DNA of 64,000 nt from Paroceanicella profunda (lineage in GTDB: Bacteria; Pseudomonadota; Alphaproteobacteria; Rhodobacterales; Rhodobacteraceae): the NCBI RefSeq assembly GCF_005887635.2, contig NZ_CP040823.1:50057-114056 (forward strand), given 5' to 3'. Positions 1 through 64,000 of the stretch are shown here, in pieces. Under the pieces are notes generated by a model. That model worked only from the letters and a program-made list of their open reading frames with translations. It did not search any database and was not told the DNA's origin. How positions within the stretch are numbered: the first letter of the stretch is position 1; each line of letters opens with the position of its first letter. The position numbers and the translations under genes are program-made.

Positions 1-1407
1 TATATTATTGGCAAGCTCTTGAAAGAAGACCTACCGATAGCTCTTCCTTGGCAAAAGCTCTTCAACTCGCATTTGGGTATCTTCGGCAATACCGGCAGCG
101 GAAAATCAAACACGTTGACGAAGCTGTTCACAGTGCTTTTCGCTAACAAGCTCAATAGTATCGCATCCCACAGCAAGTTTGTGGTTCTTGATTTCAATGG
201 TGAATACACTGGTGATCAACTTGTTGGAGCCGATCATAAAAAGGTTGTTCGGCTGACAACGCGCAACGCCGAAGGCGACCGTTTCAAGATCCACGACGAT
301 GAGTTTTGGGACGCTGAAACGCTTGGTATTCTCTTTCAAGCCACAACGAACACACAAAAACCATTCCTGAGGCGAACCATATCTGGTCGCGCTAGGTTCA
401 TTGACGTTCCAGATAGTTTGACACACTACGCCCGAGCTACCATTCGACGCGTCCTGTGTTCGACTGATCCCAGCGTCGAGGCGCTTGAGCAAGTTAAATC
501 GCTTGTCAGACAGATGCCTGACGCTGAGAATCTAGCGGAGTTAGTTGGCAAAGTTGGATGGAACAACACTAACCGAAGTTTTTATCTGATAGTAGACGGT
601 CAAATGCGGTATCCGGACAACGAAGCCCATTTCGGTGCAATCTTCGAACCACAAATTTCTCGGATAGACTTGCAAAACCTCTCGGGCTTCACGGAATTGC
701 AGGTTCGCGCCAGTTTGCAACTTATAAACGATGTCCAATTCGGCTCTGCACAATACGAGCACATACAACCGCTTTTGCGCCGTATTGACTCTCTGAAAGA
801 GGAATTCTCGCGTGTCATCTCCGTTGGAGAGCTGGCTGATGATGAAGATCGGCTCGTAACCGTTATTTCTCTGCGGGAATGCAAGCAAGACGTGAAGAAA
901 ATCTTACCTATTCTTATCGCAAAGCATTTTTATGAGCAGCATAGAAGCGTCGTGACAAGCCCACCTTCGACTACTCTCCATCTGATCGTCGATGAGGCGC
1001 ACAACATACTTTCACAGCAATCAAATCGTGAGGCGGAAAGCTGGAAAGATTATCGCTTAGAACTGTTCGAAGAGATCATCAAAGAAGGTCGAAAATTTGG
1101 CGTTTTCCTTACGATTGCCAGCCAAAGACCAGCGGACATCTCCCCGACTATTGTCTCGCAATTGCATAACTATTTCATTCATCGCCTTGTGAATGACAGA
1201 GATCTTGCGCTTTTGGAAAATACCATATCGACGCTGGACAGCCTTTCTCGAGGGCAAATACCGACGCTTCCCCAAGGCGCGTGCGTTGTAACTGGAACCA
1301 GTTTTGACATTCCGATGCTCATGCAAGTTGACAAACTGCCGAAAGAGCAAGAACCGGCCAGCAGTGATGTAAACCTCGTCGATCTGTGGGGCAGTGACGA
1401 TGATTGA
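1..1407 (+). CDS. HerA-type (DUF87) ATPase, 5' end cut off by the window
   Basis: The frame is open from base 1, so the true start lies outside; the TTG at 19 is only the first start-like codon. What remains is the ATPase core of a HerA/VirB4-like P-loop protein. Counting from base 19, Walker A GNTGSGKSNT is near residues 23-32, Walker B LHLIVDEAHNIL near 320-331 and the conserved SQRPADIS segment near 368-375. HerA rings translocate DNA and work with a nuclease, either NurA in end resection or SIR2-like and other effectors in anti-phage systems. The partner gene would probably lie upstream, so the role cannot be decided here. The gene is visibly AT-richer than everything up to 29 kb, which suggests separate acquisition. 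Confidence 0.75.
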   Translation, partial: YIIGKLLKEDLPIALPWQKLFNSHLGIFGNTGSGKSNTLTKLFTVLFANKLNSIASHSKFVVLDFNGEYTGDQLVGADHKKVVRLTTRNAEGDRFKIHDDEFWDAETLGILFQATTNTQKPFLRRTISGRARFIDVPDSLTHYARATIRRVLCSTDPSVEALEQVKSLVRQMPDAENLAELVGKVGWNNTNRSFYLIVDGQMRYPDNEAHFGAIFEPQISRIDLQNLSGFTELQVRASLQLINDVQFGSAQYEHIQPLLRRIDSLKEEFSRVISVGELADDEDRLVTVISLRECKQDVKKILPILIAKHFYEQHRSVVTSPPSTTLHLIVDEAHNILSQQSNREAESWKDYRLELFEEIIKEGRKFGVFLTIASQRPADISPTIVSQLHNYFIHRLVNDRDLALLENTISTLDSLSRGQIPTLPQGACVVTGTSFDIPMLMQVDKLPKEQEPASSDVNLVDLWGSDDD

Positions 1408-1692
1408 CAATCAGACGCTCGCGTCAAGTCACTGACTGCCGCCTACCGGCTAAATAGGTGCCGTTGCATCGACCCTATGCTAAAGGCAGCTTTGGGCCGT
1501 CAGCGTCCGCAGGCCTGGCGGACCAGGGCGGGGGGCTTGCCGCGCCGCCGCAGGTCCGCTTCGAGCCCTCTTTACCGAATGCCGTCCCGCAGCATTTTGC
1601 GAGTGCAGAAAATCCAGCCTGTTACTCACGGCCCTGAGCTGACATTCACATGCCGGGCCGCAAAGGTCGGATATGCGTTCATCCTGCCTGCT
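1408..1692. other. Non-coding junction between HerA gene and hydrolase locus
   Basis: About 285 bases without a convincing gene. Composition shifts from AT-rich to GC-rich here, as expected of the edge of an acquired segment. A 96-residue plus-strand open frame crosses it, but it is arginine/proline-rich and runs antisense into the next gene, so it is not accepted. No clear inverted repeat or tRNA end was recognised. Confidence 0.4.
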
Positions 1693-2154
1693 TTACCGCG
1701 CCGCCCATTGCAGCCCGAGGGCATAAGCCCCGGCAGCACTCACCAGCGCTCCCACCAGGACCGTTAGCGCAAGGATCGTCCAGCTGATCCAATCCACGCC
1801 AAGAATGAAGAAATTGTCATTCCAGATGCCCCAAACCGGAATAGAGGGGCGCCACAGGTGAACTTCGGAAAAGGCCGCGCCGACCAGCAGACCGTTGATC
1901 ATTGTCGCAACGCCTGCGCCCTTGCCGCGCCACAAAAGCGCCAATGCGATCAGGCTCGGCACATAGACGGATACATTCACCAGCCAAAGCTGCGCGCTGA
2001 TCGTATAGCACCAGTTCGCGGCCTGCCGAACGTGATCGCTGTCATGGATCACGATCATCGCAATCATGGTGATATTGGCCCAGAGGATGGTTCTCCGGGC
2101 GCGGGCGCTCAGGATTTCGGAGCGGCATCCGTTGTGTATCTTGTCATCCGTCAT
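1693..2154 (-). CDS. Small multi-span membrane protein of unknown function
   Basis: 153 residues from the ATG at 2154; the frame continues upstream, but that part is an arginine-rich shadow of the hydrolase gene. About four hydrophobic segments are visible: ILWANITMIAMIVIH, a stretch around LWLVNVSVYVPSLIALALLW, TMINGLLVGAAF, and WISWTILALTVLVGALVSAAGAY at the C-terminus. An HDSDHVRQA motif follows the first span and could bind metal. It starts 11 bases after the stop of the alpha/beta hydrolase, so the two are probably co-transcribed. No family was recognised, and the link to the hydrolase is positional only. Confidence 0.6.
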   Translation of the reverse strand: MTDDKIHNGCRSEILSARARRTILWANITMIAMIVIHDSDHVRQAANWCYTISAQLWLVNVSVYVPSLIALALLWRGKGAGVATMINGLLVGAAFSEVHLWRPSIPVWGIWNDNFFILGVDWISWTILALTVLVGALVSAAGAYALGLQWAAR

Positions 2155-2165
2155 GGGTGGGCCTT

Positions 2166-3038
2166 TCAGGTCAAGTCGGGCTGAGGCAATTCGAGGAGAT
2201 CGGCCCAGACGGGCGCGCTCTCTTTGGACAGGACTTCGATATGTTTGAGCGTGTGCAGACCATAGTCGGCAGGGGCAAAGATACGAAACTCGGCCCCTGA
2301 TGGCGCAAAGGCCTCCGCATAGCGTCGCACCGCAACCGGCGGCACGACGACATCGTCGGCGGCGACGCAAATACGGATGTCCTTCCCGTCGATGGTGTAA
2401 TTCGGCTCTGGCAGGGTGACGCCAATATCCGAGGCAAAGAAATCGCGCCGAGTACACCACCTGCGCCACTGCCAATAGACGCCGGCGGGCAGATCGGCCC
2501 CCAGCAACAATCGTTTACCCGGCATATAGCCTGCAAGGGCGGTCGCCACGGGGCCAAGCGCGAACCAGAAGGCCAGAACCTTGGGCCGGTAGCTCCAGGG
2601 ATGGTCGGTATAATGTCCGATCCCGGCCCCGACGGTGGTGATGCGCGTCACGCGATCGGGCAGGGTCTGGAACGGAAGTCCAAGCCCGCCCAAACTGTGC
2701 CCGAGCACCCACAAGGGTCCTGTTGGCGCCAGTTTGGCAAGCGTATCGAGTGCTGCGGTCTGATCGTGCACGGCCCAGTCCGCGAAATTCGCCTGACTGT
2801 CGCGCATCGGTCGGGTCTGGGACGCGCCGAAATCCCGATAGTCATAGGTCAAAACGCTGATCCCGCGCTCGGCAGCCCAAGCGGCGAAATGCCGGTAAAA
2901 GCGCTGCGGCACACCGGTGGCCCCATGCAGCACCAGGCTGGCACGTGGCGAAGCAGACGCAGGATACCACGTCCCGACAAGTCTGGCCCCCTCTGCCGGG
3001 ATGGAGATTGTCTGTGCGGCCTGTTCCAATAGTCTCAC
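2166..3038 (-). CDS. Alpha/beta-fold hydrolase
   Basis: 290 residues from a GTG start. The serine-hydrolase nucleophile elbow GHSLGG is near residues 117-122. The oxyanion-side LHGATG lies near 38-43, and YDYRDFG near 65-71 matches COG4757-type predicted hydrolases. Candidate acid and histidine are in the C-terminal third (VAADDVVVPP and GLHTLKHIE). It is cytosolic, as no signal peptide is seen. It is transcribed divergently from a TetR-type regulator across a 72-base gap holding two operator dyads, so control by that repressor is likely. The substrate is unknown. Confidence 0.8.
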   Translation of the reverse strand: MRLLEQAAQTISIPAEGARLVGTWYPASASPRASLVLHGATGVPQRFYRHFAAWAAERGISVLTYDYRDFGASQTRPMRDSQANFADWAVHDQTAALDTLAKLAPTGPLWVLGHSLGGLGLPFQTLPDRVTRITTVGAGIGHYTDHPWSYRPKVLAFWFALGPVATALAGYMPGKRLLLGADLPAGVYWQWRRWCTRRDFFASDIGVTLPEPNYTIDGKDIRICVAADDVVVPPVAVRRYAEAFAPSGAEFRIFAPADYGLHTLKHIEVLSKESAPVWADLLELPQPDLT

Positions 3039-3050
3039 TTTCGTCGCAAT

Positions 3051-3089
3051 GGACCGAACGGTCTACAGAGGCAATAGACCAATCGGTCC
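3051..3089. promoter_or_regulatory. Paired TetR-type operator dyads
   Basis: Two nearly identical imperfect palindromes, GGACCGAACGGTCT (3051-3064) and AGACCAATCGGTCC (3076-3089), have centres exactly 25 bases apart. They fill the gap between the divergent hydrolase and TetR genes. The half-site is GACC/GGTC. Two helical turns of spacing would put two repressor dimers on adjacent faces. The assignment to the neighbouring TetR protein is inferred. Confidence 0.65.
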
Positions 3090-3110
3090 AATGCCGCTAT
3101 CCCTTTTGCC

Positions 3111-3662
3111 ATGAGTGACCCAACGTCTCGCGATAGGCTGATCCGCGCCGCCTCGAACCTCTTTCGCCAGAAGGGGTATTCGGGTGTCGGCCTGTCGGAG
3201 ATTCTCAAAGAGGCGGGGCTGCCCAAAGGGTCGCTGTATTACCATTTCCCGAAAGGCAAACAGGAACTGGCCGAAGCCGCGACACGCTGGGCCGGTGCGT
3301 GGCTGGAACGGTTGCTCGATGCGACCTTCGCGCAGGCCGAAAGCTTTGACCAAGGTGCGCTCATGGTGTGTGAAACCATTTCCGCCGAGGTGGCGTCACA
3401 GACACATGTATCAGCCTGTCCGGTGCTCAGCATCCTGCAAGCCGCCCCTCTGGAACCACAGCTCCAGATCACCGCCCAAGACGTATATGGCAGTTGGACA
3501 AAATGTATCGAAAAACACGCCAAAAGGATGGGGTCCCCCCAGCCTGAAGAAGCAGCCTTTTCCTTGCACTGTAAATTGCAAGGCGCGTGGGTCATTGCCT
3601 TTGCCCAACAATCCAACGCGGCCTTTACCCAACTGGCGCGGGAACTCAGGGCAAAAATCTGA
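3111..3662 (+). CDS. TetR/AcrR-family transcriptional regulator
   Basis: 183 residues. The N-terminal helix-turn-helix is typical: LIRAASNLFRQKGYSGVGL, then SEILKEAGLPKGSLYYHF, at residues about 10-47. The all-alpha ligand domain follows, with a LHCKLQGAW segment resembling the C-terminal domain of LmrA/YxaF-type members. It is divergent from the alpha/beta hydrolase, and the shared gap carries two matched dyads, the usual arrangement for local autorepression. The ligand is unknown. Confidence 0.85.
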   Translation: MSDPTSRDRLIRAASNLFRQKGYSGVGLSEILKEAGLPKGSLYYHFPKGKQELAEAATRWAGAWLERLLDATFAQAESFDQGALMVCETISAEVASQTHVSACPVLSILQAAPLEPQLQITAQDVYGSWTKCIEKHAKRMGSPQPEEAAFSLHCKLQGAWVIAFAQQSNAAFTQLARELRAKI

Positions 3663-3914
3663 CTTCTTGCCGAACCAGACATCTTTGTTTGGTGCAGCGA
3701 AGGTCAGCTATCCGCCATTGGTGCCGATTGCTGGCGTTCAGGCCAATCCAATTTCGCGGTTGCAGCGAAAGTCAGAAAAGTCCCGCGTTGCGGACCTTGG
3801 GCTGTCGATTCATGCTGCACGGTGTCACCGATGTCCGGAATGGGTAAGCTGCGCTGCAGCGACGCCCAATCTGGCGAATGGCCGGTAAGGGCCGACCACC
3901 TCTGGCGTACGGCT

Positions 3915-4511
3915 TCAGTCCAGATCGACGCCGCCGAGGCGCGGCGCATGTACATGCGTTCGGATTAGGAACGCAGCGCCCGCGCCCGCGATGGCGCCGA
4001 AGAGATGCGCCTCCCAGGAGACGCCGGATTGGCCCGGAAGAACGCCCCAGAGAATGGAGCTATAGAGGACACCGACCACCAGTGCCGCGCCCAGCGTGAT
4101 CAATGAGCGATCCACGAAGCCGCGCGCGACGAGGAAGCCAAACCAGCCGAAGACCAACCCTGACGCACCGATATGGATGGCGGAGCTTCCGAACAGCCAG
4201 ACGAGTCCGCCGCCGAGGCCGATCACCACTGCGTTCACCGGCAGCAAGGCCCTCGTGGTCGTTGCCACCAACAGCCCACCCATCACCAAGAGCGGCGGCG
4301 TATTTGCCATAAGGTGCGCGAAACTTCCATGCAGGAGGGGCATGGCGATGACACCATCCAATCCGCTTACGTGACGGGGGATCAGGCCGAAGGCCGGATT
4401 CAAGCCGTAACCGATAATCCAATTGAGGAGGTGAACCGCCCAGAGCAGTGCGACAAAGGCGACAAGCGCCGCGGCGCGACGAAAGAAGGCGCGCATGTGA
4501 TCCCGGTTCAT
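3915..4511 (-). CDS. Rhomboid-family intramembrane serine protease
   Basis: About 198 residues from ATG 4511; a longer frame reaches a TTG at 4607, but no start in this stretch has a good Shine-Dalgarno. Several hydrophobic spans are present. The rhomboid catalytic dyad is visible as GASGLVFGW (Ser in GxSG) and [13 protein letters not shown] (His in the last span). The first-loop [15 protein letters not shown] corresponds to the HxxxxHxxxN region of the family. Rhomboids cleave membrane proteins within the bilayer; the substrate here is unknown. Bases 3663-3914 downstream hold no recognisable gene. Confidence 0.75.
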
Positions 4512-4644
4512 CATGTTGGCGACAGTAGACGTCCCCACAGCACCTTCAACGGCTTTCGCGCGCTGCACAGGATGCCACATCCAGGAAAGGGGGTTTGAGG
4601 CGGCCAACCTCGGTACGGCTCAAGCCAAGAGAATGGCTCGGATC

Positions 4645-5199
4645 TTACACGGTGTTTCCCGGACGAAAGGGCTGCGGTTCACGCTCGGGACGCTTCAGGG
4701 CTTCGGCGTATTTGCGCGCATTGTCATCGATCGTGTTGTGCCAAAGCTTCGAGACGAAGGCCCGGGCGTCTTGGACTGTCATGTCTTTCAGCGAAGAGGA
4801 CAGCGCCATGAAAAGCTCATCCTCGCTAATCGCAGCGGCGCGGTGCATGGCATCCGCGTAAAATGACGGGTCGTTGAGAACCTGCTCGCGCAGCGGCATC
4901 CGCGCGAGGTTCTCCTCCGGGATCGCCATGAAGATCGTGTCCTGAACTTCGGTCAGATACGCACGCCGCGATGTGGACACCGGCTTTCCCGCCGCCTTGG
5001 CCTCCAGAAATGCCTGCCTTGTCCTGTCGAGCTTTGCCCTTGCATGGATCATGATGACATCACGCTTGCGGTCAAGCAGCGCAAATCCGGTGCAACGCTC
5101 GATATGAGCAAGAAGCTCTGCAACCTCTGCTTCTACATCAAAGCTCTCGAACCACGGAGCTTTTCCCAGTCTCGCCACCATGCGCCTACCTTCGTCCAT
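4645..5199 (-). CDS. Hypothetical soluble protein
   Basis: 184 residues from ATG 5199, with no signal peptide or membrane span. It is mostly helical and charged, with recognisable but unassigned segments such as EAEVAELLAHIERCTGFALLD and SFYADAMHRAAAISEDELFMA. No family was recognised. Its start codon is two bases from a perfect 16-bp palindrome, which suggests tight local regulation. It lies between a rhomboid gene and the DUF736 end of the plasmid backbone, which gives no functional clue. Confidence 0.6.
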   Translation of the reverse strand: MDEGRRMVARLGKAPWFESFDVEAEVAELLAHIERCTGFALLDRKRDVIMIHARAKLDRTRQAFLEAKAAGKPVSTSRRAYLTEVQDTIFMAIPEENLARMPLREQVLNDPSFYADAMHRAAAISEDELFMALSSSLKDMTVQDARAFVSKLWHNTIDDNARKYAEALKRPEREPQPFRPGNTV

Positions 5200-5200
5200 T

Positions 5201-5216
5201 CGATAATATATTATCG
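5201..5216. promoter_or_regulatory. Perfect 16-bp AT-rich palindrome at gene start
   Basis: CGATAATATATTATCG is a perfect palindrome immediately upstream of the ATG at 5199 on the minus strand, followed by further AT-rich sequence (to about 5228). It would overlap the ribosome-binding region or promoter of the hypothetical gene and could be an operator. No regulator is identifiable. Confidence 0.5.
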
Positions 5217-5271
5217 TATATCATATTCAGCAGATCGCAAGCAGATGGCGCCCGTCATGCAGCCAAACATG

Positions 5272-5306
5272 GAAAAAGGGGAACCGTGATCCCACGGCTC
5301 CCCTTT
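5272..5306 (-). terminator. Rho-independent terminator after DUF736 gene
   Basis: A 14-bp stem with one mismatch (5275-5288 with 5293-5306) and a 4-base loop is followed on the minus strand by five T residues. It lies about 30 bases after the stop of the DUF736 gene and should end the minus-strand backbone transcript. Confidence 0.8.
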
Positions 5307-5337
5307 GGGTTCAGATCGTCTCGCCCTCGCGTGCCAA

Positions 5338-6066
5338 TTAGGCGACCAACGACAGCCCCGTGCCTGCGTCCTGCGGCTGCTCACCGCTGTCGATGAACGG
5401 GATGATGGAGAAGGCCTGCCCGCCGCGCTGCTCTTCGTTCTGCACGGCGTTCACGCGCAGGTCGCCATCGGGCGTGTTGATCAGCAGCGACAGGTAGTCA
5501 TTGCCCGTGCGACTGCTTTTCGCCATCCAGGCCGAGCCGACGCGGATCGGTGTGCCCCGGGGCGAGCTGACCTCGATACGGTAATCGGGGTGGGTTTCCT
5601 CGGATTTGTAGCTGTTCTCGATCAGCATGAACTCCAGATCGAACATCATGTTGGCGATGTAGCCGGTGAAGGCGTTGTCGGCGTCCATGGCGGTGAGCTC
5701 CCCCGAGATCGAGCCGGATTTCATCAGGCCGTTCGAGACCAGAGGGATGATCTCGAATTCGCCGCTTTGGGCCGCGCGCGCCTCTTTCGTCTGCACCGCG
5801 TTGACCCGGAAGGGGCCCAAGCCGACATCGATCTGCATCGAGATGTAGGGGTTGCCGCTGGTGTTGCCGGTCTCGTTCCAGGCCGTGCCGATGCGCACCT
5901 TGCGGCCTGATTTGTTGACTGCCGTCACGTCAAAATCCGGGCTGCGTTCGGACATCTTGGCCCGCGCCTCCAACTGGATGGCGATGTCAAAGCGCGTCGA
6001 GTGGATCATGCCGGTGTACTGAGCGGCTGCGGTCTCGACATTGCGGGTGAGGGTTCCTGCGAACAT
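5338..6066 (-). CDS. DUF736 domain protein, tandem duplicate
   Basis: 242 residues from ATG 6066, with AAGGAAA eight bases upstream. DUF736 proteins are usually about 100 residues and common on alphaproteobacterial plasmids. Here the signature occurs twice: KVRIGTAWNETGNTSGNPYISMQ with RVNAVQTKE in the middle, and IRVGSAWMAKSSRTGNDYLS with RVNAVQNEE at the C-terminus. The N-terminal MFAGTLTRN is also family-like. The function is unknown; the association is with conjugative plasmid backbones. It is last in the minus-strand backbone run and is followed by a terminator. Confidence 0.75.
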   Translation of the reverse strand: MFAGTLTRNVETAAAQYTGMIHSTRFDIAIQLEARAKMSERSPDFDVTAVNKSGRKVRIGTAWNETGNTSGNPYISMQIDVGLGPFRVNAVQTKEARAAQSGEFEIIPLVSNGLMKSGSISGELTAMDADNAFTGYIANMMFDLEFMLIENSYKSEETHPDYRIEVSSPRGTPIRVGSAWMAKSSRTGNDYLSLLINTPDGDLRVNAVQNEEQRGGQAFSIIPFIDSGEQPQDAGTGLSLVA

Positions 6067-6190
6067 GGGATGTTTCCTTTTGGATTGGCCGGTGCCTGAC
6101 GTCCTTGCCAGCGCATCCGGGATTGCTTTTTCGACCCCTCCTGGGATCACAAACCAGAAAGCTCGCTTTCCTTTCTTCCCAACCTTCAGT

Positions 6191-6496
6191 TCAGCGCTGT
6201 CGCCTGAGAGATTGTGCCACCTCCCCGCCGGGTACGACGCCCCTCCCCTGCCCGTCTGCTCTCAGTTGGCTGTCCTGGCTCTTCTCGTCGCCACCCTCCG
6301 GTCCAGCGATAAAGAACTCTGCTTCCTCCCCGTTCAACCGCTGCCCGCTCCGGTCGGTCAGCCCGATGGTGCTGCCGTTCGGCTCAAACGTAATCAGGTA
6401 TTGGCCGAGGCTGTCCTTGTGCACGCGGTAGCCGGTGTTGGCCCAATGCACGGTCCGACCGGCATCGATGGCGGCTTTGATCTCTTCGAGTGTCAT
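6191..6496 (-). CDS. Small hypothetical backbone protein
   Basis: 101 residues from ATG 6496, preceded by GAGGGGACGATC; the longer frame upstream is a shadow of the methylase/helicase gene. The N-terminal half, MTLEEIKAAIDAGRTVHWAN followed by TGYRVHKDSLGQYLITF, looks like a compact alpha/beta domain seen beside plasmid backbone genes. The C-terminus is low-complexity and hydrophilic. It begins 15 bases after the stop of the large methylase/helicase gene, so the two are co-transcribed. Confidence 0.65.
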   Translation of the reverse strand: MTLEEIKAAIDAGRTVHWANTGYRVHKDSLGQYLITFEPNGSTIGLTDRSGQRLNGEEAEFFIAGPEGGDEKSQDSQLRADGQGRGVVPGGEVAQSLRRQR

Positions 6497-6510
6497 GATC
6501 GTCCCCTCGC

Positions 6511-9500
6511 CTATTCTGCTGCCACTGAAGTTACGTCCCGCGTGGCGTCTGGTCCGGTTCCAACAATCCGGGAGAGGATGCCCAATGTGTCGATCCCATC
6601 CCCATGCGGCAGGAACACCCGCAACTGGAAGGCGATGATCTCCGTGAAACACCCCATGGCCTTGAGACCTTCAATCATGCCCCGATCCGCACCGCCCAGC
6701 TCGAGACGCATCTCGCCTGCGACCCGGCGACGGGTCAGGGTGAGACCCTGGCCCAGATCGACCGGCGCCGTGGTGCCGAGCGCAGCGGTCAACATCTCCT
6801 GCGGTGTTTGCGGGTTTGAGACGAGGAAGCGGGCGCGCAGCGCGGCCGCCCCTTCTTCGCTCAGCGTGCGCCCGATCATCGCTGTCGCCCCGTCCGGCGT
6901 GACCCTGTAGATGCGTTCATTGGTGGTCGGGATGTCCTTCCAGATCGGCAACAGCAGTCCTGTCAACAGGTAGAGCTTGGTCGTGGTGGTTTTTGGCAGG
7001 GATGCGGCCTCGGCATCCCAAAGTCCTGCAAACTCGGGCCTTCCGATGTCTTCCCAGGCCGAGGACTCGAAGCGCGTCTCTTCGAGGTAGCTGGAGCCAT
7101 TGGGCCGCACCGCCTTGCGCATGAGCGTGACGATATCCTCGTCATACATCTGCATGGGCCGCGCCGAGATGAGCGCCGCGCGGCCAGACGCTCGGTTGAC
7201 CATCGGCAGCTTGTCGGGATTGCGCGACATGGCCTCTTCGGCCCCAAGGACGTGGACCGGGTCGGTCACCTCCAGCCCGATGATCCGCGTCACGGCGCCG
7301 GATTTCGGGCAGGTCCAGAGATCCTCTGTGGAGACCTGTTCGATCTTTTCGCCGCGCAGGGTTTCCACGCCGAGATCGAGCGTGCCCGCCGCGCGCGCAC
7401 GTTCCGTCTGATCAGCAATCCGGCGCATGAACTCGGCAAAGAGTGCGTTCTGCATGTGGATGGGCAGGGCAAGCACCCGGTTGAGAAACCGCTGGATCGG
7501 GGGAAGCTCCTCAAGGAGCACCCCATCCTTGTCGATCAGCCGCAGGGCCGTCCAGTCGGTGAAGCTCTCGTAGCTCATCGCCTCAGCGCGCCCGGCGGCA
7601 AGATCGGCGAAATACCCACACAGCGCCGCCCGTGCGATCGGGCTTTCGAGATTGTCCTCCTCGCGGAACATGCCCTGCGAGCCGGTCTCGCGCTGGCCCT
7701 TGGTCAGGGCCCCCAGCTGGTCGAGGCGTTTGGCGATCGTCGAGGTGAAACGTTTCTCGCCATGCACATCCGAGGTGCAGACCCGGAAGAAGGGCGCGCT
7801 GACCTGAGCCGAGCGATGCGTGCGGCCCAGCCCCTGGATGGCCGCATCGGCGCGCCAGCCGGGCTCCAGAAGATAGTGCCGCCGCCGTTTCTGGTTCTTT
7901 GCCGTTTGCGCCGCATGATAGGACCGGCCCGTGCCGCCCGCATCGGAAAAGATCAGGATATCCTTTTCGCCGTCCATGAAGGCCTGGGTCTCGGAGGAAT
8001 TGCTGCTGGCGGCGCGCTTTTCGATGAAGAGATGACCATCCTCGGCCTTGAGGGGCCGGATCGACCGCCCCGTGACTTCTGCCACGGCCTCGTCGCCAAA
8101 GGCCCATAGGATCTGATCCAGCGCCGAGGGGATCGGGGCGAGCGTCATCAACTCCATCATGGCCGCATCGCGCAGGGCAAGCGCTTCGCGGGAGACAACC
8201 AGCGCGCCATTGGCGTCGCGCAAGGGTTCAGCCACCATGTTGCCGTCGATCTCGACAAGCTTTTGCGCATGGATCGGGAAGGCCTGTTCGAGATAGCCCA
8301 GAACATAGTCGCGCGGCGTCAAGGCACCCTCGACGAGTTCATCCTCCGGGTCCATCGCCTCAAGCCGACGCTTCAGCAGGCTCTCGCCTGTCGAGACAAC
8401 CTGGATGACGCAAGCATTGCCCGCCGCCAGATCGTCCTTGATGGCGCGGATGATGGTCGGGGCCTTCATGCCCATCAGCAGATGATTGAAGAAACGCTGC
8501 TTCGTGCTCTCGAAACGGGACTTGGCCGAGGCGCGTGCTGCCGAGGCATTGGTCTCTCCCGAGGCGTCGTTGACGCCGGTGGCTGTCAAAGCGGCTTCGA
8601 GATTGTGGTGGATCGTGCGAAACGCTCCAGCGTAGGCGTCATAGACCTCGATCTGGGCCGGGGTCAGCGCGTGTTCCAGCACATCGTATTCAACACCGTC
8701 GAAGCTGAGGGCACGCGCTGTGTAAAGCCCGAGCGTCTTGAGATCACGCGCGACCACCTCCATGGCAGCCACGCCGCCGGCTTCCATCGCTGAAACGAAA
8801 CCCTCGCGGCTCGGGAAGGGGTATTCGGGGCCTTGTCCCCAGAGACCGAGACGCGCGGCATAGGCCAGGTTGTGCACGCTCGTGGCGCCCGTGGCCGAGA
8901 TATAGAAGATGCGAGCGCGGGGTGCTGCCAGTTGCAGCCGCAGGCCAGCAAGGCCCTGCTGGGAGGGTTTGACCCCCCTGCCCTGCTCAGACCCTGCCGC
9001 GTTCTGCATGGCATGGGCCTCATCAAAGGCCAGCACGCCTTCAAAGTCTTCGCCCATCCAGGCGAGGATCTGGCTCAGTCGCGTGGTGCCGCATTTGCCC
9101 GCGGACCGCAGCGTGGCGTAGGTGACAAATAGGATGCCGTCGCCCATCGGGATGGACTGGTCCGGTTTCCATTTGGAGACCGGCTGGATGTCGGCGGGCG
9201 AGCCGCCGAGATCGGTCCAGTCGCGGATGGCGTCCTCGATGAGCGTGGCGGATTTGGAGACCCAGATCGCCTTCCTGCGCCCGGCCAGCCAGTTGACAAG
9301 GATGAGCCCCGCGCATTCGCGCCCCTTGCCGCAACCGGTGCCGTCGCCGAGGAAATAGCCAAGGCGATAGGCACGTGCATCCGGGTCATCATCGGCGCGC
9401 GTCAGCTTGGTCTGGTCGTCATCGATGGTAAACCGACCGGGCAGGTCGCGCCCATGGGCATCATGCGCCATGATGATGGTCTCGAGCTGCGCCTCGGAGA

Positions 9501-10785
9501 GATCTCCCTCCTCGACCAACCGTGCGGGCAGGCGCAAGTCATCACGACCCGTATTTGAGGGCATGGGCGGGGCAACCGAGGCCATGGCGATGCTCTCGAC
9601 GAGCGGGGTGGGATGTTCCTGCGCACCCGCGATCTCGATCCGTTGCGGACGGTAGCGCGCATAGATGTCCGAGATGGGCGTGTTGTCGCGCGGGATATCA
9701 AAGCTCGTGAAAGTTAGCGGGACAACGGCATTGGCCCGAGGCTTGGAGGCGGCGACAGGCGCAGCGGCGGTCTTGCGCGGAGCAGAGGATGGAACGGTCA
9801 GCCGCCCGTTAGGGATCGCCGCTGCCTGTTGTACGGGGCGCATCTCCGTCCGGGTTGCGGCCACGGCATCGACATATGCCAAGGCTTCATCCAGATCCCG
9901 CACAGGGACGCGGATCATTTCGCCGTCCTCCTGCACCTTGTCGAAGACCATCAGCTGGGTTTCGACAGAGGTGCCGAGCTTGCGGTAGACCTGCCCCGGC
10001 ATCGTCAACGCCAAGCGCGGCGTCAGGAGACCGCAGGCGCGTGACCAATGCGCGGCATCGCGTTCGGGCGCGAATCCCGGCGGCATGATCGCCACCAGGC
10101 GCCCACCTGGTGCCAGACGCTTTGCAGCCGCGACGAGATGTTTGGCGGCGATGTGCTTGTCTCGGGAGCGATCGACCGAGGAGGCGAAGGGCGGGTTCAT
10201 CACCACGACGTCGGGTAGAACCGGCGACTGCAGCAGATCGTCGATATGCTCGCCGTCATGGCCCGTCACCTCGCCGCCGAAAACCGCGCGCAGGAGGCGC
10301 TGGCGAAAGGGGTCGATCTCATTGAGCACAACCGTGGCACCGGTTTGGGCAGCGAAAGCAGCCAGGGCACCGGTGCCAGCCGAGGGCTCCAGAACGGTCT
10401 CGCCCTTGCGGATCGCCGCAGCCCGCAAGACCAGCGCCGCAAATGGCAGCGGCGTGGAAAACTGCTGCAGCCGGATCTGCTGCTCTGACCGGCGCGTTTC
10501 CGTGAGAAGCCGTGAGGCAAGGAGCTTTGCAGCGGCGATGTCACCTGCCGCGCCGTCCCCACCCAGCAGCACCTGGATGGCCGCAGCCTGCATCATGTCA
10601 TAGGCTATGCGCCAGTCCCAGGCGCCCCCGGCATCACTGCCATGAAACGTCTCGCGCATGATGCGCGCCAGCGCTGAGCTGCGCAGGGGTTGGTGGGCGA
10701 TCTCCGCGCAGATCTGTGCCAGTGCAGAGGCGAGGTTAGCGTCGAATTCAACAGGATTGGGGAGCGTTGAGCGGGGCTTGGACAT
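6511..10785 (-). CDS. Strawberry-notch-type helicase fused to an N6-DNA methylase domain
   Basis: 1424 residues. The N-terminal ~350 residues form a methyltransferase: motif I VLEPSAGTGALAAFA and the catalytic-type motif IV VVMNPPFASS. The central part has an SF2-like P-loop (GYFLGDGTGCGKGRECAGLI), VSKSATLIEDAIRDW and a FDEAHAM Walker B box. The C-terminal part carries GGTGRSYHAAQ and the arginine-rich GLGRTHRSAQ typical of the strawberry-notch C-terminal helicase domain. Such giant proteins are common on conjugative plasmids and integrative elements of alphaproteobacteria. They may protect or process incoming DNA, but the role is unproven. It heads a run with the small protein at 6496 and DUF736. 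Confidence 0.85.
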   Translation of the reverse strand: MSKPRSTLPNPVEFDANLASALAQICAEIAHQPLRSSALARIMRETFHGSDAGGAWDWRIAYDMMQAAAIQVLLGGDGAAGDIAAAKLLASRLLTETRRSEQQIRLQQFSTPLPFAALVLRAAAIRKGETVLEPSAGTGALAAFAAQTGATVVLNEIDPFRQRLLRAVFGGEVTGHDGEHIDDLLQSPVLPDVVVMNPPFASSVDRSRDKHIAAKHLVAAAKRLAPGGRLVAIMPPGFAPERDAAHWSRACGLLTPRLALTMPGQVYRKLGTSVETQLMVFDKVQEDGEMIRVPVRDLDEALAYVDAVAATRTEMRPVQQAAAIPNGRLTVPSSAPRKTAAAPVAASKPRANAVVPLTFTSFDIPRDNTPISDIYARYRPQRIEIAGAQEHPTPLVESIAMASVAPPMPSNTGRDDLRLPARLVEEGDLSEAQLETIIMAHDAHGRDLPGRFTIDDDQTKLTRADDDPDARAYRLGYFLGDGTGCGKGRECAGLILVNWLAGRRKAIWVSKSATLIEDAIRDWTDLGGSPADIQPVSKWKPDQSIPMGDGILFVTYATLRSAGKCGTTRLSQILAWMGEDFEGVLAFDEAHAMQNAAGSEQGRGVKPSQQGLAGLRLQLAAPRARIFYISATGATSVHNLAYAARLGLWGQGPEYPFPSREGFVSAMEAGGVAAMEVVARDLKTLGLYTARALSFDGVEYDVLEHALTPAQIEVYDAYAGAFRTIHHNLEAALTATGVNDASGETNASAARASAKSRFESTKQRFFNHLLMGMKAPTIIRAIKDDLAAGNACVIQVVSTGESLLKRRLEAMDPEDELVEGALTPRDYVLGYLEQAFPIHAQKLVEIDGNMVAEPLRDANGALVVSREALALRDAAMMELMTLAPIPSALDQILWAFGDEAVAEVTGRSIRPLKAEDGHLFIEKRAASSNSSETQAFMDGEKDILIFSDAGGTGRSYHAAQTAKNQKRRRHYLLEPGWRADAAIQGLGRTHRSAQVSAPFFRVCTSDVHGEKRFTSTIAKRLDQLGALTKGQRETGSQGMFREEDNLESPIARAALCGYFADLAAGRAEAMSYESFTDWTALRLIDKDGVLLEELPPIQRFLNRVLALPIHMQNALFAEFMRRIADQTERARAAGTLDLGVETLRGEKIEQVSTEDLWTCPKSGAVTRIIGLEVTDPVHVLGAEEAMSRNPDKLPMVNRASGRAALISARPMQMYDEDIVTLMRKAVRPNGSSYLEETRFESSAWEDIGRPEFAGLWDAEAASLPKTTTTKLYLLTGLLLPIWKDIPTTNERIYRVTPDGATAMIGRTLSEEGAAALRARFLVSNPQTPQEMLTAALGTTAPVDLGQGLTLTRRRVAGEMRLELGGADRGMIEGLKAMGCFTEIIAFQLRVFLPHGDGIDTLGILSRIVGTGPDATRDVTSVAAE

Positions 10786-10931
10786 GGGGGTTTCCTTTGG
10801 ATCAGGGTCTGAGTTCCAAAGACAAAAAGCCCTCTTTCGCTTTTCGGGATGATGAGCTCAGACCAAGAGGCATCCAATCTACGGCCGGCCAATCAAACGG
10901 TTTTTCGGAGTTGGATTAGAAAACTGAAAAA

Positions 10932-10950
10932 CCCGCCGCAATGCGACGGG
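10932..10950 (+). terminator. Hairpin terminator upstream of the methylase/helicase gene
   Basis: The stem CCCGCCGC / GCGACGGG has one mismatch and an AAT loop, followed on the plus strand by CTTTTGCTTTCTTT. A run of A residues precedes it, so it could also act on the minus strand. It separates the backbone promoter region (10786-10931) from the Abi-like gene. Confidence 0.55.
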
Positions 10951-11039
10951 CTTTTGCTTTCTTTGTGCAATGAGGGGAGGCATAGTGCCCGCAATCTCAA
11001 AGCTCACGCTCTATATGGCACCGAAAGTCTTTACTGTCA

Positions 11040-11705
11040 ATGTATCCACCGTTCACGGCTGATGAAGAACACCACCTTCCGAACGTCCTATCCGCACCTA
11101 GGTTTGCGACCTATCTGCGCGAAACCGGCAATGATAGGACGCGAGCTCTCCACCTATACCACTGGAATCTTCAAGTATCAGCCGCGTTCATGGTTCCACT
11201 CCATGTTTTGGAAGTTGCGCTGCGAAACGCGATCGTGGAAGCAATCGAAGCTGTCCATGGAGGAACATGGCCTTGGACACAAGGCTTCATCCGTTCGTTA
11301 CCGAACCCGCGCGGTCCGGCATACAGCCCCAAACGAGACCTCGAAGGTTGCGCAGCACAGCAACCCACTGCCGGAAAGGTCGTCGCCGAACTGAAGTTCG
11401 TGTTTTGGGAGAAGATGCTGACAAACAGGCACCAAGGCAGACTGTGGGACGATCATTTCTACGCAGTGTTTCCGGACGCGCCTCGTGGTGTCGCTGCCAG
11501 CCAGCGCCGATCTGAATTAAGGTCTGACATTGAAGCCGTGAGGAGGCTCCGCAACAGAATCGCACACCATGAGCCTGTTTTTCCGCGCGCCCTTCAGGAT
11601 GATTTTGATCGGATCATCCGCTGCATAAGATGGCGCAACGAAACGACCAGCAACTGGGTGCTGGAAATCGAGACGGTGCGCGCACTACTCGCAGTGCGCC
11701 CCTAA
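11040..11705 (+). CDS. Abi-like protein with HEPN-type RxxxxH motif
   Basis: 221 residues. It matches the Abi_2/AbiD-F style of abortive-infection protein: a helical N-terminal part with YHWNLQVSAAFMVPLHVLEVALRNAI, and a C-terminal RRLRNRIAHHEPVF near residues 166-179. The latter contains the RN(x)3H-type HEPN ribonuclease signature. Such proteins sacrifice phage-infected cells by RNA cleavage. The gene is alone, on the strand opposite all the surrounding backbone genes, and its stop overlaps the convergent neighbour by four bases. No toxin-antitoxin partner is evident. Anti-phage function is inferred from the family. Confidence 0.7.
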   Translation: MYPPFTADEEHHLPNVLSAPRFATYLRETGNDRTRALHLYHWNLQVSAAFMVPLHVLEVALRNAIVEAIEAVHGGTWPWTQGFIRSLPNPRGPAYSPKRDLEGCAAQQPTAGKVVAELKFVFWEKMLTNRHQGRLWDDHFYAVFPDAPRGVAASQRRSELRSDIEAVRRLRNRIAHHEPVFPRALQDDFDRIIRCIRWRNETTSNWVLEIETVRALLAVRP

Positions 11706-12361
11706 GCGTCCCGCCCCGCTAGGAATTCCGCCAGCACAGGACTGGCCGCGCCCTTTGCGGAGCTGAGCAGCTCTGAGCCCGCAAGCGAGGCCTTCGACAG
11801 GCGTACGAGCCCACCGGTTTCCTCGATGCGGTAGCAGCGGCGTTTTTGCCGCCCCCGCTTGTAGTACGTCGCGGTGACGATCTGGCATGTACTGCCATCG
11901 GTGAGCGTCACGGGCGTGGCGAGCCTGATCTTGTCGCCTTCCTCGTAGTCCGGGATCGCAGCCCAATTCCGGCAGCGCTGACGCCAGTCCTGGGCGTAGC
12001 TGTCCGGGTCTTTCAGGTCGGAGAGGAGCTCGATCAGCCCAAGCGGAGCACGAGACACGTTCGGGCCAGCACTTTCCTCCATGTCCTTGTAGCCCCAGCA
12101 GCCGTCATCGTATCGGGTGAGGAAGACAGCCCCGAAAGTGATGGAGCCATCCGCATCGGTGACATAGGTCGCGTCTTCGACAGCGGTGCCGTCGAGATTG
12201 GTGACCCTTGCCGCCGCATACCAGGTTGAGCCGACCTTGCAGGCCTTGACCAGTTCGGTTTTGCGCGTTTCGCCCTCAAAAGTGCAGAGCCGGGTGATCT
12301 CCTCTCTCTCATCCACGTAGGTCTGGACGCGGCCGTCGGTATAGAAGAGCCAACCCATCAC
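11702..12361 (-). CDS. Hypothetical plasmid backbone protein
   Basis: 219 residues, starting MMGWLFYTDGRVQTYVDERE. The N-terminal ~100 residues look like a compact beta-rich domain with the conserved-looking segment STWYAAARV and TFGAVFLTRYDDGCWGYKDM. The latter is a type often seen in short conserved proteins beside ParB-like genes on alphaproteobacterial plasmids (possibly DUF6927; not certain). There is no signal peptide. Its start overlaps the stop of the upstream gene by four bases (ATGA), so the two are translated together. Confidence 0.65.
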   Translation of the reverse strand: MMGWLFYTDGRVQTYVDEREEITRLCTFEGETRKTELVKACKVGSTWYAAARVTNLDGTAVEDATYVTDADGSITFGAVFLTRYDDGCWGYKDMEESAGPNVSRAPLGLIELLSDLKDPDSYAQDWRQRCRNWAAIPDYEEGDKIRLATPVTLTDGSTCQIVTATYYKRGRQKRRCYRIEETGGLVRLSKASLAGSELLSSAKGAASPVLAEFLAGRDA

Positions 12362-12951
12362 GCCGCCCTCCGGTCATCGATTTCCATCAGCGCATCGAGC
12401 GGCACGCGGTAGGGCTGCATGGCGTCGAAATCCTCGCAATTGCCGCAGTTCTGCACGATCGCGAAGGTGTCGCAGGCATCCTTGAGGATGACCCGGAAGG
12501 TGCCGCCGAGGCCCGAGGGCACCTCGTAGGTCCCGCCGATGAGATAGTCCGAGGCCCGGCGCACGAAGACGCGGATGCTGTGGCCATCGGTGGCCAGCCG
12601 GATGGCCCCCCGCCCCCGGTCGATGAGAACCTGCACGTCATCCAGGATGTCGGTGTAGAACTGGCCGGTCAGATCGCGAAACGCCATGCGGCGCTGCGCC
12701 ATCCAGTCGGTGTCCCGAAACGGGTTCATGCCGTCGGCGAAGGCGAAAGAGGGATCGGCCTGTTCAGTGGTGACGATTCGGGTGGTCGTGCCATCGATGC
12801 CGTTTGAGCGCAGATGCACACCATTGCCGACGATCAGGATCAGGGCGGGCCTGTCCACGGGCCCGTTCCAGTTGGGCAGGAAGGTTTTGCAGGCGCGCGC
12901 ATGGGCGATCTGTGCCGCAACAGCGGACGCAGAGAACTTGAGAATAGCCAT
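12358..12951 (-). CDS. DUF3085-like hypothetical protein
   Basis: 197 residues. The N-terminal AAQIAHARACKTFLPNW followed by LILIVGNGVHLRSNGI resembles DUF3085, a small plasmid-associated family; this is from memory of the motif, not a search. The C-terminal half includes VFVRRASDYLIGGTYEVPSG and three cysteines (KDACDTFAIVQNCGNCEDFD). It lies between the ParB-like gene and the hypothetical gene it overlaps, in one backbone operon. Function unknown. Confidence 0.6.
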   Translation of the reverse strand: MAILKFSASAVAAQIAHARACKTFLPNWNGPVDRPALILIVGNGVHLRSNGIDGTTTRIVTTEQADPSFAFADGMNPFRDTDWMAQRRMAFRDLTGQFYTDILDDVQVLIDRGRGAIRLATDGHSIRVFVRRASDYLIGGTYEVPSGLGGTFRVILKDACDTFAIVQNCGNCEDFDAMQPYRVPLDALMEIDDRRAA

Positions 12952-13023
12952 GAGGATGTCTTTCGGTTGGGTGTGGGAGGGTCGACCCGCGCGGGGAATG
13001 CCTCGCGCGGGTCGCGTGCGGAC

Positions 13024-15006
13024 TCAGGCCGCTTGCGCGACCTCGCTGTCAGGCTCGGGGGTTTCCGCAGCGGGCTCCGCCTCATCACAGGCGACACCGG
13101 CGGTCTGCATCATGGGCGGGCACCAGGCGGCCACGGCAGCGCGCTGCGCGTCCGTAAGCGTGGCGAAGGGCTCGGCGAAGAGCTTGTCACAAAAGGCGAC
13201 GATCTCCTTCTTGCTCGACGAGGCCAGCGTCACCGCCTCCTGGGCGAGACCCAGATCCTCGCCGAGGATCTTCAGGAGCCAAGCCTTCTTGAAGCGGTTG
13301 AAGAGCGCCGCATTCGGCGTCCAGTGGGCGCGGATGTCGGGCATGATCTCGATCTCCAACGCATGCATCAGGCTGTCGCGCTGGCGGTCCCGCGTGAAGC
13401 AGGACTGCGTGGTGCTGGCCGTGGCATAGGCCACGAGCTTGGCCTTCTCGCCGGCCTCCAGCGCGCGAAACGCCGCGAACTGATCGGCGGGCGCGCGGGT
13501 GTCATCGAGCCAGGAGAGATCAAGTGCATCATGCGCCGCCGCCACCTGCTCGAGCGAGGTCTCGTCGATCTCGTCCATCTTGGCATGGCTGCGGTATTCC
13601 TTGCGGGCATCGATCTTGATCGCCTGCGTGACACTCATGCCGCTGGCCAGAACGTCACTGACCAGCTTGAAGAGCGTCAGATCGAGCGTGGCTTCCGGAT
13701 GCAGCGCCATCGCGGCCCCAAGCGCCATGGCTCGCTCGGTCTTGAGGTCCTCAGCCAGTGAGGCTGGATAGGTGATTTCGCCGGCGTCCGGGGCCTCCTC
13801 CCCGGTCGGGCTAGCCGAGGAGCCGCGCGCGCCCTCCTCTTTGACGGTGTCTTCCTGGCGGACGAGACCAACATGGAGCGTGATCTGCCCACCCTGCCAC
13901 GAGGCTATCACCCCAGATCGCGCTAGGTCCTCGGCGCTGTAGGCCTCCTGCAGGTCGCGGGCTTCCTCTTCCAGAGCGTCGACGCGGTCGTAAAGGGCAT
14001 TGTAGGCACCGTCCTCGAGCCCCTCGTCCTCCATTTCGAGCTGCAATTTCTCAAGCTCGGCGGTGATTTCATCCACGCGCTTCTGGGCGGCCTCGTCGGG
14101 CTCGATCGGGCCGGGATAGACGCGGCCGTAGTCGGCCATTGTCGCGTAATCATACCGCACCATCGCATCGGCCCAGGCAAAGCCCAGCCTCGTGCGGGCC
14201 TCTTCGGCAGCCGCACCGAGCTTCTCGAGCAAGATGGTCTCGACCAGTGCTGCATCCTCGAGCACGGAATGTTCTTCCAGAAGATCGGCCGCGACGGCGC
14301 CGCCCCGCGCCTCGTAGTCCGCGCGCACGAAGGCCCCGATATCGTCGCTGACCTGCACGCCGCGGGATTTGAGCGCCTGTCGAACGGTATAGGCCTGCAG
14401 ATAGCCTCCGTCCTTCGTGAGCGCCTCGAAGACCTCGCGCTGCGCCTCCTGGCTCGGGTGCTCGGCAAAGGCTTTCATCGTGTCGAGCGTGATCACCTTG
14501 CCCCGTGCCGCGGCGCGGATGTCGGGGTGGATAAGGCCATAGCGCAACCGGCCTTTCACGGCGGCCACCGTGGTACCGAAGGTCTTTGCGATGGTCTCGG
14601 GCGTCTGGCCGTCGACCTCCATCATCCGCGCGAAAGCCTCGAACTCGTCGATTGCGTTCATCGGTGCCTGGGTGATGTTCTCGGCGAGCGACAGCGCAGT
14701 GGTGACGTCACAGTCGTCAGGGACAAGGCGGCAGTCGACTTTGGTTTTCGCCATGAACCCCTTGGTGGCCTTGTCGGCGACCAGCTCCTTCAGCGCAGCA
14801 TGGCGTCGGCCACCGGCGAGGACAGCATATTTGCCGTCAAGCTTCTGGACCAAGAGCGGCTGGAGCAGGCCCAGCACAGCGATGCTGGCCTTCAGATGCG
14901 CGATGTTCTCGGGATCATAGGTTTCCGGCGAGTTGCTGCGCACATTGGCAGGATGCGGGACCAGATCGCCGATGGCGACGGTGAGAGGGGCAAAGCTTGT
15001 GGTCAT
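13024..15006 (-). CDS. Large ParB/Srx-fold DNA-binding protein (accessory ParB-like)
   Basis: 660 residues, about twice the length of a partitioning ParB. The N-terminal ParB domain is clear: IGDLVPHPANVRSNSPETYD, LGLLQPLLVQ, then VLAGGRRHAALKEL and LSLAENITQAPMNAIDEFEAF (box II) by residue ~130, followed by a helix-turn-helix (ETIAKTFGTTVAAVKGRLRY). A coiled-coil-prone acidic segment follows (AAQKRVDEITAELEKLQLEM) and a long C-terminal region of unknown fold. Such proteins are found with DUF736/ArdC/DUF3768 genes and lack a neighbouring parA. The role is therefore unlikely to be simple partition and may involve transcription or transfer. Confidence 0.8.
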   Translation of the reverse strand: MTTSFAPLTVAIGDLVPHPANVRSNSPETYDPENIAHLKASIAVLGLLQPLLVQKLDGKYAVLAGGRRHAALKELVADKATKGFMAKTKVDCRLVPDDCDVTTALSLAENITQAPMNAIDEFEAFARMMEVDGQTPETIAKTFGTTVAAVKGRLRYGLIHPDIRAAARGKVITLDTMKAFAEHPSQEAQREVFEALTKDGGYLQAYTVRQALKSRGVQVSDDIGAFVRADYEARGGAVAADLLEEHSVLEDAALVETILLEKLGAAAEEARTRLGFAWADAMVRYDYATMADYGRVYPGPIEPDEAAQKRVDEITAELEKLQLEMEDEGLEDGAYNALYDRVDALEEEARDLQEAYSAEDLARSGVIASWQGGQITLHVGLVRQEDTVKEEGARGSSASPTGEEAPDAGEITYPASLAEDLKTERAMALGAAMALHPEATLDLTLFKLVSDVLASGMSVTQAIKIDARKEYRSHAKMDEIDETSLEQVAAAHDALDLSWLDDTRAPADQFAAFRALEAGEKAKLVAYATASTTQSCFTRDRQRDSLMHALEIEIMPDIRAHWTPNAALFNRFKKAWLLKILGEDLGLAQEAVTLASSSKKEIVAFCDKLFAEPFATLTDAQRAAVAAWCPPMMQTAGVACDEAEPAAETPEPDSEVAQAA

Positions 15007-15090
15007 GGGATATCCTTCCAGGTGGGTGAGGTGTGGCCCGCGCCTTCACGCGCGTAACCAATCCCCGGCTTCAGGGATCACCACGACAAA

Positions 15091-15124
15091 AGGCCCGCAT
15101 TCCCTTTTGAGGGGCAGCGGGCCT
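15091..15124 (-). terminator. Hairpin between DUF3768 and ParB-like genes
   Basis: AGGCCCGC (15091-15098) pairs perfectly with GCGGGCCT (15117-15124), and an inner CCC/GGGG pair extends the stem. On the minus strand a short TTTG follows. It lies 42 bases after the DUF3768 stop and may reduce read-through into the ParB-like gene. Confidence 0.5.
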
Positions 15125-15165
15125 TCATCGTCTCAGATGTCAGAGGGGAGGACTCCCGTGCCCTT

Positions 15166-15555
15166 CTACCAGTCGCGCGCCAGCATGATGGTCAGCACGC
15201 GCATGGTAGTGGCGGGATTGTCCGGGGTCTCAGCTCCGTAGCGGAAATCCGCATCTGCCTCATAGAGATCGATTTTCCAGAACACGGTCTCGCTCCGGAT
15301 CTCGACTGCCCCGAAATCGTGCCAGCCTTCCGGGTCATTCTCAGGCTCGAACGTAGCAAACTCACCGGTGGCCTTCACCGCCTCGGCCATGAAGCCGTCA
15401 CCGGCCTCCATAAGCGAGCGGGTGACATGCATCCGGCCCTGGATGGGCTGCGCGGGCGGCACCCCAAGGCACGCGAGCTTGCGAAACGCGTCGTTCTGCA
15501 CCGCGATCACGGTCGGATCCGGACGGTCTGGCTGGGGTTGAACGGTCATGTGCAT
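15166..15555 (-). CDS. DUF3768 family protein
   Basis: 129 residues from ATG 15555, chosen because AAAGGAG precedes it at ideal spacing; the longer frame upstream has no such support. The family signature is clear: AVQNDAFRKLACLG, then FATFEPENDPEGWHDFGAVE, FWKIDLYEADADFRYGAETP and a C-terminal TTMRVLTIMLARDW. DUF3768 proteins are small and soluble, and are found on alphaproteobacterial plasmids with ArdC and ParB-like genes. Their function is unknown. Confidence 0.8.
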   Translation of the reverse strand: MHMTVQPQPDRPDPTVIAVQNDAFRKLACLGVPPAQPIQGRMHVTRSLMEAGDGFMAEAVKATGEFATFEPENDPEGWHDFGAVEIRSETVFWKIDLYEADADFRYGAETPDNPATTMRVLTIMLARDW

Positions 15556-15589
15556 GGGGATCTCCTTTGAAAGGTTTGAAACACCCTTC

Positions 15590-15854
15590 TCAAAGCCCGC
15601 TTTTTCTTTTCCGCCTGGCGGCAGGACCGAAGGAGAAGGTGCCCGACCCGAACAGACCCTTGGGTCTGTAATTCGGGTTGGGGATGGGTTCGATCCAGCC
15701 GCCTTGTTCTTTGATGCTCTCGAGCGCTGCCGAGAGCGGATAAGCGCCCTCGGACTGGCTCCACCAATAGGCACCGCGCTCGAAGGTGATGATCCGGCTA
15801 GCGGCCGTCTTCGAAGCAGGCCATCCGCAGCGTCTTGGGTTCCTTGCGTGACAT
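15590..15854 (-). pseudogene. Small backbone gene with a frameshift
   Basis: An ATG at 15854 starts MSRKEPKTLRMACFEDGR and then hits TAG. One frame over, starting at about the same point, the reading continues SRIITFERGAYWWSQSEGAY, then PLSAALESIKEQGGWIEPIP and NPNYRPKGLFGSGTFSFG, and stops at 15590. The second part looks like real protein. The two halves join only if one base is removed or two added near 15795-15805. It could be a mutation, a sequencing error or a recoding site. Its position between ArdC and DUF3768 suggests a small backbone protein of about 87 residues. Confidence 0.45.
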
Positions 15855-15877
15855 GCGAGTCTCCGTTCTCCGTGTGG

Positions 15878-16816
15878 TCAGGCGGCCTCGGCACTGCGCC
15901 CTGCCCTGCCCGTCTCCGATCTGGCGATCAGGTAGTCGCAGGCCCGCTGCGCGTCCGCGGCGTGCCGGAAGATCGCGCCCTTGTCCGACCGAAGGACCCG
16001 CAACCAGTTGTGCAGGTAGGCGGCATTCATCTCGAGCGTATGCGCCGTGAAGCCGAGCGTCTGACCCAGGAACACCGAGGTCAATTCCGCGACGATCTCC
16101 TCGCGCGCATAGGACGTGTTGCCAAACTTCGAGAACCCGAAATCGCGGTTCAGTCGATGGGGGGCTTTCGTGGCATGGGCCAGCTCATGGGCCCAGACCC
16201 CGTAGAAATTGCGCGGGTCCTGGAACCGCGTGATTGACGGCATGTAGACCTTGTCCACGGGCGGCAGGTAGTACGCTTCCGTTCCTGTGAAGACGGTCGT
16301 GATGTCGATGGCATCGAAAAACGCCTGCATGTGTGGGATGGGCTCGGACGGCGGGTGTTCGGGCGCTGGCTCAGGATCGGGGAAGAAGCTTTCGGGCAAG
16401 CCCTCGATCTGACAGGCATTGAACACGCGGTAGGATTTCTGAAAGCGAAAGATGTGGGCTTCCTCGGAGCGATCATCGCCATCGCTGCGGTCGTCCTCGC
16501 CGCCCGTGTCTTTCCGGCTTTGGCCGTAATAGACGACAACAGAGGATTTCTCGCCCTTGCGGACCTTTGCGTCCAAGGCATTGGCCTGAGGCAGCGTCAT
16601 CCAGAAGGGCGAGCTATGGCCCGCCATCACGGTGCGCATCGTCAGCAGAAAGTTGTTGACCCCCTGGTAGGGCTCACCCCCCACGCGCAGTGGGCGAGAG
16701 CTGCCGCTTGCGGTCCAGGGCTTTCGCCAGGGCAGGACGCCGCGCTCAATGATACGGATGATTTCGTTTGTGATGACCTCGGAGGCATCGAATTTGGGCG
16801 TGCGGGATCGGGCCAT
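15878..16816 (-). CDS. ardC: ArdC-family antirestriction protein (zincin-like)
   Basis: 312 residues. The N-terminal ssDNA-binding ArdC domain (DUF1738) is seen in VITNEIIRIIERGVLPWRKP, followed by GVNNFLLTMRT and VRKGEKSSVVVYYGQ. The C-terminal zincin-like domain has the metal motif HELAHATKAPHR and the downstream EEIVAELTSVFLG. ArdC proteins enter the recipient with plasmid DNA and protect it from restriction. It lies at the upstream end of the backbone run, which suits early expression after transfer. Length is normal for the family. Confidence 0.85.
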   Translation of the reverse strand: MARSRTPKFDASEVITNEIIRIIERGVLPWRKPWTASGSSRPLRVGGEPYQGVNNFLLTMRTVMAGHSSPFWMTLPQANALDAKVRKGEKSSVVVYYGQSRKDTGGEDDRSDGDDRSEEAHIFRFQKSYRVFNACQIEGLPESFFPDPEPAPEHPPSEPIPHMQAFFDAIDITTVFTGTEAYYLPPVDKVYMPSITRFQDPRNFYGVWAHELAHATKAPHRLNRDFGFSKFGNTSYAREEIVAELTSVFLGQTLGFTAHTLEMNAAYLHNWLRVLRSDKGAIFRHAADAQRACDYLIARSETGRAGRSAEAA

Positions 16817-16856
16817 GGCTGGCCTCCTTTCGAGTTTTGGTGAGAGGAAATGGGGA

Positions 16857-17342
16857 TCAGATTGACTGACGGGGCCGCGGATCGTTGACGATCCTCGCGC
16901 CGAGCCGTTCGACCATGTCGATGTAGTCGGTCAGCGAGACGGACCTGCCAGGGCCCGAGGGTGCAGAGTCGTCCGATCCGTCCCGCGTCACCCGCGGCAG
17001 GTTCGCGAAGGCGATGACATCGGTGACGGGTCGGATATCGATAAACGTGGTCCCTCGTGCGACCGCAAGAGTGGCCAAGGGGAAGCGCTCGATCGGCGCG
17101 AGAGTCGAAACGGTGGTCCAACCAAGATGGATGAATGTCCCGCCCTCGCCGCAGATCACATACGCGTTCGGCAATGACGCCGCCTGCTTCAGATACCCGA
17201 GATCACGCAAGACAGCCTCGCACTCGAGCCGCTGTGCCTGCCCCGTCTGGCCGGTTCGGCGTAGTTCCTTGTGTCGCCACCACGAGGCAGCGGTCGCGCG
17301 CAACACGCGCAAGACACCTGTTTGCATGGGAATGCCCTTCAT
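16857..17342 (-). CDS. Hypothetical protein upstream of ardC
   Basis: 161 residues from 17342; an internal ATG at 17327 (MQTGVLRVLRATAASWW) is an alternative start. There is no signal peptide or clear family. Segments such as NAYVICGEGGTFIHLGW and RGTTFIDIRPVTDVIAFANL suggest an alpha/beta fold. The first ~45 residues are basic and could bind nucleic acid. The gene ends 40 bases before the ardC start and is probably the first gene of the backbone operon. Confidence 0.55.
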   Translation of the reverse strand: MKGIPMQTGVLRVLRATAASWWRHKELRRTGQTGQAQRLECEAVLRDLGYLKQAASLPNAYVICGEGGTFIHLGWTTVSTLAPIERFPLATLAVARGTTFIDIRPVTDVIAFANLPRVTRDGSDDSAPSGPGRSVSLTDYIDMVERLGARIVNDPRPRQSI

Positions 17343-17853
17343 CAGGAAAGACAGACCGGAATCCGGCCCGGACCCATCTGAGGGACCCCAAAGGCCCTCA
17401 TCCGTCAGTCACAAAACCCGAAGAACACTTTCACTTTCACCGGGTCCGGACCCGGTCCTTGGCAAAACCATTGAATCCTCACCACAGGACTTCGGTAACG
17501 GGGACGTGTCTGTCAATGATAAAAAGACAGCCGAACATTGACGGCGGCGGAAGTTTTCGTCGTCGTACTGTGATGACAAGGTTGGGAGCAGACCCTCGAA
17601 GCGCTTCGTATTTTCAACCCTTCAATACAAGATCTTCCCCGGGTTCATGCTTCGGTCCGTGGTCAGCGCGATGGCTGCCAACATGATGCTGATCCAGTGT
17701 GGTGCCCGAAGTGCCCATCTCATAAGCGTGCTCGAAGGTCCATTCGGCGACAGTCCTGACCACGGCATCTTCGGAACCACGTCCCGGTGGGGACCTCGAA
17801 GGGCCGCAGTCAAGCAGCCTTCAATGGTTCGCTTCCAAGCGTTCTAATGCTGT
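17343..17853. other. Gene-poor junction region
   Basis: About 510 bases with no convincing gene. Small open frames on both strands (up to about 66 codons) lack starts with ribosome sites and family features. The segment between 17580 and 17850 contains short direct and inverted motifs, such as CCTCGAAG at several places, and looks like rearranged mobile-element debris. The promoter of the minus-strand backbone operon should lie near 17345-17450, but no confident -35/-10 pair was chosen. Confidence 0.4.
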
Positions 17854-18012
17854 CTAAATGCCTCCAACGATTGGTGAGGTTGCGTGATTGAACTCGGTGC
17901 CGTCCCGCCACATGCGATGAAGAACAATACCAATGCGCCTTGCCAGCGCGACCATTGCCCTCTTACTTCCCCGACGCTTGGCCACTCGCGCAGCCCATGC
18001 TCTGAGCGATGA
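17854..18012 (-). pseudogene. C-terminal remnant of an IS110-family transposase
   Basis: The minus-strand frame reads LRAWAARVAKRRGSKRAMVA followed by LARRIGIVLHRMWRDGTEF and a stop at 17854. This is the characteristic last ~50 residues of IS110-type transposases (ALARRLAVILHRMW-like ending). Nothing of the N-terminal DEDD domain remains. The remnant abuts the decapitated serine recombinase at about 18010, so one rearrangement probably cut both genes. Confidence 0.55.
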
Positions 18013-18467
18013 GGGCCGGCCGCGATGTAACAGATCTCGCTCAGGCCAGACACATCGACGCCATCCTGGTCAGCGAACTCTCTCGGTGGGGGCGTTCCAC
18101 TCAGGACCTGCTCGATACCCTCAATCGGCTCGCAGGCTGGAAAGTCTCGGTCGTGGCCATGAACGGCATGACGTTCGAACTCGACACGCCACACGGCCGA
18201 ATGATGGCCACCATGCTCGCCGGGATCGCTCAGTTCGAGCGCGACCTCCTCAGCGAGCGGGTGAAATCCGGCCTGGCCGCTGCACGGGCGCGCGGCAAAA
18301 AACTAGGTCGCCAGCACGGCCAACGCCCGAAATCCGACAAGCTCGCTCCAAAGGTCATTCAGGCCGTGGAAGACGGTCGATCATACCGATGGATCGCAAG
18401 AGACCTTGGGATCTCGAAAAACACCGTCACAGACATCGTCAAACGCCACCGCCAAAATGCCTTGTGA
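18009..18467 (+). pseudogene. Serine recombinase lacking its catalytic N-terminus
   Basis: 152 residues matching the distal part of a resolvase/invertase: HIDAILVSELSRWGRSTQDL, DTPHGRMMATMLAGIAQFER, ERVKSGLAAARARGKKLGR and a C-terminal helix-turn-helix (GRSYRWIARDLGISKNTVTD). The N-terminal YxRVS segment with the nucleophilic serine and about 50 residues are missing. The open frame begins exactly at the junction with the IS110 remnant, so the product should be inactive as a recombinase, though it might still bind DNA. Confidence 0.75.
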
Positions 18468-19050
18468 TACGATCCTGCCCTCTACCGGAATCTACCCCAG
18501 GCAGGTCGATGTTGGCGTGGTTGAACAGTGCGGTGGCGTTCAGGATCACCTCAAACAGCAGCACCGCCACGGCCGGCGGGCCAAGCGCGGCCACCACCGC
18601 CAGCTTAATGCCCATCGAAATCAGGATTTCTACCGGGTGAAAGCGCAGGCCCGTCGTCGCGTCAAAATCAAGGTCGGCATGGTGCATCCGGTGCAGCCGC
18701 CAAAGGCCGGGGATCGCGTGGAACATCACGTGCTGCAGATAGATCGCCAGATCCAGCAGCAGCATCGAGACGACGATGGCAAGCCAGAACGGCACGTTGA
18801 TGTTGTTGAACAGTCCCCAGCCGCAGTCCTCGGCCATGACCGCGAGCCCGACCGCGATGATCGGGAAGGTCAGCCGCAGGATCGCGGTGTCGAGCACCAC
18901 CAGCGCGAGGTTGTTCGTCCAGCGGATGACGCGCGGGATCTCTCGCCTGCGGCGCGGCGCCGCCACCTCCCACAGCGCCATAGCCACCAGCACGCTGAGA
19001 AAGGCGGCAAGGCGGATCGTCGGTTCGGCGGCGAGGATGGTCTCGGACAT
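18439..19050 (-). pseudogene. Sterol desaturase/fatty-acid hydroxylase family protein, 3'-truncated
   Basis: About 183 native-looking residues, then a foreign tail. Membrane spans surround the di-iron histidine boxes QHVMFH and HRMHH near residues 106-123, and NHANIDLP comes late. The family normally continues ~70 residues with a last HxxHH box, which is absent. After NHANIDLP the frame reads GVDSGRGQDRITRHFGGGV and stops inside the 3' end of the recombinase remnant. The enzyme lacks part of its metal site and is probably dead. It is divergent from an ArsR-rhodanese regulator, which may have controlled it. Confidence 0.75.
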
Positions 19051-19091
19051 GGGATCTGGACTTCGGGCTTGTGGGGCGCGTTGGAATCGCT

Positions 19092-19117
19092 ATCATTCAA
19101 AACATCGCTTGAATGAT
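19092..19117. promoter_or_regulatory. ArsR-type operator dyad
   Basis: ATCATTCAA (19092-19100) and TTGAATGAT (19109-19117) form a perfect 9-bp inverted repeat with an 8-base gap. They lie between the divergent desaturase remnant and the ArsR-rhodanese gene. The inner ATTC/GAAT pair resembles BigR/SqrR sites, but with wider spacing. Binding by the adjacent regulator is inferred. Confidence 0.65.
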
Positions 19118-19137
19118 CTACCGTCTGGAGACGTCCA

Positions 19138-19803
19138 GTGTCAATTAGCCCGAAACTGGCTCTGCTCGAAGAATACGCGCTCGTCGCACGCGCCTTGTCG
19201 GCACCGGCGCGTCTGATGCTGCTGGAACAATTGGCGCAAGGAGAGCGCGGCGTTGAGGCACTGGCGGAAAAGACAGGCCTCACCGTCGCCAACTGCTCGC
19301 AACACCTGCAACAGCTGCGCCGGGCCGCACTCGTCACCAGCCGTCGCGACGGCAAAGCGGTGATCTACCGGTTGACCGACGCGAGGACGCTCACGCTGAT
19401 GGACCTTATGCGCAGCGTTGCGGAGCGGAATCTCGCGCAGGTCGAGCGCATTTTGCGAGGCCTCTCGGGCGGCGAGGACGCCCCCGAACCCGTCAGCCGC
19501 GCGGACCTCGCCGCACGGCTCGCGGAAGGCTCCGTCACCGTGCTCGATGTCCGGCCCGCCGACGAATACGCTGCAGGCCACATTCCTGGCGCTCTGAACG
19601 CCACCCTAGCGCAACTAGAGCGATTCCTCCCCACCCTCGCGCGGGACGCCGAGATCGTCGCCTATTGCCGCGGCCCCTACTGCGTCTATGCCCATCAGGC
19701 CGTGGCGACGCTGCGCCGTCACGGGCTTAACGCGCGGCGGCTGGAGGGCGGTTTGCCAGAATGGCGCGAAGATGGAAGGCCCGTGCTCATCAACGCAGGC
19801 TGA
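19138..19803 (+). CDS. ArsR-family regulator fused to a rhodanese domain
   Basis: 221 residues from a GTG start. Residues ~10-95 form a winged helix (ARLMLLEQLAQGERGVEALA, then TVANCSQHLQQLRRAALVTS, RRDGKAVIYRLTD). Residues ~120-218 form a rhodanese domain (VTVLDVRPADEYAAGHIPGA) with active-site loop AYCRGPYCVYA. Such fusions are thought to sense sulfane sulfur, persulfide or thiol oxidation through the rhodanese cysteine. A perfect dyad lies just upstream. The likely original target, the divergent desaturase, is now truncated. Its place before the metal island may reflect control of thiol or metal stress genes. Confidence 0.85.
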   Translation: MSISPKLALLEEYALVARALSAPARLMLLEQLAQGERGVEALAEKTGLTVANCSQHLQQLRRAALVTSRRDGKAVIYRLTDARTLTLMDLMRSVAERNLAQVERILRGLSGGEDAPEPVSRADLAARLAEGSVTVLDVRPADEYAAGHIPGALNATLAQLERFLPTLARDAEIVAYCRGPYCVYAHQAVATLRRHGLNARRLEGGLPEWREDGRPVLINAG

Positions 19804-19930
19804 GTAGCCCTGTACTTAGACAAGCCCGCGCATCGTCGCGCATCACTCAGGTCGTTAGTGTACCTACAACCTCCCGGCGGTTACAGTCGACGAGGAGAGC
19901 GCCAATCAGTGAGCATCCAGGGGCTGCGGT

Positions 19931-20392
19931 TCAATTGGAATGCGAGAGTTCGGACTGATAGCTGCGTTCGCGCTCCGGCCATGTGCTCTTGATATAGTCG
20001 AGAACGGCACGGATCTCCGCATCGCTCAGCACGTCTGCGAAGCTGGGCATGTCGCTCTCGTAGCCGCCGCCGACGACGGCGGCGGTGCCTTCCTTGACGA
20101 TCCGGAACAGGACCTCGTCGGGATGGTGCCATGTGTGGCCGCTCTCGTCGTGCGGCGGTGCGGGCAACCGGCCGGATACAAGCGGCGTGCGCCAGTCGGG
20201 CTGGCCCGCCAGGTTCGCGCCGTGGCAGGCGGCGCACTGATCTACATAGATCTGGCGTCCTTGCGCGATGATATCCGCCGACGCTACGGCGGTGGATGCG
20301 GTACCGGCATAGCGCCAGCCTGCAAAGACCGCGAGGATTACACCTCCGACGACCAGACCAATCCCGACAGTATTCCGAAGAGTTTTTTCCAA
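19931..20392 (-). CDS. Membrane-anchored monohaem cytochrome c
   Basis: About 153 residues, with start best placed at TTG 20392, just before the hydrophobic anchor TVGIGLVVGGVILAVFAGWRY. The haem site is CAACH (CxxCH) near residue 53, and a likely axial Met is in YESDMPSF. It is strikingly similar to the cytochrome at 46076-46597: both have CHGANL(A/E)GQPDWR, PAPPHD(E/D)(S/T)GHTWHH and YIKSTWPER. Both sit next to multicopper oxidase/DUF411 genes. It probably carries electrons in the periplasm for the copper cluster; the partner is unknown. Confidence 0.75.
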   Translation of the reverse strand: MEKTLRNTVGIGLVVGGVILAVFAGWRYAGTASTAVASADIIAQGRQIYVDQCAACHGANLAGQPDWRTPLVSGRLPAPPHDESGHTWHHPDEVLFRIVKEGTAAVVGGGYESDMPSFADVLSDAEIRAVLDYIKSTWPERERSYQSELSHSN

Positions 20393-20509
20393 GACGTCTG
20401 TCCCCGATCGCTGCAGAAGATCATTCGCGTTTGGCCGCACCGACGTTGTGCCAGCGGTTAGGCGCCTGCGACAATGGACATTCTCGTGAGTAATGCCTAT
20501 CTTTGCAGC

Positions 20510-20872
20510 ATGATCGAACGTGTCATCACCATGCTTGCCATACTCGCGATCACCGTGGTGACGACGGTGACCTCCGCGCACGCGACACGCATGAGCATGA
20601 ATTCCGGTGTGGATCACGCGAGGCATGTCGCCGACATGATGCACTCTCCGGTCATTGCGAGCCCCGACTGTGCCGCTGGAGAGCACTGTGGACAGGCCGA
20701 TTCCGAGATGTGCGCGTTCGTCTGCGCAGGTCTCTCGGCCTTTCTGACGTCGGCAGGCGGTGAAGCTGGGCACGCCCACGGTGCCGCCAGTCATGACGTC
20801 GCGTCCGAGGCGATCCACGTCAGCCGTGCGCCGGGACTGAACGAACGCCCTCCGAAGCTCCGTCTCCTCTAA
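20510..20872 (+). CDS. Small exported cysteine/histidine-rich protein, type A
   Basis: 120 residues from ATG 20510 (a longer frame starts at 20474). The N-terminal MIERVITMLAILAITVVTTV ending in TSAHA looks like a signal peptide. The mature part is rich in Met, His and Cys: MMHSPVIASPDCAAGEHC, then EMCAFVCAGLSAFL, GHAHGAASHD, and a C-terminal RPPKLRLL. A similar protein at 42716-43060 shares the spaced cysteines (MGSVCDFVCNAAG) and RPP-like ending. Both stand immediately upstream of a Tat-exported multicopper oxidase. A periplasmic metal chaperone is a reasonable guess; no family was recognised. Confidence 0.6.
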   Translation: MIERVITMLAILAITVVTTVTSAHATRMSMNSGVDHARHVADMMHSPVIASPDCAAGEHCGQADSEMCAFVCAGLSAFLTSAGGEAGHAHGAASHDVASEAIHVSRAPGLNERPPKLRLL

Positions 20873-20945
20873 TCGCGCCCGGGCAGACGCCTGCGGCGTC
20901 CCATCGGCCTTGATGAACGGGACGGGATGTCCCGAGGAGACGACC

Positions 20946-22475
20946 ATGAACACGCTTTCACGACGCGGCTTTCTTGCCGCAAGCGCCGCCGCCATTGGCG
21001 CGGCACAGATGCCCCGCATCGCCTTTGCGCAAGGGGCGGCGCCGATCAGCCTCGCCGCCGCGACCCGGACCCTCGATATCGATGGACGCGCCGCAACCGT
21101 CTTTGGCCTTGTCGGTCCCAGCGGTCAGGGGTTGATCCTCGACCCCGGCCAGAGGTTCCGGGTCGATCTGACCAACGATCTTGATGTCGGCACCATCATC
21201 CACTGGCATGGCCAGATCCCGCCCAATGCGCAGGACGGCGTGCCGGACATGCCGATGCCCCTCCTCGCGTCCGGAGAGACCCGATCCTACGATTTTGAGG
21301 CGCGGCCGGGCACGCATTGGATGCACAGCCATGTGCCGACGCAAGAGATGCAGCTGCTGGCAGCACCGCTGATCGTGCGCTCGGCCGAGGACGTTGCTGC
21401 TGACCGGCAGGAGGTCGTGATGTTCCTGCATGATTTCTCCTTCAAGGGCCCCGAGGAGGTTCTGGCGGAGATCGGCGCGGGTCATGGCGGCGGACACGGC
21501 GCAGGTCATAGTGCCACTGCGGCGCCCGATCAAGGCGCGCCCATGGGAGGCATGGGCGCGATGCAGGGCATGGATCATGGCGCGATGGGCCATGGCGGCA
21601 TGGGCAACATGGGTGCGATGATGGGCATGGGCGGCCAGATGGGCGGCATGGCCATGGACCTGAACGATTACGACTGGGACGCCTATCTCGCCAACGACCG
21701 GACCCTGTCGGACCCCGAGGTGGTGCAGGTCGAGCGTGGCGGGCGCATCCGGCTGCGGGTCATCAACGCCGCCGCGGCGACGGTGTTCTGGATCGACACC
21801 GGGGGTGCCGAGGCGCGACTGGTCGCGACGGACGGCCACGCCGTCCAGCCTGTCGCGGGCAACCGGTTCGGGCTGGCCATGGGTCAGCGGCTGGACATCG
21901 AGATCGACCTGCCGAACGACGGCGGCACCTGGCCGATCCTCGCCCTGCGCGAAGGCGCGCGCGAGCGCACCGGCCTGATCCTCGCTACGCAGGGAGCCGA
22001 GGTCCGGCGCCTCGATGCCATGGCGGAGACCGCAGCACCCGCGTTCGACACCGATCTTGCACAGGAGGCGCGCCTCATCGCCCGCGATCCCCTGCCGGAT
22101 CGGCAGGTGGACCGCAGCCAGATGCTGATGCTCGGCGGCTCGATGCAGCCCTATGTCTGGACGATCAACCGGGCCGTCTGGGGCCAGCACCAGCCGATCA
22201 CCGCGCGCAGCGGCGAACGGGTCGTGCTGTCGTTCCACAACATGTCGATGATGGCCCACCCGATGCATCTGCACGGGCATGTGTTCCAGGTCGTCGGCCT
22301 GAACGGGCGGCGTGTTGCCGGTGCCCTGCGCGACACGGTTCACGTTCCGCCGATGTCGATGGTCGATGTCGCCCTGGACGCCGGCGAGGCCGCGCGCTGG
22401 ATGCTGCATTGCCATCACATGCCGCACCTTGCGACCGGCATGATGACCGAATTCGCGGTCACGGCGTCGGTGTGA
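20946..22475 (+). CDS. Tat-exported multicopper oxidase (CopA/CueO-like) with Met/His-rich insert
   Basis: 509 residues from ATG 20946 (CCCGAGGAG upstream). The Tat signal is SRRGFLAASAAAIGAA. All four copper motifs are present: HWHGQIPPNAQDGVPDMP, HWMHSHVPTQEMQ, HPMHLHGHVFQVV and WMLHCHHMPHLATGMM. Between domains 1 and 2 is a long Gly/Met/His-rich insert (about residues 180-235, repeats such as MGGMGAMQGMDHGAMGHGGM), as in Cu(I)-oxidising CopA/CueO enzymes. It probably oxidises Cu(I) in the periplasm. It is second in a cluster with a cysteine-rich exported protein, DUF302 and, further on, CopA. Confidence 0.9.
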   Translation: MNTLSRRGFLAASAAAIGAAQMPRIAFAQGAAPISLAAATRTLDIDGRAATVFGLVGPSGQGLILDPGQRFRVDLTNDLDVGTIIHWHGQIPPNAQDGVPDMPMPLLASGETRSYDFEARPGTHWMHSHVPTQEMQLLAAPLIVRSAEDVAADRQEVVMFLHDFSFKGPEEVLAEIGAGHGGGHGAGHSATAAPDQGAPMGGMGAMQGMDHGAMGHGGMGNMGAMMGMGGQMGGMAMDLNDYDWDAYLANDRTLSDPEVVQVERGGRIRLRVINAAAATVFWIDTGGAEARLVATDGHAVQPVAGNRFGLAMGQRLDIEIDLPNDGGTWPILALREGARERTGLILATQGAEVRRLDAMAETAAPAFDTDLAQEARLIARDPLPDRQVDRSQMLMLGGSMQPYVWTINRAVWGQHQPITARSGERVVLSFHNMSMMAHPMHLHGHVFQVVGLNGRRVAGALRDTVHVPPMSMVDVALDAGEAARWMLHCHHMPHLATGMMTEFAVTASV

Positions 22476-22599
22476 TCCGGGCGGGGCGTCCGGACAGGGC
22501 GCCCCGATGTCCCGACACCGATCCTGTGCTGTCCTGCCCCATGTTGTCGTGATGGCCGGTCAATAGGCGCACCCTGCGGGTGAAAATTAGGAGGATGAG

Positions 22600-22716
22600 A
22601 TGATGAATTGGAACGATATGGGCTCCGGAATGGGGTTTGGCTGGCTCTTCGGCCTGCTGATCCTTGCGCTGGTGGTTTTGGCCATAGCAGCACTGCTCAA
22701 ATATCTTCGGAAATGA
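22600..22716 (+). CDS. 38-residue single-span membrane peptide
   Basis: Starts at ATG 22600 (or 22603) behind a strong AGGAGG at 22589-22594 and ends at TGA 22716. The sequence is MMNWNDMGSGMGFGWLFGLL followed by ILALVVLAIAALLKYLRK. It has a Met/Gly-rich N-terminus, one transmembrane helix and a basic C-terminal end. Peptides of this form often sit in copper operons. It is 17 bases before DUF302 and 124 bases after the oxidase. Possible function: small transporter accessory; unproven. Confidence 0.65.
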   Translation: MMNWNDMGSGMGFGWLFGLLILALVVLAIAALLKYLRK

Positions 22717-22732
22717 AGGAAGGATCTTCACA

Positions 22733-23119
22733 ATGACCTACACAATCAATCGCATGATCTCCGATGCGGGTATCGATGACATGGACGCCCGCGCGCGAAA
22801 GGCCCTCGCCGACCATGGCTTCGGCGTCCTGACAGAGATCGACCTCAAGGCGACCATGAAGAAGAAGCTCGATGTCGAGATGCCCGCGTACCGCATCCTC
22901 GGCGCCTGCAATCCGAAGATGGCGTATGAGGCGATCGGGATCGAACCGCGGGTGGGCGCGATGCTGCCCTGCAACGTCATTCTCCGCGAGGTCGAAGGTG
23001 GCGTGGAGGTCAGCGCCATCGATCCTGTGGCGTCGATGCAGGCGATCGAGAACACCGAGCTGACGGCCGTCGCGGGCGAGGTGCGTGACCTTCTGGCCAA
23101 GGCCGTCGCGGCGGTGTGA
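22733..23119 (+). CDS. DUF302 domain protein
   Basis: 128 residues, matching DUF302: ALADHGFGVLTEIDLKATMK near residues 24-43, then YRILGACNPKMAYEAIGIEP and VGAMLPCNVILREV. Cysteines lie in GACNP and LPCNV. No signal peptide is seen, so it is cytosolic. DUF302 proteins are often in copper, sulfur or haem-related operons, but no reaction is known. Here it lies between a small membrane peptide and a VTT membrane protein, in one plus-strand operon (gap of one base to the next gene). Confidence 0.8.
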   Translation: MTYTINRMISDAGIDDMDARARKALADHGFGVLTEIDLKATMKKKLDVEMPAYRILGACNPKMAYEAIGIEPRVGAMLPCNVILREVEGGVEVSAIDPVASMQAIENTELTAVAGEVRDLLAKAVAAV

Positions 23120-23120
23120 G

Positions 23121-23795
23121 ATGAGCCTGCGCGCCACCATTCTCGCGGGCCTTGCGATCCTCGGGACCGGACTGCTCGCTGTCTGGCAGTTCGCGCCTAC
23201 GGTGTTCGCCGAGGCGCGCAGCCTTCTGGACGTCGAGCGTCTGGAAATGCTGGTGGCGCGCGCGGGTCTCTGGGGGCCAATCGTGATCGTCACGCTCATG
23301 ACCATCGCGGTTGTGGCCAGCCCGATCCCGAGTGCGCCAATCGCGCTGGCGGCGGGAGCAGCCTATGGGCATGTCTGGGGGACCGTGCAGGTCGTAATCG
23401 GCGCCGAACTCGGGGCTCTGATCGCCTTCGGTCTCGCGCGGGTTCTGGGGCATGATGCCCTGCGACGGGTGTTCGGTGACCGCGTCGATGCCGGGCTGCT
23501 CGGCTCGCAGAACGCGTTGACGGCGATGATCTTTGCCAGCCGCCTGATGCCCTTCGTGTCTTTCGACATGATTAGCTATGCGGCAGGGCTGAGCCGCCTG
23601 CACGCCTGGCGGTTCGCCGTCGCAACACTGGCGGGGATCATACCGGCAAGCTTCCTGCTGGCCCATTTCGGCGGTGAGGCGGTGAGCGGTGACCTCGGGC
23701 GCGCGACATGGGCGGTGCTCGGACTCGGGCTTGTGACGGGGTTGCCGCTGCTCTGGGTGGCCCTGCGACAAAAGCCTGAAAAGGAAAATCCATGA
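23121..23795 (+). CDS. TVP38/TMEM64 (VTT-domain) membrane protein
   Basis: 224 residues from ATG 23121, one base after the DUF302 stop. The VTT/SNARE-associated core is visible: VVASPIPSAPIALAAGAAYG, then GTVQVVIGAELGALIAFGLA, RVFGDRVDAGLL and SRLMPFVSFDMISYAAGLSR. Six or so hydrophobic segments. Family members are inner-membrane proteins linked to lipid scrambling or transport; TVP38-like genes are often next to mercuric or copper genes. The stop overlaps the next start (ATGA), so it is co-translated with the permease. Confidence 0.8.
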   Translation: MSLRATILAGLAILGTGLLAVWQFAPTVFAEARSLLDVERLEMLVARAGLWGPIVIVTLMTIAVVASPIPSAPIALAAGAAYGHVWGTVQVVIGAELGALIAFGLARVLGHDALRRVFGDRVDAGLLGSQNALTAMIFASRLMPFVSFDMISYAAGLSRLHAWRFAVATLAGIIPASFLLAHFGGEAVSGDLGRATWAVLGLGLVTGLPLLWVALRQKPEKENP

Positions 23796-25102
23796 CGAAA
23801 AGCGATTACGAGAAGAACAGCATTACCCTCCCGGGTGCTGTGGCCATGGGAACCGGCGTGATGATCGGCGCGGGCATCTTCGCGCTGACCGGCCAGATCG
23901 CCGAGCTTGCCGGGCCGCTCTTCCCGCTCTCGTTCGTCGTGGGCGCCATCGTGACCGCGTTCAGCGCCCACACCTACATCAAGATGTCGAACGCGTATCC
24001 GTCAGCGGGCGGCATCGGGATGATCCTGAAGAAGGCCTACGGCCCGACGACGATCGCGGCGGGCGCCGCCCTGCTGATGGCGCTGTCGATGGTGATCAAC
24101 GAAAGCCTCGTCGCGCGCACCTTCGGCACCTACACGCTGCGGGCGTTCGGCGGCGATCCGGACAGCATTCTCGTGCCTATTCTCGGTGTCGGGCTGATCG
24201 TCTTCGCCTATCTCGTGAACGCATCGGGCACCCGGTCGGTTGGGCTGTTCTCCATCATCATGGCCGTGCTCAAGGTGGGCGGCATCGCGCTGTTCGGCGC
24301 AGCGGGTCTTTGGGCAAGCGGCATCTCGTTCGAGGCGACGGGTGATGATTTTGCAGCCACAGGTTTCGTGGCGTCGGTTGCGCTGTCGATCCTGGCCTTC
24401 AAGGGCTTCACGACCATCACCAACAGCGGCGCAGAGGTCACCGACCCGCACCGCAACGTGGGCCGGGCCATCATCTGGTCCATCGCGCTCTGCGTCGTCG
24501 TCTATCTGTTGGTGGCCTTCGCGGTCGGCTCCAGCCTGCCGCTAGACCGTATCGTGGCGTCGAAGGACTACGCGCTGGCCGAGGCCGCCGAGCCCGCGCT
24601 CGGCAAGACTGGCTTCTACCTGACGGTGGCGCTGGCGCTGGTGGCCACCGCGTCGGGTCTGATCGCCAGCGTGTTCGCGGTCTCGCGGATGCTGGCGATG
24701 CTGACCGACATGAAAATGATCCCGCACAGCCATTTCGGGATGCAAGGCACGATCAAGGATCACACGCTCGTCTATACCGTCGTGATCGCGGGCTTCCTGA
24801 CGGTCTTCTTCGATCTCAGCCGCATCGCCTCGCTTGGGGCGTTTTTCTACCTGGTGATGGACATGATCATCCATTTCGGCGTGTTTCGGCACCTGCGCGA
24901 TGAGATCGCTGCGAAGGGATGGGTGTTGCTGACGGCCATCGCCCTCGACGCCGTGGTGCTGGCCGCCTTCGCTGCGATGAAGTGGCAGTCCGACCCGCTC
25001 ATCGTCGTGGTCGGCGTCGTCGGTATGGCGCTGGTGTTTCTGTTCGTCCGGGTGTTCCTGGCGCGCAATCCGGTCCGGGAAGGCGCGCACGACCATCACT
25101 GA
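23792..25102 (+). CDS. APC-superfamily amino-acid/cation permease
   Basis: 436 residues with about 12 hydrophobic spans. The first-span signature GVMIGAGIFALTGQIAELAG is characteristic of APC transporters, and GFTTITNSGAEVTDPHRNVG is the expected helix 6/loop region. It is a secondary transporter at the inner membrane; the substrate is not predictable. It overlaps the VTT gene by four bases and precedes the copper ATPase by 69 bases. A place in a copper cluster is unusual for this family and may point to transport of a metal-complexing amino acid or thiol (inference). Confidence 0.8.
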   Translation: MTKSDYEKNSITLPGAVAMGTGVMIGAGIFALTGQIAELAGPLFPLSFVVGAIVTAFSAHTYIKMSNAYPSAGGIGMILKKAYGPTTIAAGAALLMALSMVINESLVARTFGTYTLRAFGGDPDSILVPILGVGLIVFAYLVNASGTRSVGLFSIIMAVLKVGGIALFGAAGLWASGISFEATGDDFAATGFVASVALSILAFKGFTTITNSGAEVTDPHRNVGRAIIWSIALCVVVYLLVAFAVGSSLPLDRIVASKDYALAEAAEPALGKTGFYLTVALALVATASGLIASVFAVSRMLAMLTDMKMIPHSHFGMQGTIKDHTLVYTVVIAGFLTVFFDLSRIASLGAFFYLVMDMIIHFGVFRHLRDEIAAKGWVLLTAIALDAVVLAAFAAMKWQSDPLIVVVGVVGMALVFLFVRVFLARNPVREGAHDHH

Positions 25103-25111
25103 AAAAAGAGC

Positions 25112-25142
25112 TTGAGCTTCCAGTCTTTGGAAGGCGCAAGCT
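25112..25142 (+). promoter_or_regulatory. CueR-like MerR-type promoter before copA
   Basis: A TTGAGC -35 (25112-25117) is followed by a 19-bp spacer containing GCTTCC-N7-GGAAGG (25116-25134). This is the same dyad geometry as E. coli CueR sites (CCTTCC-N7-GGAAGG). The -10 (CAAGCT at 25137) is weak. Outer bases GCTTG/CAAGC extend the dyad. It lies 30 bases before the copA start. No cueR gene was recognised in the window. Confidence 0.65.
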
Positions 25143-25171
25143 GAAACAAGGCAATGAGAGGCTGGCAGACC

Positions 25172-27505
25172 ATGGAGCATGATCATCATCACGCAACGCA
25201 CGACATCCCGACGGGGACCGAGACGGCAAAGGACCCGGTCTGCGGGATGACGGTCGCGGTCAATACGGACGGGCGTCACGCCGAGTTCGAGGGCGAGACC
25301 TTCCATTTCTGCTCGGAGAAGTGCCAGACGAAGTTCAAGGCGGATCCGTGGTTCTACGCCTCGGGCCGGGCTGCCGGGCAGAAGAAGGCGGCACCGGCCA
25401 ATGTCCAGTACACCTGTCCGATGCACCCGGAGATCGTCCGCGATGCGCCGGGGGCCTGTCCGATCTGCGGCATGGCGCTGGAGCCAATGGTGCCGTCCGA
25501 CGAGCCCAGCGAGGAATTGACTGACTTTACACGGAGGATGTGGATCTCGGCTGCCGCCGCAGTGCCACTCGTCATCCTGACAATGGGCGAGTTGGTGGCG
25601 CTGCCGGTGCGCGACTGGATCGGGCATCAGACAGCGAGCTATCTGGAGTTCCTGCTCGCGACACCGATCATCCTCTGGGCCGCCTTGCCGTTCTTCCGCC
25701 GCGGCTGGGACTCGATCGTGAACCGCAGCCCCAACATGTGGACGCTGATCAGCCTCGGCGTGGCGGCGGCTTACCTGTATTCGATCGTTGCCACCTTCCT
25801 ACCCGGGATTTTCCCCGAACAGTACCGGATGGGACACGGCGTCGGCACCTATTTCGAGGCGGCCGTGGTCATCGTCACTTTGGTCTTCGTGGGCCAGGTA
25901 CTGGAACTCCGCGCACGAGAGCGCACAGGCGACGCGATCCGCGCGCTGCTGGACCTCGCACCCAAGACGGCACGGCGCATCCTGCCCGATGGCACCGAAT
26001 ATGATGCGCCGCTCGAGAACATCATGGAGGGCGACCGGCTGCGCGTGCGCCCCGGCGACGCGGTCCCGGTCGACGGGACGGTGATCGAGGGCCGGTCTTC
26101 GCTGGACGAGAGCATGCTGACTGGTGAGTCGATGCCAGTGGAAAAAGGTCTGGGCGATGATGTGACCGGGGCCACGATCAACAAAAACGGCAGCCTGGTA
26201 ATCGAGGCGGGCAAGGTTGGCGCGGATACGGTGCTCGCACAGATCGTGGCCATGGTGTCGAACGCGCGACGGTCCCGCGCTCCCATTCAGGGGTTGGCGG
26301 ACCGGGTGTCGGCAGTCTTTGTGCCAACCGTTGTCGCCATCGCCATTGTCGCCTTTGTAGTCTGGCTGATCTTCGGCCCAGAGCCCGCGCTGGTCTTCGC
26401 CATCGCATCTGCCGTGTCAGTGTTGATCATCGCCTGCCCCTGCGCGCTCGGGCTGGCGACCCCAATCTCGATTACCACGGCGGCGGGGCGCGGCGCGCAG
26501 GCGGGCGTGCTGATCAAGGACGCCGAGGCGCTGGAGCGCATGGCGGGTGTCGATACGCTCATCGTCGACAAGACCGGCACCCTGACCATGGGCAAGCCCA
26601 AGCTCACGGATACGGTCGCGCTTGGGAATTTGACCGAGATGGAGCTGCTGTCGCTGGCTGCTGCGCTCGAGCGCGGCTCGGAACATCCGCTGGCCGAAGC
26701 CATCGTCGAGGGCGCCGAGGCACAGGGCTCCCCGCGTCAGGAGGCCACCGACTTCGAGGCTGTCACCGGCAAGGGGGTGCGCGGCAGAGTTGGCGGACGC
26801 GCCGTGGCGCTCGGCAACGCCGCGATGATGCGAGAGATGGAGCTGGACACGGGTGCGGCCGACGTGAAGGCTGACACCCTGCGCGCCGACGGCAAAACGG
26901 CGATGTTCATTTCCGTTGATGGCGCGCTTGTTGGCATCATAGCGGTAGCTGACCCGATCAAGGACAGCACCGCGCAAGCGATCAAGGAACTGCACGCCCA
27001 GGGCCTGCGCGTGATCATGGCCACGGGCGACAACGAACGCACGGCACAGGCGGTGGCAGGTAAGCTTGGCATTGACGAAGTCCGCGCGGGCGTCCTGCCC
27101 GAGGCCAAGAAGGACCTGATCGACCAGTTGCGCCGCGATGGCCACAAGATCGCGATGGCCGGTGACGGAGTGAACGACGCCCCGGCGCTCGCCGCAGCCG
27201 ATGTCGGCATCGCCATGGGCACCGGCGCGGATGTGGCGATGGAAAGCGCAGGGATTACCCTGCTGGGCGGCGACCTGATGGGCATCGTCCGGGCGCGCAA
27301 GCTGGCGCGTGCGACTTTGCGCAACATCAAGCAGAACCTGTTCTTCGCCTTCGCCTACAATGCCCTTGGCGTGCCCATCGCGGCAGGACTGCTCTACCCG
27401 GTCACTGGTATGCTGCTGTCGCCAATGATCGCGGCGGCGGCCATGAGCTTGTCCTCGGTCTCGGTGATCACCAATGCGCTGCGGCTGAGGCGGGTCGATC
27501 TCTAA
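25172..27505 (+). CDS. copA: Copper-translocating P1B-type ATPase with YHS and metal-binding N-terminus
   Basis: 777 residues from ATG 25172. Instead of HMA domains, the N-terminus has a His-rich start (HDHHHATHD), a YHS domain ([20 protein letters not shown], then [12 protein letters not shown]) and a heavy-metal-binding domain ([20 protein letters not shown]). The core is complete: [14 protein letters not shown] in span 6 (Cu(I)-type), phosphorylation DKTGTLT, and [16 protein letters not shown]. It exports Cu(I) from the cytosol. A CueR-like promoter precedes it and a DUF411 gene follows at 38 bases. Confidence 0.93.
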
Positions 27506-27543
27506 CCTGCCCGCACACCACACCAATCATAAAGGAAAACCAG

Positions 27544-28023
27544 ATGACCCATGAAACGATTTCTCGCCGCACGATCCTGGTCGGAGTGACGGCACTCGTG
27601 GCCACATCGCCCCTGAGGGCGTTGGCGCAAGGCGCCGGACCGGCGATTCACGTGATGAAGGACCCGAATTGTGGCTGCTGTTCAGCCTGGATCGATATCC
27701 TCGCGAATGACGGTTTCGCAGTCACGACCGAGGCGAGCGCCGGAACGCTTCTGATGCGCTACAAGCTGGACAACGGCATCCCGCAGGAGATGGTCTCCTG
27801 CCATACGGGTCGCGTGGACGGCTATATGATCGAGGGCCACGTCCCTGCTGCCGACATTCGCCGTTTGCTGGTGGAACGCCCCGACGCGGTCGGCCTGGCA
27901 GTTCCCGGCATGCCCTACGGCTCGCCCGGAATGGGGCCGGAAAGTGAGCGCGAGTCCTATGACGTGTTCCTGATCCAGCGCGACGGATCGGTCGAGGTGT
28001 TCAGTCGTTACACTGCCGCTTGA
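27544..28023 (+). CDS. DUF411 exported metal-binding protein, copy 1
   Basis: 159 residues. The Tat-like signal is ISRRTILVGVTALVATSPLRALAQ. The DUF411 core carries the metal/thiol motif DPNCGCCSAWIDIL and the family markers MVSCHTGRVDGYMIEGHVP, DIRRLLVERPDAVGLAVPGM and PYGSPGMG. Family members bind copper in the periplasm, though the mechanism is unclear. It lies 38 bases after copA and is the last gene of the cluster. Copy 3 (57616-58071) is the nearest paralogue by eye; copy 2 (45586-46083) is more divergent. Confidence 0.88.
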   Translation: MTHETISRRTILVGVTALVATSPLRALAQGAGPAIHVMKDPNCGCCSAWIDILANDGFAVTTEASAGTLLMRYKLDNGIPQEMVSCHTGRVDGYMIEGHVPAADIRRLLVERPDAVGLAVPGMPYGSPGMGPESERESYDVFLIQRDGSVEVFSRYTAA

Positions 28024-28323
28024 TTGCAAGTGCTAGCGAATGCTCACTCTTCCGAATCTGTGAGATTGCTAGACTGAAATTGCTGCGCGATGCACGAGTG
28101 ACCGGGACAGTTTCTTCTTCACAAGGCGGCAGACGCCGTTCTAACGCTCCCAGGCCGCCAGCTTTTTGGTAAAGCGCCCCGGTGGCTTGGGACTGCCGTC
28201 GGTGTAGCGAATGTGCGCCCTGAGGGGGCAGTGTCGATGATGGTTGTTGCAGACATAATTCCTCATTCCGAATGCGAGTAATCGCACTTATCTTTTTGAT
28301 ATTGTTACATTATCTTGTAATTT
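28024..28323. other. Convergent gap between DUF411 and ParB-like genes
   Basis: About 300 bases between the plus-strand copper cluster and the minus-strand plasmid genes. It holds one plausible minus-strand micro-ORF (28141-28266), listed separately. The remainder has short repeats such as TGCTAG (28032, 28067) but no clear terminator for the copper operon. The GC-rich hairpin at 28324-28344 marks its right border. Confidence 0.4.
28141..28266 (-). CDS. Possible 41-residue basic protein
   Basis: From ATG 28266 the frame reads MRNYVCNNHHRHCPLRAHIR, then YTDGSPKPPGRFTKKLAAWE and R, stopping at 28141. The composition is protein-like (two Cys with a His cluster, basic tail), but there is no strong ribosome site. 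It lies downstream of the accessory ParB-like gene and past a strong hairpin. It could also be a fragment. Function unknown. Confidence 0.35.
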   Translation of the reverse strand: MRNYVCNNHHRHCPLRAHIRYTDGSPKPPGRFTKKLAAWER

Positions 28324-28344
28324 GGGGGCGAAATGTCCGCCCCC
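28324..28344 (-). terminator. GC-rich hairpin after accessory ParB-like gene
   Basis: GGGGGCG (28324-28330) pairs perfectly with CGCCCCC (28338-28344) across a 7-base loop. On the minus strand it directly overlaps the stop of the ParB-like gene and is followed by AAATTACAAG, so the T-tract is poor. It probably works as a terminator or transcript-stabilising hairpin. Confidence 0.55.
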
Positions 28345-29804
28345 TACTGGATTTCGCTACTTGGCGGCCAGCATCGACGCGCTTCACGCAGCGCCAGCGT
28401 CCGGTGGGCCGTCAACTCCATGACCAGCCGCTCGGGCAGCGGCTTCAACGCTCCGACATCCTCATCCTCCGGCAAGTCAGCTCCGATCGGCTGGCCACCC
28501 GACATGATGACGGTTCCACCATGAGCGGCACTGCCATGGCCATCGGTGAAATCACGATCATCCCCCTGCACCGCCGCCGCAGGATCCGTACCATCCTGGA
28601 CCGCGGTCTCGTCAACGGGCTCATCCTCTGGACGCACATACCCGCGATAGACTGCCAGAGCGCCGTAACGGTCGAGCGTGACGAACGCCCCTGCCCGTCC
28701 GATCTCCTCCGCGTCGAAGATCAACGGCCGGGTCTCGATCTTTTCCATCTCCGTTTCCAACACGCCAAGCCGCGTGTCGATCTCGTCGGGGATTTCATCC
28801 TGTCCCGCGCATTCTTCCTCGAGCGCCCGATACTCGGCGAGCAGCTTGGCATGGGCCGCACCTTCGTCATCCGTCATAGGTGCCGGATCGCCGGACAAGG
28901 ACCGCAGGCCGTGGCTGTAGCCGTAGGGCAGGTCGAGTGCGACCTCGATCCACTTCCAGCCCTCAACGGCAATCGTCTCAGCCTCGGCCTGGAGTTTTTC
29001 CGTCACCAGCCGATCGAGCAAGGCAGGGTCCTCGAGCCAGCCACCGTCATCGCCCTGAAAAAGGTCATGCAACATCGTGCCGCCCGCCGCTTCGTAGGCC
29101 TCAGCACCCACAAAGACCGCGCGCCGGTCAGACGCCCGGACCGAGGTCTCTGTCAGCATGCGCCGGATCTGGAATGGCTCCTTGTTCCAGGATGAATGGA
29201 TCACATCCCAGACCTGAACCTGACGCGCGTGATCGGGGTTCACGGTGAAGGCCATCAACTGTTCCAGCGTCATGCCATCCTCGGCATAGACCTCGAGCAG
29301 GGCAGGGGCGACGGAGGCGAGTTTCAGGCGCTGCTTCACGACCTGCGGCGTCACGAAGAAGGCGGCAGCAATCTCAGCGTCGCTCTGGCCCTTGTACCGC
29401 AGCGCCACAAATGCGCGGAACTGGTCGAGCGGGTGCAGGGCGACGCGCTGCATGTTTTCCGCAAGGGAATCGTCCTCGGCCAGGATGTCGGACGCAGCAT
29501 CGCGGACGATGCAGGGAATGGGCGTCGTCTTTGCCAACCGCTTCTGCTTCACCAGCAGGGACAATGCTTGAAACCTGCGGCCTCCGGCCGGGATCTCGAA
29601 CTTGCCGGTCTCGGTCCCATCGGCAGCCAACACGGGCCGCACGCTCAGGCTTTGTAAGAGACCGCGGCGGGCGATGTCTTCGGCGAGTTCCTCGACGGAC
29701 ACGCCAGCCTTGATGCGCCGCACGTTGGACTGGCTCAGCACCAACTTGTCGAAAGGGATATCCCGCGAAGGGGACAGGGTGATTTTCTGGACAGCTTTCG
29801 TCAT
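28344..29804 (-). CDS. Accessory ParB/RepB-like protein, C-terminus probably truncated
   Basis: 486 residues from ATG 29804. The ParB domain is clear: DKLVLSQSNVRRIKAGVSVE, IPAGGRRFQALSLL, DDSLAENMQRVALHPLDQFR and a helix-turn-helix (SDAEIAAAFFVTPQVVKQRL). An acidic middle region and a long C-terminal part follow, as in the 660-residue ParB-like protein at 13024-15006. The last residues, REARRCWPPSSEIQ, do not continue like a folded domain and the stop lies inside a GC-rich hairpin, so the 3' end may be lost. It begins 114 bases after the repC stop. It is not RepB, which is present separately, so its role is accessory. Confidence 0.7.
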   Translation of the reverse strand: MTKAVQKITLSPSRDIPFDKLVLSQSNVRRIKAGVSVEELAEDIARRGLLQSLSVRPVLAADGTETGKFEIPAGGRRFQALSLLVKQKRLAKTTPIPCIVRDAASDILAEDDSLAENMQRVALHPLDQFRAFVALRYKGQSDAEIAAAFFVTPQVVKQRLKLASVAPALLEVYAEDGMTLEQLMAFTVNPDHARQVQVWDVIHSSWNKEPFQIRRMLTETSVRASDRRAVFVGAEAYEAAGGTMLHDLFQGDDGGWLEDPALLDRLVTEKLQAEAETIAVEGWKWIEVALDLPYGYSHGLRSLSGDPAPMTDDEGAAHAKLLAEYRALEEECAGQDEIPDEIDTRLGVLETEMEKIETRPLIFDAEEIGRAGAFVTLDRYGALAVYRGYVRPEDEPVDETAVQDGTDPAAAVQGDDRDFTDGHGSAAHGGTVIMSGGQPIGADLPEDEDVGALKPLPERLVMELTAHRTLALREARRCWPPSSEIQ

Positions 29805-29893
29805 CAGATCTTCTCCACGACGGGCGCCGGAAGCCACTCTCCCGATCTCACTTCCCGTCACCCTCAGACCAACACTCCTTTCCCTCTCACGGT

Positions 29894-29917
29894 GCTTCTT
29901 GACCGCGGTCAAGAAGC
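29894..29917. promoter_or_regulatory. parS-like centromere palindrome 1
   Basis: A perfect 24-bp palindrome with core CTTGACCGCGGTCAAG and outer GCTTC/GAAGC arms, directly after the repC stop. The same core occurs at 31224-31247 and, with one change, at 31269-31286. Repeated palindromes of this kind around repB/repC are RepB-binding centromeres in repABC plasmids. Binding is inferred. Confidence 0.75.
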
Positions 29918-31051
29918 TCATGTGGGAGCAAGTTGTGTGCGTAGGATCCTTTCGAAATAGGCGTCAGGATGTTTGATCGTGTCTGCTCTTGCTATCAGGT
30001 AGTCGAAGACGAGAAGCAGTTTTCCCGCGCCAGCTTTCTGGATGCCATGCCGCAGTTCGTCTTGGCTTATTCTAAGCAATCGACCGAGGTCGTATAGAAT
30101 GCGGGTGAGGGCTTCTCCTGTACGCGGCGGTTCTGGGAAAAATCCTGCAACGTGGGTGAAGTCTTCCCATGCCATGCTTGCTGGGTCTCGGTTCATCGTG
30201 GGCTTGGTTTGTGCGGTTTGTTCACCGCGATTGACCGTAGTTGGAACAATCTTTTTAATATCTTTTTTTATAGACTCTATGTGCCGGACATTTTGACCGT
30301 TTGTGGCGGGCAGATCGTTGGAATCCGGTGTATGCGGTCGGTGTTCGATAGTATGTAAATTATCTGCGGTACCAGCTTTTGTTGCGGCATGGTGTTCACC
30401 GTAGCTTGCGTCGGTATCGGCTCCGAGGGCTCTAAGTTCTGACATAACGCTCAGGACTGCATCAACGGTTAATGTTGCTCGACGCAGGACATTTCTGATC
30501 ATGTTGAGGGTAGAGAGCTTTGCTTCATCGAAGCGTGTCTGTTGGAGTAGCGAAGCACGTAGGGCCAACGCCTCAGCCTTCAGTGAGCGCAAGCGCTCGC
30601 GTTCTTCGGTGAGCTGCAAGGCTTGTGTCGCGAGCGAGCCGTACCTCTGGATCAAGGGCTTCAGGTCGATACCGAAGGCATCTCTGATAACGCCTCCATA
30701 CCGCAGCGGAAAGCGTTTGCCATTTGCTGAATTCTTGCGTTCGATCAGTTCAGCAGCTGAGAGGCGTCCCAGGCTGCGTCGAATTGTTCTCTCATCGAGT
30801 CCATTGGCGCGCTCTGACAGAGAAGCGTTCGATGGGAACACGACAGTGAGCGTAAGTCGCTGGCTGTCCTGAATCTCACGTTCTTTGCGGGGTAGGAAGC
30901 TAATGAGCGCGGTCAGAACGGCGAGGTCATTGGTTGTGAGACCGAGCTCCTTCCTCAGTACGCGAACTGGGCCCAGAAGCTCATAGGGGTTAGGGCAGGG
31001 CAGAGATATCCGTTCCGCCAGGGCGGTTGTTGTTTCATTTGCATGTCTCAT
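29918..31051 (-). CDS. repC: RepC replication initiator of a repABC plasmid
   Basis: 377 residues from ATG 31051. A longer frame to a TTG at 31123 is possible, but it would begin inside the repB-repC RNA structures. RepC features are present: the N-terminal CPNPYELLGPVRVLRKELGL, ALISFLPRKEREIQDS, NASLSERANGLDERTIRRSL (winged helix) and RRLRRHGIQ-like C-terminal part (RISQDELRHGIQKAGAGKLL). RepC binds the origin, usually within its own coding sequence, and initiates replication. It is third in the repABC order, separated from repB by 204 bases containing the antisense-RNA signature. Confidence 0.9.
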   Translation of the reverse strand: MRHANETTTALAERISLPCPNPYELLGPVRVLRKELGLTTNDLAVLTALISFLPRKEREIQDSQRLTLTVVFPSNASLSERANGLDERTIRRSLGRLSAAELIERKNSANGKRFPLRYGGVIRDAFGIDLKPLIQRYGSLATQALQLTEERERLRSLKAEALALRASLLQQTRFDEAKLSTLNMIRNVLRRATLTVDAVLSVMSELRALGADTDASYGEHHAATKAGTADNLHTIEHRPHTPDSNDLPATNGQNVRHIESIKKDIKKIVPTTVNRGEQTAQTKPTMNRDPASMAWEDFTHVAGFFPEPPRTGEALTRILYDLGRLLRISQDELRHGIQKAGAGKLLLVFDYLIARADTIKHPDAYFERILRTQLAPT

Positions 31052-31094
31052 GGTGTTTCGGAAGAAAAAGCTTCCCCGTTCACCGCGAGCGGTG

Positions 31095-31123
31095 TTGAAA
31101 TCGATTCGTTTTGGGGGTATCAA
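31095..31123 (+). promoter_or_regulatory. Sigma70-type promoter for the repABC antisense RNA
   Basis: TTGAAA (31095-31100), a 17-bp spacer and TATCAA (31118-31123) on the plus strand, pointing toward repB and against repC. It is correctly placed for the counter-transcribed RNA of repABC modules. It partly overlaps the 5' arm of the hairpin at 31120-31144. Confidence 0.6.
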
Positions 31124-31129
31124 TCAGGT

Positions 31130-31185
31130 GTCGAGACTGATTGAGGCCCTTCGGAAGCATCGCTTTCGGGGGGTCTTTCTTTTTC
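31130..31185 (+). ncRNA. Counter-transcribed inc RNA between repB and repC
   Basis: Predicted from structure: a plus-strand promoter at 31095-31123 and a rho-independent terminator (CCCTTCGGAAGC, ATC loop, GCTTTCGGGGGG, then TCTTTCTTTTTC; 31147-31185). An 8-bp inverted repeat TCAATCAG / CTGATTGA lies at 31120-31144. In repABC plasmids a ~50-60 nt RNA here pairs with the repC leader and limits RepC synthesis, setting copy number and incompatibility. The exact 5' end is uncertain because the -10 overlaps the first hairpin arm. Confidence 0.6.
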
Positions 31186-31223
31186 TAGCCGGTCCTCCTT
31201 TCGTTTTCTGCTCGTTGCTTTTG

Positions 31224-31247
31224 ATGTCTTGACCGCGGTCAAGACAT
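31224..31247. promoter_or_regulatory. parS-like centromere palindrome 2
   Basis: A perfect 24-bp palindrome with core CTTGACCGCGGTCAAG and outer ATGT/ACAT arms, located between repB and the antisense-RNA terminator. It shares its 18-bp centre with copy 1, consistent with RepB binding. Confidence 0.75.
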
Positions 31248-31255
31248 GGGGGTCG

Positions 31256-32179
31256 TCACTCTGGCCCGTCTTGACCGCGGGCAAGAAGCTCCGTGACCAG
31301 CTTCCGGACTGCCTCCTCAACACGAGGGACAAGATCAGCGTCCACATCGATGGTGATACGGGTGCCCTTTCGGCCGATCTTCACGCGCTCACTGGGGTGT
31401 GTCTTCTGCGTCGATGGTTTGGTGGCTGTCAGCAAGGTAACCGCCGCTTCGAGACGGTCGGGGCCCGGTATGTTGCGAGGAATTTCGCCGGCAACTTCTC
31501 GGGCTCTCGCGGCGTCTTTCTCGCACAGCCTGAAAAGCTTTTCCCAAACCCGTCGACCAACGCCGTGTGCAGGTCCGATAGCCTGGATCAGTTCCATCGG
31601 GATGCCCGTAGCGATACGGTTCATCCGCGAGACGAGCGATTCATCGATCTGAAGTGCCCGATACGCGATCGTTTGAGCGTTCTTGCGCGTTTCGTCGGTT
31701 TTCCCAAGTTCTCGAATGATCCCGGCGACAAACAGAGCCCTTTCGATGAACGATGGGTCTTGGCGCGCATTATTCTCTACGCCTTGGGCAATGAGAGCTT
31801 CCTCGTCGGTCATCTCCATGACCGTGGCGCGCACTTTCTGACCAAGTTGGCGACAAGCTAAAAGCCGACGGCGTCCATAGACGATCTCAAGCGCACCGTC
31901 CTGGGTTCTGCGAACCAACACTGGAACCTTTTGACCGTGCTCGCGGATCGACGAGACAAGCTCATCCAGACCATCGCTTGGATCGATGCGGTCCATGACC
32001 GCGGACATTCGTATTACGGTCGGGTCGATCAGCCGGGTGGCGTGTTTATCCTCTTCGAGCACGGATGCTTGTGCGCGAGCTACAGTCGGGCTCGTTCGCT
32101 TCACATCCAGATCCTCGTCCGAAGGCGGCGTTTTGCCCATCGCGTTCTTGAGTGAGTCCCCGAAGACCTTACGCGCCAT
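31256..32179 (-). CDS. repB: RepB, ParB-family partition protein of repABC
   Basis: 307 residues. The ParB domain has DGLDELVSSIREHGQKVPVL, IVYGRRRLLACRQLG and ENNARQDPSFIERALFVAGI (box II), followed by the helix-turn-helix region (IAYRALQIDESLVSRMNRIA). The C-terminal ITIDVDADLVPRVEEAVRKL is the dimer domain. RepB binds parS-like palindromes; three copies of CTTGACCGCGG(T/G)CAAG lie between 29.89 and 31.29 kb, one inside the 3' end of this gene. The start overlaps repA by 11 bases. Confidence 0.9.
   Translation of the reverse strand: MARKVFGDSLKNAMGKTPPSDEDLDVKRTSPTVARAQASVLEEDKHATRLIDPTVIRMSAVMDRIDPSDGLDELVSSIREHGQKVPVLVRRTQDGALEIVYGRRRLLACRQLGQKVRATVMEMTDEEALIAQGVENNARQDPSFIERALFVAGIIRELGKTDETRKNAQTIAYRALQIDESLVSRMNRIATGIPMELIQAIGPAHGVGRRVWEKLFRLCEKDAARAREVAGEIPRNIPGPDRLEAAVTLLTATKPSTQKTHPSERVKIGRKGTRITIDVDADLVPRVEEAVRKLVTELLARGQDGPE
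31269..31286. promoter_or_regulatory. parS-like centromere palindrome 3 (one mismatch)
   Basis: TCTTGACCGCGGGCAAGA matches the centre of copies 1 and 2 except for one base in the right arm. It lies inside the 3' end of repB, 22 bases from copy 2. A close pair of sites would favour RepB spreading or bridging. Confidence 0.6.
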
Positions 32180-33380
32180 GGCTACGCCCCCATGCTTTCA
32201 GGATTTCGCGTTCGACTTCGTCGGTCACGCGCGAGACGGACTCGATCGCGCGCTCGTAAGTTCTGCGATTCACGTCGCGAGGTTCGACCTCGAAGATGCT
32301 CTGCTGGGTGTTCGCAGCATCACCCACGGCTGTTGATTTCAGAAACTCGGCAGACAGCACGGCATCCCCGAGGACTGTCCGAAGCAGAGATGAAATCTGC
32401 ACCTGCGGACCATCCGTATTTTCGTAGCGGGTGATCAGAACTCGCACGAAGTTCAGTCCATGTTCCGGGGCGTGTGCCTCGACGACGCCCATCAGGTTGC
32501 TCGCCATGCCCAGAAAGCTCGCCAGCGACATGACATCGAGCATCGACGCGTTGAGCGGGATCAGGACCCCGGTCGATGCAAAGAGGGCAGAGATCACCGA
32601 GAAGTTCAGCTGCGGTGGGGTGTCAAATATCACCACATCATATCGGTTGAGGACAGGCTCAAGCGCTTCCCGGATGCGGCTATGGAACGTGGTGGCGCCG
32701 TGTCTGAAGCTCAGGGCGACCTCGAACTCGTACTCCATGATGTCCATGGATGCCGGGATCAGATCCACGGTCGGGAAGTTCGTTTTGCGAATGATCTCTG
32801 CTGCGGGCAATGGATCGTCGGATCGGATAAGATCGTATGAAGTCGGCATATCCGGATCGAGCTCAGGAGTAACCCCGAATAGGTTTGTCAGACTTGCCTG
32901 GCTGTCGAGGTCAATCAGCAAGACCCGGTAGCCGCGCAGGCCCAGTAGCTGTCCTACATGGGCAACAGATGACGTCTTTGCCGAACCACCCTTCAGGTTG
33001 AAGATCGTCAAGACCTGACAAGCCTCTCCCGGTCTTCTGTGCGGGTGTTCTTCTGGCTTGATCCTTCCAGTCTCGAGAAGTACGCGTTGTGCTTCGACCA
33101 TCTCCTCTGCAGAGAAGCTACGGCGGTTGCCGCCCTCCAAGACACCTTCGGGAAAGCCTTCGAGGTTTGACACATGATGGCGGAAGGTGTTCTGATTAAT
33201 GCGAAGAAGTTCAGCCGCTTCCCGCATGGCGAAGCGGCGGAGGCCCTTCTGAGCGTCCGGTGGGAAGGTTTCCTGCGCATGTTCACGCAACCGACTACCA
33301 AGCCGCTTGGACATGACTTCAAATCTCTGGGAGGCGCGTATCCCGTTCATCACTGCCCTCAAGTCTTTATTGTTTTGCAA
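32169..33380 (-). CDS. repA: RepA, ParA-family ATPase of repABC
   Basis: 403 residues. An N-terminal ~110-residue DNA-binding part is typical of RepA (FAMREAAELLRINQNTFRHH, a helix-turn-helix). The deviant Walker A is FNLKGGSAKTSS near residues 127-138; Walker B is VVIFDTPPQLNFS, with VLIDLDSQASLTNLFG (motif A'). RepA segregates plasmids with RepB and represses the operon. It overlaps repB by 11 bases. The upstream 33381-33600 region should hold the repABC promoter and operator. Confidence 0.9.
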   Translation of the reverse strand: MQNNKDLRAVMNGIRASQRFEVMSKRLGSRLREHAQETFPPDAQKGLRRFAMREAAELLRINQNTFRHHVSNLEGFPEGVLEGGNRRSFSAEEMVEAQRVLLETGRIKPEEHPHRRPGEACQVLTIFNLKGGSAKTSSVAHVGQLLGLRGYRVLLIDLDSQASLTNLFGVTPELDPDMPTSYDLIRSDDPLPAAEIIRKTNFPTVDLIPASMDIMEYEFEVALSFRHGATTFHSRIREALEPVLNRYDVVIFDTPPQLNFSVISALFASTGVLIPLNASMLDVMSLASFLGMASNLMGVVEAHAPEHGLNFVRVLITRYENTDGPQVQISSLLRTVLGDAVLSAEFLKSTAVGDAANTQQSIFEVEPRDVNRRTYERAIESVSRVTDEVEREILKAWGRSHGA

Positions 33381-33394
33381 AGCTTAACAGATAT

Positions 33395-33403
33395 TGTGGA
33401 TAA
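33395..33403. promoter_or_regulatory. DnaA box upstream of repA
   Basis: TGTGGATAA, the complement of the consensus DnaA box TTATCCACA, lies 15 bases upstream of the repA start. A single box does not define an origin, as repABC origins usually lie inside repC. It could link repABC expression to DnaA. Confidence 0.4.
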
Positions 33404-33607
33404 ATCCAGACCAAACCGTTGAGCGGCCTGGGCGCGTTGAAGCCACCGATTTCTGTCGACGGTAAACTGTTAAAAATCAGCGCCTTGGGCGACTGCGCTC
33501 TCACTCTACTTCAACACCTCGTTGCCAGCCACGAAGTGACCACAAGATGTATTGTGAGTGCGTACAGAAATCAGTCGGCAGAATCGGATGGACGATTCTC
33601 TGGGATC

Positions 33608-34492
33608 TCAGTCGAGCAACGACAGCCTCTCCGCCCGCTCCAGCAGCATCTTCACCGACGAAGGCTGCCAGCTTGTCCGCCCGCGGGGCGTGCGCTCGCG
33701 CATCGCTTCCAGCCGTTCACAGATCGCCTGAAGCGTGATGTCGGGATCTGTGCCCTTGATGCCTGCGACAATGGCGGGCAGGCGGTCGTCCGTTTCGCGG
33801 CGCCCGGCGCGGGCCAGCACCTCGACAGGCAGGAAGCCGTCGCGGACATAGGCCTTCACAGCGCGTTGCAGGCGGCTTTGGGTCCAGCTACGCGCTTCGG
33901 GCAAGGGGCCGTTGATGATGCGCAACACGTCCTCCCAAGCCAAGTCGGGGCGCAACCGGCGCACATGGGGCACCCAGTCTTGTGCCGTCTCGTTCAGGCG
34001 CTCCATGTAGCCGTCCTGTCGCGCCAGCCGCACTTTGCGAAGAGCGGCAGGGTCTTTGGCCCGCAGCCCAGGGTTCCCGCCAACGCGGCCCTTTGTGCGT
34101 GCGCTGGCAAGGCCGGCCTTGGTGCGTTCCCGGATCAGGGCGCGTTCGAACTCGGCCGCAGCCCCCAGCACTTGCAACGTGAACTTGCCCTGCGGCGATG
34201 CCGTGTCGATTGGGTCTTGAATGGAACGAAAGAAAGCACCCTTGGCTTCAAGCCGTTCGATCACCTCGAGGAGATGCGAAAGCGACCGCGCCAGCCGGTC
34301 GATCCGCACGACCACCAGCGTGTCGCCCTTGGCGACGCGTTCCAGCACGCGCGCCAACACCGGCCGCGCACGATTGCCGCCAGAGGCCTGCTCCTCATGG
34401 ATCTCGGCGCAGCCTGCAGATTTCAGGGCCTGCGACTGGGGCAGGGGGGTCTGATCCTCGGTCGAGACCCGGGCATAACCTATCAGGGGCAT
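33608..34492 (-). CDS. Serine recombinase (resolvase/invertase family), full-length
   Basis: About 294 residues from ATG 34492. The catalytic N-terminus is intact: IGYARVSTEDQTPL (nucleophile Ser in the family position), VRIDRLARSLSHLLEVIERL, and FTLQVLGAAAEFERALIRER with the conserved arginines. A long C-terminal extension (~150 residues) replaces the usual ~45-residue helix-turn-helix. Likely roles are multimer resolution for the plasmid or a residual transposon resolvase. It is divergent from an HTH protein across a 200-base gap with two inverted repeats. Confidence 0.8.
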   Translation of the reverse strand: MPLIGYARVSTEDQTPLPQSQALKSAGCAEIHEEQASGGNRARPVLARVLERVAKGDTLVVVRIDRLARSLSHLLEVIERLEAKGAFFRSIQDPIDTASPQGKFTLQVLGAAAEFERALIRERTKAGLASARTKGRVGGNPGLRAKDPAALRKVRLARQDGYMERLNETAQDWVPHVRRLRPDLAWEDVLRIINGPLPEARSWTQSRLQRAVKAYVRDGFLPVEVLARAGRRETDDRLPAIVAGIKGTDPDITLQAICERLEAMRERTPRGRTSWQPSSVKMLLERAERLSLLD

Positions 34493-34652
34493 CAAAACAG
34501 TCTTTTGCAGTTTCATATAACGCGACTAAACGACCGTTTGTAAACAGAGGCAAGGGCGCTCTTTGTGGTGCTGCAAATCAAAAACCCCTTGGTTTTCATA
34601 TGCTGAGCGCGATCAGAGAGATATCGCAGACCACCGCGCGCGCGTGCTATAT

Positions 34653-34714
34653 AGGGTGTGCAGGCGCACCCTAACAAAACACTTTAGTAAAATGCAAAAG
34701 CGCCATATTTTGCA
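34653..34714. promoter_or_regulatory. Two inverted repeats between recombinase and HTH gene
   Basis: AGGGTGTGC (34653-34661) faces GCGCACCCT (34664-34672), and TGCAAAA (34693-34699) faces TTTTGCA (34708-34714), the latter ending four bases before the HTH start codon. They are candidate recombinase or HTH-protein sites. The gap also holds AT-rich promoter-like sequence. No experimental family match is claimed. Confidence 0.45.
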
Positions 34715-34717
34715 CAT

Positions 34718-35797
34718 ATGAAGCCTCAAGTACCTACGCAGTATAGTAAATTGGACGATCCTCTAGTTGATGCGGAGGGGATTGAAGAGACGTCCGAGGA
34801 CGACCTGTGGTTCCTGCCCGGTCCAATAGAAGTGGAGCCGGATTATCTGCCGCCCAGACCGAGGGCAGAGCTGCCTGAAACCGCAGTCCTCGACGATTGG
34901 CGGAAGGCAGAGGCAGGTAATGCCGCCCGTCTTGCCCGTGTGGCTAGCCGGATTGGCGCGCTGGATGACCGTCTGCACCGTGGCCCGGAAGGCTGGCGGC
35001 TCAGGCTCGCCCTGATCGAGGCGGCAGACCTCAGCTGGTTTGTGGGTGACCGAATTGGCCCGGATCGGCTGGCGCTTTGGATATCCATGCGCTTGTCCGG
35101 GGTGCAGGACGACACCGCAGCGCTCGCGCGTGTCGGATGGGCGGTGCGCCGTCTGACAGGCGGTCCCGGTCCAGAGGTGGACTTATCCGCTTTCCTCGAT
35201 CGCCGTGACCCTGAAAACATGGCCAATGAAGCCGAGCCCTTTGCGGATCGCGCGGTCGGTTGGCTTGACCTGATGGCGCAAGCCGCCCACCTGCATTCGA
35301 TTACACGCGCCTGCATGGGGTTTCACCTCTGGAACCTTGCGGGCCTCGGGCAACAGGACGACCGGATGGAAGCGGCGGTTACCGCCGCACGCATTGCCGC
35401 GAGCGAAGGCCCGAATTTGAATGGGGGGGCCATCTTTGCGCCTCTGGCTATGCGCGGGGCAGGGGGGCTGCGCGCCAGTGGCCCACCTGCCGAGCGCTTG
35501 CAGCGTTGGCTCGAGGGAATGGAAACAGCATGCCTGACCGCGATGCGGCACCTCGACGATATCCAGGCATGGTCAGCGCGGGCGGACAACATGATGGCAC
35601 CGCTCTCTGGCAAGACACCACCTGCATTGCGCGCGGTGCTGACCGAATGGCCCGTCGTCTCCGCTCCAATGGCCGAGACCCTGACCGGTGCCAGCCGCGC
35701 CGCCGTCCAGCGCAACCTTGCTTGGATGGAAGCGCAAGGTCTAATCCGCGAGGTGACCGAACAGGTGCGTTTCCGCATGTGGCGGGCGATGCCATGA
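34718..35797 (+). CDS. Plasmid HTH protein, RHE_PE00001/DUF1612-like
   Basis: 359 residues. The N-terminal ~45 residues are acidic (EGIEETSEDDLWFLPGP). The middle part, EAGNAARLARVASRIGALDD and WRLRLALIEAADLSWFVGDR, resembles the RHE_PE00001/DUF1612 family of rhizobial and roseobacter plasmids. The C-terminus is a winged helix (LTEWPVVSAPMAETLTGASR, then AVQRNLAWMEAQGLIREVT). It is thus probably a DNA-binding regulator. It is commonly near recombinases and repABC genes. The target is unknown; dyads lie just upstream. Confidence 0.6.
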   Translation: MKPQVPTQYSKLDDPLVDAEGIEETSEDDLWFLPGPIEVEPDYLPPRPRAELPETAVLDDWRKAEAGNAARLARVASRIGALDDRLHRGPEGWRLRLALIEAADLSWFVGDRIGPDRLALWISMRLSGVQDDTAALARVGWAVRRLTGGPGPEVDLSAFLDRRDPENMANEAEPFADRAVGWLDLMAQAAHLHSITRACMGFHLWNLAGLGQQDDRMEAAVTAARIAASEGPNLNGGAIFAPLAMRGAGGLRASGPPAERLQRWLEGMETACLTAMRHLDDIQAWSARADNMMAPLSGKTPPALRAVLTEWPVVSAPMAETLTGASRAAVQRNLAWMEAQGLIREVTEQVRFRMWRAMP

Positions 35798-36124
35798 AAC
35801 ACCTCTAAAGAAGCACTCGTTTTGGTGCGTAACATTTGTTGATAGTTCAACGGAGGACCAGAATCGTGACAGACCAAAAATATGAGACAGTCGATTTCGA
35901 CGTGCGGCTCAGAAATAGTAGTCAGATGGATTTGCGGTGTTTTCACCTATCTGTGGGATCCTCTAGTCGCTCTAGCCTCAAATTCTTTATTTCGAAATCA
36001 CGAAAGAATAAGTCTCTTGGGCGCAAAAACTGGGGCACGAAAATTGCGATCTACCCGTGGACAGACGGGGTCAGTTTATAGAGCTGGGCGACCGCCCCAT
36101 GAAGCCGAAACAGCCGATCACCGC
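35798..36124. other. Convergent gap without a confident gene
   Basis: About 327 bases between the HTH gene and the end of the ZIP gene. Two overlapping plus-strand open frames (81 and 105 codons) exist, but they lack ribosome sites, have no family features and one runs antisense into the ZIP gene. The sequence is more AT-rich than its flanks, as expected of a transcription-end region. No strong terminator was identified. Confidence 0.4.
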
Positions 36125-37028
36125 TCAGATCTTGATCAATGCCGCCGTCGCGTACATGAAGGCGATGCCGCCCAGAAACCCGACCAGTACGGCTGGTGAC
36201 ATCAGCGCCGCCTGCCTGTCGGCGTTTTGACGTACAAGGTAGGCGCTGACCTCGACCATGACTTGCAGGATCGCACCCGCTCCGACGGCGAGTGCCAGTG
36301 CCGACCATTGCGGCGCATAGGCAAGGCTGCCCGCCCACATTCCGAGGATGGCCGGGCCACCGGCGAGCAGGGTCAGAGCGGCAAACGTCCAAAGCGTTGG
36401 CCGGGCACGAAGCATCGGGGCGGCGATGCCTATGCCCTCGGTGACATTGTGCAAGGCAAAGCCTAGGACGAGGAAAGTTCCAAGCCCCGCCGACCCGGCG
36501 GCGAATGCGCCGCCGATTGCCAGCCCTTCGCCGAAGTTGTGAAGCCCGATCCCGAGGGCAATGTAGAACGCAAGCGCGATGCCTTCCGGATTGCCGCGCC
36601 AGCGCCCGATAGCCATCAATAGAAGAAAGCTTGTAAGCGCCGCCAGCCAGACCATGGCAGAACCTTGGAATATCGCCGCCGCATCGCCGGACAACTCCAC
36701 CGCTTCCGCAGTCATGTCGATCAGCAGGAAGGCCAGCAACCCAACCGTCAGTGCGAGCAGAAAGTTCATCCCGCTTCGCCCGACGCCCTTCATCGCCGGA
36801 AAGAACATGAGACCAAGCGCAACCGGCAATAGGCCGACGATCGCTCCGATCACTGCCTGCAGCCGGAGTTGCCCCCAGGTGGCGCTTGGCGTCGAGACGG
36901 CGACCCCGATCTCATGCCCGAAGGTCGCGCCCGTGTTGGTCAGCAGGTTGACGCGATGGGCCTCGCCGAGAACCCACGGATAGGGAATTCGCAACCAGAC
37001 CGCTTCGCCGCGGGCAATCGGCCCCGCG
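36125..37028 (-). pseudogene. ZIP-family metal transporter, 3' part (split by transposon)
   Basis: Reading on the minus strand, this is the distal ~300 residues of a ZIP transporter. The metal-site helices are HNFGEGLAIGGAFAAG and HNVTEGIGIAAPM, with about eight spans. The 5' part lies at 40535-40817. Removing the 3506-bp transposon and one copy of the CCGCG duplication restores a continuous frame (TFTQEPA joined to GPIARGEAVWLRIPYPW). The intact protein would be about 390 residues, with a periplasmic beta-rich domain before the ZIP core, which is unusual. An internal start could still give a core-only protein. Confidence 0.85.
37024..37028. repeat. Target-site duplication, left copy
   Basis: CCGCG directly abuts the left TGT end of the TniABQ element; an identical CCGCG follows the right end at 40535-40539. 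Five-base duplications are usual for Tn7/Tn5053-type transposition. Confidence 0.85.
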
Positions 37029-37055
37029 TGTCGCGTAGCCCTTAATTGTGAGATG
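37029..37055 (+). repeat. Left terminal inverted repeat of the TniABQ element
   Basis: Starts TGTCGCGTAGCCCTTAATT, ends GTGAGATG. It matches the right repeat at 24 of 27 positions. Further copies of the inner GCCCTTAA motif follow at about 37087 and 37130, with a weaker CTTTAATT at about 37110. Confidence 0.85.
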
Positions 37056-37168
37056 AGAAATCCAACGAAATCAACGGCCACCCTTTGCCCTTAAATATAA
37101 GATTTTGTCTTTAATTCCGATATTTTTGCCCTTAAACATGAGACAGGGTTCACAGGTTTTTGCGGCAA

Positions 37169-38809
37169 ATGTCGATGAACAATGATGACGAAGAGTCAGT
37201 TGCCGTTGGAGCTGAAGAGGCGCGTAGGGCCGTCGTGCTGCGTCCGGTTGTTCAGGCATATCTCAATGGGACTGGCAGTCTGGAAAGTGACATCAATGAC
37301 GCCGTTTGGGAGCTTGGTGCCAGCAGGGCGACGGTCTGGCGTTGGGTAAAGCGGCTGGCGGAAGAGGGTGGGCGCACCAGTGCTTTGGCTCCGCGGAAAC
37401 GGGGCCGCCCGGCTGGTACGACCTTGATTTCCAGCAAGGTCGAAGCGGTGATTGAAGAACATCTTCGCCGTTATTTCTTGAGCCGGGAGCGTTCGAGCCT
37501 TTCGCGCGTCGTGACAGAAATCCGCAGCGCGTGCTGGCAACAGGGCTTGCAGCCGCCGACACGACGGACAGTTCAGCGTCGTCTGGATGCGATGGATGCC
37601 CGCGAAGTTGCGAAGGCACGAGAGGGCTCAAAGGCTGCCCGCCAGAAATTTGCGCCGGTCACAGGTGAGAACAAGGCCAGTCAGCCTCTGGAGATCGTGC
37701 AAATTGATCATACGCCCGCGGACATCATCCTTGTCGACAGTTTTGAGCGCCAACCAATTGGGCGGCCTTGGGTCACGCTGGCGATCGACATCGCAACGCG
37801 GATGGTAACTGGATACTACACCTCTCTGGAGGCCCCTTCGCGTCTGTCAGTGGCGCTTTGCCTGACACAGGCGGTTGCCCCCAAGGCGGAACTTCTTGCG
37901 GAATTGGCGTGCAATATTCCTTGGCCCGCACAGGGCAAGCCGCACAGCATCCACGTCGACAATGGCCGCGATTTCCGGTCGCGGGCCTTTCGGTCGGCAT
38001 GTGCGGAGTGGGGGATCGATCTGGTCTATCGACCGCCGGGAAGTCCTCACTTCGGAGGTCACGTCGAACGATTGATCGGGACGATGATGGGGGCCGTTCA
38101 TCTGTTACCGGGAACAACGCAATCCTCGATCGCGGCCAAGGGCGACTATGACGCCGAAGGCATGGCCACGATGACCTTGAGCGAATTCGATCGCTGGTTT
38201 GCTTTGGAAATCTGCCGTTACAACAACAGAGTTCATTCAAGTCTTGGCTGCACACCTATCGCCAAATGGGAGGAGCTCTCAGAGAAAATGATGGGTGACA
38301 TCCCCTTTGAGATGGAAGCTTTTAGGGTGAGCTTCCTGCCAAGCGAGCTGCGCAAGGTCAGGCGTGACGGCATCCATCTGTTCGAGATACGGTACTGGTC
38401 GGATGCCCTTGCAGGCCACATTGGGCGCGGGGATGGAAAGGTAGTCGTTCGCTACGATCCTCGCGATATCTCAATGATCTGGGTCGAATTGGACGATGGC
38501 CGATATGTTGAGGCGCGTTACAGAAACTTGGAAATTCCGCCCGTGCCGCTCTGGGAATATCGCGAAGCCATGAGGAAGGCCCGTGCCCTTGGCAAGTCCG
38601 GGTCCAATGAGCTGGTCCTGGCTGAGCTGATCCGACAGCAACGCCAAATCGAGTCTGAAAGCCGGGGCCTAACGAAGGCCGAACGCCGATCCCGTGAAAG
38701 AAAAGGGACATTGGAGGACACCAACTCGGCTGTCTCGAAAACCGAAGGGCTGCGTGCGATCGACACGGGTGATACATCGCGCCCATTGTTCAAGGTAGAG
38801 AGATGGTGA
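37169..38809 (+). CDS. tniA: TniA/TnsB-type DDE transposase
   Basis: 546 residues from ATG 37169. An N-terminal helix-turn-helix and Mu-like DNA-binding region (WELGASRATVWRWVKRLAEE) is followed by the DDE core: VQIDHTPADIILVDS (first Asp), HVDNGRDFRSRAF (second Asp) and PHFGGHVERLIGTMMG (Glu). A Mu-type beta-barrel C-terminus follows (VRRDGIHLFEIRYWSDALAG). The protein cuts and joins transposon ends. Its length and order with tniB/tniQ fit the Tn5053/Tn7-like family. The stop is one base before the tniB TTG. Confidence 0.92.
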   Translation: MSMNNDDEESVAVGAEEARRAVVLRPVVQAYLNGTGSLESDINDAVWELGASRATVWRWVKRLAEEGGRTSALAPRKRGRPAGTTLISSKVEAVIEEHLRRYFLSRERSSLSRVVTEIRSACWQQGLQPPTRRTVQRRLDAMDAREVAKAREGSKAARQKFAPVTGENKASQPLEIVQIDHTPADIILVDSFERQPIGRPWVTLAIDIATRMVTGYYTSLEAPSRLSVALCLTQAVAPKAELLAELACNIPWPAQGKPHSIHVDNGRDFRSRAFRSACAEWGIDLVYRPPGSPHFGGHVERLIGTMMGAVHLLPGTTQSSIAAKGDYDAEGMATMTLSEFDRWFALEICRYNNRVHSSLGCTPIAKWEELSEKMMGDIPFEMEAFRVSFLPSELRKVRRDGIHLFEIRYWSDALAGHIGRGDGKVVVRYDPRDISMIWVELDDGRYVEARYRNLEIPPVPLWEYREAMRKARALGKSGSNELVLAELIRQQRQIESESRGLTKAERRSRERKGTLEDTNSAVSKTEGLRAIDTGDTSRPLFKVERW

Positions 38810-38810
38810 A

Positions 38811-39692
38811 TTGACGGCAGGGACAACTGAGGAAGACGGTCGGATCGCCCTCATTCAATCGGACATCTGGATCGGCTTTCCGCGGGCCGAACAAGTGCTG
38901 GACCGTTTGCAGGGTATGATCGAGGCGCCAAGGCAAACCCGTATGCCTGGCCTTCTTGTGCATGGCGCGTCCGGGATCGGAAAGACGATGATCGCCCGAA
39001 ACCTGTCGCGCAAGTACGCACCAGAATACGATCCGCCGTCAGGCATCACGCGCACACCGCTTCTGCTGTTGCAAGCGCCGCCCGCACCCGACGAACGGCG
39101 GTTCTATCTGCACATCCTGGCCGCCGTCGGCGCCCCGGCGACGGCACTGAGCGCCCGCGCTCAAAATGTGGCTTCCCTCGAAGTTCGTGTCATCGCACTC
39201 TTGCGCGACCTTGGCCTGCGGATGATCATGATCGACGAGGTCCACAATCTCTTGGCTGGGACCCACCGCGAACAGCGCCGCTTTCTCAATGTTCTGCGGT
39301 ATCTCAGCAATGAACTCGAAGTGTCGCTGGTATGCCTCGGGGTCAGCGAGGCCGTCGATGCCATCCGTGGTGATATCCAGCTTGCCAGGCGGCTGGACGA
39401 ACATCACCTGCCAAACTGGCGCGACGATGCCGAGTTCTCGGACATGATTCAGACACTCATCGCGGCAATGCCCCTCGAGAAGAAATCCAATCTGAAGGTC
39501 AAGTCGCTCAAGCAGATACTTGCACTGACCGGTGGGGTGACCTCGCGCATCTTCGCCCTGATCAAGGATCTTTCCATCGATGCCATTGTCACTGGTAATG
39601 AATGCATCACCGATGACGCAATCGCAAAATGGACGCCGGTTTGGTCGCGTCACGCGTCCGCTGGGCGGCGGCTCGAGAAGTCCCGGGTGTGA
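38811..39692 (+). CDS. tniB: TniB/TnsC-type AAA+ ATPase
   Basis: 293 residues from TTG 38811, right after the tniA stop. Walker A is VHGASGIGKTMIARN near residues 47-61; Walker B is LRMIMIDEVHNLLAG near 137-151. The remaining AAA+ elements are recognisable (QLARRLDEHHLPNW). In Tn7-like systems this ATPase links target choice to the transposase. Its 3' end overlaps the tniQ GTG by four bases. Confidence 0.92.
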   Translation: MTAGTTEEDGRIALIQSDIWIGFPRAEQVLDRLQGMIEAPRQTRMPGLLVHGASGIGKTMIARNLSRKYAPEYDPPSGITRTPLLLLQAPPAPDERRFYLHILAAVGAPATALSARAQNVASLEVRVIALLRDLGLRMIMIDEVHNLLAGTHREQRRFLNVLRYLSNELEVSLVCLGVSEAVDAIRGDIQLARRLDEHHLPNWRDDAEFSDMIQTLIAAMPLEKKSNLKVKSLKQILALTGGVTSRIFALIKDLSIDAIVTGNECITDDAIAKWTPVWSRHASAGRRLEKSRV

Positions 39693-40480
39693 AGCCGCGC
39701 CCGCTGCCAAAGATTGTCGCGCCGCTGCCAGACGAGTTGTTGTCAGGTTGGTTGTCTCGGCTGGCTGCGGCCAACTACTGTAATGACGCGGAACTGCTGG
39801 CCCATATCAAGATCGATACCGCGCATGGCACCGCCTTGGACCTCAACATCGACGCGGTGGCGGCAGAGAAGATTGCCAGCGCTGCACGTGTCGCCCCAGA
39901 CGTCGTGCGATCTTTGACCTTTCCAGCAATGACGCCACGAGAAGCCTCGCTGACGGCCCAGATGCCATTCCAGCATTGCCCGCAATGCTCCCGAGAGGGC
40001 CTTTCGCTCAAGCATTGGAGGCGGGCCTGGGCATTCGACTGCCAGGTTTGCGGGGCGAGACTTGTGCAGACCCTCGGCAAAGCAGGCGACGAACAAGTAT
40101 CCGAGAAACTGACATACCGAGCGCGCCGTGGGGCAGGGATGCTTGAGTGCGCCGCGCGATCACGCGGCCCCAGACCACTTCGGCGCGCAATGCGTGCAGT
40201 CGCCTTTGCCATGTCACTCAAAACCTTCCGCGGGGATCCGTCGTTCGCTCTCCAGAACCCCAGATCGGAAGTGAGGCTGTTCTGTCTCGCCGCAATCGCC
40301 GCCGCTCGGTCTTATCCCTTGGCTAAGGCAGCCATCGCCAGCCACAGCATCGACGACTATGCAAGGGTTGCTCTATTGCGCGCCTTCGAGAAGGAGCCCC
40401 GTCTGCTTGTTGCGGTTGATCATATCGCGCAAAGGCGCGCGAGAAGCACAGGCCCGATGACAGCCGAACCTCGCAATTAA
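39689..40480 (+). CDS. tniQ: TniQ target-selection protein
   Basis: 263 residues from GTG 39689, which overlaps the tniB stop (GTGA). The TniQ head is APLPDELLSGWLSRLAAANY; a zinc-ribbon follows (HCPQCSREGLSLKHWRRAWA, then CQVCGARLV) with paired cysteines. A C-terminal ~100-residue region has a typical helix-turn-helix-like part (SHSIDDYARVALLRAFEK). TniQ directs the integration complex; in CRISPR-associated elements it binds Cascade, but no such genes are here. The target specificity is unknown. Confidence 0.9.
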   Translation: MKPRPLPKIVAPLPDELLSGWLSRLAAANYCNDAELLAHIKIDTAHGTALDLNIDAVAAEKIASAARVAPDVVRSLTFPAMTPREASLTAQMPFQHCPQCSREGLSLKHWRRAWAFDCQVCGARLVQTLGKAGDEQVSEKLTYRARRGAGMLECAARSRGPRPLRRAMRAVAFAMSLKTFRGDPSFALQNPRSEVRLFCLAAIAAARSYPLAKAAIASHSIDDYARVALLRAFEKEPRLLVAVDHIAQRRARSTGPMTAEPRN

Positions 40481-40507
40481 GGGCAAAATTTGTCGTCAAA
40501 CGCGCCG

Positions 40508-40534
40508 CGTCTCAGAATTAAGGGCAACGCGACA
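40508..40534 (-). repeat. Right terminal inverted repeat of the TniABQ element
   Basis: On the minus strand it begins TGTCGCGTTGCCCTTAATT and ends CTGAGACG, with three mismatches to the left repeat. A second GCCCTTAATT copy follows inward, at about 40482. Confidence 0.85.
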
Positions 40535-40539
40535 CCGCG
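40535..40539. repeat. Target-site duplication, right copy
   Basis: CCGCG follows the last A of the right end and equals the five bases before the left end. With one copy removed, the flanking ZIP gene reads through in frame. Confidence 0.85.
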
Positions 40540-40817
40540 GGCTCCTGCGTGAAGGTCCAGTAGGCGTCGTCCACTGCGACCTGCGCGACCACCATTGCTT
40601 CCGATCCGCCGGCGCGCACACTGAGCGAAATCCCCGACCCATCGAGGATCGTCCGTTCGACGGTCAACGCCTCGACCGGGGGCGCGCCATTGTTGAAGCC
40701 GCGCAGCGGATCGAGCGAGGCAATCCACACGAAAGCCCCCAGCATGACGGCCAGCGGCACGAGGACGAGAAGCAGGCGGGTCATTGGCGGGCGGCTGCGT
40801 TGGATATGATCGGTCAT
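40535..40817 (-). pseudogene. ZIP-family metal transporter, 5' part (split by transposon)
   Basis: N-terminal ~94 residues from ATG 40817, whose ATGA overlaps the stop of the multicopper oxidase gene. It begins MTDHIQRSRPPMTRLLLVLV, a membrane anchor, then a hydrophilic beta-rich stretch (GFNNGAPPVEALTVERTILD, SVRAGGSEAMVVAQVAVDDA). It is cut after TFTQEPA by the transposon; the rest is at 36125-37028. Translational coupling to the oxidase indicates one operon controlled by the MntR-type box. Confidence 0.8.
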
Positions 40818-42022
40818 GCTCCGGCCTCTCGCACGTCGAAAAAGCCCATCCAGCCAAGTTCGGTGAACTCGGCCTGGTGCGCATGGAACATATACATCCC
40901 GTCCTCGTGATCGGCGAAGCTGAACTCGAGGATGCCGCGCTGCGCCTGACACTGCATGATCACATCGACCGTGCGCAGGGTCGGCGTGAGCTGGGTGCCG
41001 GTGTCGTAATAGTCGAAGAAATTCCCATGCAGGTGGAACGAGTTGATCGGATCGAACTCGGTCGCGTTCATGAGGTCGATGCGCACCGGGCGCGACTTGT
41101 CGATCCGGATCGGCGCGTTCATGTAAGCTTGGCCGACCGTGTTTACGGCATAGACCTCGTTCTCACCATCGAAATTGGTGTCAAAGCCGTTCATCACCAT
41201 CGCCAGTTCCTGCCATTCGGCGTTTTCCGGGCTGCCCAGCACACGCGACGCCGCAACGGCCGCAAATTCGGGGTGGCGCGCCGGATCCGGATCGACCACG
41301 AAAAGGCCGTACATGCCCTTGTGCATGTGCCGTTTCAGTGGCAGGGCATGGCAATGGTAGAGGTGGCAGCCGAAGGGCTTGGCATCGAATTCGTAAACGA
41401 ACTCCTCGCCCGGATCGATCAGCCCGGCGCCTTGAACACCGTCCATGCGCGCTGAATGAATGCCGTGAAAGTGCATGGAATGGGGATGTGAACCAAGGTT
41501 GCGAAAGACGATCCGTAGCCGTTCGCCCTCCTTCGCTCGCAGGGCGGGGCCGGGAACGCGGCCATCGAACGTCCAGGCGGGGAAGAACACGCCGGGAGCG
41601 ATCTCGATTTCCATGTCGATGGCGTCCACCTCGAACGTTCGCAACGTGCGCCCATCCGGCAGAACTTCTGTGCGACCGGTCTCCCAGTCGGTCAGCATGG
41701 CCGTCGGGTCGAACCCGTTCCGGGCGTGGTCGACCTGGCCGACCATCGTCATGTTACCATGCGCCATGCCACTGTCATGGGCCGAATACGGATCGACCGC
41801 CCCGCCGGGCATATCATGCCCCGCCATCGGGTCGGGCGTTGCCTGGGATTGCGCGCGGCTCGCGGCCACGGCCGCTCCGCCGGCAGCCACCAGACCGCCG
41901 ACCAACAACGCGCGTCGCGACGCCGAAACTGGCTCCGTGACGACGCCAGGTGGCGCTGTGGGCAGCGATGTCTCCACGGCGGACGACACCTCGCGCCCTC
42001 GCTTGCTGGTATCGACAGGCAT
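40814..42022 (-). CDS. Tat-exported multicopper oxidase of the MntR-linked operon
   Basis: 402 residues from ATG 42022. A long N-terminus precedes the Tat-like signal SASRRALLVGGLVAAGGAAV. Copper ligands: HSMHFHGIHSARMDGVQG, CHLYHCHALPLKRHMHKG, INSFHLHGNFFDYY and GMYMFHAHQAEFTELGWMGF. The arrangement, with a CHLYHCH site and HxHxxE near the C-terminus, resembles two-domain oxidases or nitrite-reductase-like cupredoxins. It may oxidise Mn(II) or Cu(I) in the periplasm. It is divergent from an MntR-type regulator and overlaps a ZIP transporter gene, an arrangement suggesting metal conditioning for uptake (inference). Confidence 0.85.
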   Translation of the reverse strand: MPVDTSKRGREVSSAVETSLPTAPPGVVTEPVSASRRALLVGGLVAAGGAAVAASRAQSQATPDPMAGHDMPGGAVDPYSAHDSGMAHGNMTMVGQVDHARNGFDPTAMLTDWETGRTEVLPDGRTLRTFEVDAIDMEIEIAPGVFFPAWTFDGRVPGPALRAKEGERLRIVFRNLGSHPHSMHFHGIHSARMDGVQGAGLIDPGEEFVYEFDAKPFGCHLYHCHALPLKRHMHKGMYGLFVVDPDPARHPEFAAVAASRVLGSPENAEWQELAMVMNGFDTNFDGENEVYAVNTVGQAYMNAPIRIDKSRPVRIDLMNATEFDPINSFHLHGNFFDYYDTGTQLTPTLRTVDVIMQCQAQRGILEFSFADHEDGMYMFHAHQAEFTELGWMGFFDVREAGA

Positions 42023-42072
42023 GGACGTTGTCCCTTCAGATGACACGCAGGCCAAAGTCCCGGCGCAAAAAG

Positions 42073-42086
42073 TTAGCATAGGCTAA
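42073..42086. promoter_or_regulatory. MntR/DtxR-type operator dyad
   Basis: TTAGC-ATAG-GCTAA, a perfect 5-bp inverted repeat around a 4-base centre, lies between the divergent oxidase operon and the MntR gene. It resembles known MntR boxes (AGCATAGG-type centre). Autoregulation and control of the oxidase/ZIP operon are inferred. Confidence 0.65.
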
Positions 42087-42138
42087 TAATCATCGCTCAG
42101 GCTTTACGAGTCAATCCTGATCGTGCGAGGGTGACGGC

Positions 42139-42591
42139 ATGATTGATGATGAGAACCTTGAATCAACCGAGGCAGAGGCACGTGCGGTCGAATCCCGCGC
42201 CGAGGCCTTCATCGGTGTGCGCGAGGCGCGGCGCAGCGAGGTGGCGGAAGACTATGTCGAATTGATCGCTGAGTTGATCCACGAGAACGGCGAAGCCCGA
42301 CCGGTCGATATTTCGGCCCGGATGGGCGTGACCGCGCCGACGGTCGCCAAAACCCTTGGCCGTCTGGCGCGGGACGGCCTGATCACTCGCGCGAAATACC
42401 GTTCGGTCTTTCTGACCGAGGAAGGCCGGGCGCTTGCCAAGGAATGCAGGCACCGCCACGAGATCGTCTTGCGCTTTCTCCTGAGCCTCGGGCTAGACCC
42501 CGAGACGGCTGAACGCGATGCCGAAGGGATCGAGCATCATGTGAGCGAGCGCACGCTTGCCCTGTTCGCGGCGTTTGCCCAGCGGTCATAG
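42139..42591 (+). CDS. mntR: MntR-type (DtxR family) metal-dependent regulator
   Basis: 150 residues. A winged helix at residues ~38-85 ([40 protein letters not shown]) is followed by the metal-binding dimer domain with [20 protein letters not shown] and [13 protein letters not shown]. The glutamate and histidine spacing fits Mn-binding MntR proteins. There is no SH3-like third domain, as in short MntR. It is divergent from an oxidase/ZIP operon, with an MntR-like dyad between. It probably represses or tunes that operon by Mn(II) status. Confidence 0.82.
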
Positions 42592-42715
42592 GCAGGTGGT
42601 TGCCGCTGCAACAAGTCGGTTGGCCGAGGATTTGAACGAGCCAATCTTTGGATGTTCCAAGAAACGTGATTTTGTGCCGCTGGCATTCGGATCGCGCGGG
42701 TAGTAGATCAAGATC

Positions 42716-43060
42716 ATGAGACGTTGGGCGCGCCTTATCTGCATTCTCTCGCTGGTGGCTTTTGCCATCGGCGCGGTCGCGCAGTCTGCGGGCTCAATTG
42801 CCATGGCCTCGTCAATGGTCTCCACGGACAGCGGCATGATGGCGATGGACGATTGCGACGCCTGCGGCAGCTTGGAAGACGGTAAGATGGGTTCCGTCTG
42901 TGATTTTGTGTGCAATGCCGCGGGAATGGCCGCTCTTCTTTCGATTCCGGCTGGCACCAGCCCGATCGCTGCCGCCGCGGCCCATGAAATCCGGCCAATG
43001 GACGTTCCGCACGGAATATCTGGCCCCCCGGCCAAACAACCTCCTCGAGTCTACCTCTGA
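42716..43060 (+). CDS. Small exported cysteine-rich protein, type B
   Basis: 114 residues. The N-terminal LICILSLVAFAIGAVAQSAG is a signal-like segment. The mature part has spaced cysteines (MDDCDACGSLEDGKMGSVCD, then FVCNAAGMAALLS) and ends PPAKQPPRVYL. It shares the xxxC-x-FVC motif, Met-rich prefix and proline/arginine ending with the protein at 20510-20872. Both precede a Tat-exported multicopper oxidase by about 75-140 bases. A periplasmic copper-binding role is likely but unproven; no named family was recognised. Confidence 0.65.
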   Translation: MRRWARLICILSLVAFAIGAVAQSAGSIAMASSMVSTDSGMMAMDDCDACGSLEDGKMGSVCDFVCNAAGMAALLSIPAGTSPIAAAAAHEIRPMDVPHGISGPPAKQPPRVYL

Positions 43061-43196
43061 TCTGACACACGGCGCTTGATTGCGCTTCGTGTGTTTCTCC
43101 GTGCCGGACGCCCCCAAATGGGCGTTTGCGCGGGGCCATGAACGTCGCTGAGCAATTGCTTTGGCGGCGTACAGTGAAATCAGAGAGTGTTTATCC

Positions 43197-44642
43197 ATGT
43201 CCTACCAAATCAGTTCCCGTTTCAGTCGCCGATCTTTTCTTGCAACATCCTTGGCGGGTTTCGGCGCCGCGGCTTTCGGAAAGCCTCTGCGCGCCGAGCC
43301 GCAAATCCGCAGCTTTTCGCTGCGCCCCGCGCCGGGACAGGCAAGGCTGGTCCCAGAACCTTATCCCGCAACCCCCGTTTGGGGCTTCAACGGTCAGGTT
43401 CCCGGCCCGGAGCTACGGGTTCGGCAAGGCGATCGGCTGCGCATCGTCGTCACAAACGGTCTGGACGAGGAAACCACCGTCCATTGGCACGGACTTCGTC
43501 TGCCGAACGCGATGGACGGGGTTCCACACCTGACGCAGAAGCCGATCGCACCCGGAGAAACCTTCACCTACGAGTTCGACGCGATCGATGCCGGGACCTT
43601 TTGGTATCACCCCCACCAGCGCAGTTTCGAGCAGGTCGGACGTGGGCTGGCCGGACCACTCATCATCGACGAATCCAACCCGCCGCGGGTCGACCGCGAT
43701 GTCACCTGGCTGCTTGACGACTGGCGGCTGACGCGGGACGCGGCGATTGCGGATGACTTCGGCGCAGCCATGGACATGAGCCATGCGGGCCGTCTGGGCA
43801 ATACTGTCACGATAAATGGGCGTGTTCCCGATGTCTTCGTGGTGCGGCAAGGCGAACGCATCCGGTTGCGGCTGATCAATGCCGCCAACGCCCGCATCTT
43901 CGCGCTCGACTTCGGCGACCTTTCCGCGCGCATCATTGCGCTCGACGGCCAGCCGATCACCCCGCACGCCGCGCCTGACGGTGTCGTGGTTCTGGGCCCG
44001 GCGATGCGTGCCGACATAATGCTCGATTGCCCTGCCGACCCGGGAACCACGCTTCAAATCGTCGACCGCGCCTATCGCGATAATGAATTTAACCTGCTGG
44101 ATGTCGTCTTTGACGAAACGCCCCTGCGTGCCACGCCGCCGGAATGGGAAATTGCCCTTCCAGCCAATCCACTGATCGAACCTGATCTGAACGCAGCCCG
44201 TCGTCACGAAATCCTGTTCACCGGGGGCATGATGGGCGCCATGGTCGAGCGCCAGATGGGCCCGAGCCAGTCCGGCAGCATGATGGGCGGAATGATGGGT
44301 GGCGTTGTGGGTGGCGGCATGTGGTTCGTCAATGGCGTCGCGGCCGAAGGGCACATGCTCGATCCCTTCCTGACATTGGAGCGCGACGCGAGCCATATCC
44401 TCCAAATGACGAACGCCACTGCCTTCGACCATCCGATCCACCTGCACGGCCACTCCTTCCGCGTCATCAGCCGCGATGGCGTGCCGACCGAATTCCGTGA
44501 ATGGCAGGACACCGTGCTGATCGCGCCGCGCGAGCAGGTCGAAATCGCCCTGGTCGCCGACAATCCCGGAGACTGGATGTTCCATTGCCACATCCTTGAG
44601 CACCAGGCGGCCGGGATGATGGGCGTGATCCGCGTCGCATGA
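43197..44642 (+). CDS. Tat-exported multicopper oxidase (CueO-like)
   Basis: 481 residues from ATG 43197. The Tat signal is FSRRSFLATSLAGFGAAAFG. The copper motifs are complete: HWHGLRLPNAMDGVPHLTQ, YHPHQRSFEQVGRGLAGPLI, HPIHLHGHSFRVI and WMFHCHILEHQAAGMMG. A Met/Gly-rich stretch (GGMMGAMVERQMGPSQSGSM) before the last domain is typical of cuprous oxidases. It is probably periplasmic and oxidises Cu(I). It is followed by an Asp-box protein (ATGA overlap), DUF411 and a cytochrome c in one operon. Confidence 0.9.
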   Translation: MSYQISSRFSRRSFLATSLAGFGAAAFGKPLRAEPQIRSFSLRPAPGQARLVPEPYPATPVWGFNGQVPGPELRVRQGDRLRIVVTNGLDEETTVHWHGLRLPNAMDGVPHLTQKPIAPGETFTYEFDAIDAGTFWYHPHQRSFEQVGRGLAGPLIIDESNPPRVDRDVTWLLDDWRLTRDAAIADDFGAAMDMSHAGRLGNTVTINGRVPDVFVVRQGERIRLRLINAANARIFALDFGDLSARIIALDGQPITPHAAPDGVVVLGPAMRADIMLDCPADPGTTLQIVDRAYRDNEFNLLDVVFDETPLRATPPEWEIALPANPLIEPDLNAARRHEILFTGGMMGAMVERQMGPSQSGSMMGGMMGGVVGGGMWFVNGVAAEGHMLDPFLTLERDASHILQMTNATAFDHPIHLHGHSFRVISRDGVPTEFREWQDTVLIAPREQVEIALVADNPGDWMFHCHILEHQAAGMMGVIRVA

Positions 44643-45589
44643 GCAGAGGAGCATGCAGATTGAAGTCGATTGAGATTGGATGTCGGCCAAACCGGCGCAA
44701 GGTACTCACCGCGGCACTCAGTATCGGCGTCGCTTCGATGTTGCCGGGGTTCGCACTCGCGGCGAGCGATGGTGATCCAGCGGCACTTGCCTTTGATGGC
44801 GATACCATTCTGCTGGCGAGAGGAGGGCTGTTCGTCAGTGACGATGACGGCCGGACTTGGACCGCGGCAGAGACACCGGGGAACGTGCTGTCGCTGGCGA
44901 CCCATCGCGACCGGCCTGGCCGTGTGGTTGCGGGGCTCGCCGTGGGCGGTGTCAGCACTTCCGAAGATGGGGGCGCTTCGTGGCGCGTCAGCGACGCTGG
45001 GCTGCCTGACGGAGAGATCAATGCCGTTGCCATCGCCTCGCGGAACTCGGACATGATCTATGCCTCGGTTCGCGGCGACGGATTGTGGAAGAGCGAGGAC
45101 GCCGGCGCAACCTGGTCGCTCGCCATGGACCGCCCCTGGCTCGACGACGCAGAGCGCGAACCTCTTGCTCTGGCTTCGGTCGAGCTTGAAACCGGCATGG
45201 GCGGGATCTGGATCTATGCGGGCACCGAGGTTGGCCTTGCGCGGGTGCCCGATTGCTTTTGTCGCTGGCAGGACGTGCAGCCAGGCAACGCGATGGACGC
45301 ATTGGTTGCGGGTGAAGCCCCACCGTCCGAAGCGCCATTGCCAGGCGGTCAACCGATCCTGTCGCTGGCCAGTGCCCCCTCGGCGCCGGAAGTGATGTAT
45401 GCCGCTCTGCGTTCGGGCCTCTGGGCATCGCAGGACGGCGGAGTCATCTGGCAAAAGCGGGCCAGCAAAGCTGCGACCGCTGTTGCGGTTCATCCAAGAG
45501 ACGAGACCTACATCGCTGCCCTGTTGGGCGGCATCTTGAAATTCAGCCGTGACGGCGGCGCAACCTGGATCGAAACAGGAGAACTATGA
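44639..45589 (+). CDS. Exported Asp-box (BNR) beta-propeller-like protein
   Basis: 316 residues overlapping the oxidase stop (ATGA). A Tat-like signal lies within RPNRRKVLTAALSIGVASML. Five Asp-box turns of SxDxGxxW form are visible: SDDDGRTW, SEDGGASW, SEDAGATW, SQDGGVIW and SRDGGATW. They indicate a small six- to seven-bladed propeller like Ycf48/VPS10 or F510_1955 proteins. Such domains bind partners rather than catalyse. The translational coupling to a copper oxidase and then DUF411 suggests a periplasmic scaffold. A DCFCRW segment may add metal binding. Confidence 0.75.
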   Translation: MSRGACRLKSIEIGCRPNRRKVLTAALSIGVASMLPGFALAASDGDPAALAFDGDTILLARGGLFVSDDDGRTWTAAETPGNVLSLATHRDRPGRVVAGLAVGGVSTSEDGGASWRVSDAGLPDGEINAVAIASRNSDMIYASVRGDGLWKSEDAGATWSLAMDRPWLDDAEREPLALASVELETGMGGIWIYAGTEVGLARVPDCFCRWQDVQPGNAMDALVAGEAPPSEAPLPGGQPILSLASAPSAPEVMYAALRSGLWASQDGGVIWQKRASKAATAVAVHPRDETYIAALLGGILKFSRDGGATWIETGEL

Positions 45590-46083
45590 TGGAGAAAATG
45601 ATGCAGAGAAGAAACGCGCTTGGTCTGATTGGCAGCGGCATTGTCGGAATGGTGGGCCTGACCACATCGGCTTGGGCGCAAGCGACAGGCGATGTGGCGC
45701 CCGGTCTGACGGGCAGCGAAAGGCAGATCACCATCTGGCGCGATCCGGGCTGCGGCTGCTGTGATGCCTATGGGGATTATCTCGAAGAACACGGCTTTAC
45801 CGTAACGCGTGTGGATGACCGCGACTTCGACAAACGCTCGGTCGAAGTCGGTGTGCCCGCCCAGGGCATCGGCTGCCACTTGGCCGAAATCGACGGCTAC
45901 TATGTCAGCGGTCTCGTCCCCGTCGACATCATCGAGCGGCTGCTGGAAACCCGTCCGGCGATAACGGGTATCACCTTGCCGGGAATGCCCGCGAATGCAC
46001 CCGGGATGGCTGCGGTCAAGTCAGGCACGCTAAGGACCTACGCCTTTGGCCCGGAAGGAATCTCAATCTATGCCGATGAATAA
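45586..46083 (+). CDS. DUF411 exported metal-binding protein, copy 2
   Basis: 165 residues, ATGA overlap with the Asp-box gene. The signal is RRNALGLIGSGIVGMVGLTT ending SAWAQ. Core motifs: WRDPGCGCCDAYGDYLEEHG (CGCC), VPAQGIGCHLAEIDGYYVSG, LPGMPANAPGMAAV. It lacks the C-terminal FSRYTAA-like end of copies 1 and 3 and is more divergent, so it is probably an older or separately acquired paralogue. It is in one operon with the oxidase and the following cytochrome. Confidence 0.85.
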   Translation: MMEKMMQRRNALGLIGSGIVGMVGLTTSAWAQATGDVAPGLTGSERQITIWRDPGCGCCDAYGDYLEEHGFTVTRVDDRDFDKRSVEVGVPAQGIGCHLAEIDGYYVSGLVPVDIIERLLETRPAITGITLPGMPANAPGMAAVKSGTLRTYAFGPEGISIYADE

Positions 46084-46597
46084 GGGGCCGAAAAACCGAC
46101 TGGCGAAGGGTACGGTCAGGCGGTCAGTGCACCTCGCTGCCCTAGTGTCCACGCTCGCGACCACCGGCGTTGTGGTGCTGGCCCAATCGGAACCGGTGGA
46201 CCCGCGTGTCGAGGGACTGACGTTCTTGGGAGAGCCCGTGCTTGCATCCGAGGTCACGGCAGGGCAACAGCTTTATGCGGACAACTGCGCCAGTTGCCAT
46301 GGTGCGAACCTTGAAGGCCAGCCCGATTGGCGTCGTCGTCTTGACACCGGAAGAATGCCGGCCCCGCCGCATGATGACACAGGCCACACCTGGCACCATT
46401 CAGACCGCATGCTTTTTCAGATCACTAAAGGCGGGGTCGGTGCCGTCGTGCCGGGATACGAGAGCGACATGCCGGCCTTCGGAGAGGATCTGACAGACGC
46501 AGAGATCGAGGCGATCCTCGTCTACATCAAGAGCACCTGGCCTGAGCGACAACGTGAGTTCCAAGCCGAAGTTTCGGCCAATGACACGGGCGGGTGA
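46076..46597 (+). CDS. Exported monohaem cytochrome c
   Basis: 173 residues from ATG 46076 (overlapping the DUF411 stop; 46070 is an alternative). A signal/anchor lies at HLAALVSTLATTGVVVLAQS. The haem motif is CASCH in DNCASCHGANLEGQPDWR, and the axial Met is in YESDMPAFGEDL. It closely resembles the cytochrome at 19931-20392, including PAPPHDDTGHTWHH and YIKSTWPERQR. It probably accepts electrons from the adjacent copper oxidase or passes them to an oxidase; inference from operon position. Confidence 0.85.
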   Translation: MNKGPKNRLAKGTVRRSVHLAALVSTLATTGVVVLAQSEPVDPRVEGLTFLGEPVLASEVTAGQQLYADNCASCHGANLEGQPDWRRRLDTGRMPAPPHDDTGHTWHHSDRMLFQITKGGVGAVVPGYESDMPAFGEDLTDAEIEAILVYIKSTWPERQREFQAEVSANDTGG

Positions 46598-46796
46598 AGT
46601 TCGACAGGGTGTCAGGATAGTATCTTTCGACCAAAGCCGATCCACCGGGGGACCAATTCGGCAAATCTGTCCTACTCCGCCCCCCGACTCCCGCTTTACC
46701 ACGCTAATTCGGACCTGACCTGGTTGGCCGTTAACCCGACCGCAAGGCAAGCATGTGCTACCAGGGTCGCGTGCATGCGTTCACGAAAATTTGCCC

Positions 46797-46827
46797 TTGA
46801 ACCTCTAGCCACTAGAAGTCCTATCTA
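46797..46827 (+). promoter_or_regulatory. MerR-type promoter 1 (L,D-transpeptidase)
   Basis: TTGAAC (46797-46802), a 19-bp spacer CTCTAGCCACTAGAAGTCC, then TATCTA (46822-46827). The long spacer with a central dyad is the hallmark of MerR-activated promoters. The same pattern occurs at 48003, 62303 (minus strand) and 63546. It lies 62 bases before the start chosen for the next gene. Confidence 0.8.
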
Positions 46828-46888
46828 GTCGACGAGAATGTATATCGTTCTTGCCATTGATCGCCGGTGGGAACCGAAAGGGTACGAC

Positions 46889-47551
46889 ATGCTGACAAGA
46901 CGACACTTCATTCAAACGACAACAGCGCTCTTTTCGGCGACTGTGGCCAACCCTGTGTTTGCCGATAGCTGGCCCACCGAGGCGCAGAAGGCTGAATGGG
47001 ACGCGCAAGTCAGCCCGCCCGGCTTCGATCCGGCCACGTCAAACCCTTGGGGACTACACCCACGTTTCTTGCCTCAGCGTGTGGACGCGAAGGACGGCCT
47101 CGTGCCGGGAGACATCCATGTCGATGCGGTCGCGCGGTATCTCTACCACATTGAGGAGGGTGGAACCGCGATGCGCTACGGCGTGGCGATCGCGCGGGGC
47201 AACCTCTACGAGCCAGGTGTTTATAACATCAAGCGCAAGGTCAGGTGGCCGCACTGGACGCCGACACAGAATATGATCGAGCGGGATCCCGAAAACGCAA
47301 GATGGGCCGACGGGATGGAACCCGGGCCTCAAAACGCCTTGGGATCGCGGGCGCTCTATCTCTATGTCGGTGATCGCGACACCTATCTTCGGATACACGG
47401 CACACCCTATCCGAGAAGCATCGGCGGTCGTGCGAGTTCGGGTTGCGTGCGGATGGTTATGGCACACATCAACGAGCTTTATCCGAACGTCGCGATCGGA
47501 TCGACAGCACATCTTTATTCGGCTGAGGACAGCGTTACCGCGAGAAGTTGA
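46889..47551 (+). CDS. Exported L,D-transpeptidase (YkuD domain)
   Basis: 220 residues from ATG 46889, chosen because the upstream ATG at 46838 would leave only a few bases of leader after the promoter. The Tat-like signal is LTRRHFIQTTTALFSATVAN. The catalytic YkuD motif is HGTPYPRSIGGRASSGCVRM, with Cys as nucleophile. It cross-links peptidoglycan by 3-3 bonds or attaches lipoprotein/copper-sensitive peptides. It is behind a MerR-type promoter, so it is probably metal-induced. A second transpeptidase is at 50904. Confidence 0.88.
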   Translation: MLTRRHFIQTTTALFSATVANPVFADSWPTEAQKAEWDAQVSPPGFDPATSNPWGLHPRFLPQRVDAKDGLVPGDIHVDAVARYLYHIEEGGTAMRYGVAIARGNLYEPGVYNIKRKVRWPHWTPTQNMIERDPENARWADGMEPGPQNALGSRALYLYVGDRDTYLRIHGTPYPRSIGGRASSGCVRMVMAHINELYPNVAIGSTAHLYSAEDSVTARS

Positions 47552-47598
47552 ATGAGGTAATTAGCTCTCAGCGCATTGATGTGACGTGCGGGTCGTCG

Positions 47599-47883
47599 TC
47601 ACACTTCCCGCGCGACGCAGATAGGGTTGCCGTTCGCCGTGCGCAGCGGCAGCAAGGTCGTTTCAACGGGGCCGCTGTGTTCGTACCAGTAGCACCCGTC
47701 CTCGGGCACCAAGCGCGCGGTTGCAACATCCTGATCCGGGGCAGCCATTGCAATCACGGCTTCGGGAACGTTGCCCCGCTGGTCTGCCGCGTCGCCTGGC
47801 CCAGTCGGCTGGACTGCGCATCCGGCCGTAAGCGACAGCACCACTGCAACCATCATTTTTTGCTTCAGCATCAAAACCCGCAT
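47599..47883 (-). CDS. Small lipoprotein
   Basis: 94 residues from ATG 47883, with AAGGAAG seven bases upstream; the longer frame to 48063 would run through the MerR-type promoter region and is rejected. The lipobox LSLTAGC follows a KQKMMVAVVL signal, then CAVQPTGPGDAADQRG and a C-terminal part with two Cys (EDGCYWYEHSGPVE, NGNPICVAREV). Convergent with the L,D-transpeptidase and divergent from the P-ATPase. Unknown function; perhaps an envelope metal sensor or protector. Confidence 0.72.
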   Translation of the reverse strand: MRVLMLKQKMMVAVVLSLTAGCAVQPTGPGDAADQRGNVPEAVIAMAAPDQDVATARLVPEDGCYWYEHSGPVETTLLPLRTANGNPICVAREV

Positions 47884-48002
47884 CAAGCTTCCTTTCGTGA
47901 CTGTTTTTCTTTGCAGCGGCTGTTCATGCCTCAAGGCGTGATGGAGCCGGTCGCCGCATCCTCTAGCAATAAAACAAACTGAAATACCACCGTATTTTGC
48001 TC

Positions 48003-48033
48003 TTGAAGCTCTAGCTACTGTAGGGGCTATGTC
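48003..48033 (+). promoter_or_regulatory. MerR-type promoter 2 (Zn/Cd/Pb ATPase)
   Basis: TTGAAG (48003-48008), a 19-bp spacer CTCTAGCTACTGTAGGGGC, TATGTC (48028-48033). Same geometry and the same CTCTAGC half-site as promoters 1 and 3. It lies 33 bases before the P-ATPase start. Confidence 0.8.
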
Positions 48034-48065
48034 ATGGTAAAGCACCCGAATCCAGAGGTCCATTC

Positions 48066-50420
48066 ATGCCGTCCGACACCCATCGTCACGACCACGATCA
48101 CGCCGAAGATGCCCAGACAAGCGGCGGCAGCTGCTGCGGGAGCGCCGGAACGTGCGGCGACATCGTTCCGACGACGCCCGCGCCAGCGGGCGGGCGCAGT
48201 TTTCAGGTGTCCGGCCTCGATTGCGCCGAGGAGGTAGCAATCCTGAACAAGGTGGTCGGCCCGAAGATCGGCGGGGCCGAGCATCTCGCGTTCGACGTGA
48301 TCAATGGACGGATGACTATTCTCGACAGCGCCAAGAGTGTATCGGACGGCGAAATTGCAGAGCTGGTCGCAAGCACCGGCATGACCGCCAAGCCCTGGGA
48401 TGCCGAAAACGCGTCGGTCGACCAGGCGGCCCATCTTGCACGCCAGCGGCTGTTTACGGCGCTCAGTGGCGGCTTCTGGGCCGCGGGATTTCTGTGGCAC
48501 ATCATCGAGACCGGCATGGGGGGGGCACTCGGCCTCTTCGCAGGGCACGGCGAAGCGCCGATGCCACTGGTCGAGGCAGGGCTATTCGCGGTTGCGATCC
48601 TGTTCGGTGTTTGGCTCGTGGCGCCCAAGGCATGGTCGTCCGCACGGCGGCTGTCGCCCGACATGAACCTGCTCATGGTAGTCGCAGTCGCGGGTGCAAT
48701 TGGCCTCGGCGAATTTTTCGAGGCGGCGACGGTTGCGTTCTTCTTCTCGCTCTCGCTTTTCCTCGAAAGCTGGAGCGTCGGGCGTGCGAGGAATGCGGTT
48801 TCAGCTCTGCTGGACCTGGCGCCGCCGACGGCAAGAATTCTTTATGATGACGGTTCGGAAGCGGACGTACCGGCTTCCGCGGTTGCTATCAACGCACGTT
48901 TCGTCGTGCGCGGCGGAGACCGCATCCCATTGGATGGTGAGGTTGTCGATGGGGCAGGGGCCGTCGATCAGGCGCCAATCACCGGAGAGAGTGCGCTGGT
49001 CCCAAAGGAACGGGGCGACGATGTCTATGCCGGTACGATCAACGGCGAAGGCACACTGACGGTGCGCGCCACGAAGGCCGCCTCGGACACCGTGTTGGCC
49101 AAGATTATCCGCATGGTCGGCGACGCCCATGCCCGCCGCGCGCCGGTGGAGCAGTGGGTGGCGAAATTTGCCCGCATCTACACGCCTATCGTCATGGCTC
49201 TCGCCATCGCAATTGCCCTGTTGCCGCCGCTCATTTTCGGTGGGGCCTGGGATTATTGGTTCTACAATGCACTCGTGCTGCTGGTGATCGCCTGCCCGTG
49301 TGCTCTGGTCATCTCGACACCGGTCTCCATCGTCGCTGCACTCACCGCCTCTGCGCGGGCGGGGGTGCTGATCAAGGGCGGTGCATATGTTGAGGCACCG
49401 GGCAAGACCACTGCATTGGCCATGGACAAGACCGGCACGATCACCATGGGCGAGCCCGAGGTGGCGGCGGTGCATCCGCTGGGCAAAGCATCGGCGCAAG
49501 ATCTGATGACCCTCGCCGCTGGGCTGGAGGCACGTTCCTCGCATCCCTTGGCGCGTGCCATTCTCGCGCGGGCAGAAGCCGACGGCATCAATGTGTCCGC
49601 CGCGGAAGACACCCGAACCGTTCCCGGTAGAGGACTTGAAGGACGCACAGACGGCCGGTCGATCTGGCTAGGGTCCGACCGGTTTGCCGAGGAGAAGGGT
49701 TTCGGCGACGCCATTCCGAAGGATCTGCGCGACCGCATCGAAGGGGCTGGCAGCACCCTTGTTGCCGTGGGCGACGACACCGGCGTGACCGGCATCCTGG
49801 AATTGCGCGACCGTATCCGCCCCGACGCCAAGGGCATCGTGGCACAGCTCCACGCGCAAGGCGTGAAGACCATCGTCATGTTGACGGGCGACAACGAGCG
49901 GACAGCGCGCGCCGTTGCAGCCGAGGTCGGCATCGACGAGGTCCGTGCCGAGCTTTTGCCCGAAGACAAGGTGACAGCCATCGAAGAACTGGTCGAAACG
50001 CATGACATGGTGGCCATGATCGGCGACGGGGTGAACGACGCCCCCGCCATGGCGCGCGCGCATTACGCCATCGCGATGGGCGCTGTTGGTTCGGACGCGG
50101 CAATCGAGACGGCGGATATTGCCCTGATGACCGACGACCTCGGCAAGGTGCCTTGGCTGATCGGTCATTCGCGCCGGACAATGTCGATTATCCATCAGAA
50201 CATCGGTATTTCCTTGGCGACCAAGGGCGTTTTCGTTGTCGCTACCGCGTTCGGACTGGCATCGATGTGGGGCGCTATTGCAGCCGACGTAGGAGTGTCA
50301 TTGCTGGTGGTGGCCAACGCCCTGCGCCTGCTTAACAGCCAAGAGGCCAAGGCGCCGCCGTCCGGCGGTGAACAGGTTGGCGAAGGCTTGGCCAAAGGGG
50401 CGCTGGCACATGGTCATTGA
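48066..50420 (+). CDS. Zn/Cd/Pb-type P1B ATPase (ZntA/CadA-like)
   Basis: 784 residues. The N-terminus is metal-rich: HRHDHDHAED, GGSCCGSAGTCGD, and an HMA-like domain with GLDCAEEVAILNKV (Cys-Ala-Glu-Glu in place of CxxC). The core contains CPCALVISTP (typical of Zn(II)/Cd(II)/Pb(II) exporters), DKTGTIT and [15 protein letters not shown]. The C-terminus ends SGGEQVGEGLAKGALAHGH. It exports divalent soft metals. A MerR-type promoter stands 33 bases upstream. Confidence 0.92.
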   Translation: MPSDTHRHDHDHAEDAQTSGGSCCGSAGTCGDIVPTTPAPAGGRSFQVSGLDCAEEVAILNKVVGPKIGGAEHLAFDVINGRMTILDSAKSVSDGEIAELVASTGMTAKPWDAENASVDQAAHLARQRLFTALSGGFWAAGFLWHIIETGMGGALGLFAGHGEAPMPLVEAGLFAVAILFGVWLVAPKAWSSARRLSPDMNLLMVVAVAGAIGLGEFFEAATVAFFFSLSLFLESWSVGRARNAVSALLDLAPPTARILYDDGSEADVPASAVAINARFVVRGGDRIPLDGEVVDGAGAVDQAPITGESALVPKERGDDVYAGTINGEGTLTVRATKAASDTVLAKIIRMVGDAHARRAPVEQWVAKFARIYTPIVMALAIAIALLPPLIFGGAWDYWFYNALVLLVIACPCALVISTPVSIVAALTASARAGVLIKGGAYVEAPGKTTALAMDKTGTITMGEPEVAAVHPLGKASAQDLMTLAAGLEARSSHPLARAILARAEADGINVSAAEDTRTVPGRGLEGRTDGRSIWLGSDRFAEEKGFGDAIPKDLRDRIEGAGSTLVAVGDDTGVTGILELRDRIRPDAKGIVAQLHAQGVKTIVMLTGDNERTARAVAAEVGIDEVRAELLPEDKVTAIEELVETHDMVAMIGDGVNDAPAMARAHYAIAMGAVGSDAAIETADIALMTDDLGKVPWLIGHSRRTMSIIHQNIGISLATKGVFVVATAFGLASMWGAIAADVGVSLLVVANALRLLNSQEAKAPPSGGEQVGEGLAKGALAHGH

Positions 50421-50454
50421 ACTGGGAGAACCCGGAAAGGAGCCGAGACGAGAC

Positions 50455-50721
50455 ATGAGCGTGAAGGGCAGGATGATGTGTCCGGTTTGCGAGGTGCCCT
50501 TGAGCATGACCGACCGCCAGGGGATCGAGATCGACTTCTGTCCCGATTGCCGGGGTGTCTGGCTCGACCGGGGCGAACTGGACAAGATCATCGAGCGTTC
50601 GGCACCCGATGTGGCGCCTCAGCGGGTGCCTGAGCCGCGCGGCTACGACGATGATCGCGGCTACCGGCGCGGAAAGCACGGCTATCGGCGCAAATCCTGG
50701 CTTCACGAGTTGTTCGATTAA
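50455..50721 (+). CDS. Zinc-ribbon protein (TFIIB-like zf domain)
   Basis: 88 residues from ATG 50455 (another ATG at 50410 would overlap the ATPase stop). The N-terminus is a Zn ribbon: CPVCEVPLSMTDRQGIEIDF then CPDCRGVWLDRGELDKIIER (two CxxC pairs). The C-terminal part is basic and disordered (RGYDDDRGYRRGKHGYRRKS), ending SWLHELFD. Such proteins are common downstream of metal genes but have no assigned reaction. It directly follows the P-ATPase. Confidence 0.8.
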   Translation: MSVKGRMMCPVCEVPLSMTDRQGIEIDFCPDCRGVWLDRGELDKIIERSAPDVAPQRVPEPRGYDDDRGYRRGKHGYRRKSWLHELFD

Positions 50722-50726
50722 GGCTT

Positions 50727-50840
50727 GCCGTGGCCTCCCTGCCGGTCGCCCTCAAGGCGCTGCGGTAGGCCCGCAAGGCATTCAGCGGTGAGCAGGTTGG
50801 TCCAAAGATCGCAAAGGCCGCGCTTGCCCACGGACATTGA
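50727..50840 (+). pseudogene. Degenerate 3' end of a second P-type ATPase
   Basis: A 38-codon stretch reads AVASLPVALKALR, stop, then ARKAFSGEQVGPKIAKAALAHGH and stop. The last 19 codons closely mirror the ATPase end SGGEQVGEGLAKGALAHGH at 50362-50420. The first part resembles the last transmembrane helix of such ATPases (VALKALR). It is therefore probably the remnant of a tandem or deleted paralogue. No upstream remainder is present. Confidence 0.55.
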
Positions 50841-50903
50841 TCACGCAGCATTTGCAAGGTAACGTAATGTCCATATCAGACCTCACGAAAGAGGCATCGA
50901 GCA

Positions 50904-51416
50904 GTGAAAACCATCCGATTTCCCCGCCGCGCCGTCCTGTTGGGCGGGTTGGCAGCGTTTTTGTCTGGCTGTGCCAGCAGGTTCCGCAGCTATGGCGGAC
51001 CCGAGGTGACCCGTGTTCGGCTTTACAAGGGGCAGCGTTTGCTTGTTCTGGACGGAGCCGATCGCGTATTGCAAACCTATCCGGTCGGGCTGGGTTTCGC
51101 TCCTGAGGGTCACAAGCAATTCGAGGGAGACGGCCGGACCCCTGAGGGCGCTTACGTAGTCGATAAGCGCAACCCCGACAGTACGTATCCTCTTTCGGTT
51201 GGCATCTCCTATCCGAATGAGGCCGACATAGCCTTCGCTGAAGCGCAGGGCCTTTCCCCCGGCGGCGACATCTTCATCCATGGTGGTCCACGCCCAGGGA
51301 TCGACCCAACGGATGTCCGCGACTGGACAGCTGGCTGCATCGCGGTCACAGATCGGCAGATCGAGGACATCTATGCAATGGTGAAAGACGGAACACCGAT
51401 CGACATCTACGCCTGA
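50904..51416 (+). CDS. L,D-transpeptidase lipoprotein
   Basis: 170 residues. The lipobox is AAFLSGCAS near residue 23, after a Tat-like FPRRAVLLGGLAA. The YkuD fold motifs are present: GRTPEGAYVVDKRNPDSTYP, FIHGGPRP and DWTAGCIAVTDRQIEDIYAM with the catalytic Cys. It acts on peptidoglycan at the outer face of the inner membrane or the outer membrane. Lone gene after the ATPase/zinc-ribbon pair; probably in the same transcript. Its 170-residue length is typical of ErfK/YbiS core proteins. Confidence 0.85.
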   Translation: MKTIRFPRRAVLLGGLAAFLSGCASRFRSYGGPEVTRVRLYKGQRLLVLDGADRVLQTYPVGLGFAPEGHKQFEGDGRTPEGAYVVDKRNPDSTYPLSVGISYPNEADIAFAEAQGLSPGGDIFIHGGPRPGIDPTDVRDWTAGCIAVTDRQIEDIYAMVKDGTPIDIYA

Positions 51417-51635
51417 TGGGAGGAGATGATCTTCCGTCAGATCAGGAAAATCGTCGGCACAGGGCCACGTTGATCACTTCGATGGCGATCACGGCTAAAG
51501 TGACGCTCGCCGCCGGGGGCCAGCGCAAGCACCCGGTACGCGTAAGGACACTACAATATGTGTCCAGCCGTGGCAGTGGCGAAACAGGCGGGCCCTAGCG
51601 GAGAAGAATGCGTCTGGTCTCATGTCGAATTCAAT
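51417..51635. other. Convergent gap, nothing recognised
   Basis: About 220 bases between the plus-strand transpeptidase and the minus-strand ctaG-like gene. A 60-codon open frame on the plus strand has no family features or ribosome site. No clear terminator hairpin was seen. Confidence 0.4.
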
Positions 51636-52637
51636 CTATCCGAGGGCATAGACGATGGTCACGACGGTAATCATGACAACCATGAACATGGAGAATGCGC
51701 CAAGGGCGAGCGTACGGCCCATGTCCCGGTTCGGCTTCTCTACTTTCAGACGCAGTTCCTCCGCGGTTTCCGGAAACTCGAGCGCCGCCGCATTCGATTG
51801 GCGCATCAGGTCGTAGCGGGACGTCCAGCGCCGTTCCTCCGCCGCGTTCCAGCCGTTCAGCACCAGAATGATTGCCGCGATGAGAACCATCGACGACGGG
51901 ACCCAGATTACGTAGCCACCGATTGTCTCGTCAGCCAGGGCGCGAAGTCGACCACCGCTCGCTGCGATGATTTCTGATCCATAGAGGGGCACCTCCTTGA
52001 GCGTTGTCAGGGAGCCCAGAAAGATGTTGGAAACGATCACCACGAACCCTGACATCAGCCGAGCGCCGCGCCGCGCTCCTTCAGGCGGATCACGCAGATC
52101 GAACAGCATAGCAAAGTACCAAAGCCCAGCAAGCACCATAGACAGATGTGCCAGCGCTTCCATCGCCGCAATACGTTGTGTAAGGGCGTAGATCATCGGG
52201 ATCTGCCAGACGAAAAGCGCACCAATCAACAAGGAGGTGGCAGATGCAGGAAGCGCCAAGAATCGCGGGATGCGCGCACGCCCAATCGCGGCAAGGCGTC
52301 GGCGCCATTCCCTTTTCAATCCGGCTTGAAGGCCAAGCCAGGGCTGAGAAACCGCGATAAGAAGCGGTCCTACCAGTCGCAGAAGAAGATGCTCGACCTG
52401 ATGTACCGAAAACAGACTGTGCCCCAATGGCGAGAGCGGCCCATTCGTCGCGACGAGGACGGCCGCGAGGCCGACAAAGAAGGCGGTTCGACGCCAACCA
52501 GAAACCCTTCCGAGACAGCGAGCGTGTATTTTGAGCCCACGCAAAAACAGCCATACTGTAAGACCGACAACAATGAGCGACACCGGTGACAGCACATAGC
52601 CGAAAGGGTCGTAAAGGAAGAAGAAGTTTGTGATCAT
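51636..52637 (-). CDS. Cytochrome c oxidase assembly protein, CtaG (caa3) type
   Basis: 333 residues from ATG 52637, overlapping the stop of the acylase gene (ATGA). Seven or so membrane spans with the conserved SVHQVEHLLLRLVGPLLIAV near residues 80-100 and ALAHLSMVLAGLWYFAMLF. This family helps assemble the copper centre of oxidases. It fits with SCO1, PCuAC and Dsb genes upstream in the same direction. It is the last gene of the long minus-strand run. Confidence 0.8.
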   Translation of the reverse strand: MITNFFFLYDPFGYVLSPVSLIVVGLTVWLFLRGLKIHARCLGRVSGWRRTAFFVGLAAVLVATNGPLSPLGHSLFSVHQVEHLLLRLVGPLLIAVSQPWLGLQAGLKREWRRRLAAIGRARIPRFLALPASATSLLIGALFVWQIPMIYALTQRIAAMEALAHLSMVLAGLWYFAMLFDLRDPPEGARRGARLMSGFVVIVSNIFLGSLTTLKEVPLYGSEIIAASGGRLRALADETIGGYVIWVPSSMVLIAAIILVLNGWNAAEERRWTSRYDLMRQSNAAALEFPETAEELRLKVEKPNRDMGRTLALGAFSMFMVVMITVVTIVYALG

Positions 52638-54571
52638 TCGCTCTGGCCCTCGCTCATCCGAGGGTTGTCGGAGGTAGCCGGTGTGAGCCGCGAGATCCCG
52701 GAAGCGCCGCCACGGGCCAGTGACAGATCGGTCGACATGGCGAGGTATTCGCCTTGTATCCACGAGGGAAAGAGATTGTCGTAGAATCGAGATAGCGGAT
52801 GTCCCGACTGTCCGGCGGGCGTGATGTAGTATGATCCCGCTGCTTCCGATATCGACATGACCGCCTGAAAATTGCTTCCGGCACTCACAAGGAATGGACG
52901 GTCTTCTTCAACACCAAATGATGTCAAGAATTGCGTAAACGGATCGCCTGAAATCGGCGCTTGAAGGGACAGCAGGTTGGTCAGCAACCCACGTGAACTG
53001 ATCGGCGACCACTGCATGTCCAATCTATGCTCCTCCCCCCAGGTCCACGTCGAGGGATCGCGCCCTTATCGATCGACCAGCCAGCCAAGGGCATCATCCA
53101 GGGCCACGCGAACCTGCTCCTCGCATGTCTCGCGAGGTGAGGATAGGCGGATGTCGCACCAGATTGCGCTACCGCGACGATCGCTGAGTACCGCATAAAG
53201 AAAGTTCGGGTTCGGACGGGTCCAGAGTTGCTGCGCTGCCGGAAATTCGTCTTTCAAAATGCGCTGCTGCAAAGCCCGGAGCCAAGTCCAGAACAGCAGA
53301 GGTTCCGGTGAATAGCGATCCATGTCGCCATTCCACGACGCAAGCCTGTCCAGTAGTTCACGACGAAGGTCGTTCGCATCGGTGCCTTCGATGCTGTCTC
53401 TGGACTGCACGAACCAAAGCTCCTTCGCCATCAGGGGCAGCAGGGTTCGCGCCACGGTACTTACGGTGTCCCTTTGAACACCGATGGCGCCTTCAGTCGA
53501 GAAGATCGATTGCCGCGCTTCAAGCTCCGCCAGTCGAATGTCGCGAAATGACAACGCTCGTACGGCTTCCTCTTTTGGCCATCGGGCAACGGTCTCTCGG
53601 TCAATGGCCAATGCCTCCATGCCTTTCGGCAACATGTCTGCGGCAACTCCGATGGCATCGGTCGCGTCGGCCGAACGCGTGAACAGCTCCAGCATCGTCA
53701 GGAAACCTGCCGCCTGCACGGGTGACGGCCCCCTTGGTGCCTCCTCGTCTGGCACGGGAAATGACCGGAAGGCCCAGGCGACGCGCGTATTGCGACCGAC
53801 AATAACGAAAGGTACGCCCGGCATCGTGGCCCCTATGGCCGGCCCTGTCGAAAACTGAAGATCGGCGAGATACCATTCCGAGGGCAGCGACAGGGAACCG
53901 CTGATATCGGCGGCGAGAATTGGTGTCCCGGCAGCGGTTCGGTCACCGTCTATCGCCCATGCATCGAGGCGCTGCTGCGGATCAGTCGCAAATAGTTCGA
54001 GCACTTTTGGTCGATCCGACGGTATAATTGCACTTGATAAGCTCGGCGTTCCTTTCCGTGCGCTTTCCGGTCGCAGGCCATTCAGAAAAGACCGGGCAAT
54101 CCTCAGGCTATCGCCAGGTGTCCAGGCATCGATCGACCGTTCGTCTGCGATCAACAGTTCCGGCGAGCCTCTGCCGCGCCCTCCCGCCGACACCAGCTCG
54201 AGCCACGCATTGACGCCGGCGGCATAGGATTCGAGCGCGTCTGAGACCGCTGGCGCAACGGACAATGTCTCATCGGATGGCCAAGAAGCTTCGGCCATTC
54301 GCCTTGCCCTTAACAGCTGACCGAGTCGGTCTTGCGCATGAACGAAGCCGATCGCGAAATAGACATCCGCGGCGGAACTCGCGGTAATGTGCGGGATTGC
54401 CGAGGCATCTCGCAGAATATCGACCGGTCCACCTAAGCCTGCTACCGAGAAGTCCTCGTTGTAGTCGGGAACGGATGCGCTCAGCAGAAAATAGACCAAC
54501 CCGGAACCAACCGATGCCGTGATACAGATCGCCAAGAACCCGTACAGTAATATGTTGAAAAGACGTCTCAC
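52634..54571 (-). pseudogene. Penicillin-acylase-family N-terminal nucleophile hydrolase with an in-frame stop
   Basis: The gene reads continuously from 54571 to 53069 (501 residues), then TAA (53066-53068), then on in the same frame (GRDPSTWTWGEEHRLDMQWS) to 52634. The family features are continuous across the stop: VYFAIGFVHAQDRLGQLLRA near the N-terminus and, after the stop, TPAGQSGHPLSRFYDNLFPS near the C-terminus. One change (for example TAC/TAT to TAA) would explain it. If real, only a truncated enzyme is made. The N-terminus carries a membrane anchor (LLYGFLAICITASVGSGLVY). Function could be cleavage of acyl-homoserine lactones or amide-linked acyls. Confidence 0.75.
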
Positions 54572-54595
54572 GTCGGTGCCGTTTCGAAACCCTTC

Positions 54596-54763
54596 TCATG
54601 CAAAGATGCGCAAGAGGACCACCGAAACGAAATAGGTGAGAAGACCGAAGGCGATCGCCGAACTCGCCGCATACTGGAGGATATCCAGCCGGTTTCCTTT
54701 TCGGCGTCGCGCCAGATATCCACCCCAGATCGCACCCGCGACAATGCCCGCGATTACCAGCAT
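54596..54763 (-). CDS. Small two-span membrane protein
   Basis: 55 residues from ATG 54763 (ACGGAGAAAAAGTC upstream). The sequence is MLVIAGIVAGAIWGGYLARR, then RKGNRLDILQYAASSAIAFG and LLTYFVSVVLLRIFA: two hydrophobic segments flanking a basic loop. It starts inside the last codons of lnt (overlap of 10 bases) and ends 25 bases before the acylase start, so it is co-transcribed with them. No family was recognised. Confidence 0.65.
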   Translation of the reverse strand: MLVIAGIVAGAIWGGYLARRRKGNRLDILQYAASSAIAFGLLTYFVSVVLLRIFA

Positions 54764-56367
54764 GACTTTTTCTCCGTTCGTGTTCTCTTGTTGCACCGGT
54801 GTGTGCCGACCAGACCTGCAGCCAGTCCCACGGCCCAAGTAGTGAAGATGAGAGCCAGCAGCGCCCAGTCGCCGAAGCGCGCATATAGCGTTGACGGATG
54901 AGCAGAGGGCAGAGCCGCATCTATTACACCGGTTTCTCCGTTGCCGAGCCGCGCGACGAGGTCACCGTTCGCGTCGATGACCGCGGAGATGCCCGTATTC
55001 GCGGCTCGGATGACAGGAAGGCCTTCCTCTACGGCACGCATCCGTGCGGAAGCCAGATGCTGCTCGGGTCCGATGCTGGTGCCGAACCAGGCGTCGTTTG
55101 TCGCGTTGAAAATCCAGTCCGGCCTGAACAGGTCGTCGACCACATGGCTTGGGAAGATGATCTCATAGCAGATCGCCACGGCGACCAGGGGCACACCCGG
55201 AAGCGCAAGCGTTCGCGGGCCCGGTCCGGGCGTAAAATCGCCCAGACCCGCCGTGAGTCGCTCGATGGGCAACCAGCCACGGAATGGCACATATTCGCCG
55301 AAGGGTACGAGATGGTGTTTCGCGTATCCGGTCAGGATTCTGCCGGTCTCGCCAAAAGCCTGGACCGTGTTGAAATATCGGGTGCCATCCTCGCTCGGTA
55401 CACGGTCCGGCACCCCGGTGAGCAGCATGCTGCCGTCTGGTAGCGCTGCGGCAATGCGATCCCGCGCCTCCGTATCCTCATCGAGGAAACCCGGAAAGGC
55501 GGTTTCCGGCCAAAGAAGAACGTCGAAATCGCCGGGCTGGGTTGAAAGCTCAACATAGCGCGCGAAGGTCGCCTCGCGGTTCTCGGGCGCCCATTTCTCC
55601 TCTTGTGGAATGTTGCCCTGGACGATGCGCAGGTCGACACCGGGTGGCTGTTGTGCATCCGACTGGAGGCGAAGCGTACCGACAGCCCACATCGTCGCGA
55701 TGCCGGCCAGCGCCATGAGCGAAACGGTCAATCGTTGCCGCCCGGACGTCATGACAGCCGCGCCGGGAAGTGCCGCGACGAACACGCTGAGAAAGCTTAA
55801 CCCATAGCTTCCGACCCAGGCGGCGGTCTGGCGAAGGGCGGCGTAGTCGGCAAGTGCGTAGCCGGCGAGGTTCCAGGGAAACCCTGTCAGAACGTGACCA
55901 CGCAACCACTCGGTCGCGGTCCAGGAGGTCGTGAACAGGAGGCAGGCGAGGAGACTACCCAGGGCTCCGCGCCGCGCGATTTCGGCGAAGAGCGCTGCGG
56001 CAATGGCTGGGAAAATTGCGAGACCTGCGGACAATCCCGCGACAGCCGGGATCGCCATCGCCCCGAACCGCTCGGCCTCGACGTAGAAACTCTCTGCAAT
56101 CCACGAAATCCCGAAACCGAACTGGCCAAGACCAAACGCCCAGCCGACGAGGAAAGCACGCCCTAGGGAGAGATCGCGAAGACCGACAAAGAACGCGGAA
56201 TAGGCAACGGGAACGAGCAGGAGAAGCGAGAAAGGCGGGAAAGTCAGAACGGTCAGCGCCCCGGCGGCGAAACCAAGCGTCATCCGCGAAAGCAAACGGT
56301 GGCGCAGAGCGATGCGGTTCAGAATTTTCGGTTTCACGACTTGATCGAACGCCGCGCGCTGATCCAT
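54754..56367 (-). CDS. lnt: Apolipoprotein N-acyltransferase
   Basis: 537 residues from ATG 56367. Around seven spans in the N-terminal half. The C-terminal nitrilase-like domain has the catalytic triad: VLLWPETAFPGF (Glu), YAKHHLVPFGEYVPF (Lys) and VAICYEIIFP (Cys). Lnt adds the third acyl chain to lipoproteins in the inner membrane. Chromosomal lnt is essential in most Gram-negative bacteria, so this is probably a second, plasmid-borne copy adjacent to lspA. It overlaps lspA by 34 bases. Confidence 0.9.
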   Translation of the reverse strand: MDQRAAFDQVVKPKILNRIALRHRLLSRMTLGFAAGALTVLTFPPFSLLLLVPVAYSAFFVGLRDLSLGRAFLVGWAFGLGQFGFGISWIAESFYVEAERFGAMAIPAVAGLSAGLAIFPAIAAALFAEIARRGALGSLLACLLFTTSWTATEWLRGHVLTGFPWNLAGYALADYAALRQTAAWVGSYGLSFLSVFVAALPGAAVMTSGRQRLTVSLMALAGIATMWAVGTLRLQSDAQQPPGVDLRIVQGNIPQEEKWAPENREATFARYVELSTQPGDFDVLLWPETAFPGFLDEDTEARDRIAAALPDGSMLLTGVPDRVPSEDGTRYFNTVQAFGETGRILTGYAKHHLVPFGEYVPFRGWLPIERLTAGLGDFTPGPGPRTLALPGVPLVAVAICYEIIFPSHVVDDLFRPDWIFNATNDAWFGTSIGPEQHLASARMRAVEEGLPVIRAANTGISAVIDANGDLVARLGNGETGVIDAALPSAHPSTLYARFGDWALLALIFTTWAVGLAAGLVGTHRCNKRTRTEKKSCW

Positions 56368-56816
56368 GGCGCGGCGAGCAAGAGCCCCACGCCACTGACA
56401 ACAAATATATCGGCCATGTTGAAGGCAGGCCAATGTGTTGTGCCAATGTAGAAATCGAGAAAGTCTGTTACAGCCCGATACCGCACACGATCGATAACAT
56501 TGCCCAAGGCTCCGCCAATGATCGCGCCATAGGCAAGTGTTTCGACCGCATTTTCGGCGCGAAACAGCATAACCCCCAGCCAAACACAGATGGCAAGAGC
56601 GAGAGCGATGAGGCTCCACCACGGAGCGCCGCCCAGCATCCCGAAAGTCACGCCGTCATTACGATAAAAGACGAGGTTGAATCCCGGAAACACGGAAATC
56701 CCGGCGCTTAAAGTGACGGCATTCGCAACGACAATGGCTTTGGTGATCTGATCGATCGCGAACGCAGCAAGCGCTGCAAAGACGCCGATCATCGCAGATA
56801 CTTTGTATGATGACAT
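56334..56816 (-). CDS. lspA: Lipoprotein signal peptidase II
   Basis: 160 residues from ATG 56816. Four spans with the two catalytic aspartates in GNVIDRVRYRAVTDFLDF and PAFNMADIFVVSG. LspA removes the signal peptide of lipoproteins. Copies of lspA in metal-resistance loci (for example with pbr genes) are known, which supports a link to heavy-metal stress. It begins five bases after the ZIP gene stop. Confidence 0.9.
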   Translation of the reverse strand: MSSYKVSAMIGVFAALAAFAIDQITKAIVVANAVTLSAGISVFPGFNLVFYRNDGVTFGMLGGAPWWSLIALALAICVWLGVMLFRAENAVETLAYGAIIGGALGNVIDRVRYRAVTDFLDFYIGTTHWPAFNMADIFVVSGVGLLLAAPWISARRSIKS

Positions 56817-56820
56817 TGCC

Positions 56821-57603
56821 TCATCCCAACCAGACATCGAGAAACAGCATCAGAACGAGCCCGACTGCGAGACCGAGCGTCGCCCTGTTCTGATGGCCGC
56901 TGCGATGGGTTTCGGGGATGATTTCGTGGCTGATGACGTAGAGCATTGCGCCCGCGGCAAAGGCCAGTCCCCATGGCAGCAGCGGTTCCGACAGCGTGAT
57001 GATCCCGGCCCCGAGCAGGCCGCCAATCGGCTCGACCATGCCCGTCAGCGCCGCGATGCCCCAGGCGCGCAGCTTCGGATATCCCTCGCCCAGCAGAGAT
57101 ACAGCGACGGCCAATCCTTCGGGCGCATTCTGAAGCCCGATGCCGACAGCAAGCGGCAAACCGCCCTCCATACCTCCGGATCCGAAGCCGACCCCGACCG
57201 CGAGGCCTTCGGGGAAGTTGTGGATCGTGATCGCGATGATGAAAAGCCAGACCCGCCGCAAAGACGCCGCTTCGGGCCCTTCGCGTCCCGTCTTGAAATG
57301 CTCGTGCGGCAGCTTTTCGTTCATCAGCGCGACAGCCCCCATGCCCAAGAGGATCGAGACGCATACGATGGCCGCAGGCATCGCGCCGTTCTCGAACATC
57401 GGCTCGGCCGCATCCAATGCCGGGATGATCAGCGAAAAGAAGGAAGCGGCGAGCATCACACCGGCAGCGAAGCCGAGCGACAGATCGCGTGTGGCCCGCG
57501 ACGGGATGCGTCCAAACAACACGGGAACTGCTCCGACTGCCGTGAGCGATCCGGCAGCCAGACTTCCGAGGAAGCCGAGCATGATCGGAGAGAGGTTTTC
57601 CAT
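56821..57603 (-). CDS. ZIP-family metal transporter (GufA/ZupT-like)
   Basis: 260 residues, about eight spans. The metal-binding helices 4 and 5 carry HNFPEGLAVGVGFGSG and QNAPEGLAVAVSLLG. The cytoplasmic loop has HEHFKTGREGPEAAS. It probably moves divalent metals such as Zn. It lies 12 bases after the DUF411 stop and just before lspA. Unlike the ZIP at 36-41 kb, it is intact and has no N-terminal extension. Confidence 0.88.
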   Translation of the reverse strand: MENLSPIMLGFLGSLAAGSLTAVGAVPVLFGRIPSRATRDLSLGFAAGVMLAASFFSLIIPALDAAEPMFENGAMPAAIVCVSILLGMGAVALMNEKLPHEHFKTGREGPEAASLRRVWLFIIAITIHNFPEGLAVGVGFGSGGMEGGLPLAVGIGLQNAPEGLAVAVSLLGEGYPKLRAWGIAALTGMVEPIGGLLGAGIITLSEPLLPWGLAFAAGAMLYVISHEIIPETHRSGHQNRATLGLAVGLVLMLFLDVWLG

Positions 57604-57615
57604 GGGCGGGCCAGG

Positions 57616-58071
57616 TTATCCTTCGCCGTAGCTCGAAAAGACTTCCGTCGACCCGTCCTCGCGGATGAGGAAGACATCATAGGCCTCGCGGTCGTCTTCT
57701 GGCCCCATGCCGGGCGAGCCATAGGGCATCCCAGGCACGGCGAGACCGACTGCGTCCGGGCGCTCATCGAGAAGGCGGCGGATGTCAGCGGCCGGTACAT
57801 GGCCTTCGATCACGTAGCCGTCAATGAGCGCGGTGTGGCAGGAGACCATGCGCTGCGGCACGCCGTTGTCGAGCTTGAAGCGAACCAGCGACCCACCGAA
57901 CATGTCCTGGCCGGTCGGCACAAAACCGTTCTCTTCGAGGTGGTTCATCCACGAGAGGCAGCAGCCGCAACCGTTCGTCTTGCGGACGTCGATCGCCGTT
58001 GCCTCTGCGAGGGCCTGGGCCGCCGGGAAAAGGGCGAGCGTGATGGCAAGAGCTTGGGTCATGCGTTTCAT
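57616..58071 (-). CDS. DUF411 exported metal-binding protein, copy 3
   Basis: 151 residues with a Sec-type signal (QALAITLALFPAAQALA). Core: KTNGCGCCLSWMNHLEENGF (CGCC), MVSCHTALIDGYVIEGHVPA, GLAVPGMPYGSPGMGPEDDR. By eye it is closer to copy 1 (27544-28023) than to copy 2. It lies between the M23 gene (3 bases) and the ZIP gene. It probably binds copper in the periplasm. Confidence 0.88.
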   Translation of the reverse strand: MKRMTQALAITLALFPAAQALAEATAIDVRKTNGCGCCLSWMNHLEENGFVPTGQDMFGGSLVRFKLDNGVPQRMVSCHTALIDGYVIEGHVPAADIRRLLDERPDAVGLAVPGMPYGSPGMGPEDDREAYDVFLIREDGSTEVFSSYGEG

Positions 58072-58074
58072 GGG

Positions 58075-59448
58075 TCAGAGCCTTTCGGTTGTCGTTTCGG
58101 CAATCTCGCTGCCGAGGTTTTCATTCAGAAGCGCCCGCGCCTCGGCCAGACGCGAGAGCGCGGCGGTATCATCCGCTTCGCTCTCAGCTGCTTCGGCGAG
58201 CCGGTCGTCAGTGAGGGGGTCAGTCGGGCGCCCATCCACGAGGACTTCGTAGTGCAGGTTCGGACCTGTCGCCGTGCCAGTCGCGCCGACGCGGCCGATC
58301 ACATCTCCCGCCGCAACGCGTTGGCCTTGTGCCAGGTCTTCCGGCACGGCGCTCAGATGCGCGTAGCGCGTCATGGTGTCGGAGCCGTGCGAGATTTCGA
58401 CCACACGGCCATAGCCACCGCGCCAGCCAATGAAACTAACCCGCCCCGGTGCCGTCGATTGAACCGGTGTCCCACGTGCCGCTGCGAAATCGACGCCTGT
58501 GTGCATCCGGACGTTGCCAAAGACCGGATGCGTGCGGCGTCCGAACACCGAGCTGAGGCGCGCACCCTCGACCGGCTGTGCGAAGACGCGCAGCACCTCG
58601 CCATCGACGTAGATCGTCGCCTGACCGCTGCCGTCGTCCGGCCATACGATCTCGCAAAGCGAACCGCCGATCTCCAGTGCGGCGAAGGCGAGTTCGGGCT
58701 GTCCGATCCTGTCCTCGCCGACCCGCGCCTCACGCCAGAGAAGCCTTAGTGCTTCGCCGCCGGCCATCTCGCGGCGGAAATCCACGGTCCCACCCAGCAT
58801 CTGCGCAAGGTCCACGGAAAAACGGGCGGGTATGCCGGCTTCTTCGAGTGCCGCGAAGATCGAGCTGTCGATCACCGCTTCGCCGGCAAGGGTTACGATC
58901 TCCGGATCCGGAGTCACGACCTGTGTGGACAACCGCTCGCCGAACACCACCTCGATCCGAACCCCGTCCTCGACGGCAAGTGCGACGGTGCGGGGGCTGC
59001 CGTCCATGGTCGAAGCAACAGTGACCGAGTGCCCCGGCCGCAGCCGTCGCAGATCGTATTCCGCGCCAAGCGCGAGGGCAACTTCGGCTCTGTCAGGTGC
59101 CGCAAGTCCAGCTTCGGACAGCAAGAAATCGAGCGTCTCGCCAGGTGCAATGTCGCGCGACCACGTCGACAGCGGTGGCTCGATCGCGCTTACCGGCCTG
59201 TCGGCGAACGCGACCTGCAGAAGGGGTAGGGAGCCGAGGTCGGGTGCATCCTCTGCCCATGCCGTCGCGGGCAGCGTCACGAGGATGTCAACGTTTCTAG
59301 GGGCTTCAGGACCTTGGGGCATCCAGCTACCTGCCTGGGCAAGTTCCGGCGGCACGGGTTCTTTCGACAAAAGATCAGAGATGGCGATAGCCGCTCCCGA
59401 AACCGTCCCCGCAATTGCGACACCCGCCGCCAAAGTTCTGAGCCTCAT
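58075..59448 (-). CDS. M23-type (LytM) peptidase-like protein
   Basis: 457 residues from ATG 59448, overlapping the SCO1 stop (ATGA). A signal-anchor (LAAGVAIAGTVSGAAIAISD) is followed by a long N-terminal part with a possible LysM/OapA-like region (PGETLDFLLSEAGLAAPDRA). The LytM domain has HTGVDFAAARGTPV and GPNLHYEVLVDGRPTDPL. The family usually has HLH here; the first His is Asn, which may impair catalysis and suggests a regulator-like EnvC/NlpD role or an altered enzyme. It lies between SCO1 and DUF411 in the operon. Confidence 0.8.
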   Translation of the reverse strand: MRLRTLAAGVAIAGTVSGAAIAISDLLSKEPVPPELAQAGSWMPQGPEAPRNVDILVTLPATAWAEDAPDLGSLPLLQVAFADRPVSAIEPPLSTWSRDIAPGETLDFLLSEAGLAAPDRAEVALALGAEYDLRRLRPGHSVTVASTMDGSPRTVALAVEDGVRIEVVFGERLSTQVVTPDPEIVTLAGEAVIDSSIFAALEEAGIPARFSVDLAQMLGGTVDFRREMAGGEALRLLWREARVGEDRIGQPELAFAALEIGGSLCEIVWPDDGSGQATIYVDGEVLRVFAQPVEGARLSSVFGRRTHPVFGNVRMHTGVDFAAARGTPVQSTAPGRVSFIGWRGGYGRVVEISHGSDTMTRYAHLSAVPEDLAQGQRVAAGDVIGRVGATGTATGPNLHYEVLVDGRPTDPLTDDRLAEAAESEADDTAALSRLAEARALLNENLGSEIAETTTERL

Positions 59449-60070
59449 GTCGCCCCCTCCATTTCTTCTGCCAGCGCGCGACGGATCTTCGGCACCGCGA
59501 ATTCTCTGGCTTCGTGATAGTCGATCATGGTGACGAACCGCCCAGAGGCTGCGAACAGGAAGACGCTCGCGGTGTGGTTCATCGTGTAATCGCCGCTCTC
59601 CGTCGGTACTTGCTCGTAGGTGGCGCGGAAGCCGTCCGCGACGCGCGCGATCTGCTCTTCCGGCCCCGTCCAGCCACGGAGCGCAGGATGGAAGTAGCCG
59701 ACATATTCGGCCATCGTTTCGACAGTGTCGCGCTCGGGATCGACCGTGATGAAAACCACGTTCATCTCGTCGGCCTCGTTTCCCAGATCGTCGAGCCATC
59801 CCGAAATGTCCGAGAGCGTGGTCGGGCAGACATCGGGACAGTAGGTGAAGCCGAAGAACGCCATCGTCGGGCGACCGATCAGGGTTTCCGGCCCGACCGC
59901 GTTGCCCTCATGATCCGTCAGACGGAAATCCATCTCGGTCAGGGCCACAGGCCGCTGCCCGACAGGTTCAGGTCCACCGGGTCCATCGACCTGCCACCAA
60001 CCGACGAAGAGCATCAGGGCGACCGCCCCGACACCAGCCGCCCCGTACCCAGGATCGCCCGTCGCCGCAT
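59445..60070 (-). CDS. SCO1/SenC-family copper chaperone, copy 1 (one-base deletion)
   Basis: The open frame starts only at 60014, but the true start is probably ATG 60070, overlapping the PCuAC stop. Near 60041-60044 a GGGG run is one base short; restoring it gives MRRRAILGTGAAGVGAVALM in frame with the rest, and total length (626+1) becomes divisible by three. The copper motif is YCPDVCP and the conserved His is in YTMNHTASVFLFA. SCO proteins load the CuA centre of oxidases or act as thiol reductases in the periplasm. Confidence 0.85.
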
Positions 60071-60537
60071 CAGTCCTCTGGCCCCCGCGCGGCGATTCCG
60101 AGGATCGGCACCTCGACCGTCACTTCGCCTCCGTCTTCGAAAAGCAGGGTCAGCGGAAAGGTGTCCCCTTCCGTCATCAGTTCTTGCAGCCGCATCAGCA
60201 TTGCGTGCAGGCCCCCCGGTTCGAGCGCGACGCTCTCGCCCGGGGCGATCGCGATCTCCCCCGCCGGGTTCATGGAACTCACACCTTCGGCATTTGTCTT
60301 CGTCTCGTGAATTTCGGGCATCATCGCGAGCGGTGTTGTAAGGCCGATCAGCGTCACTGGCTCGTCGCCAGTGTTGCGGATCGTCATGTAAGCGGCCCCG
60401 GGACGGTTCATCCCGATGGAGGCGCGGGACCACGCGTTCTCGACGACAACATCCTCGGGTCCGGCCAGCGCGGGCGCTGAGAACCCTCCAAGGGTCAAAA
60501 GCGCCGCCAGTGTGCTGGTCAAAATATACTTTTTCAT
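60070..60537 (-). CDS. PCuAC periplasmic copper chaperone (DUF461)
   Basis: 155 residues from ATG 60537. The signal is TSTLAALLTLGGFSAPALA. The Cu(I) motif H(M)x10Mx21HxM is recognisable: EIHETKTNAEGVSSMNPAGE followed by EPGGLHAMLMRLQ. PCuAC supplies Cu(I) to oxidase subunit II together with SCO. Neighbours are DsbA-like and SCO1, overlapping the latter. Confidence 0.9.
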   Translation of the reverse strand: MKKYILTSTLAALLTLGGFSAPALAGPEDVVVENAWSRASIGMNRPGAAYMTIRNTGDEPVTLIGLTTPLAMMPEIHETKTNAEGVSSMNPAGEIAIAPGESVALEPGGLHAMLMRLQELMTEGDTFPLTLLFEDGGEVTVEVPILGIAARGPED

Positions 60538-60560
60538 CGTTCTGATCCTGCCCTTTGTAT

Positions 60561-61219
60561 TCAGCTTTGCGCGGCAGCGACTTCGGCGGCCACCAGACGA
60601 CGCAATTCTGCCTCCCCGAATGGATCGAGCGGCTTGCCGTTCACGAAGAATGTGGGCGTCTGGCGAATTCCCACGGTCTCGACGTCGGCACGATCCTGGT
60701 TCAGGATCGCCACGACATCGGGCGCCATCATTTGCGTGCGCGCGGCCTCGGCATCGAGTCCGGCCGTGGCGGCGATCTGAAGGATCAGGCCGGGCGCCGG
60801 GGCACCGTGCGACGCCCATCTCGGCTGTTCCCGCAGAACGGCCTCAAGCACCGGCACGTAAACGTCCTGCATGCGTGCCGCCTCGAGCACGCGGATCGCT
60901 TCCTCGGATGCCGCGCCGTGGAAGGGCGTGTAGCGGATCACGACGCGGACAGCATCCCATGCTCGGCCATGATGTCCTTCACGATGGGATGAAAGGCGCG
61001 ACAGGCCTCGCAGGCCGGATCGAAGAATTCGACGATCGTGACGGGCGCTTCCGCAGGCCCGAGGATGGGCGAGTAGGGGCGGATCATCGCGTCCGCGAGT
61101 TCCGGCGCAACAGGCTCCGCTTCGGCCACCGGGCCGGGGCGGGTTGCAAACCAGGTGGTTCCGCCGAAACCGGCGACGCCGAAGGCGAGAACGGACAGGA
61201 TCAGGGCGCGTCGGTTCAT
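60561..61219 (-). CDS. DsbA-like thioredoxin-fold protein (one-base deletion)
   Basis: Split into two frames (61219-~60957 and ~60957-60561) by loss of one G in a GGGG run near 60956-60958; restoring it joins IVKDIMAEHGDAVRVVIRYT in frame, and 659+1 is divisible by three. The N-terminal ALILSVLAFGVAGFGGTTWF is an anchor/signal. The thiol motif is DPACEACRAFH (CxxC). QTPTFFVNGKPLDPFG has the cis-Pro. It catalyses disulfide formation in the periplasm with the adjacent DsbB. Confidence 0.82.
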
Positions 61220-61636
61220 TTTCGTGTGTCCTTCAATGAAAGGGCCGACAGCGCCCGATCAGCGCGAAGGCGGCGAGGGCCATCAGCGGGATCGGGATGC
61301 CGAAGACCAGTTGGTTGTCATCGGTGCAAGAGGGGCCGGTGGCCGTGCAGGGCTGGATGCGTTCGGGAACAAGACCGACGTACAGCCCCATGTGCCAGAG
61401 GGCGATTGCGCCGCCGCCAAGCGCCAATGCGATGCCGTAGCGCCCCACACGGCCGTCCCGCCACCAAAGGCCCAGCCTAGGATAATGGCCAAGGGAAACA
61501 TGAAGGCGCGCTGGAACCAGCACAGCACACAGGGCGTCTGCCCCAGCACCTCGCCGATGAAAAGCACGGCAAGCGAGGCGACGAGCGCGATGATCCATGC
61601 CAGCCCGAGGGCTGTTTCTCCGGATATGCGGTTCAT
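61216..61636 (-). CDS. DsbB-like disulfide bond formation protein (two one-base deletions)
   Basis: Begins MNRISGETALGLAWIIALVA at 61636. The CxxC motif is GQTPCVLCWFQRAF; the second pair is IQPCTATGPSCTDDNQ. Loss of one C near 61474 and one G near 61254-61256 breaks the frame. Correcting both yields about 140 residues, ends LIGALSALSLKDTRK and overlaps the next start by ATGA, with 421+2 divisible by three. Four spans, typical of DsbB-like proteins paired with DsbA. Confidence 0.8.
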
Positions 61637-61641
61637 GTCGA

Positions 61642-62241
61642 TCAGATCCTCTCTTCCAGATCGGCGAGAATCTCTTCGGCCGGGGTGCCGTAGGGCCAGG
61701 AGTCGGCAAAGCCCGCGTCGGGATCGAAGAGGAACAGATGCGACGTGTGGCCCATCGTGTAACCATCCGGCGCCGCAGCCTCTTCGACGCGTTCAAAGAA
61801 GATCGGAAACGTCTCGGATGTGGCGGCGATTTGTTCCGGCGTGCCCGTCAGCCCGATGATGCTCGCATCGAACAGCGGGACGTATTCGGCGAGTGCGGCG
61901 GGCGTGTCCGTTCGGGGTCGATTGTTATGAAAATCGGCTGGACCTTGGCGGCATCGTCGCCCAGACGTCCATCACCGCCGCGACCTCTGACAGGGTCGTC
62001 GGGCAGACGTCGGGACAGTTGGTGAAGCCGAAAAACACCAGCATCCAGCGCCCGCAAAGTCCTCCTCGGTTCGAACCATACCCTGGTGGTCCGTCAGTTC
62101 GAATTTAGCGAAAAAAGGCGGTTCGGCGTCGGTTCGGGCGCGGTCGGCACGATAGTCGGACCAGAGCAAAAGCCATACGAAGGCAAGCGCTGCCACGCCT
62201 GCCAAAACCCAAAGAAACTTCTGTGCCGATGTAAGGGACAA
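61642..62241 (-). CDS. SCO1/SenC-family copper chaperone, copy 2 (three one-base deletions)
   Basis: First gene of the operon. The N-terminal SLTSAQKFLWVLAGVAALAF is an anchor. The copper motif FTNCPDVCP, then VQPIFITIDPER and YTMGHTSHLFLFDPDAGFA, lie in different frames, joined if one base is added near 62051, 61966 and 61908. The length then becomes 603, exactly 201 codons. It starts 37 bases downstream of the MerR-type -10. Role as for copy 1. Confidence 0.8.
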
Positions 62242-62277
62242 TCCTGTTTCGCCTGTTATTGATTCTTATTGCATGTG

Positions 62278-62308
62278 CGGATACATCCTCTAGCCGCTAG
62301 AGGTTCAA
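62278..62308 (-). promoter_or_regulatory. MerR-type promoter 3 (SCO/Dsb/envelope operon)
   Basis: On the minus strand: TTGAAC (62308-62303), a 19-bp spacer CTCTAGCGGCTAGAGGATG, TATCCG (62283-62278). It contains the best dyad of the set, CTCTAG-CGG-CTAGAG. It points into the long minus-strand operon and lies between that operon and the divergent MerR gene, the classical place for a MerR operator. Confidence 0.85.
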
Positions 62309-62413
62309 GCACGAAATCATGGTATAGCTTGAACTCACGCGTCTGTGAATCCGACACTTGTTTATTCCGACGGCAAAACCTACACAAACTGTATCTTTTT
62401 CATGGAGGCGAAA

Positions 62414-62837
62414 ATGCTCACGATCGGTACTCTGTCAAAGAAGACTGGCACAAAAGTGCAGACCATCCGGTACTACGAACAGATCGGACTCATGCCCGAA
62501 CCTGGCAGGACCGAAGGCGGACAGAGGCGCTACGACAATGCACAGCTCGACCGACTGTCCTTCATCCGCCATTCGCGCAACTCGGTTTCTCGCTCGATGC
62601 GATCCGCGAGCTGCTGACCTCAGCGACCATCCCAACCGCCCTGCGACGAGGCAGATGCCATCGCGCGTCGCCAGCTCAAACAGGTGGAGCAGCGCATGGC
62701 CGCTGAAGGCGCTGCGCACGGAACTGAAACGCATGGTTCACGAATGCAGCGGCGGGCGGACGGGAGACTGCAAGGTGCTTGAGGTGTTGCGGGACCATTC
62801 GGAATGCCTGACCGAGCACGAGGAAATCGGGGCCTGA
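62414..62837 (+). CDS. MerR-family metal-responsive regulator (five probable one-base deletions)
   Basis: Start ATG 62414 with GGAGG upstream. The N-terminus is intact: MLTIGTLSKKTGTKVQTIRY, then YEQIGLMPEPGRTEGGQRRY (HTH). After RHSR the frame shifts repeatedly; adding single bases near 62579, 62614, 62640 and two near 62702 yields the expected core (LGFSLDAIRELL, ARRQLKQVEQRMA) and 429 bases in all. The C-terminal MVHECSGGRTGDCKVLEVLR has the Cys pair used by Zn/Cd/Pb sensors such as ZntR/PbrR/CadR. It is divergent from promoter 3 and probably controls all four promoters. Confidence 0.82.
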
Positions 62838-62889
62838 AGGAATTCAGCCAACATTCCGGCTGGAACGCAGATCAGCCGCAGAAGTTAAT

Positions 62890-63516
62890 GTGTCGTACAA
62901 CACAGGCTGGAACCACAAAATGGCTGCTAGACAAAATTCAATGGAGAGACGGACGCTTTGGATCGTTCTGGCGCTCAATATCGGTTTGGCCGTGGCCTTT
63001 TTCGCAACAGGCGCCTTCGGCGACTCAAGTGCCCTGATCGCCAACGGGCTCGATAACCTCTCCGACAGCTTCGTCTACGCGATCAGCCTTTTCGCTTTGT
63101 CCCGATCCGACAAATGGAAACGCGGGGCGGCGAACGTTTCCGGCGGGCTGCTGATCCTGTTCGCCGCTGGTATCCTCTACGATGCATGGCGCCGCTACAT
63201 CGGCGGGTCAGATCCGCTCGGGACGATCATGATCGCCATGGCCCTGTTTGCGGCGGCGATCAACGCAGTCTGCGTCTGGCTGCTCGCTAAGCTCAAAGAT
63301 CCGGACGTCAACATCCGCGCGGCCAACACCTTCAGTTACAACGATTTCGCCGCGAACCTCGGAATCGTCTTGGCTGGCGGCCTCGTCGCCTGGCTGGGAA
63401 CAACTGGCCGGACTCGTCGTCGGCGTGATTGTCGCCGGGATCGCGGCCTGGGGGGTATCGACATTCTGCGCGACGCACACGGCGAACACCACAAAGCAGT
63501 TCATACGGGCAAATAG
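62890..63516 (+). CDS. CDF-type cation transporter (three probable one-base deletions)
   Basis: Start ATG 62890 (62920 possible). Six spans with the family signature SSALIANGLDNLSDSFVYAI near residues 47-66 and ANTFSYNDFAANLGIVLAGG. After VAWLGT the frame shifts; adding bases near 63402, 63413 and 63450 gives NWPDLVVGVIVAGIAAWGGI then DILRDAHGEHHKAVHTGK, and 627+3 is divisible by three. The second motif-type Asp is replaced by Asn/Ser positions, so the metal is uncertain. It follows merR, as in many Zn/Cd loci. Confidence 0.8.
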   Translation: MSYNTGWNHKMAARQNSMERRTLWIVLALNIGLAVAFFATGAFGDSSALIANGLDNLSDSFVYAISLFALSRSDKWKRGAANVSGGLLILFAAGILYDAWRRYIGGSDPLGTIMIAMALFAAAINAVCVWLLAKLKDPDVNIRAANTFSYNDFAANLGIVLAGGLVAWLGTTGRTRRRRDCRRDRGLGGIDILRDAHGEHHKAVHTGK

Positions 63517-63545
63517 TTGCGGGAGATTCTTTCTGAAAGAAGGGT

Positions 63546-63576
63546 TTGAAGCTATAGTGACTATAGTAATTAGGCT
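63546..63576 (+). promoter_or_regulatory. MerR-type promoter 4 (transglutaminase-like gene)
   Basis: TTGAAG (63546-63551), a 19-bp spacer CTATAGTGACTATAGTAAT, then TAGGCT. The dyad CTATAG-TGA-CTATAG is perfect but deviates from the CTCTAG half-site of the other three. This is the most deletion-prone part of the window, so the -10 may be misread. Confidence 0.6.
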
Positions 63577-63612
63577 TGTTCCAAGACGATTCGAGGAGCG
63601 ACTCCGTTGCAG

Positions 63613-64000
63613 ATGACCGACCCTACTTGCACCCCCAAATTACTGGATTTTGATGCCGCGCCTCTTGCGCATCTAATTGAGACCCGCGGCTGGCGCGGCT
63701 TATCCGAATACGATCGATCGGAGCTGCCTATGATTCGTTCGGAATGAAATCGCGTTCGGATACAATCGAGCTGACGACATCCCCGCCTCCGAGGTGCTTT
63801 CCGACGGCTACGGGCAGTGCAATACCAAAGGGACGCTCTTGATGGCGTTGCTGCGTGGTGTTGGCATTCGTTGCCGGTTGCCATGGGTTTACGATCCACA
63901 AAGGCTTGCAGCGCGGTGTTGTCCCAGAGTTGGTGTATCGCTTGCTCCGCAAGAAATTCTCCACTCATGGTTGAGATCGAATATCAAGGTGCTTGGTTCA
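63613..64000 (+). CDS. Transglutaminase-like protein, 3' end outside window, frames broken
   Basis: Start ATG 63613 reads MTDPTCTPKLLDFDAAPLAH. Several single-base losses follow (near 63712, 63735, 63930 and 63958). Pieced together they give FVRNEIAFGYNRADDIPASE, VLSDGYGQCNTKGTLLMALL, RGVGIRCRL, then HGFTIHKGLQRGVVPELVY and EILHSWVEIEYQGAWF. The DGYGQCNTKG segment carries the Cys of the transglutaminase-like family. It stands behind a MerR-type promoter. Function unknown; similar proteins may process peptides or cap thiols. Confidence 0.65.

Follow-up and report, generated by a model that had tools for sequence, protein, structure and literature searches.

A three-gene TniABQ plasmid transposon, several paired copies of which look like products of unresolved replicative transposition

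How a transposon encoding only a transposase, an ATPase and a TniQ protein moves, and what it leaves behind, is the question raised by a 3,506-bp element at 37029-40534 of the window, the 64,000-nucleotide stretch of Paroceanicella profunda DNA analysed here. The genome contains a single match to this element, on a contig of 114 kb, and the element's gene content is tniA-tniB-tniQ alone. Its ends are 27-bp terminal inverted repeats (TGTCGCGTAGCCCTTAATTGTGAGATG at 37029..37055, plus strand; TGTCGCGTTGCCCTTAATTCTGAGACG, inverted, at 40508..40534, minus strand) agreeing at 24 of 27 positions, whereas the best of 200,000 random 27-mer pairs drawn from the window agreed at 18. The pentamer CCGCG lies on either side (37024..37028 and 40535..40539). 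Within the ends, GCCCTTAA repeats form part of arrays of TniA-type repeats, four on the left (37036..37147, plus strand, starting at 37036, 37085, 37105, which is a variant, and 37126; element positions 8, 57, 77 and 98) and two on the right (40465..40527, minus strand, read leftwards from 40527 and 40486; positions 8 and 49), their spacing being the same or nearly so in both relatives examined, L081 and L182 (about 74-76% DNA identity); TniA presumably binds them. Besides the three genes, 140 and 54 bp of non-genic DNA lie between the ends, leaving no room for a Cas effector. No TnsA gene was found within the element by sequence, open reading frames or Pfam, nor was a res site or serine resolvase gene tniR, the nearest serine recombinase gene found (33608-34516) lying outside it. 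The initial annotation had proposed the matching ends with their CCGCG duplication, the internal TnsB/TniA-like repeats and a three-gene content devoid of resolvase and cargo; all of these were confirmed. The element is a real three-gene transposon, minimal, cargo-free, resolvase-free and of constant size.

The tniA gene (37169..38809, plus strand, with ATG 37169 or 37175 as start) encodes a DDE transposase of 546 aa with Pfam rve and Mu-transpos_C domains, which among solved structures most resembles TnsB of Tn6677, PseCAST and ShCAST; no IS6 model matched it at E 0.001 (NCBIfam). Identity to the Tn402 TniA of R751 is 41% over residues 1-317, the R751 gene having been read over its first ~323 codons, from region 38000 onward (positions 1-30000 hold no tniA). 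In the TniA tree the proteins stand apart as their own clade (100/99), whose grouping with Tn402 and L212-L215 has support of 93/90, Tn402 TniA being represented by 323 aa only. Downstream lie tniB (38811..39692, plus strand; AAA+ ATPase, 293 aa; Pfam TniB 1.1e-58, VchTnsC 4e-11) and tniQ (39689..40480, plus strand; a short TniQ protein, 263 aa; Pfam TniQ 1.6e-10), the latter with a GTG start that overlaps the tniB stop. Cysteines C99, C102, C120 and C123 of TniQ (numbering of P0003) are invariant in the alignments; its predicted structure is poor (mean pLDDT 56.7).

Tn5053/Tn402 transposons, the 'res site hunters', are laid out as TniA-TniB-TniQ-res-TniR. With these the element shares gene order, short inverted ends, a 5-bp duplication (at the window copy) and a neighbouring TniA clade; unlike them, it has no res-tniR, mer operon or integron, and its target in the window is a ZIP-family metal transporter gene, not a res site. 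The 3' part of this gene occupies 36125..37028 (minus strand; Pfam Zip 2.1e-8, slightly below the cut-off) and the 5' part 40540..40817 (minus strand), an extent inferred from the intact 1,182-bp gene in L160. Joining the element flanks restores one ZIP-family reading frame, and the empty-site allele envisaged by the initial annotation was indeed found in Pseudosulfitobacter pseudonitzschiae p7 (CP070881.2), which aligns over 1,800 of 1,800 bases across the joined flanks with 2 mismatches, 0 gaps and a single CCGCG. The annotation's further view, that target choice defies explanation, was not borne out: insertions share a loose palindromic pentamer, S-C-N-G-S, and the copies counted sit on plasmid-sized replicons or contigs. 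The window copy lies 2.5 kb from a serine recombinase gene. Such a gene was found at most 1.4 kb away at 5 of 33 loci with wide flanks (the distance being at most 57 bp at three, two of which share a scaffold), and 25 of the 33 gave no match in their flanks, so res sites were rejected as a general target rule. A partial preference for the neighbourhood of serine recombinase genes or res sites may exist.

As to mode of movement, the sequences point with high probability to a copy-in transposon within the Tn5053/Tn402 branch that lacks resolvase, TnsA and cargo and would leave lasting cointegrates, inversions and deletions, as IS26 does. TniA, presumably with TniB and TniQ, would nick both 3' ends and join them to a 5-bp staggered SCNGS site; replication would then copy the element, giving a cointegrate with another replicon, or an inversion or adjacent deletion within the same one, and the new 5-bp repeat would end up split between the two copies. 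Copying with an unresolved product is expected because the element encodes nothing for 5'-end cutting or resolution, and since it carries no enzyme that separates the joined products, plasmids appear to be left fused or rearranged. Host homologous recombination would occasionally yield a simple insertion with matching repeats, as at the window copy; we infer this role of RecA, the adjacent deletions and the biochemistry itself. Systems without functional TnsA are described as yielding mainly cointegrates in experiments (PMC8188705); for ShCAST in E. coli, 20% cointegrates are cited (PMC9527255), so the absence of TnsA and a resolvase need not mean mostly cointegrates.

The flanks bear on this scheme directly. 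The initial annotation had looked to CCGCG-type 5-bp duplications around the same ends in related plasmids. This holds for the window copy, but matching flanks are rare, occurring at 3 of 73 distinct insertions of this one transposon family, with 0.54 expected by shuffling. For all 73 both flanks are readable, insertions with an N or the end of a contig in the adjoining 30 bases having been set aside. They are not independent, as five left junctions occur with two to six right partners and five right junctions with two left partners. The SCNGS signature is shared by left ends (61 distinct) and right ends (68), so both look like real strand-transfer junctions. A sister subfamily, 3.65-3.66 kb long, whose TniA shows about 48% identity, had own repeats at 0 of 11 loci (16 fetched, 14 read, 11 with both ends). 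A comparison of each copy's left pentamer with the right pentamers of other copies gave 3 matches in 44 ordered within-genome pairs, the genome labels being assigned by hand (label shuffles: mean 0.30, P 0.003), against 33 in 5,212 pairs between genomes; most partners are not seen.

In three genomes, two direct copies (99.97%, 100% and 100% identical) bracket a segment, with the 5-bp repeat outside the pair: 13,721 bp in Sulfitobacter pontiacus pDSM110277_d, about 27.9 kb in Salipiger abyssi pPABY3 and 11,622 bp in Roseovarius aestuarii. For all three, a single alignment that crosses the junction matches the joined outer flanks to uninterrupted sites in other plasmids, at 96% over 300 bp for S. 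pontiacus (coverage reaches 80% in 12 of 164 matching records), 97% over 300 bp for S. abyssi (152 of 169) and, in the top row, 75% over query positions 1-210 for R. aestuarii (0 of 20 reach 80%). Intact ends, constant size, repeats split over identical or near-identical pairs and uninterrupted joined targets are thus read directly from the DNA. A further pair consists of two identical inverted copies of a 239-bp derivative on one 114.8-kb contig, which share GCCGT crosswise; once joined, their target matches an intact ISRhba5 transposase gene across 300 bp at 100% identity. The pair appears to record an inversion of the kind that the copy-in scheme predicts. The target of this pair is an insertion-sequence gene, itself able to move.

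The direct pairs by themselves do not distinguish a fresh cointegrate from a pair that later moved together. The bracketed segments may instead have reached the places where they now lie by moving whole, as pseudo-compound transposons, with no fusion of replicons; this is a serious possibility, albeit one we would not expect to hold. It accords with the direct copies and outside repeats, and with the metabolic and transport genes of two segments (a transporter, a carbon-nitrogen hydrolase and an AMP-binding protein in R. aestuarii; a sugar ABC transporter in S. pontiacus), whereas the S. abyssi segment, situated within a conjugative coupling-protein gene of another plasmid, holds repA, parB and the record's only RP-C (RepC) replication gene, hence a replicon. 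Since both readings share copy-in chemistry, the question here is one of history rather than mechanism, and the likelihood given to this alternative does not count against the copy-in reading.

Improbable, by comparison, is a cut-and-paste or fully resolved route in which each insertion gains its repeat and homologous recombination between copies later shuffles the flanks. The copies differ little and a genome often has several, the same junction can recur with different partners, and Phaeobacter P11 (C-element-B) and P75 (A-element-B plus C-element-D) differ as simple recombination between copies would make them, so that part of the missing repeats can be attributed to it. However, the element has no TnsA gene, such a route should give far more matching flanks than three in 73, and all 14 full copies in single-match genomes likewise lack their own 5-bp repeat. 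Recombination between two duplicated insertions also predicts two matching crossings; each direct pair has only one, which fits replicative transposition from an unduplicated donor, and the other crossing of the inverted 239-bp pair is similarly without a match. Decay of a Tn5053/Tn402-type transposon into an immobile remnant that lost resolvase and cargo would suit the gene order, the adjoining TniA clade and the missing tniR, yet it is scarcely credible given that in many hosts the length stays at 3,506 bp and the ends are intact, that 119 of 138 fetched copies (a redundant set) have all three genes open, that copies in Phaeobacter, Roseibium and Croceicoccus show 99.9% identity, and that a near relative has the empty site; together these speak of recent spread.

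Longer versions with the same ends had been named in the initial annotation as a challenge to the minimal form, and two pairs of ends do bracket other genes, 11.3 kb apart in G252 and 21.4 kb in G208. Of either element end 38-40 bp survive in them, abutting ISKra4-type end motifs; inside there is neither a tniA nor a tniQ match, and the flanks do not match, on which grounds an intact long form was rejected; at the edge of G208 there is a weak tniB match (26%). The G252 pair has an ISKra4 transposase gene beside one end (NCBIfam) and a gene of enoyl-CoA hydratase/phosphate acetyltransferase type at the other, with RbbA-type ABC protein and PHA synthase genes among those bracketed, and the G208 genes include two serine recombinases (Pfam Resolvase). 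Both pairs are read as probable remnants, and may represent a non-autonomous cargo form.

The idea that a minimal TniABQ form is unprecedented did not survive, as the cyanobacterial Tn5469 is described as cargo-free, with one TniQ and apparently untargeted insertion (PMC11406308); the likeness rests on that published description and concerns another host group. The type V-K CAST ShCAST is likewise reported to comprise TnsB-TnsC-TniQ without TnsA or resolvase and to yield cointegrates (PMC8188705, PMC11406308), whereas the present element has neither cargo nor space for Cas12k, and its TniA falls outside the ShCAST branch. Members of the Tn5053 family are described as flanked by 5-bp repeats, unlike most copies here, and long-lived cointegrates are noted for Tn5053/Tn402 members inserted where no resolvase helps (PMC7765201). 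IS26, for which cointegrates, pseudo-compound transposons and directly repeated copies with a new target duplication outside the pair are described (PMC7986276), is a parallel in mode, judged by the sequences of the three direct pairs; IS26/IS6 elements, to which the present one does not belong, are about 0.8 kb (PMC7986276), and differ in transposase (rve plus Mu-transpos_C here) and in lacking the three-gene set with AAA+ and TniQ helpers. What appears new is the element's behaviour, namely few matching flanks and pairs that look like fossil products of unresolved replicative transposition. Among the matches listed, no title or abstract opening described this element, in a search mostly outside subscription journals.

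One survey (PMC8649781) proposed that transposons without a resolvase need either host RecA or a resolvase supplied in trans. Copies of the element in many plasmids, finished ones included, suggest that some cointegrates persist and reshape replicons, and the family offers a natural data set on their fate, a simple three-gene system for mechanistic work and a concrete plasmid-fusion agent in bacteria rich in repABC plasmids. More tentatively, and with doubt slightly prevailing, the 3.5-3.7-kb clade formed with the sister subfamily could be seen as plasmid-borne insertion sequences that have abandoned excision, resolution and cargo and ordinarily end in lasting cointegrates, inversions and deletions; it may be a main natural agent of plasmid fusion and replicon shuffling in marine Rhodobacterales, where it would carry replication modules and metabolic cassettes from one conjugative backbone to another and mobilise derivatives of 0.24-0.35 kb in trans. 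At least 80% of the element is covered in 57 plasmid records, and 37 of 40 records among the matches listed, many from sister strains, span positions 1-3506; its known hosts include marine bacteria, on plasmids. A class-wide TniA search matched 6 of 240 genomes, its own included; this search and a reading of wider flanks gave distant kin. An IS21 element was probably cut by the TniABQ element itself.

The element occupies positions 37029-40534 of the window, as the initial annotation had placed it, with 27-bp ends starting TGTCGCGT that are inverted repeats of each other (24 of 27 identical) and with CCGCG duplicated on either side. Its reported three-gene content was confirmed with Pfam, TniA, TniB and TniQ being the sole products encoded, and the non-tni DNA comprises 140 bp ahead of tniA and 54 bp behind tniQ. 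Joining the flanks with a single CCGCG restores the ZIP-family transporter reading frame, and the empty allele that had been called for is present in plasmid p7 of Pseudosulfitobacter pseudonitzschiae (1,800 of 1,800 bases aligned, 2 mismatches, no gaps). Of 138 full-length copies retrieved, which are redundant and comprise 62 distinct sequences, 119 keep all three genes open, and by this genomic reading the element is a mobile unit rather than a remnant.

Of the distinct insertions whose two flanks could both be read, 73 in all, 3 have matching pentamers at the two ends, a count of insertions that in part share ancestry rather than of independent events: CCGCG in the window, TCAGC in Limimaricola variabilis and CGTGC in one Salipiger abyssi copy. 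The joined sites of the latter two align with uninterrupted relatives at 79% over 255 bp (best row) and 99% over 300 bp, respectively. The other 70 insertions have intact element ends and differing pentamers, and none of the 14 full copies in single-match genomes has matching ones. In the distinct flanks (61 left, 68 right) the target reads alike at both ends as C/G, C (72%), any base, G (61%), C/G, and the eighth base outward is usually A or T. Because left and right flanks share one pattern, the junctions without duplications look genuine; the target choice, previously considered inexplicable, corresponds to a loose palindromic pentamer. Three loci (L011, L049, L052) have a serine recombinase match 1, 56 and 57 bp away from the element, an arrangement reminiscent of the preference that Tn5053 relatives show for res sites.

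Two copies share a pentamer, left of the one and right of the other, in 3 of 44 ordered within-genome pairs, from three genomes, versus 33 of 5,212 pairs between genomes, an excess with P 0.003 in shuffles of genome labels that were assigned by hand. Each of the three is a pair of direct repeats with 99.97-100% identity, and removal of both copies and the enclosed segment yields a sequence found uninterrupted in other plasmids. The first joined target, situated downstream of repC, matches at 96% in Alisedimentitalea and at 95% in Dinoroseobacter; for the second, a small hypothetical gene, the two best Ruegeria rows give 75-78% and the best 3 of 39 matching genomes, among 394 of the family searched, give 81-83%; the third is a conjugative coupling-protein (virD4-type) gene (97%, with at least 80% covered in 152 of 169 records). 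One bracketed segment is a sugar-transport region and another carries transporter, carbon-nitrogen hydrolase and AMP-binding genes. That of S. abyssi pPABY3, 27.9 kb with repA, RP-C and parB, contains the plasmid's sole RP-C match; the best interpretation is that a small replicon became fused with a conjugative backbone. A newer copy is adjoined, at 7629-7776 of NZ_CP084963.1, by an older fragment of the right end (86%), which is followed by gcgggcggag, the sequence directly after the element in an S. pontiacus OXR-199 plasmid.

A 239-bp derivative is present twice on a single 114.8-kb contig, as identical copies inverted relative to each other, with GCCGT common crosswise and a joined target that over 300 bp has 100% identity with an intact transposase gene of the ISRhba5 type in Phaeobacter plasmids. 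With the caution that this target is itself an insertion sequence, the pair is, judging from its junctions, the inversion product expected of copy-in transposition. Unmatched flanks could also arise through recombination, which does occur between copies in Phaeobacter P11 and P75; however, recombination of two duplicated insertions predicts that both pentamer crossings match, whereas one alone matches in each of the three direct pairs and the second crossing of the inverted pair does not. Some junctions, 5 left and 5 right, recur while their partners change, with as many as 6 partners for one junction; these fit recombination and equally adjacent deletion, which is among the putative products of copy-in transposition. 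The left flank ending GAAGGCCTGG (L173, L174, L178, L059, L061) meets five different right flanks and that ending TGAACATGCC (L063, L070, L176, L179, L180, L195) six, both across genera, as if one end were fixed and the other rearranged again and again.

TniA forms a clade (support 100/99) with relatives at 75-79% and a sister subfamily at about 48%. This clade groups with Tn402 (93/90) and is separate from the TnsB proteins of type I-F and V-K CASTs in a tree of 18 rows, where the Tn402 TniA has just 323 aa and the CAST branches are long. The sister subfamily (L224-L239) carries tniA, tniB and tniQ in 3.65-3.66 kb, with ends TGTCACTGTACCC or TGTCATGGTCACG, copies up to 100% identical within one genome, and matching repeats in 0 of 11. 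The end repeats, four plus two, closely keep their spacing in both close relatives checked. At 263 aa TniQ is a short protein; four of its cysteines are invariant, and its predicted structure is a poor model.

Tn5053-family elements are described as having 5-bp repeats on both sides; they transpose replicatively with resolution by TniR, long-lived cointegrates resulting when resolvase help is lacking (PMC7765201). Survey and review texts state that TnsA-less elements usually carry a resolvase, and that resolvase-less ones may rely on a trans resolvase or RecA (PMC8649781). Tn5469 is described as cargo-free with a single TniQ, and how native hosts deal with type V-K cointegrates as unknown (PMC11406308); for ShCAST, one study reports over 85% cointegrate reads in E. 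coli (PMC8188705) and another paper cites 20% (PMC9527255). IS6-family elements provide the behavioural model (PMC7986276). Set against this literature, the element's parts and chemistry are already known, and genome comparison suggests an unusual lifestyle.

The plasmid collection has 188 records with a match to the element; 57 of them cover 80% or more of it at a single place, and positions 1-3506 are spanned in 37 of the 40 plasmid rows listed, many from sister strains of one species. Among the 394 family genomes (its own included) 59 match, 10 with a near full-length copy of at least 3,357 bp. Copies in Roseibium (Hyphomicrobiales) and Croceicoccus (Sphingomonadales) are 99.9% identical to a Phaeobacter copy. 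The longest contig or record holding any of the 73 counted copies is 290.6 kb or less; the element therefore looks plasmid-borne, on a basis weakened by draft assemblies and the choice of plasmid collection.

MITE-like derivatives retain both ends with no space for a tni gene (L148, L150, L151, L152 [347 bp]; L153 [320 bp]; L154 and L155 [239 bp]), with matching flanks in 0 of 7. The nearest to longer versions with cargo or a resolvase, which the initial annotation held would speak against a minimal form, are two end pairs (G252, 11.3 kb; G208, 21.4 kb) that do enclose other genes, including two serine recombinases in G208, but retain 38-40 bp of the element ends beside ISKra4-type motifs, with neither tniA nor tniQ inside and unmatched flanks. 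Several copies (L094; L098 and, at the identical position, L147; L144, L145, L181 and L223) have an end motif of the ISKra4 type 17-50 bp inward of a terminus, L144 and L181 having one at each end; the transposase is NCBIfam-confirmed in L144 alone and annotated in L181. An ISKra4-type insertion sequence may target the inverted repeats, silencing or remodelling the element.

Elsewhere in the window, 6511-10785 (minus strand) encodes a 1,424-aa protein with weak methyltransferase-like matches below model cut-offs. A plasmid module at 28344-35797 comprises parB, RP-C repC, repB, repA, a serine recombinase and a 359-aa protein with no Pfam match, its order from parB to the recombinase being common to the S. 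abyssi segment.
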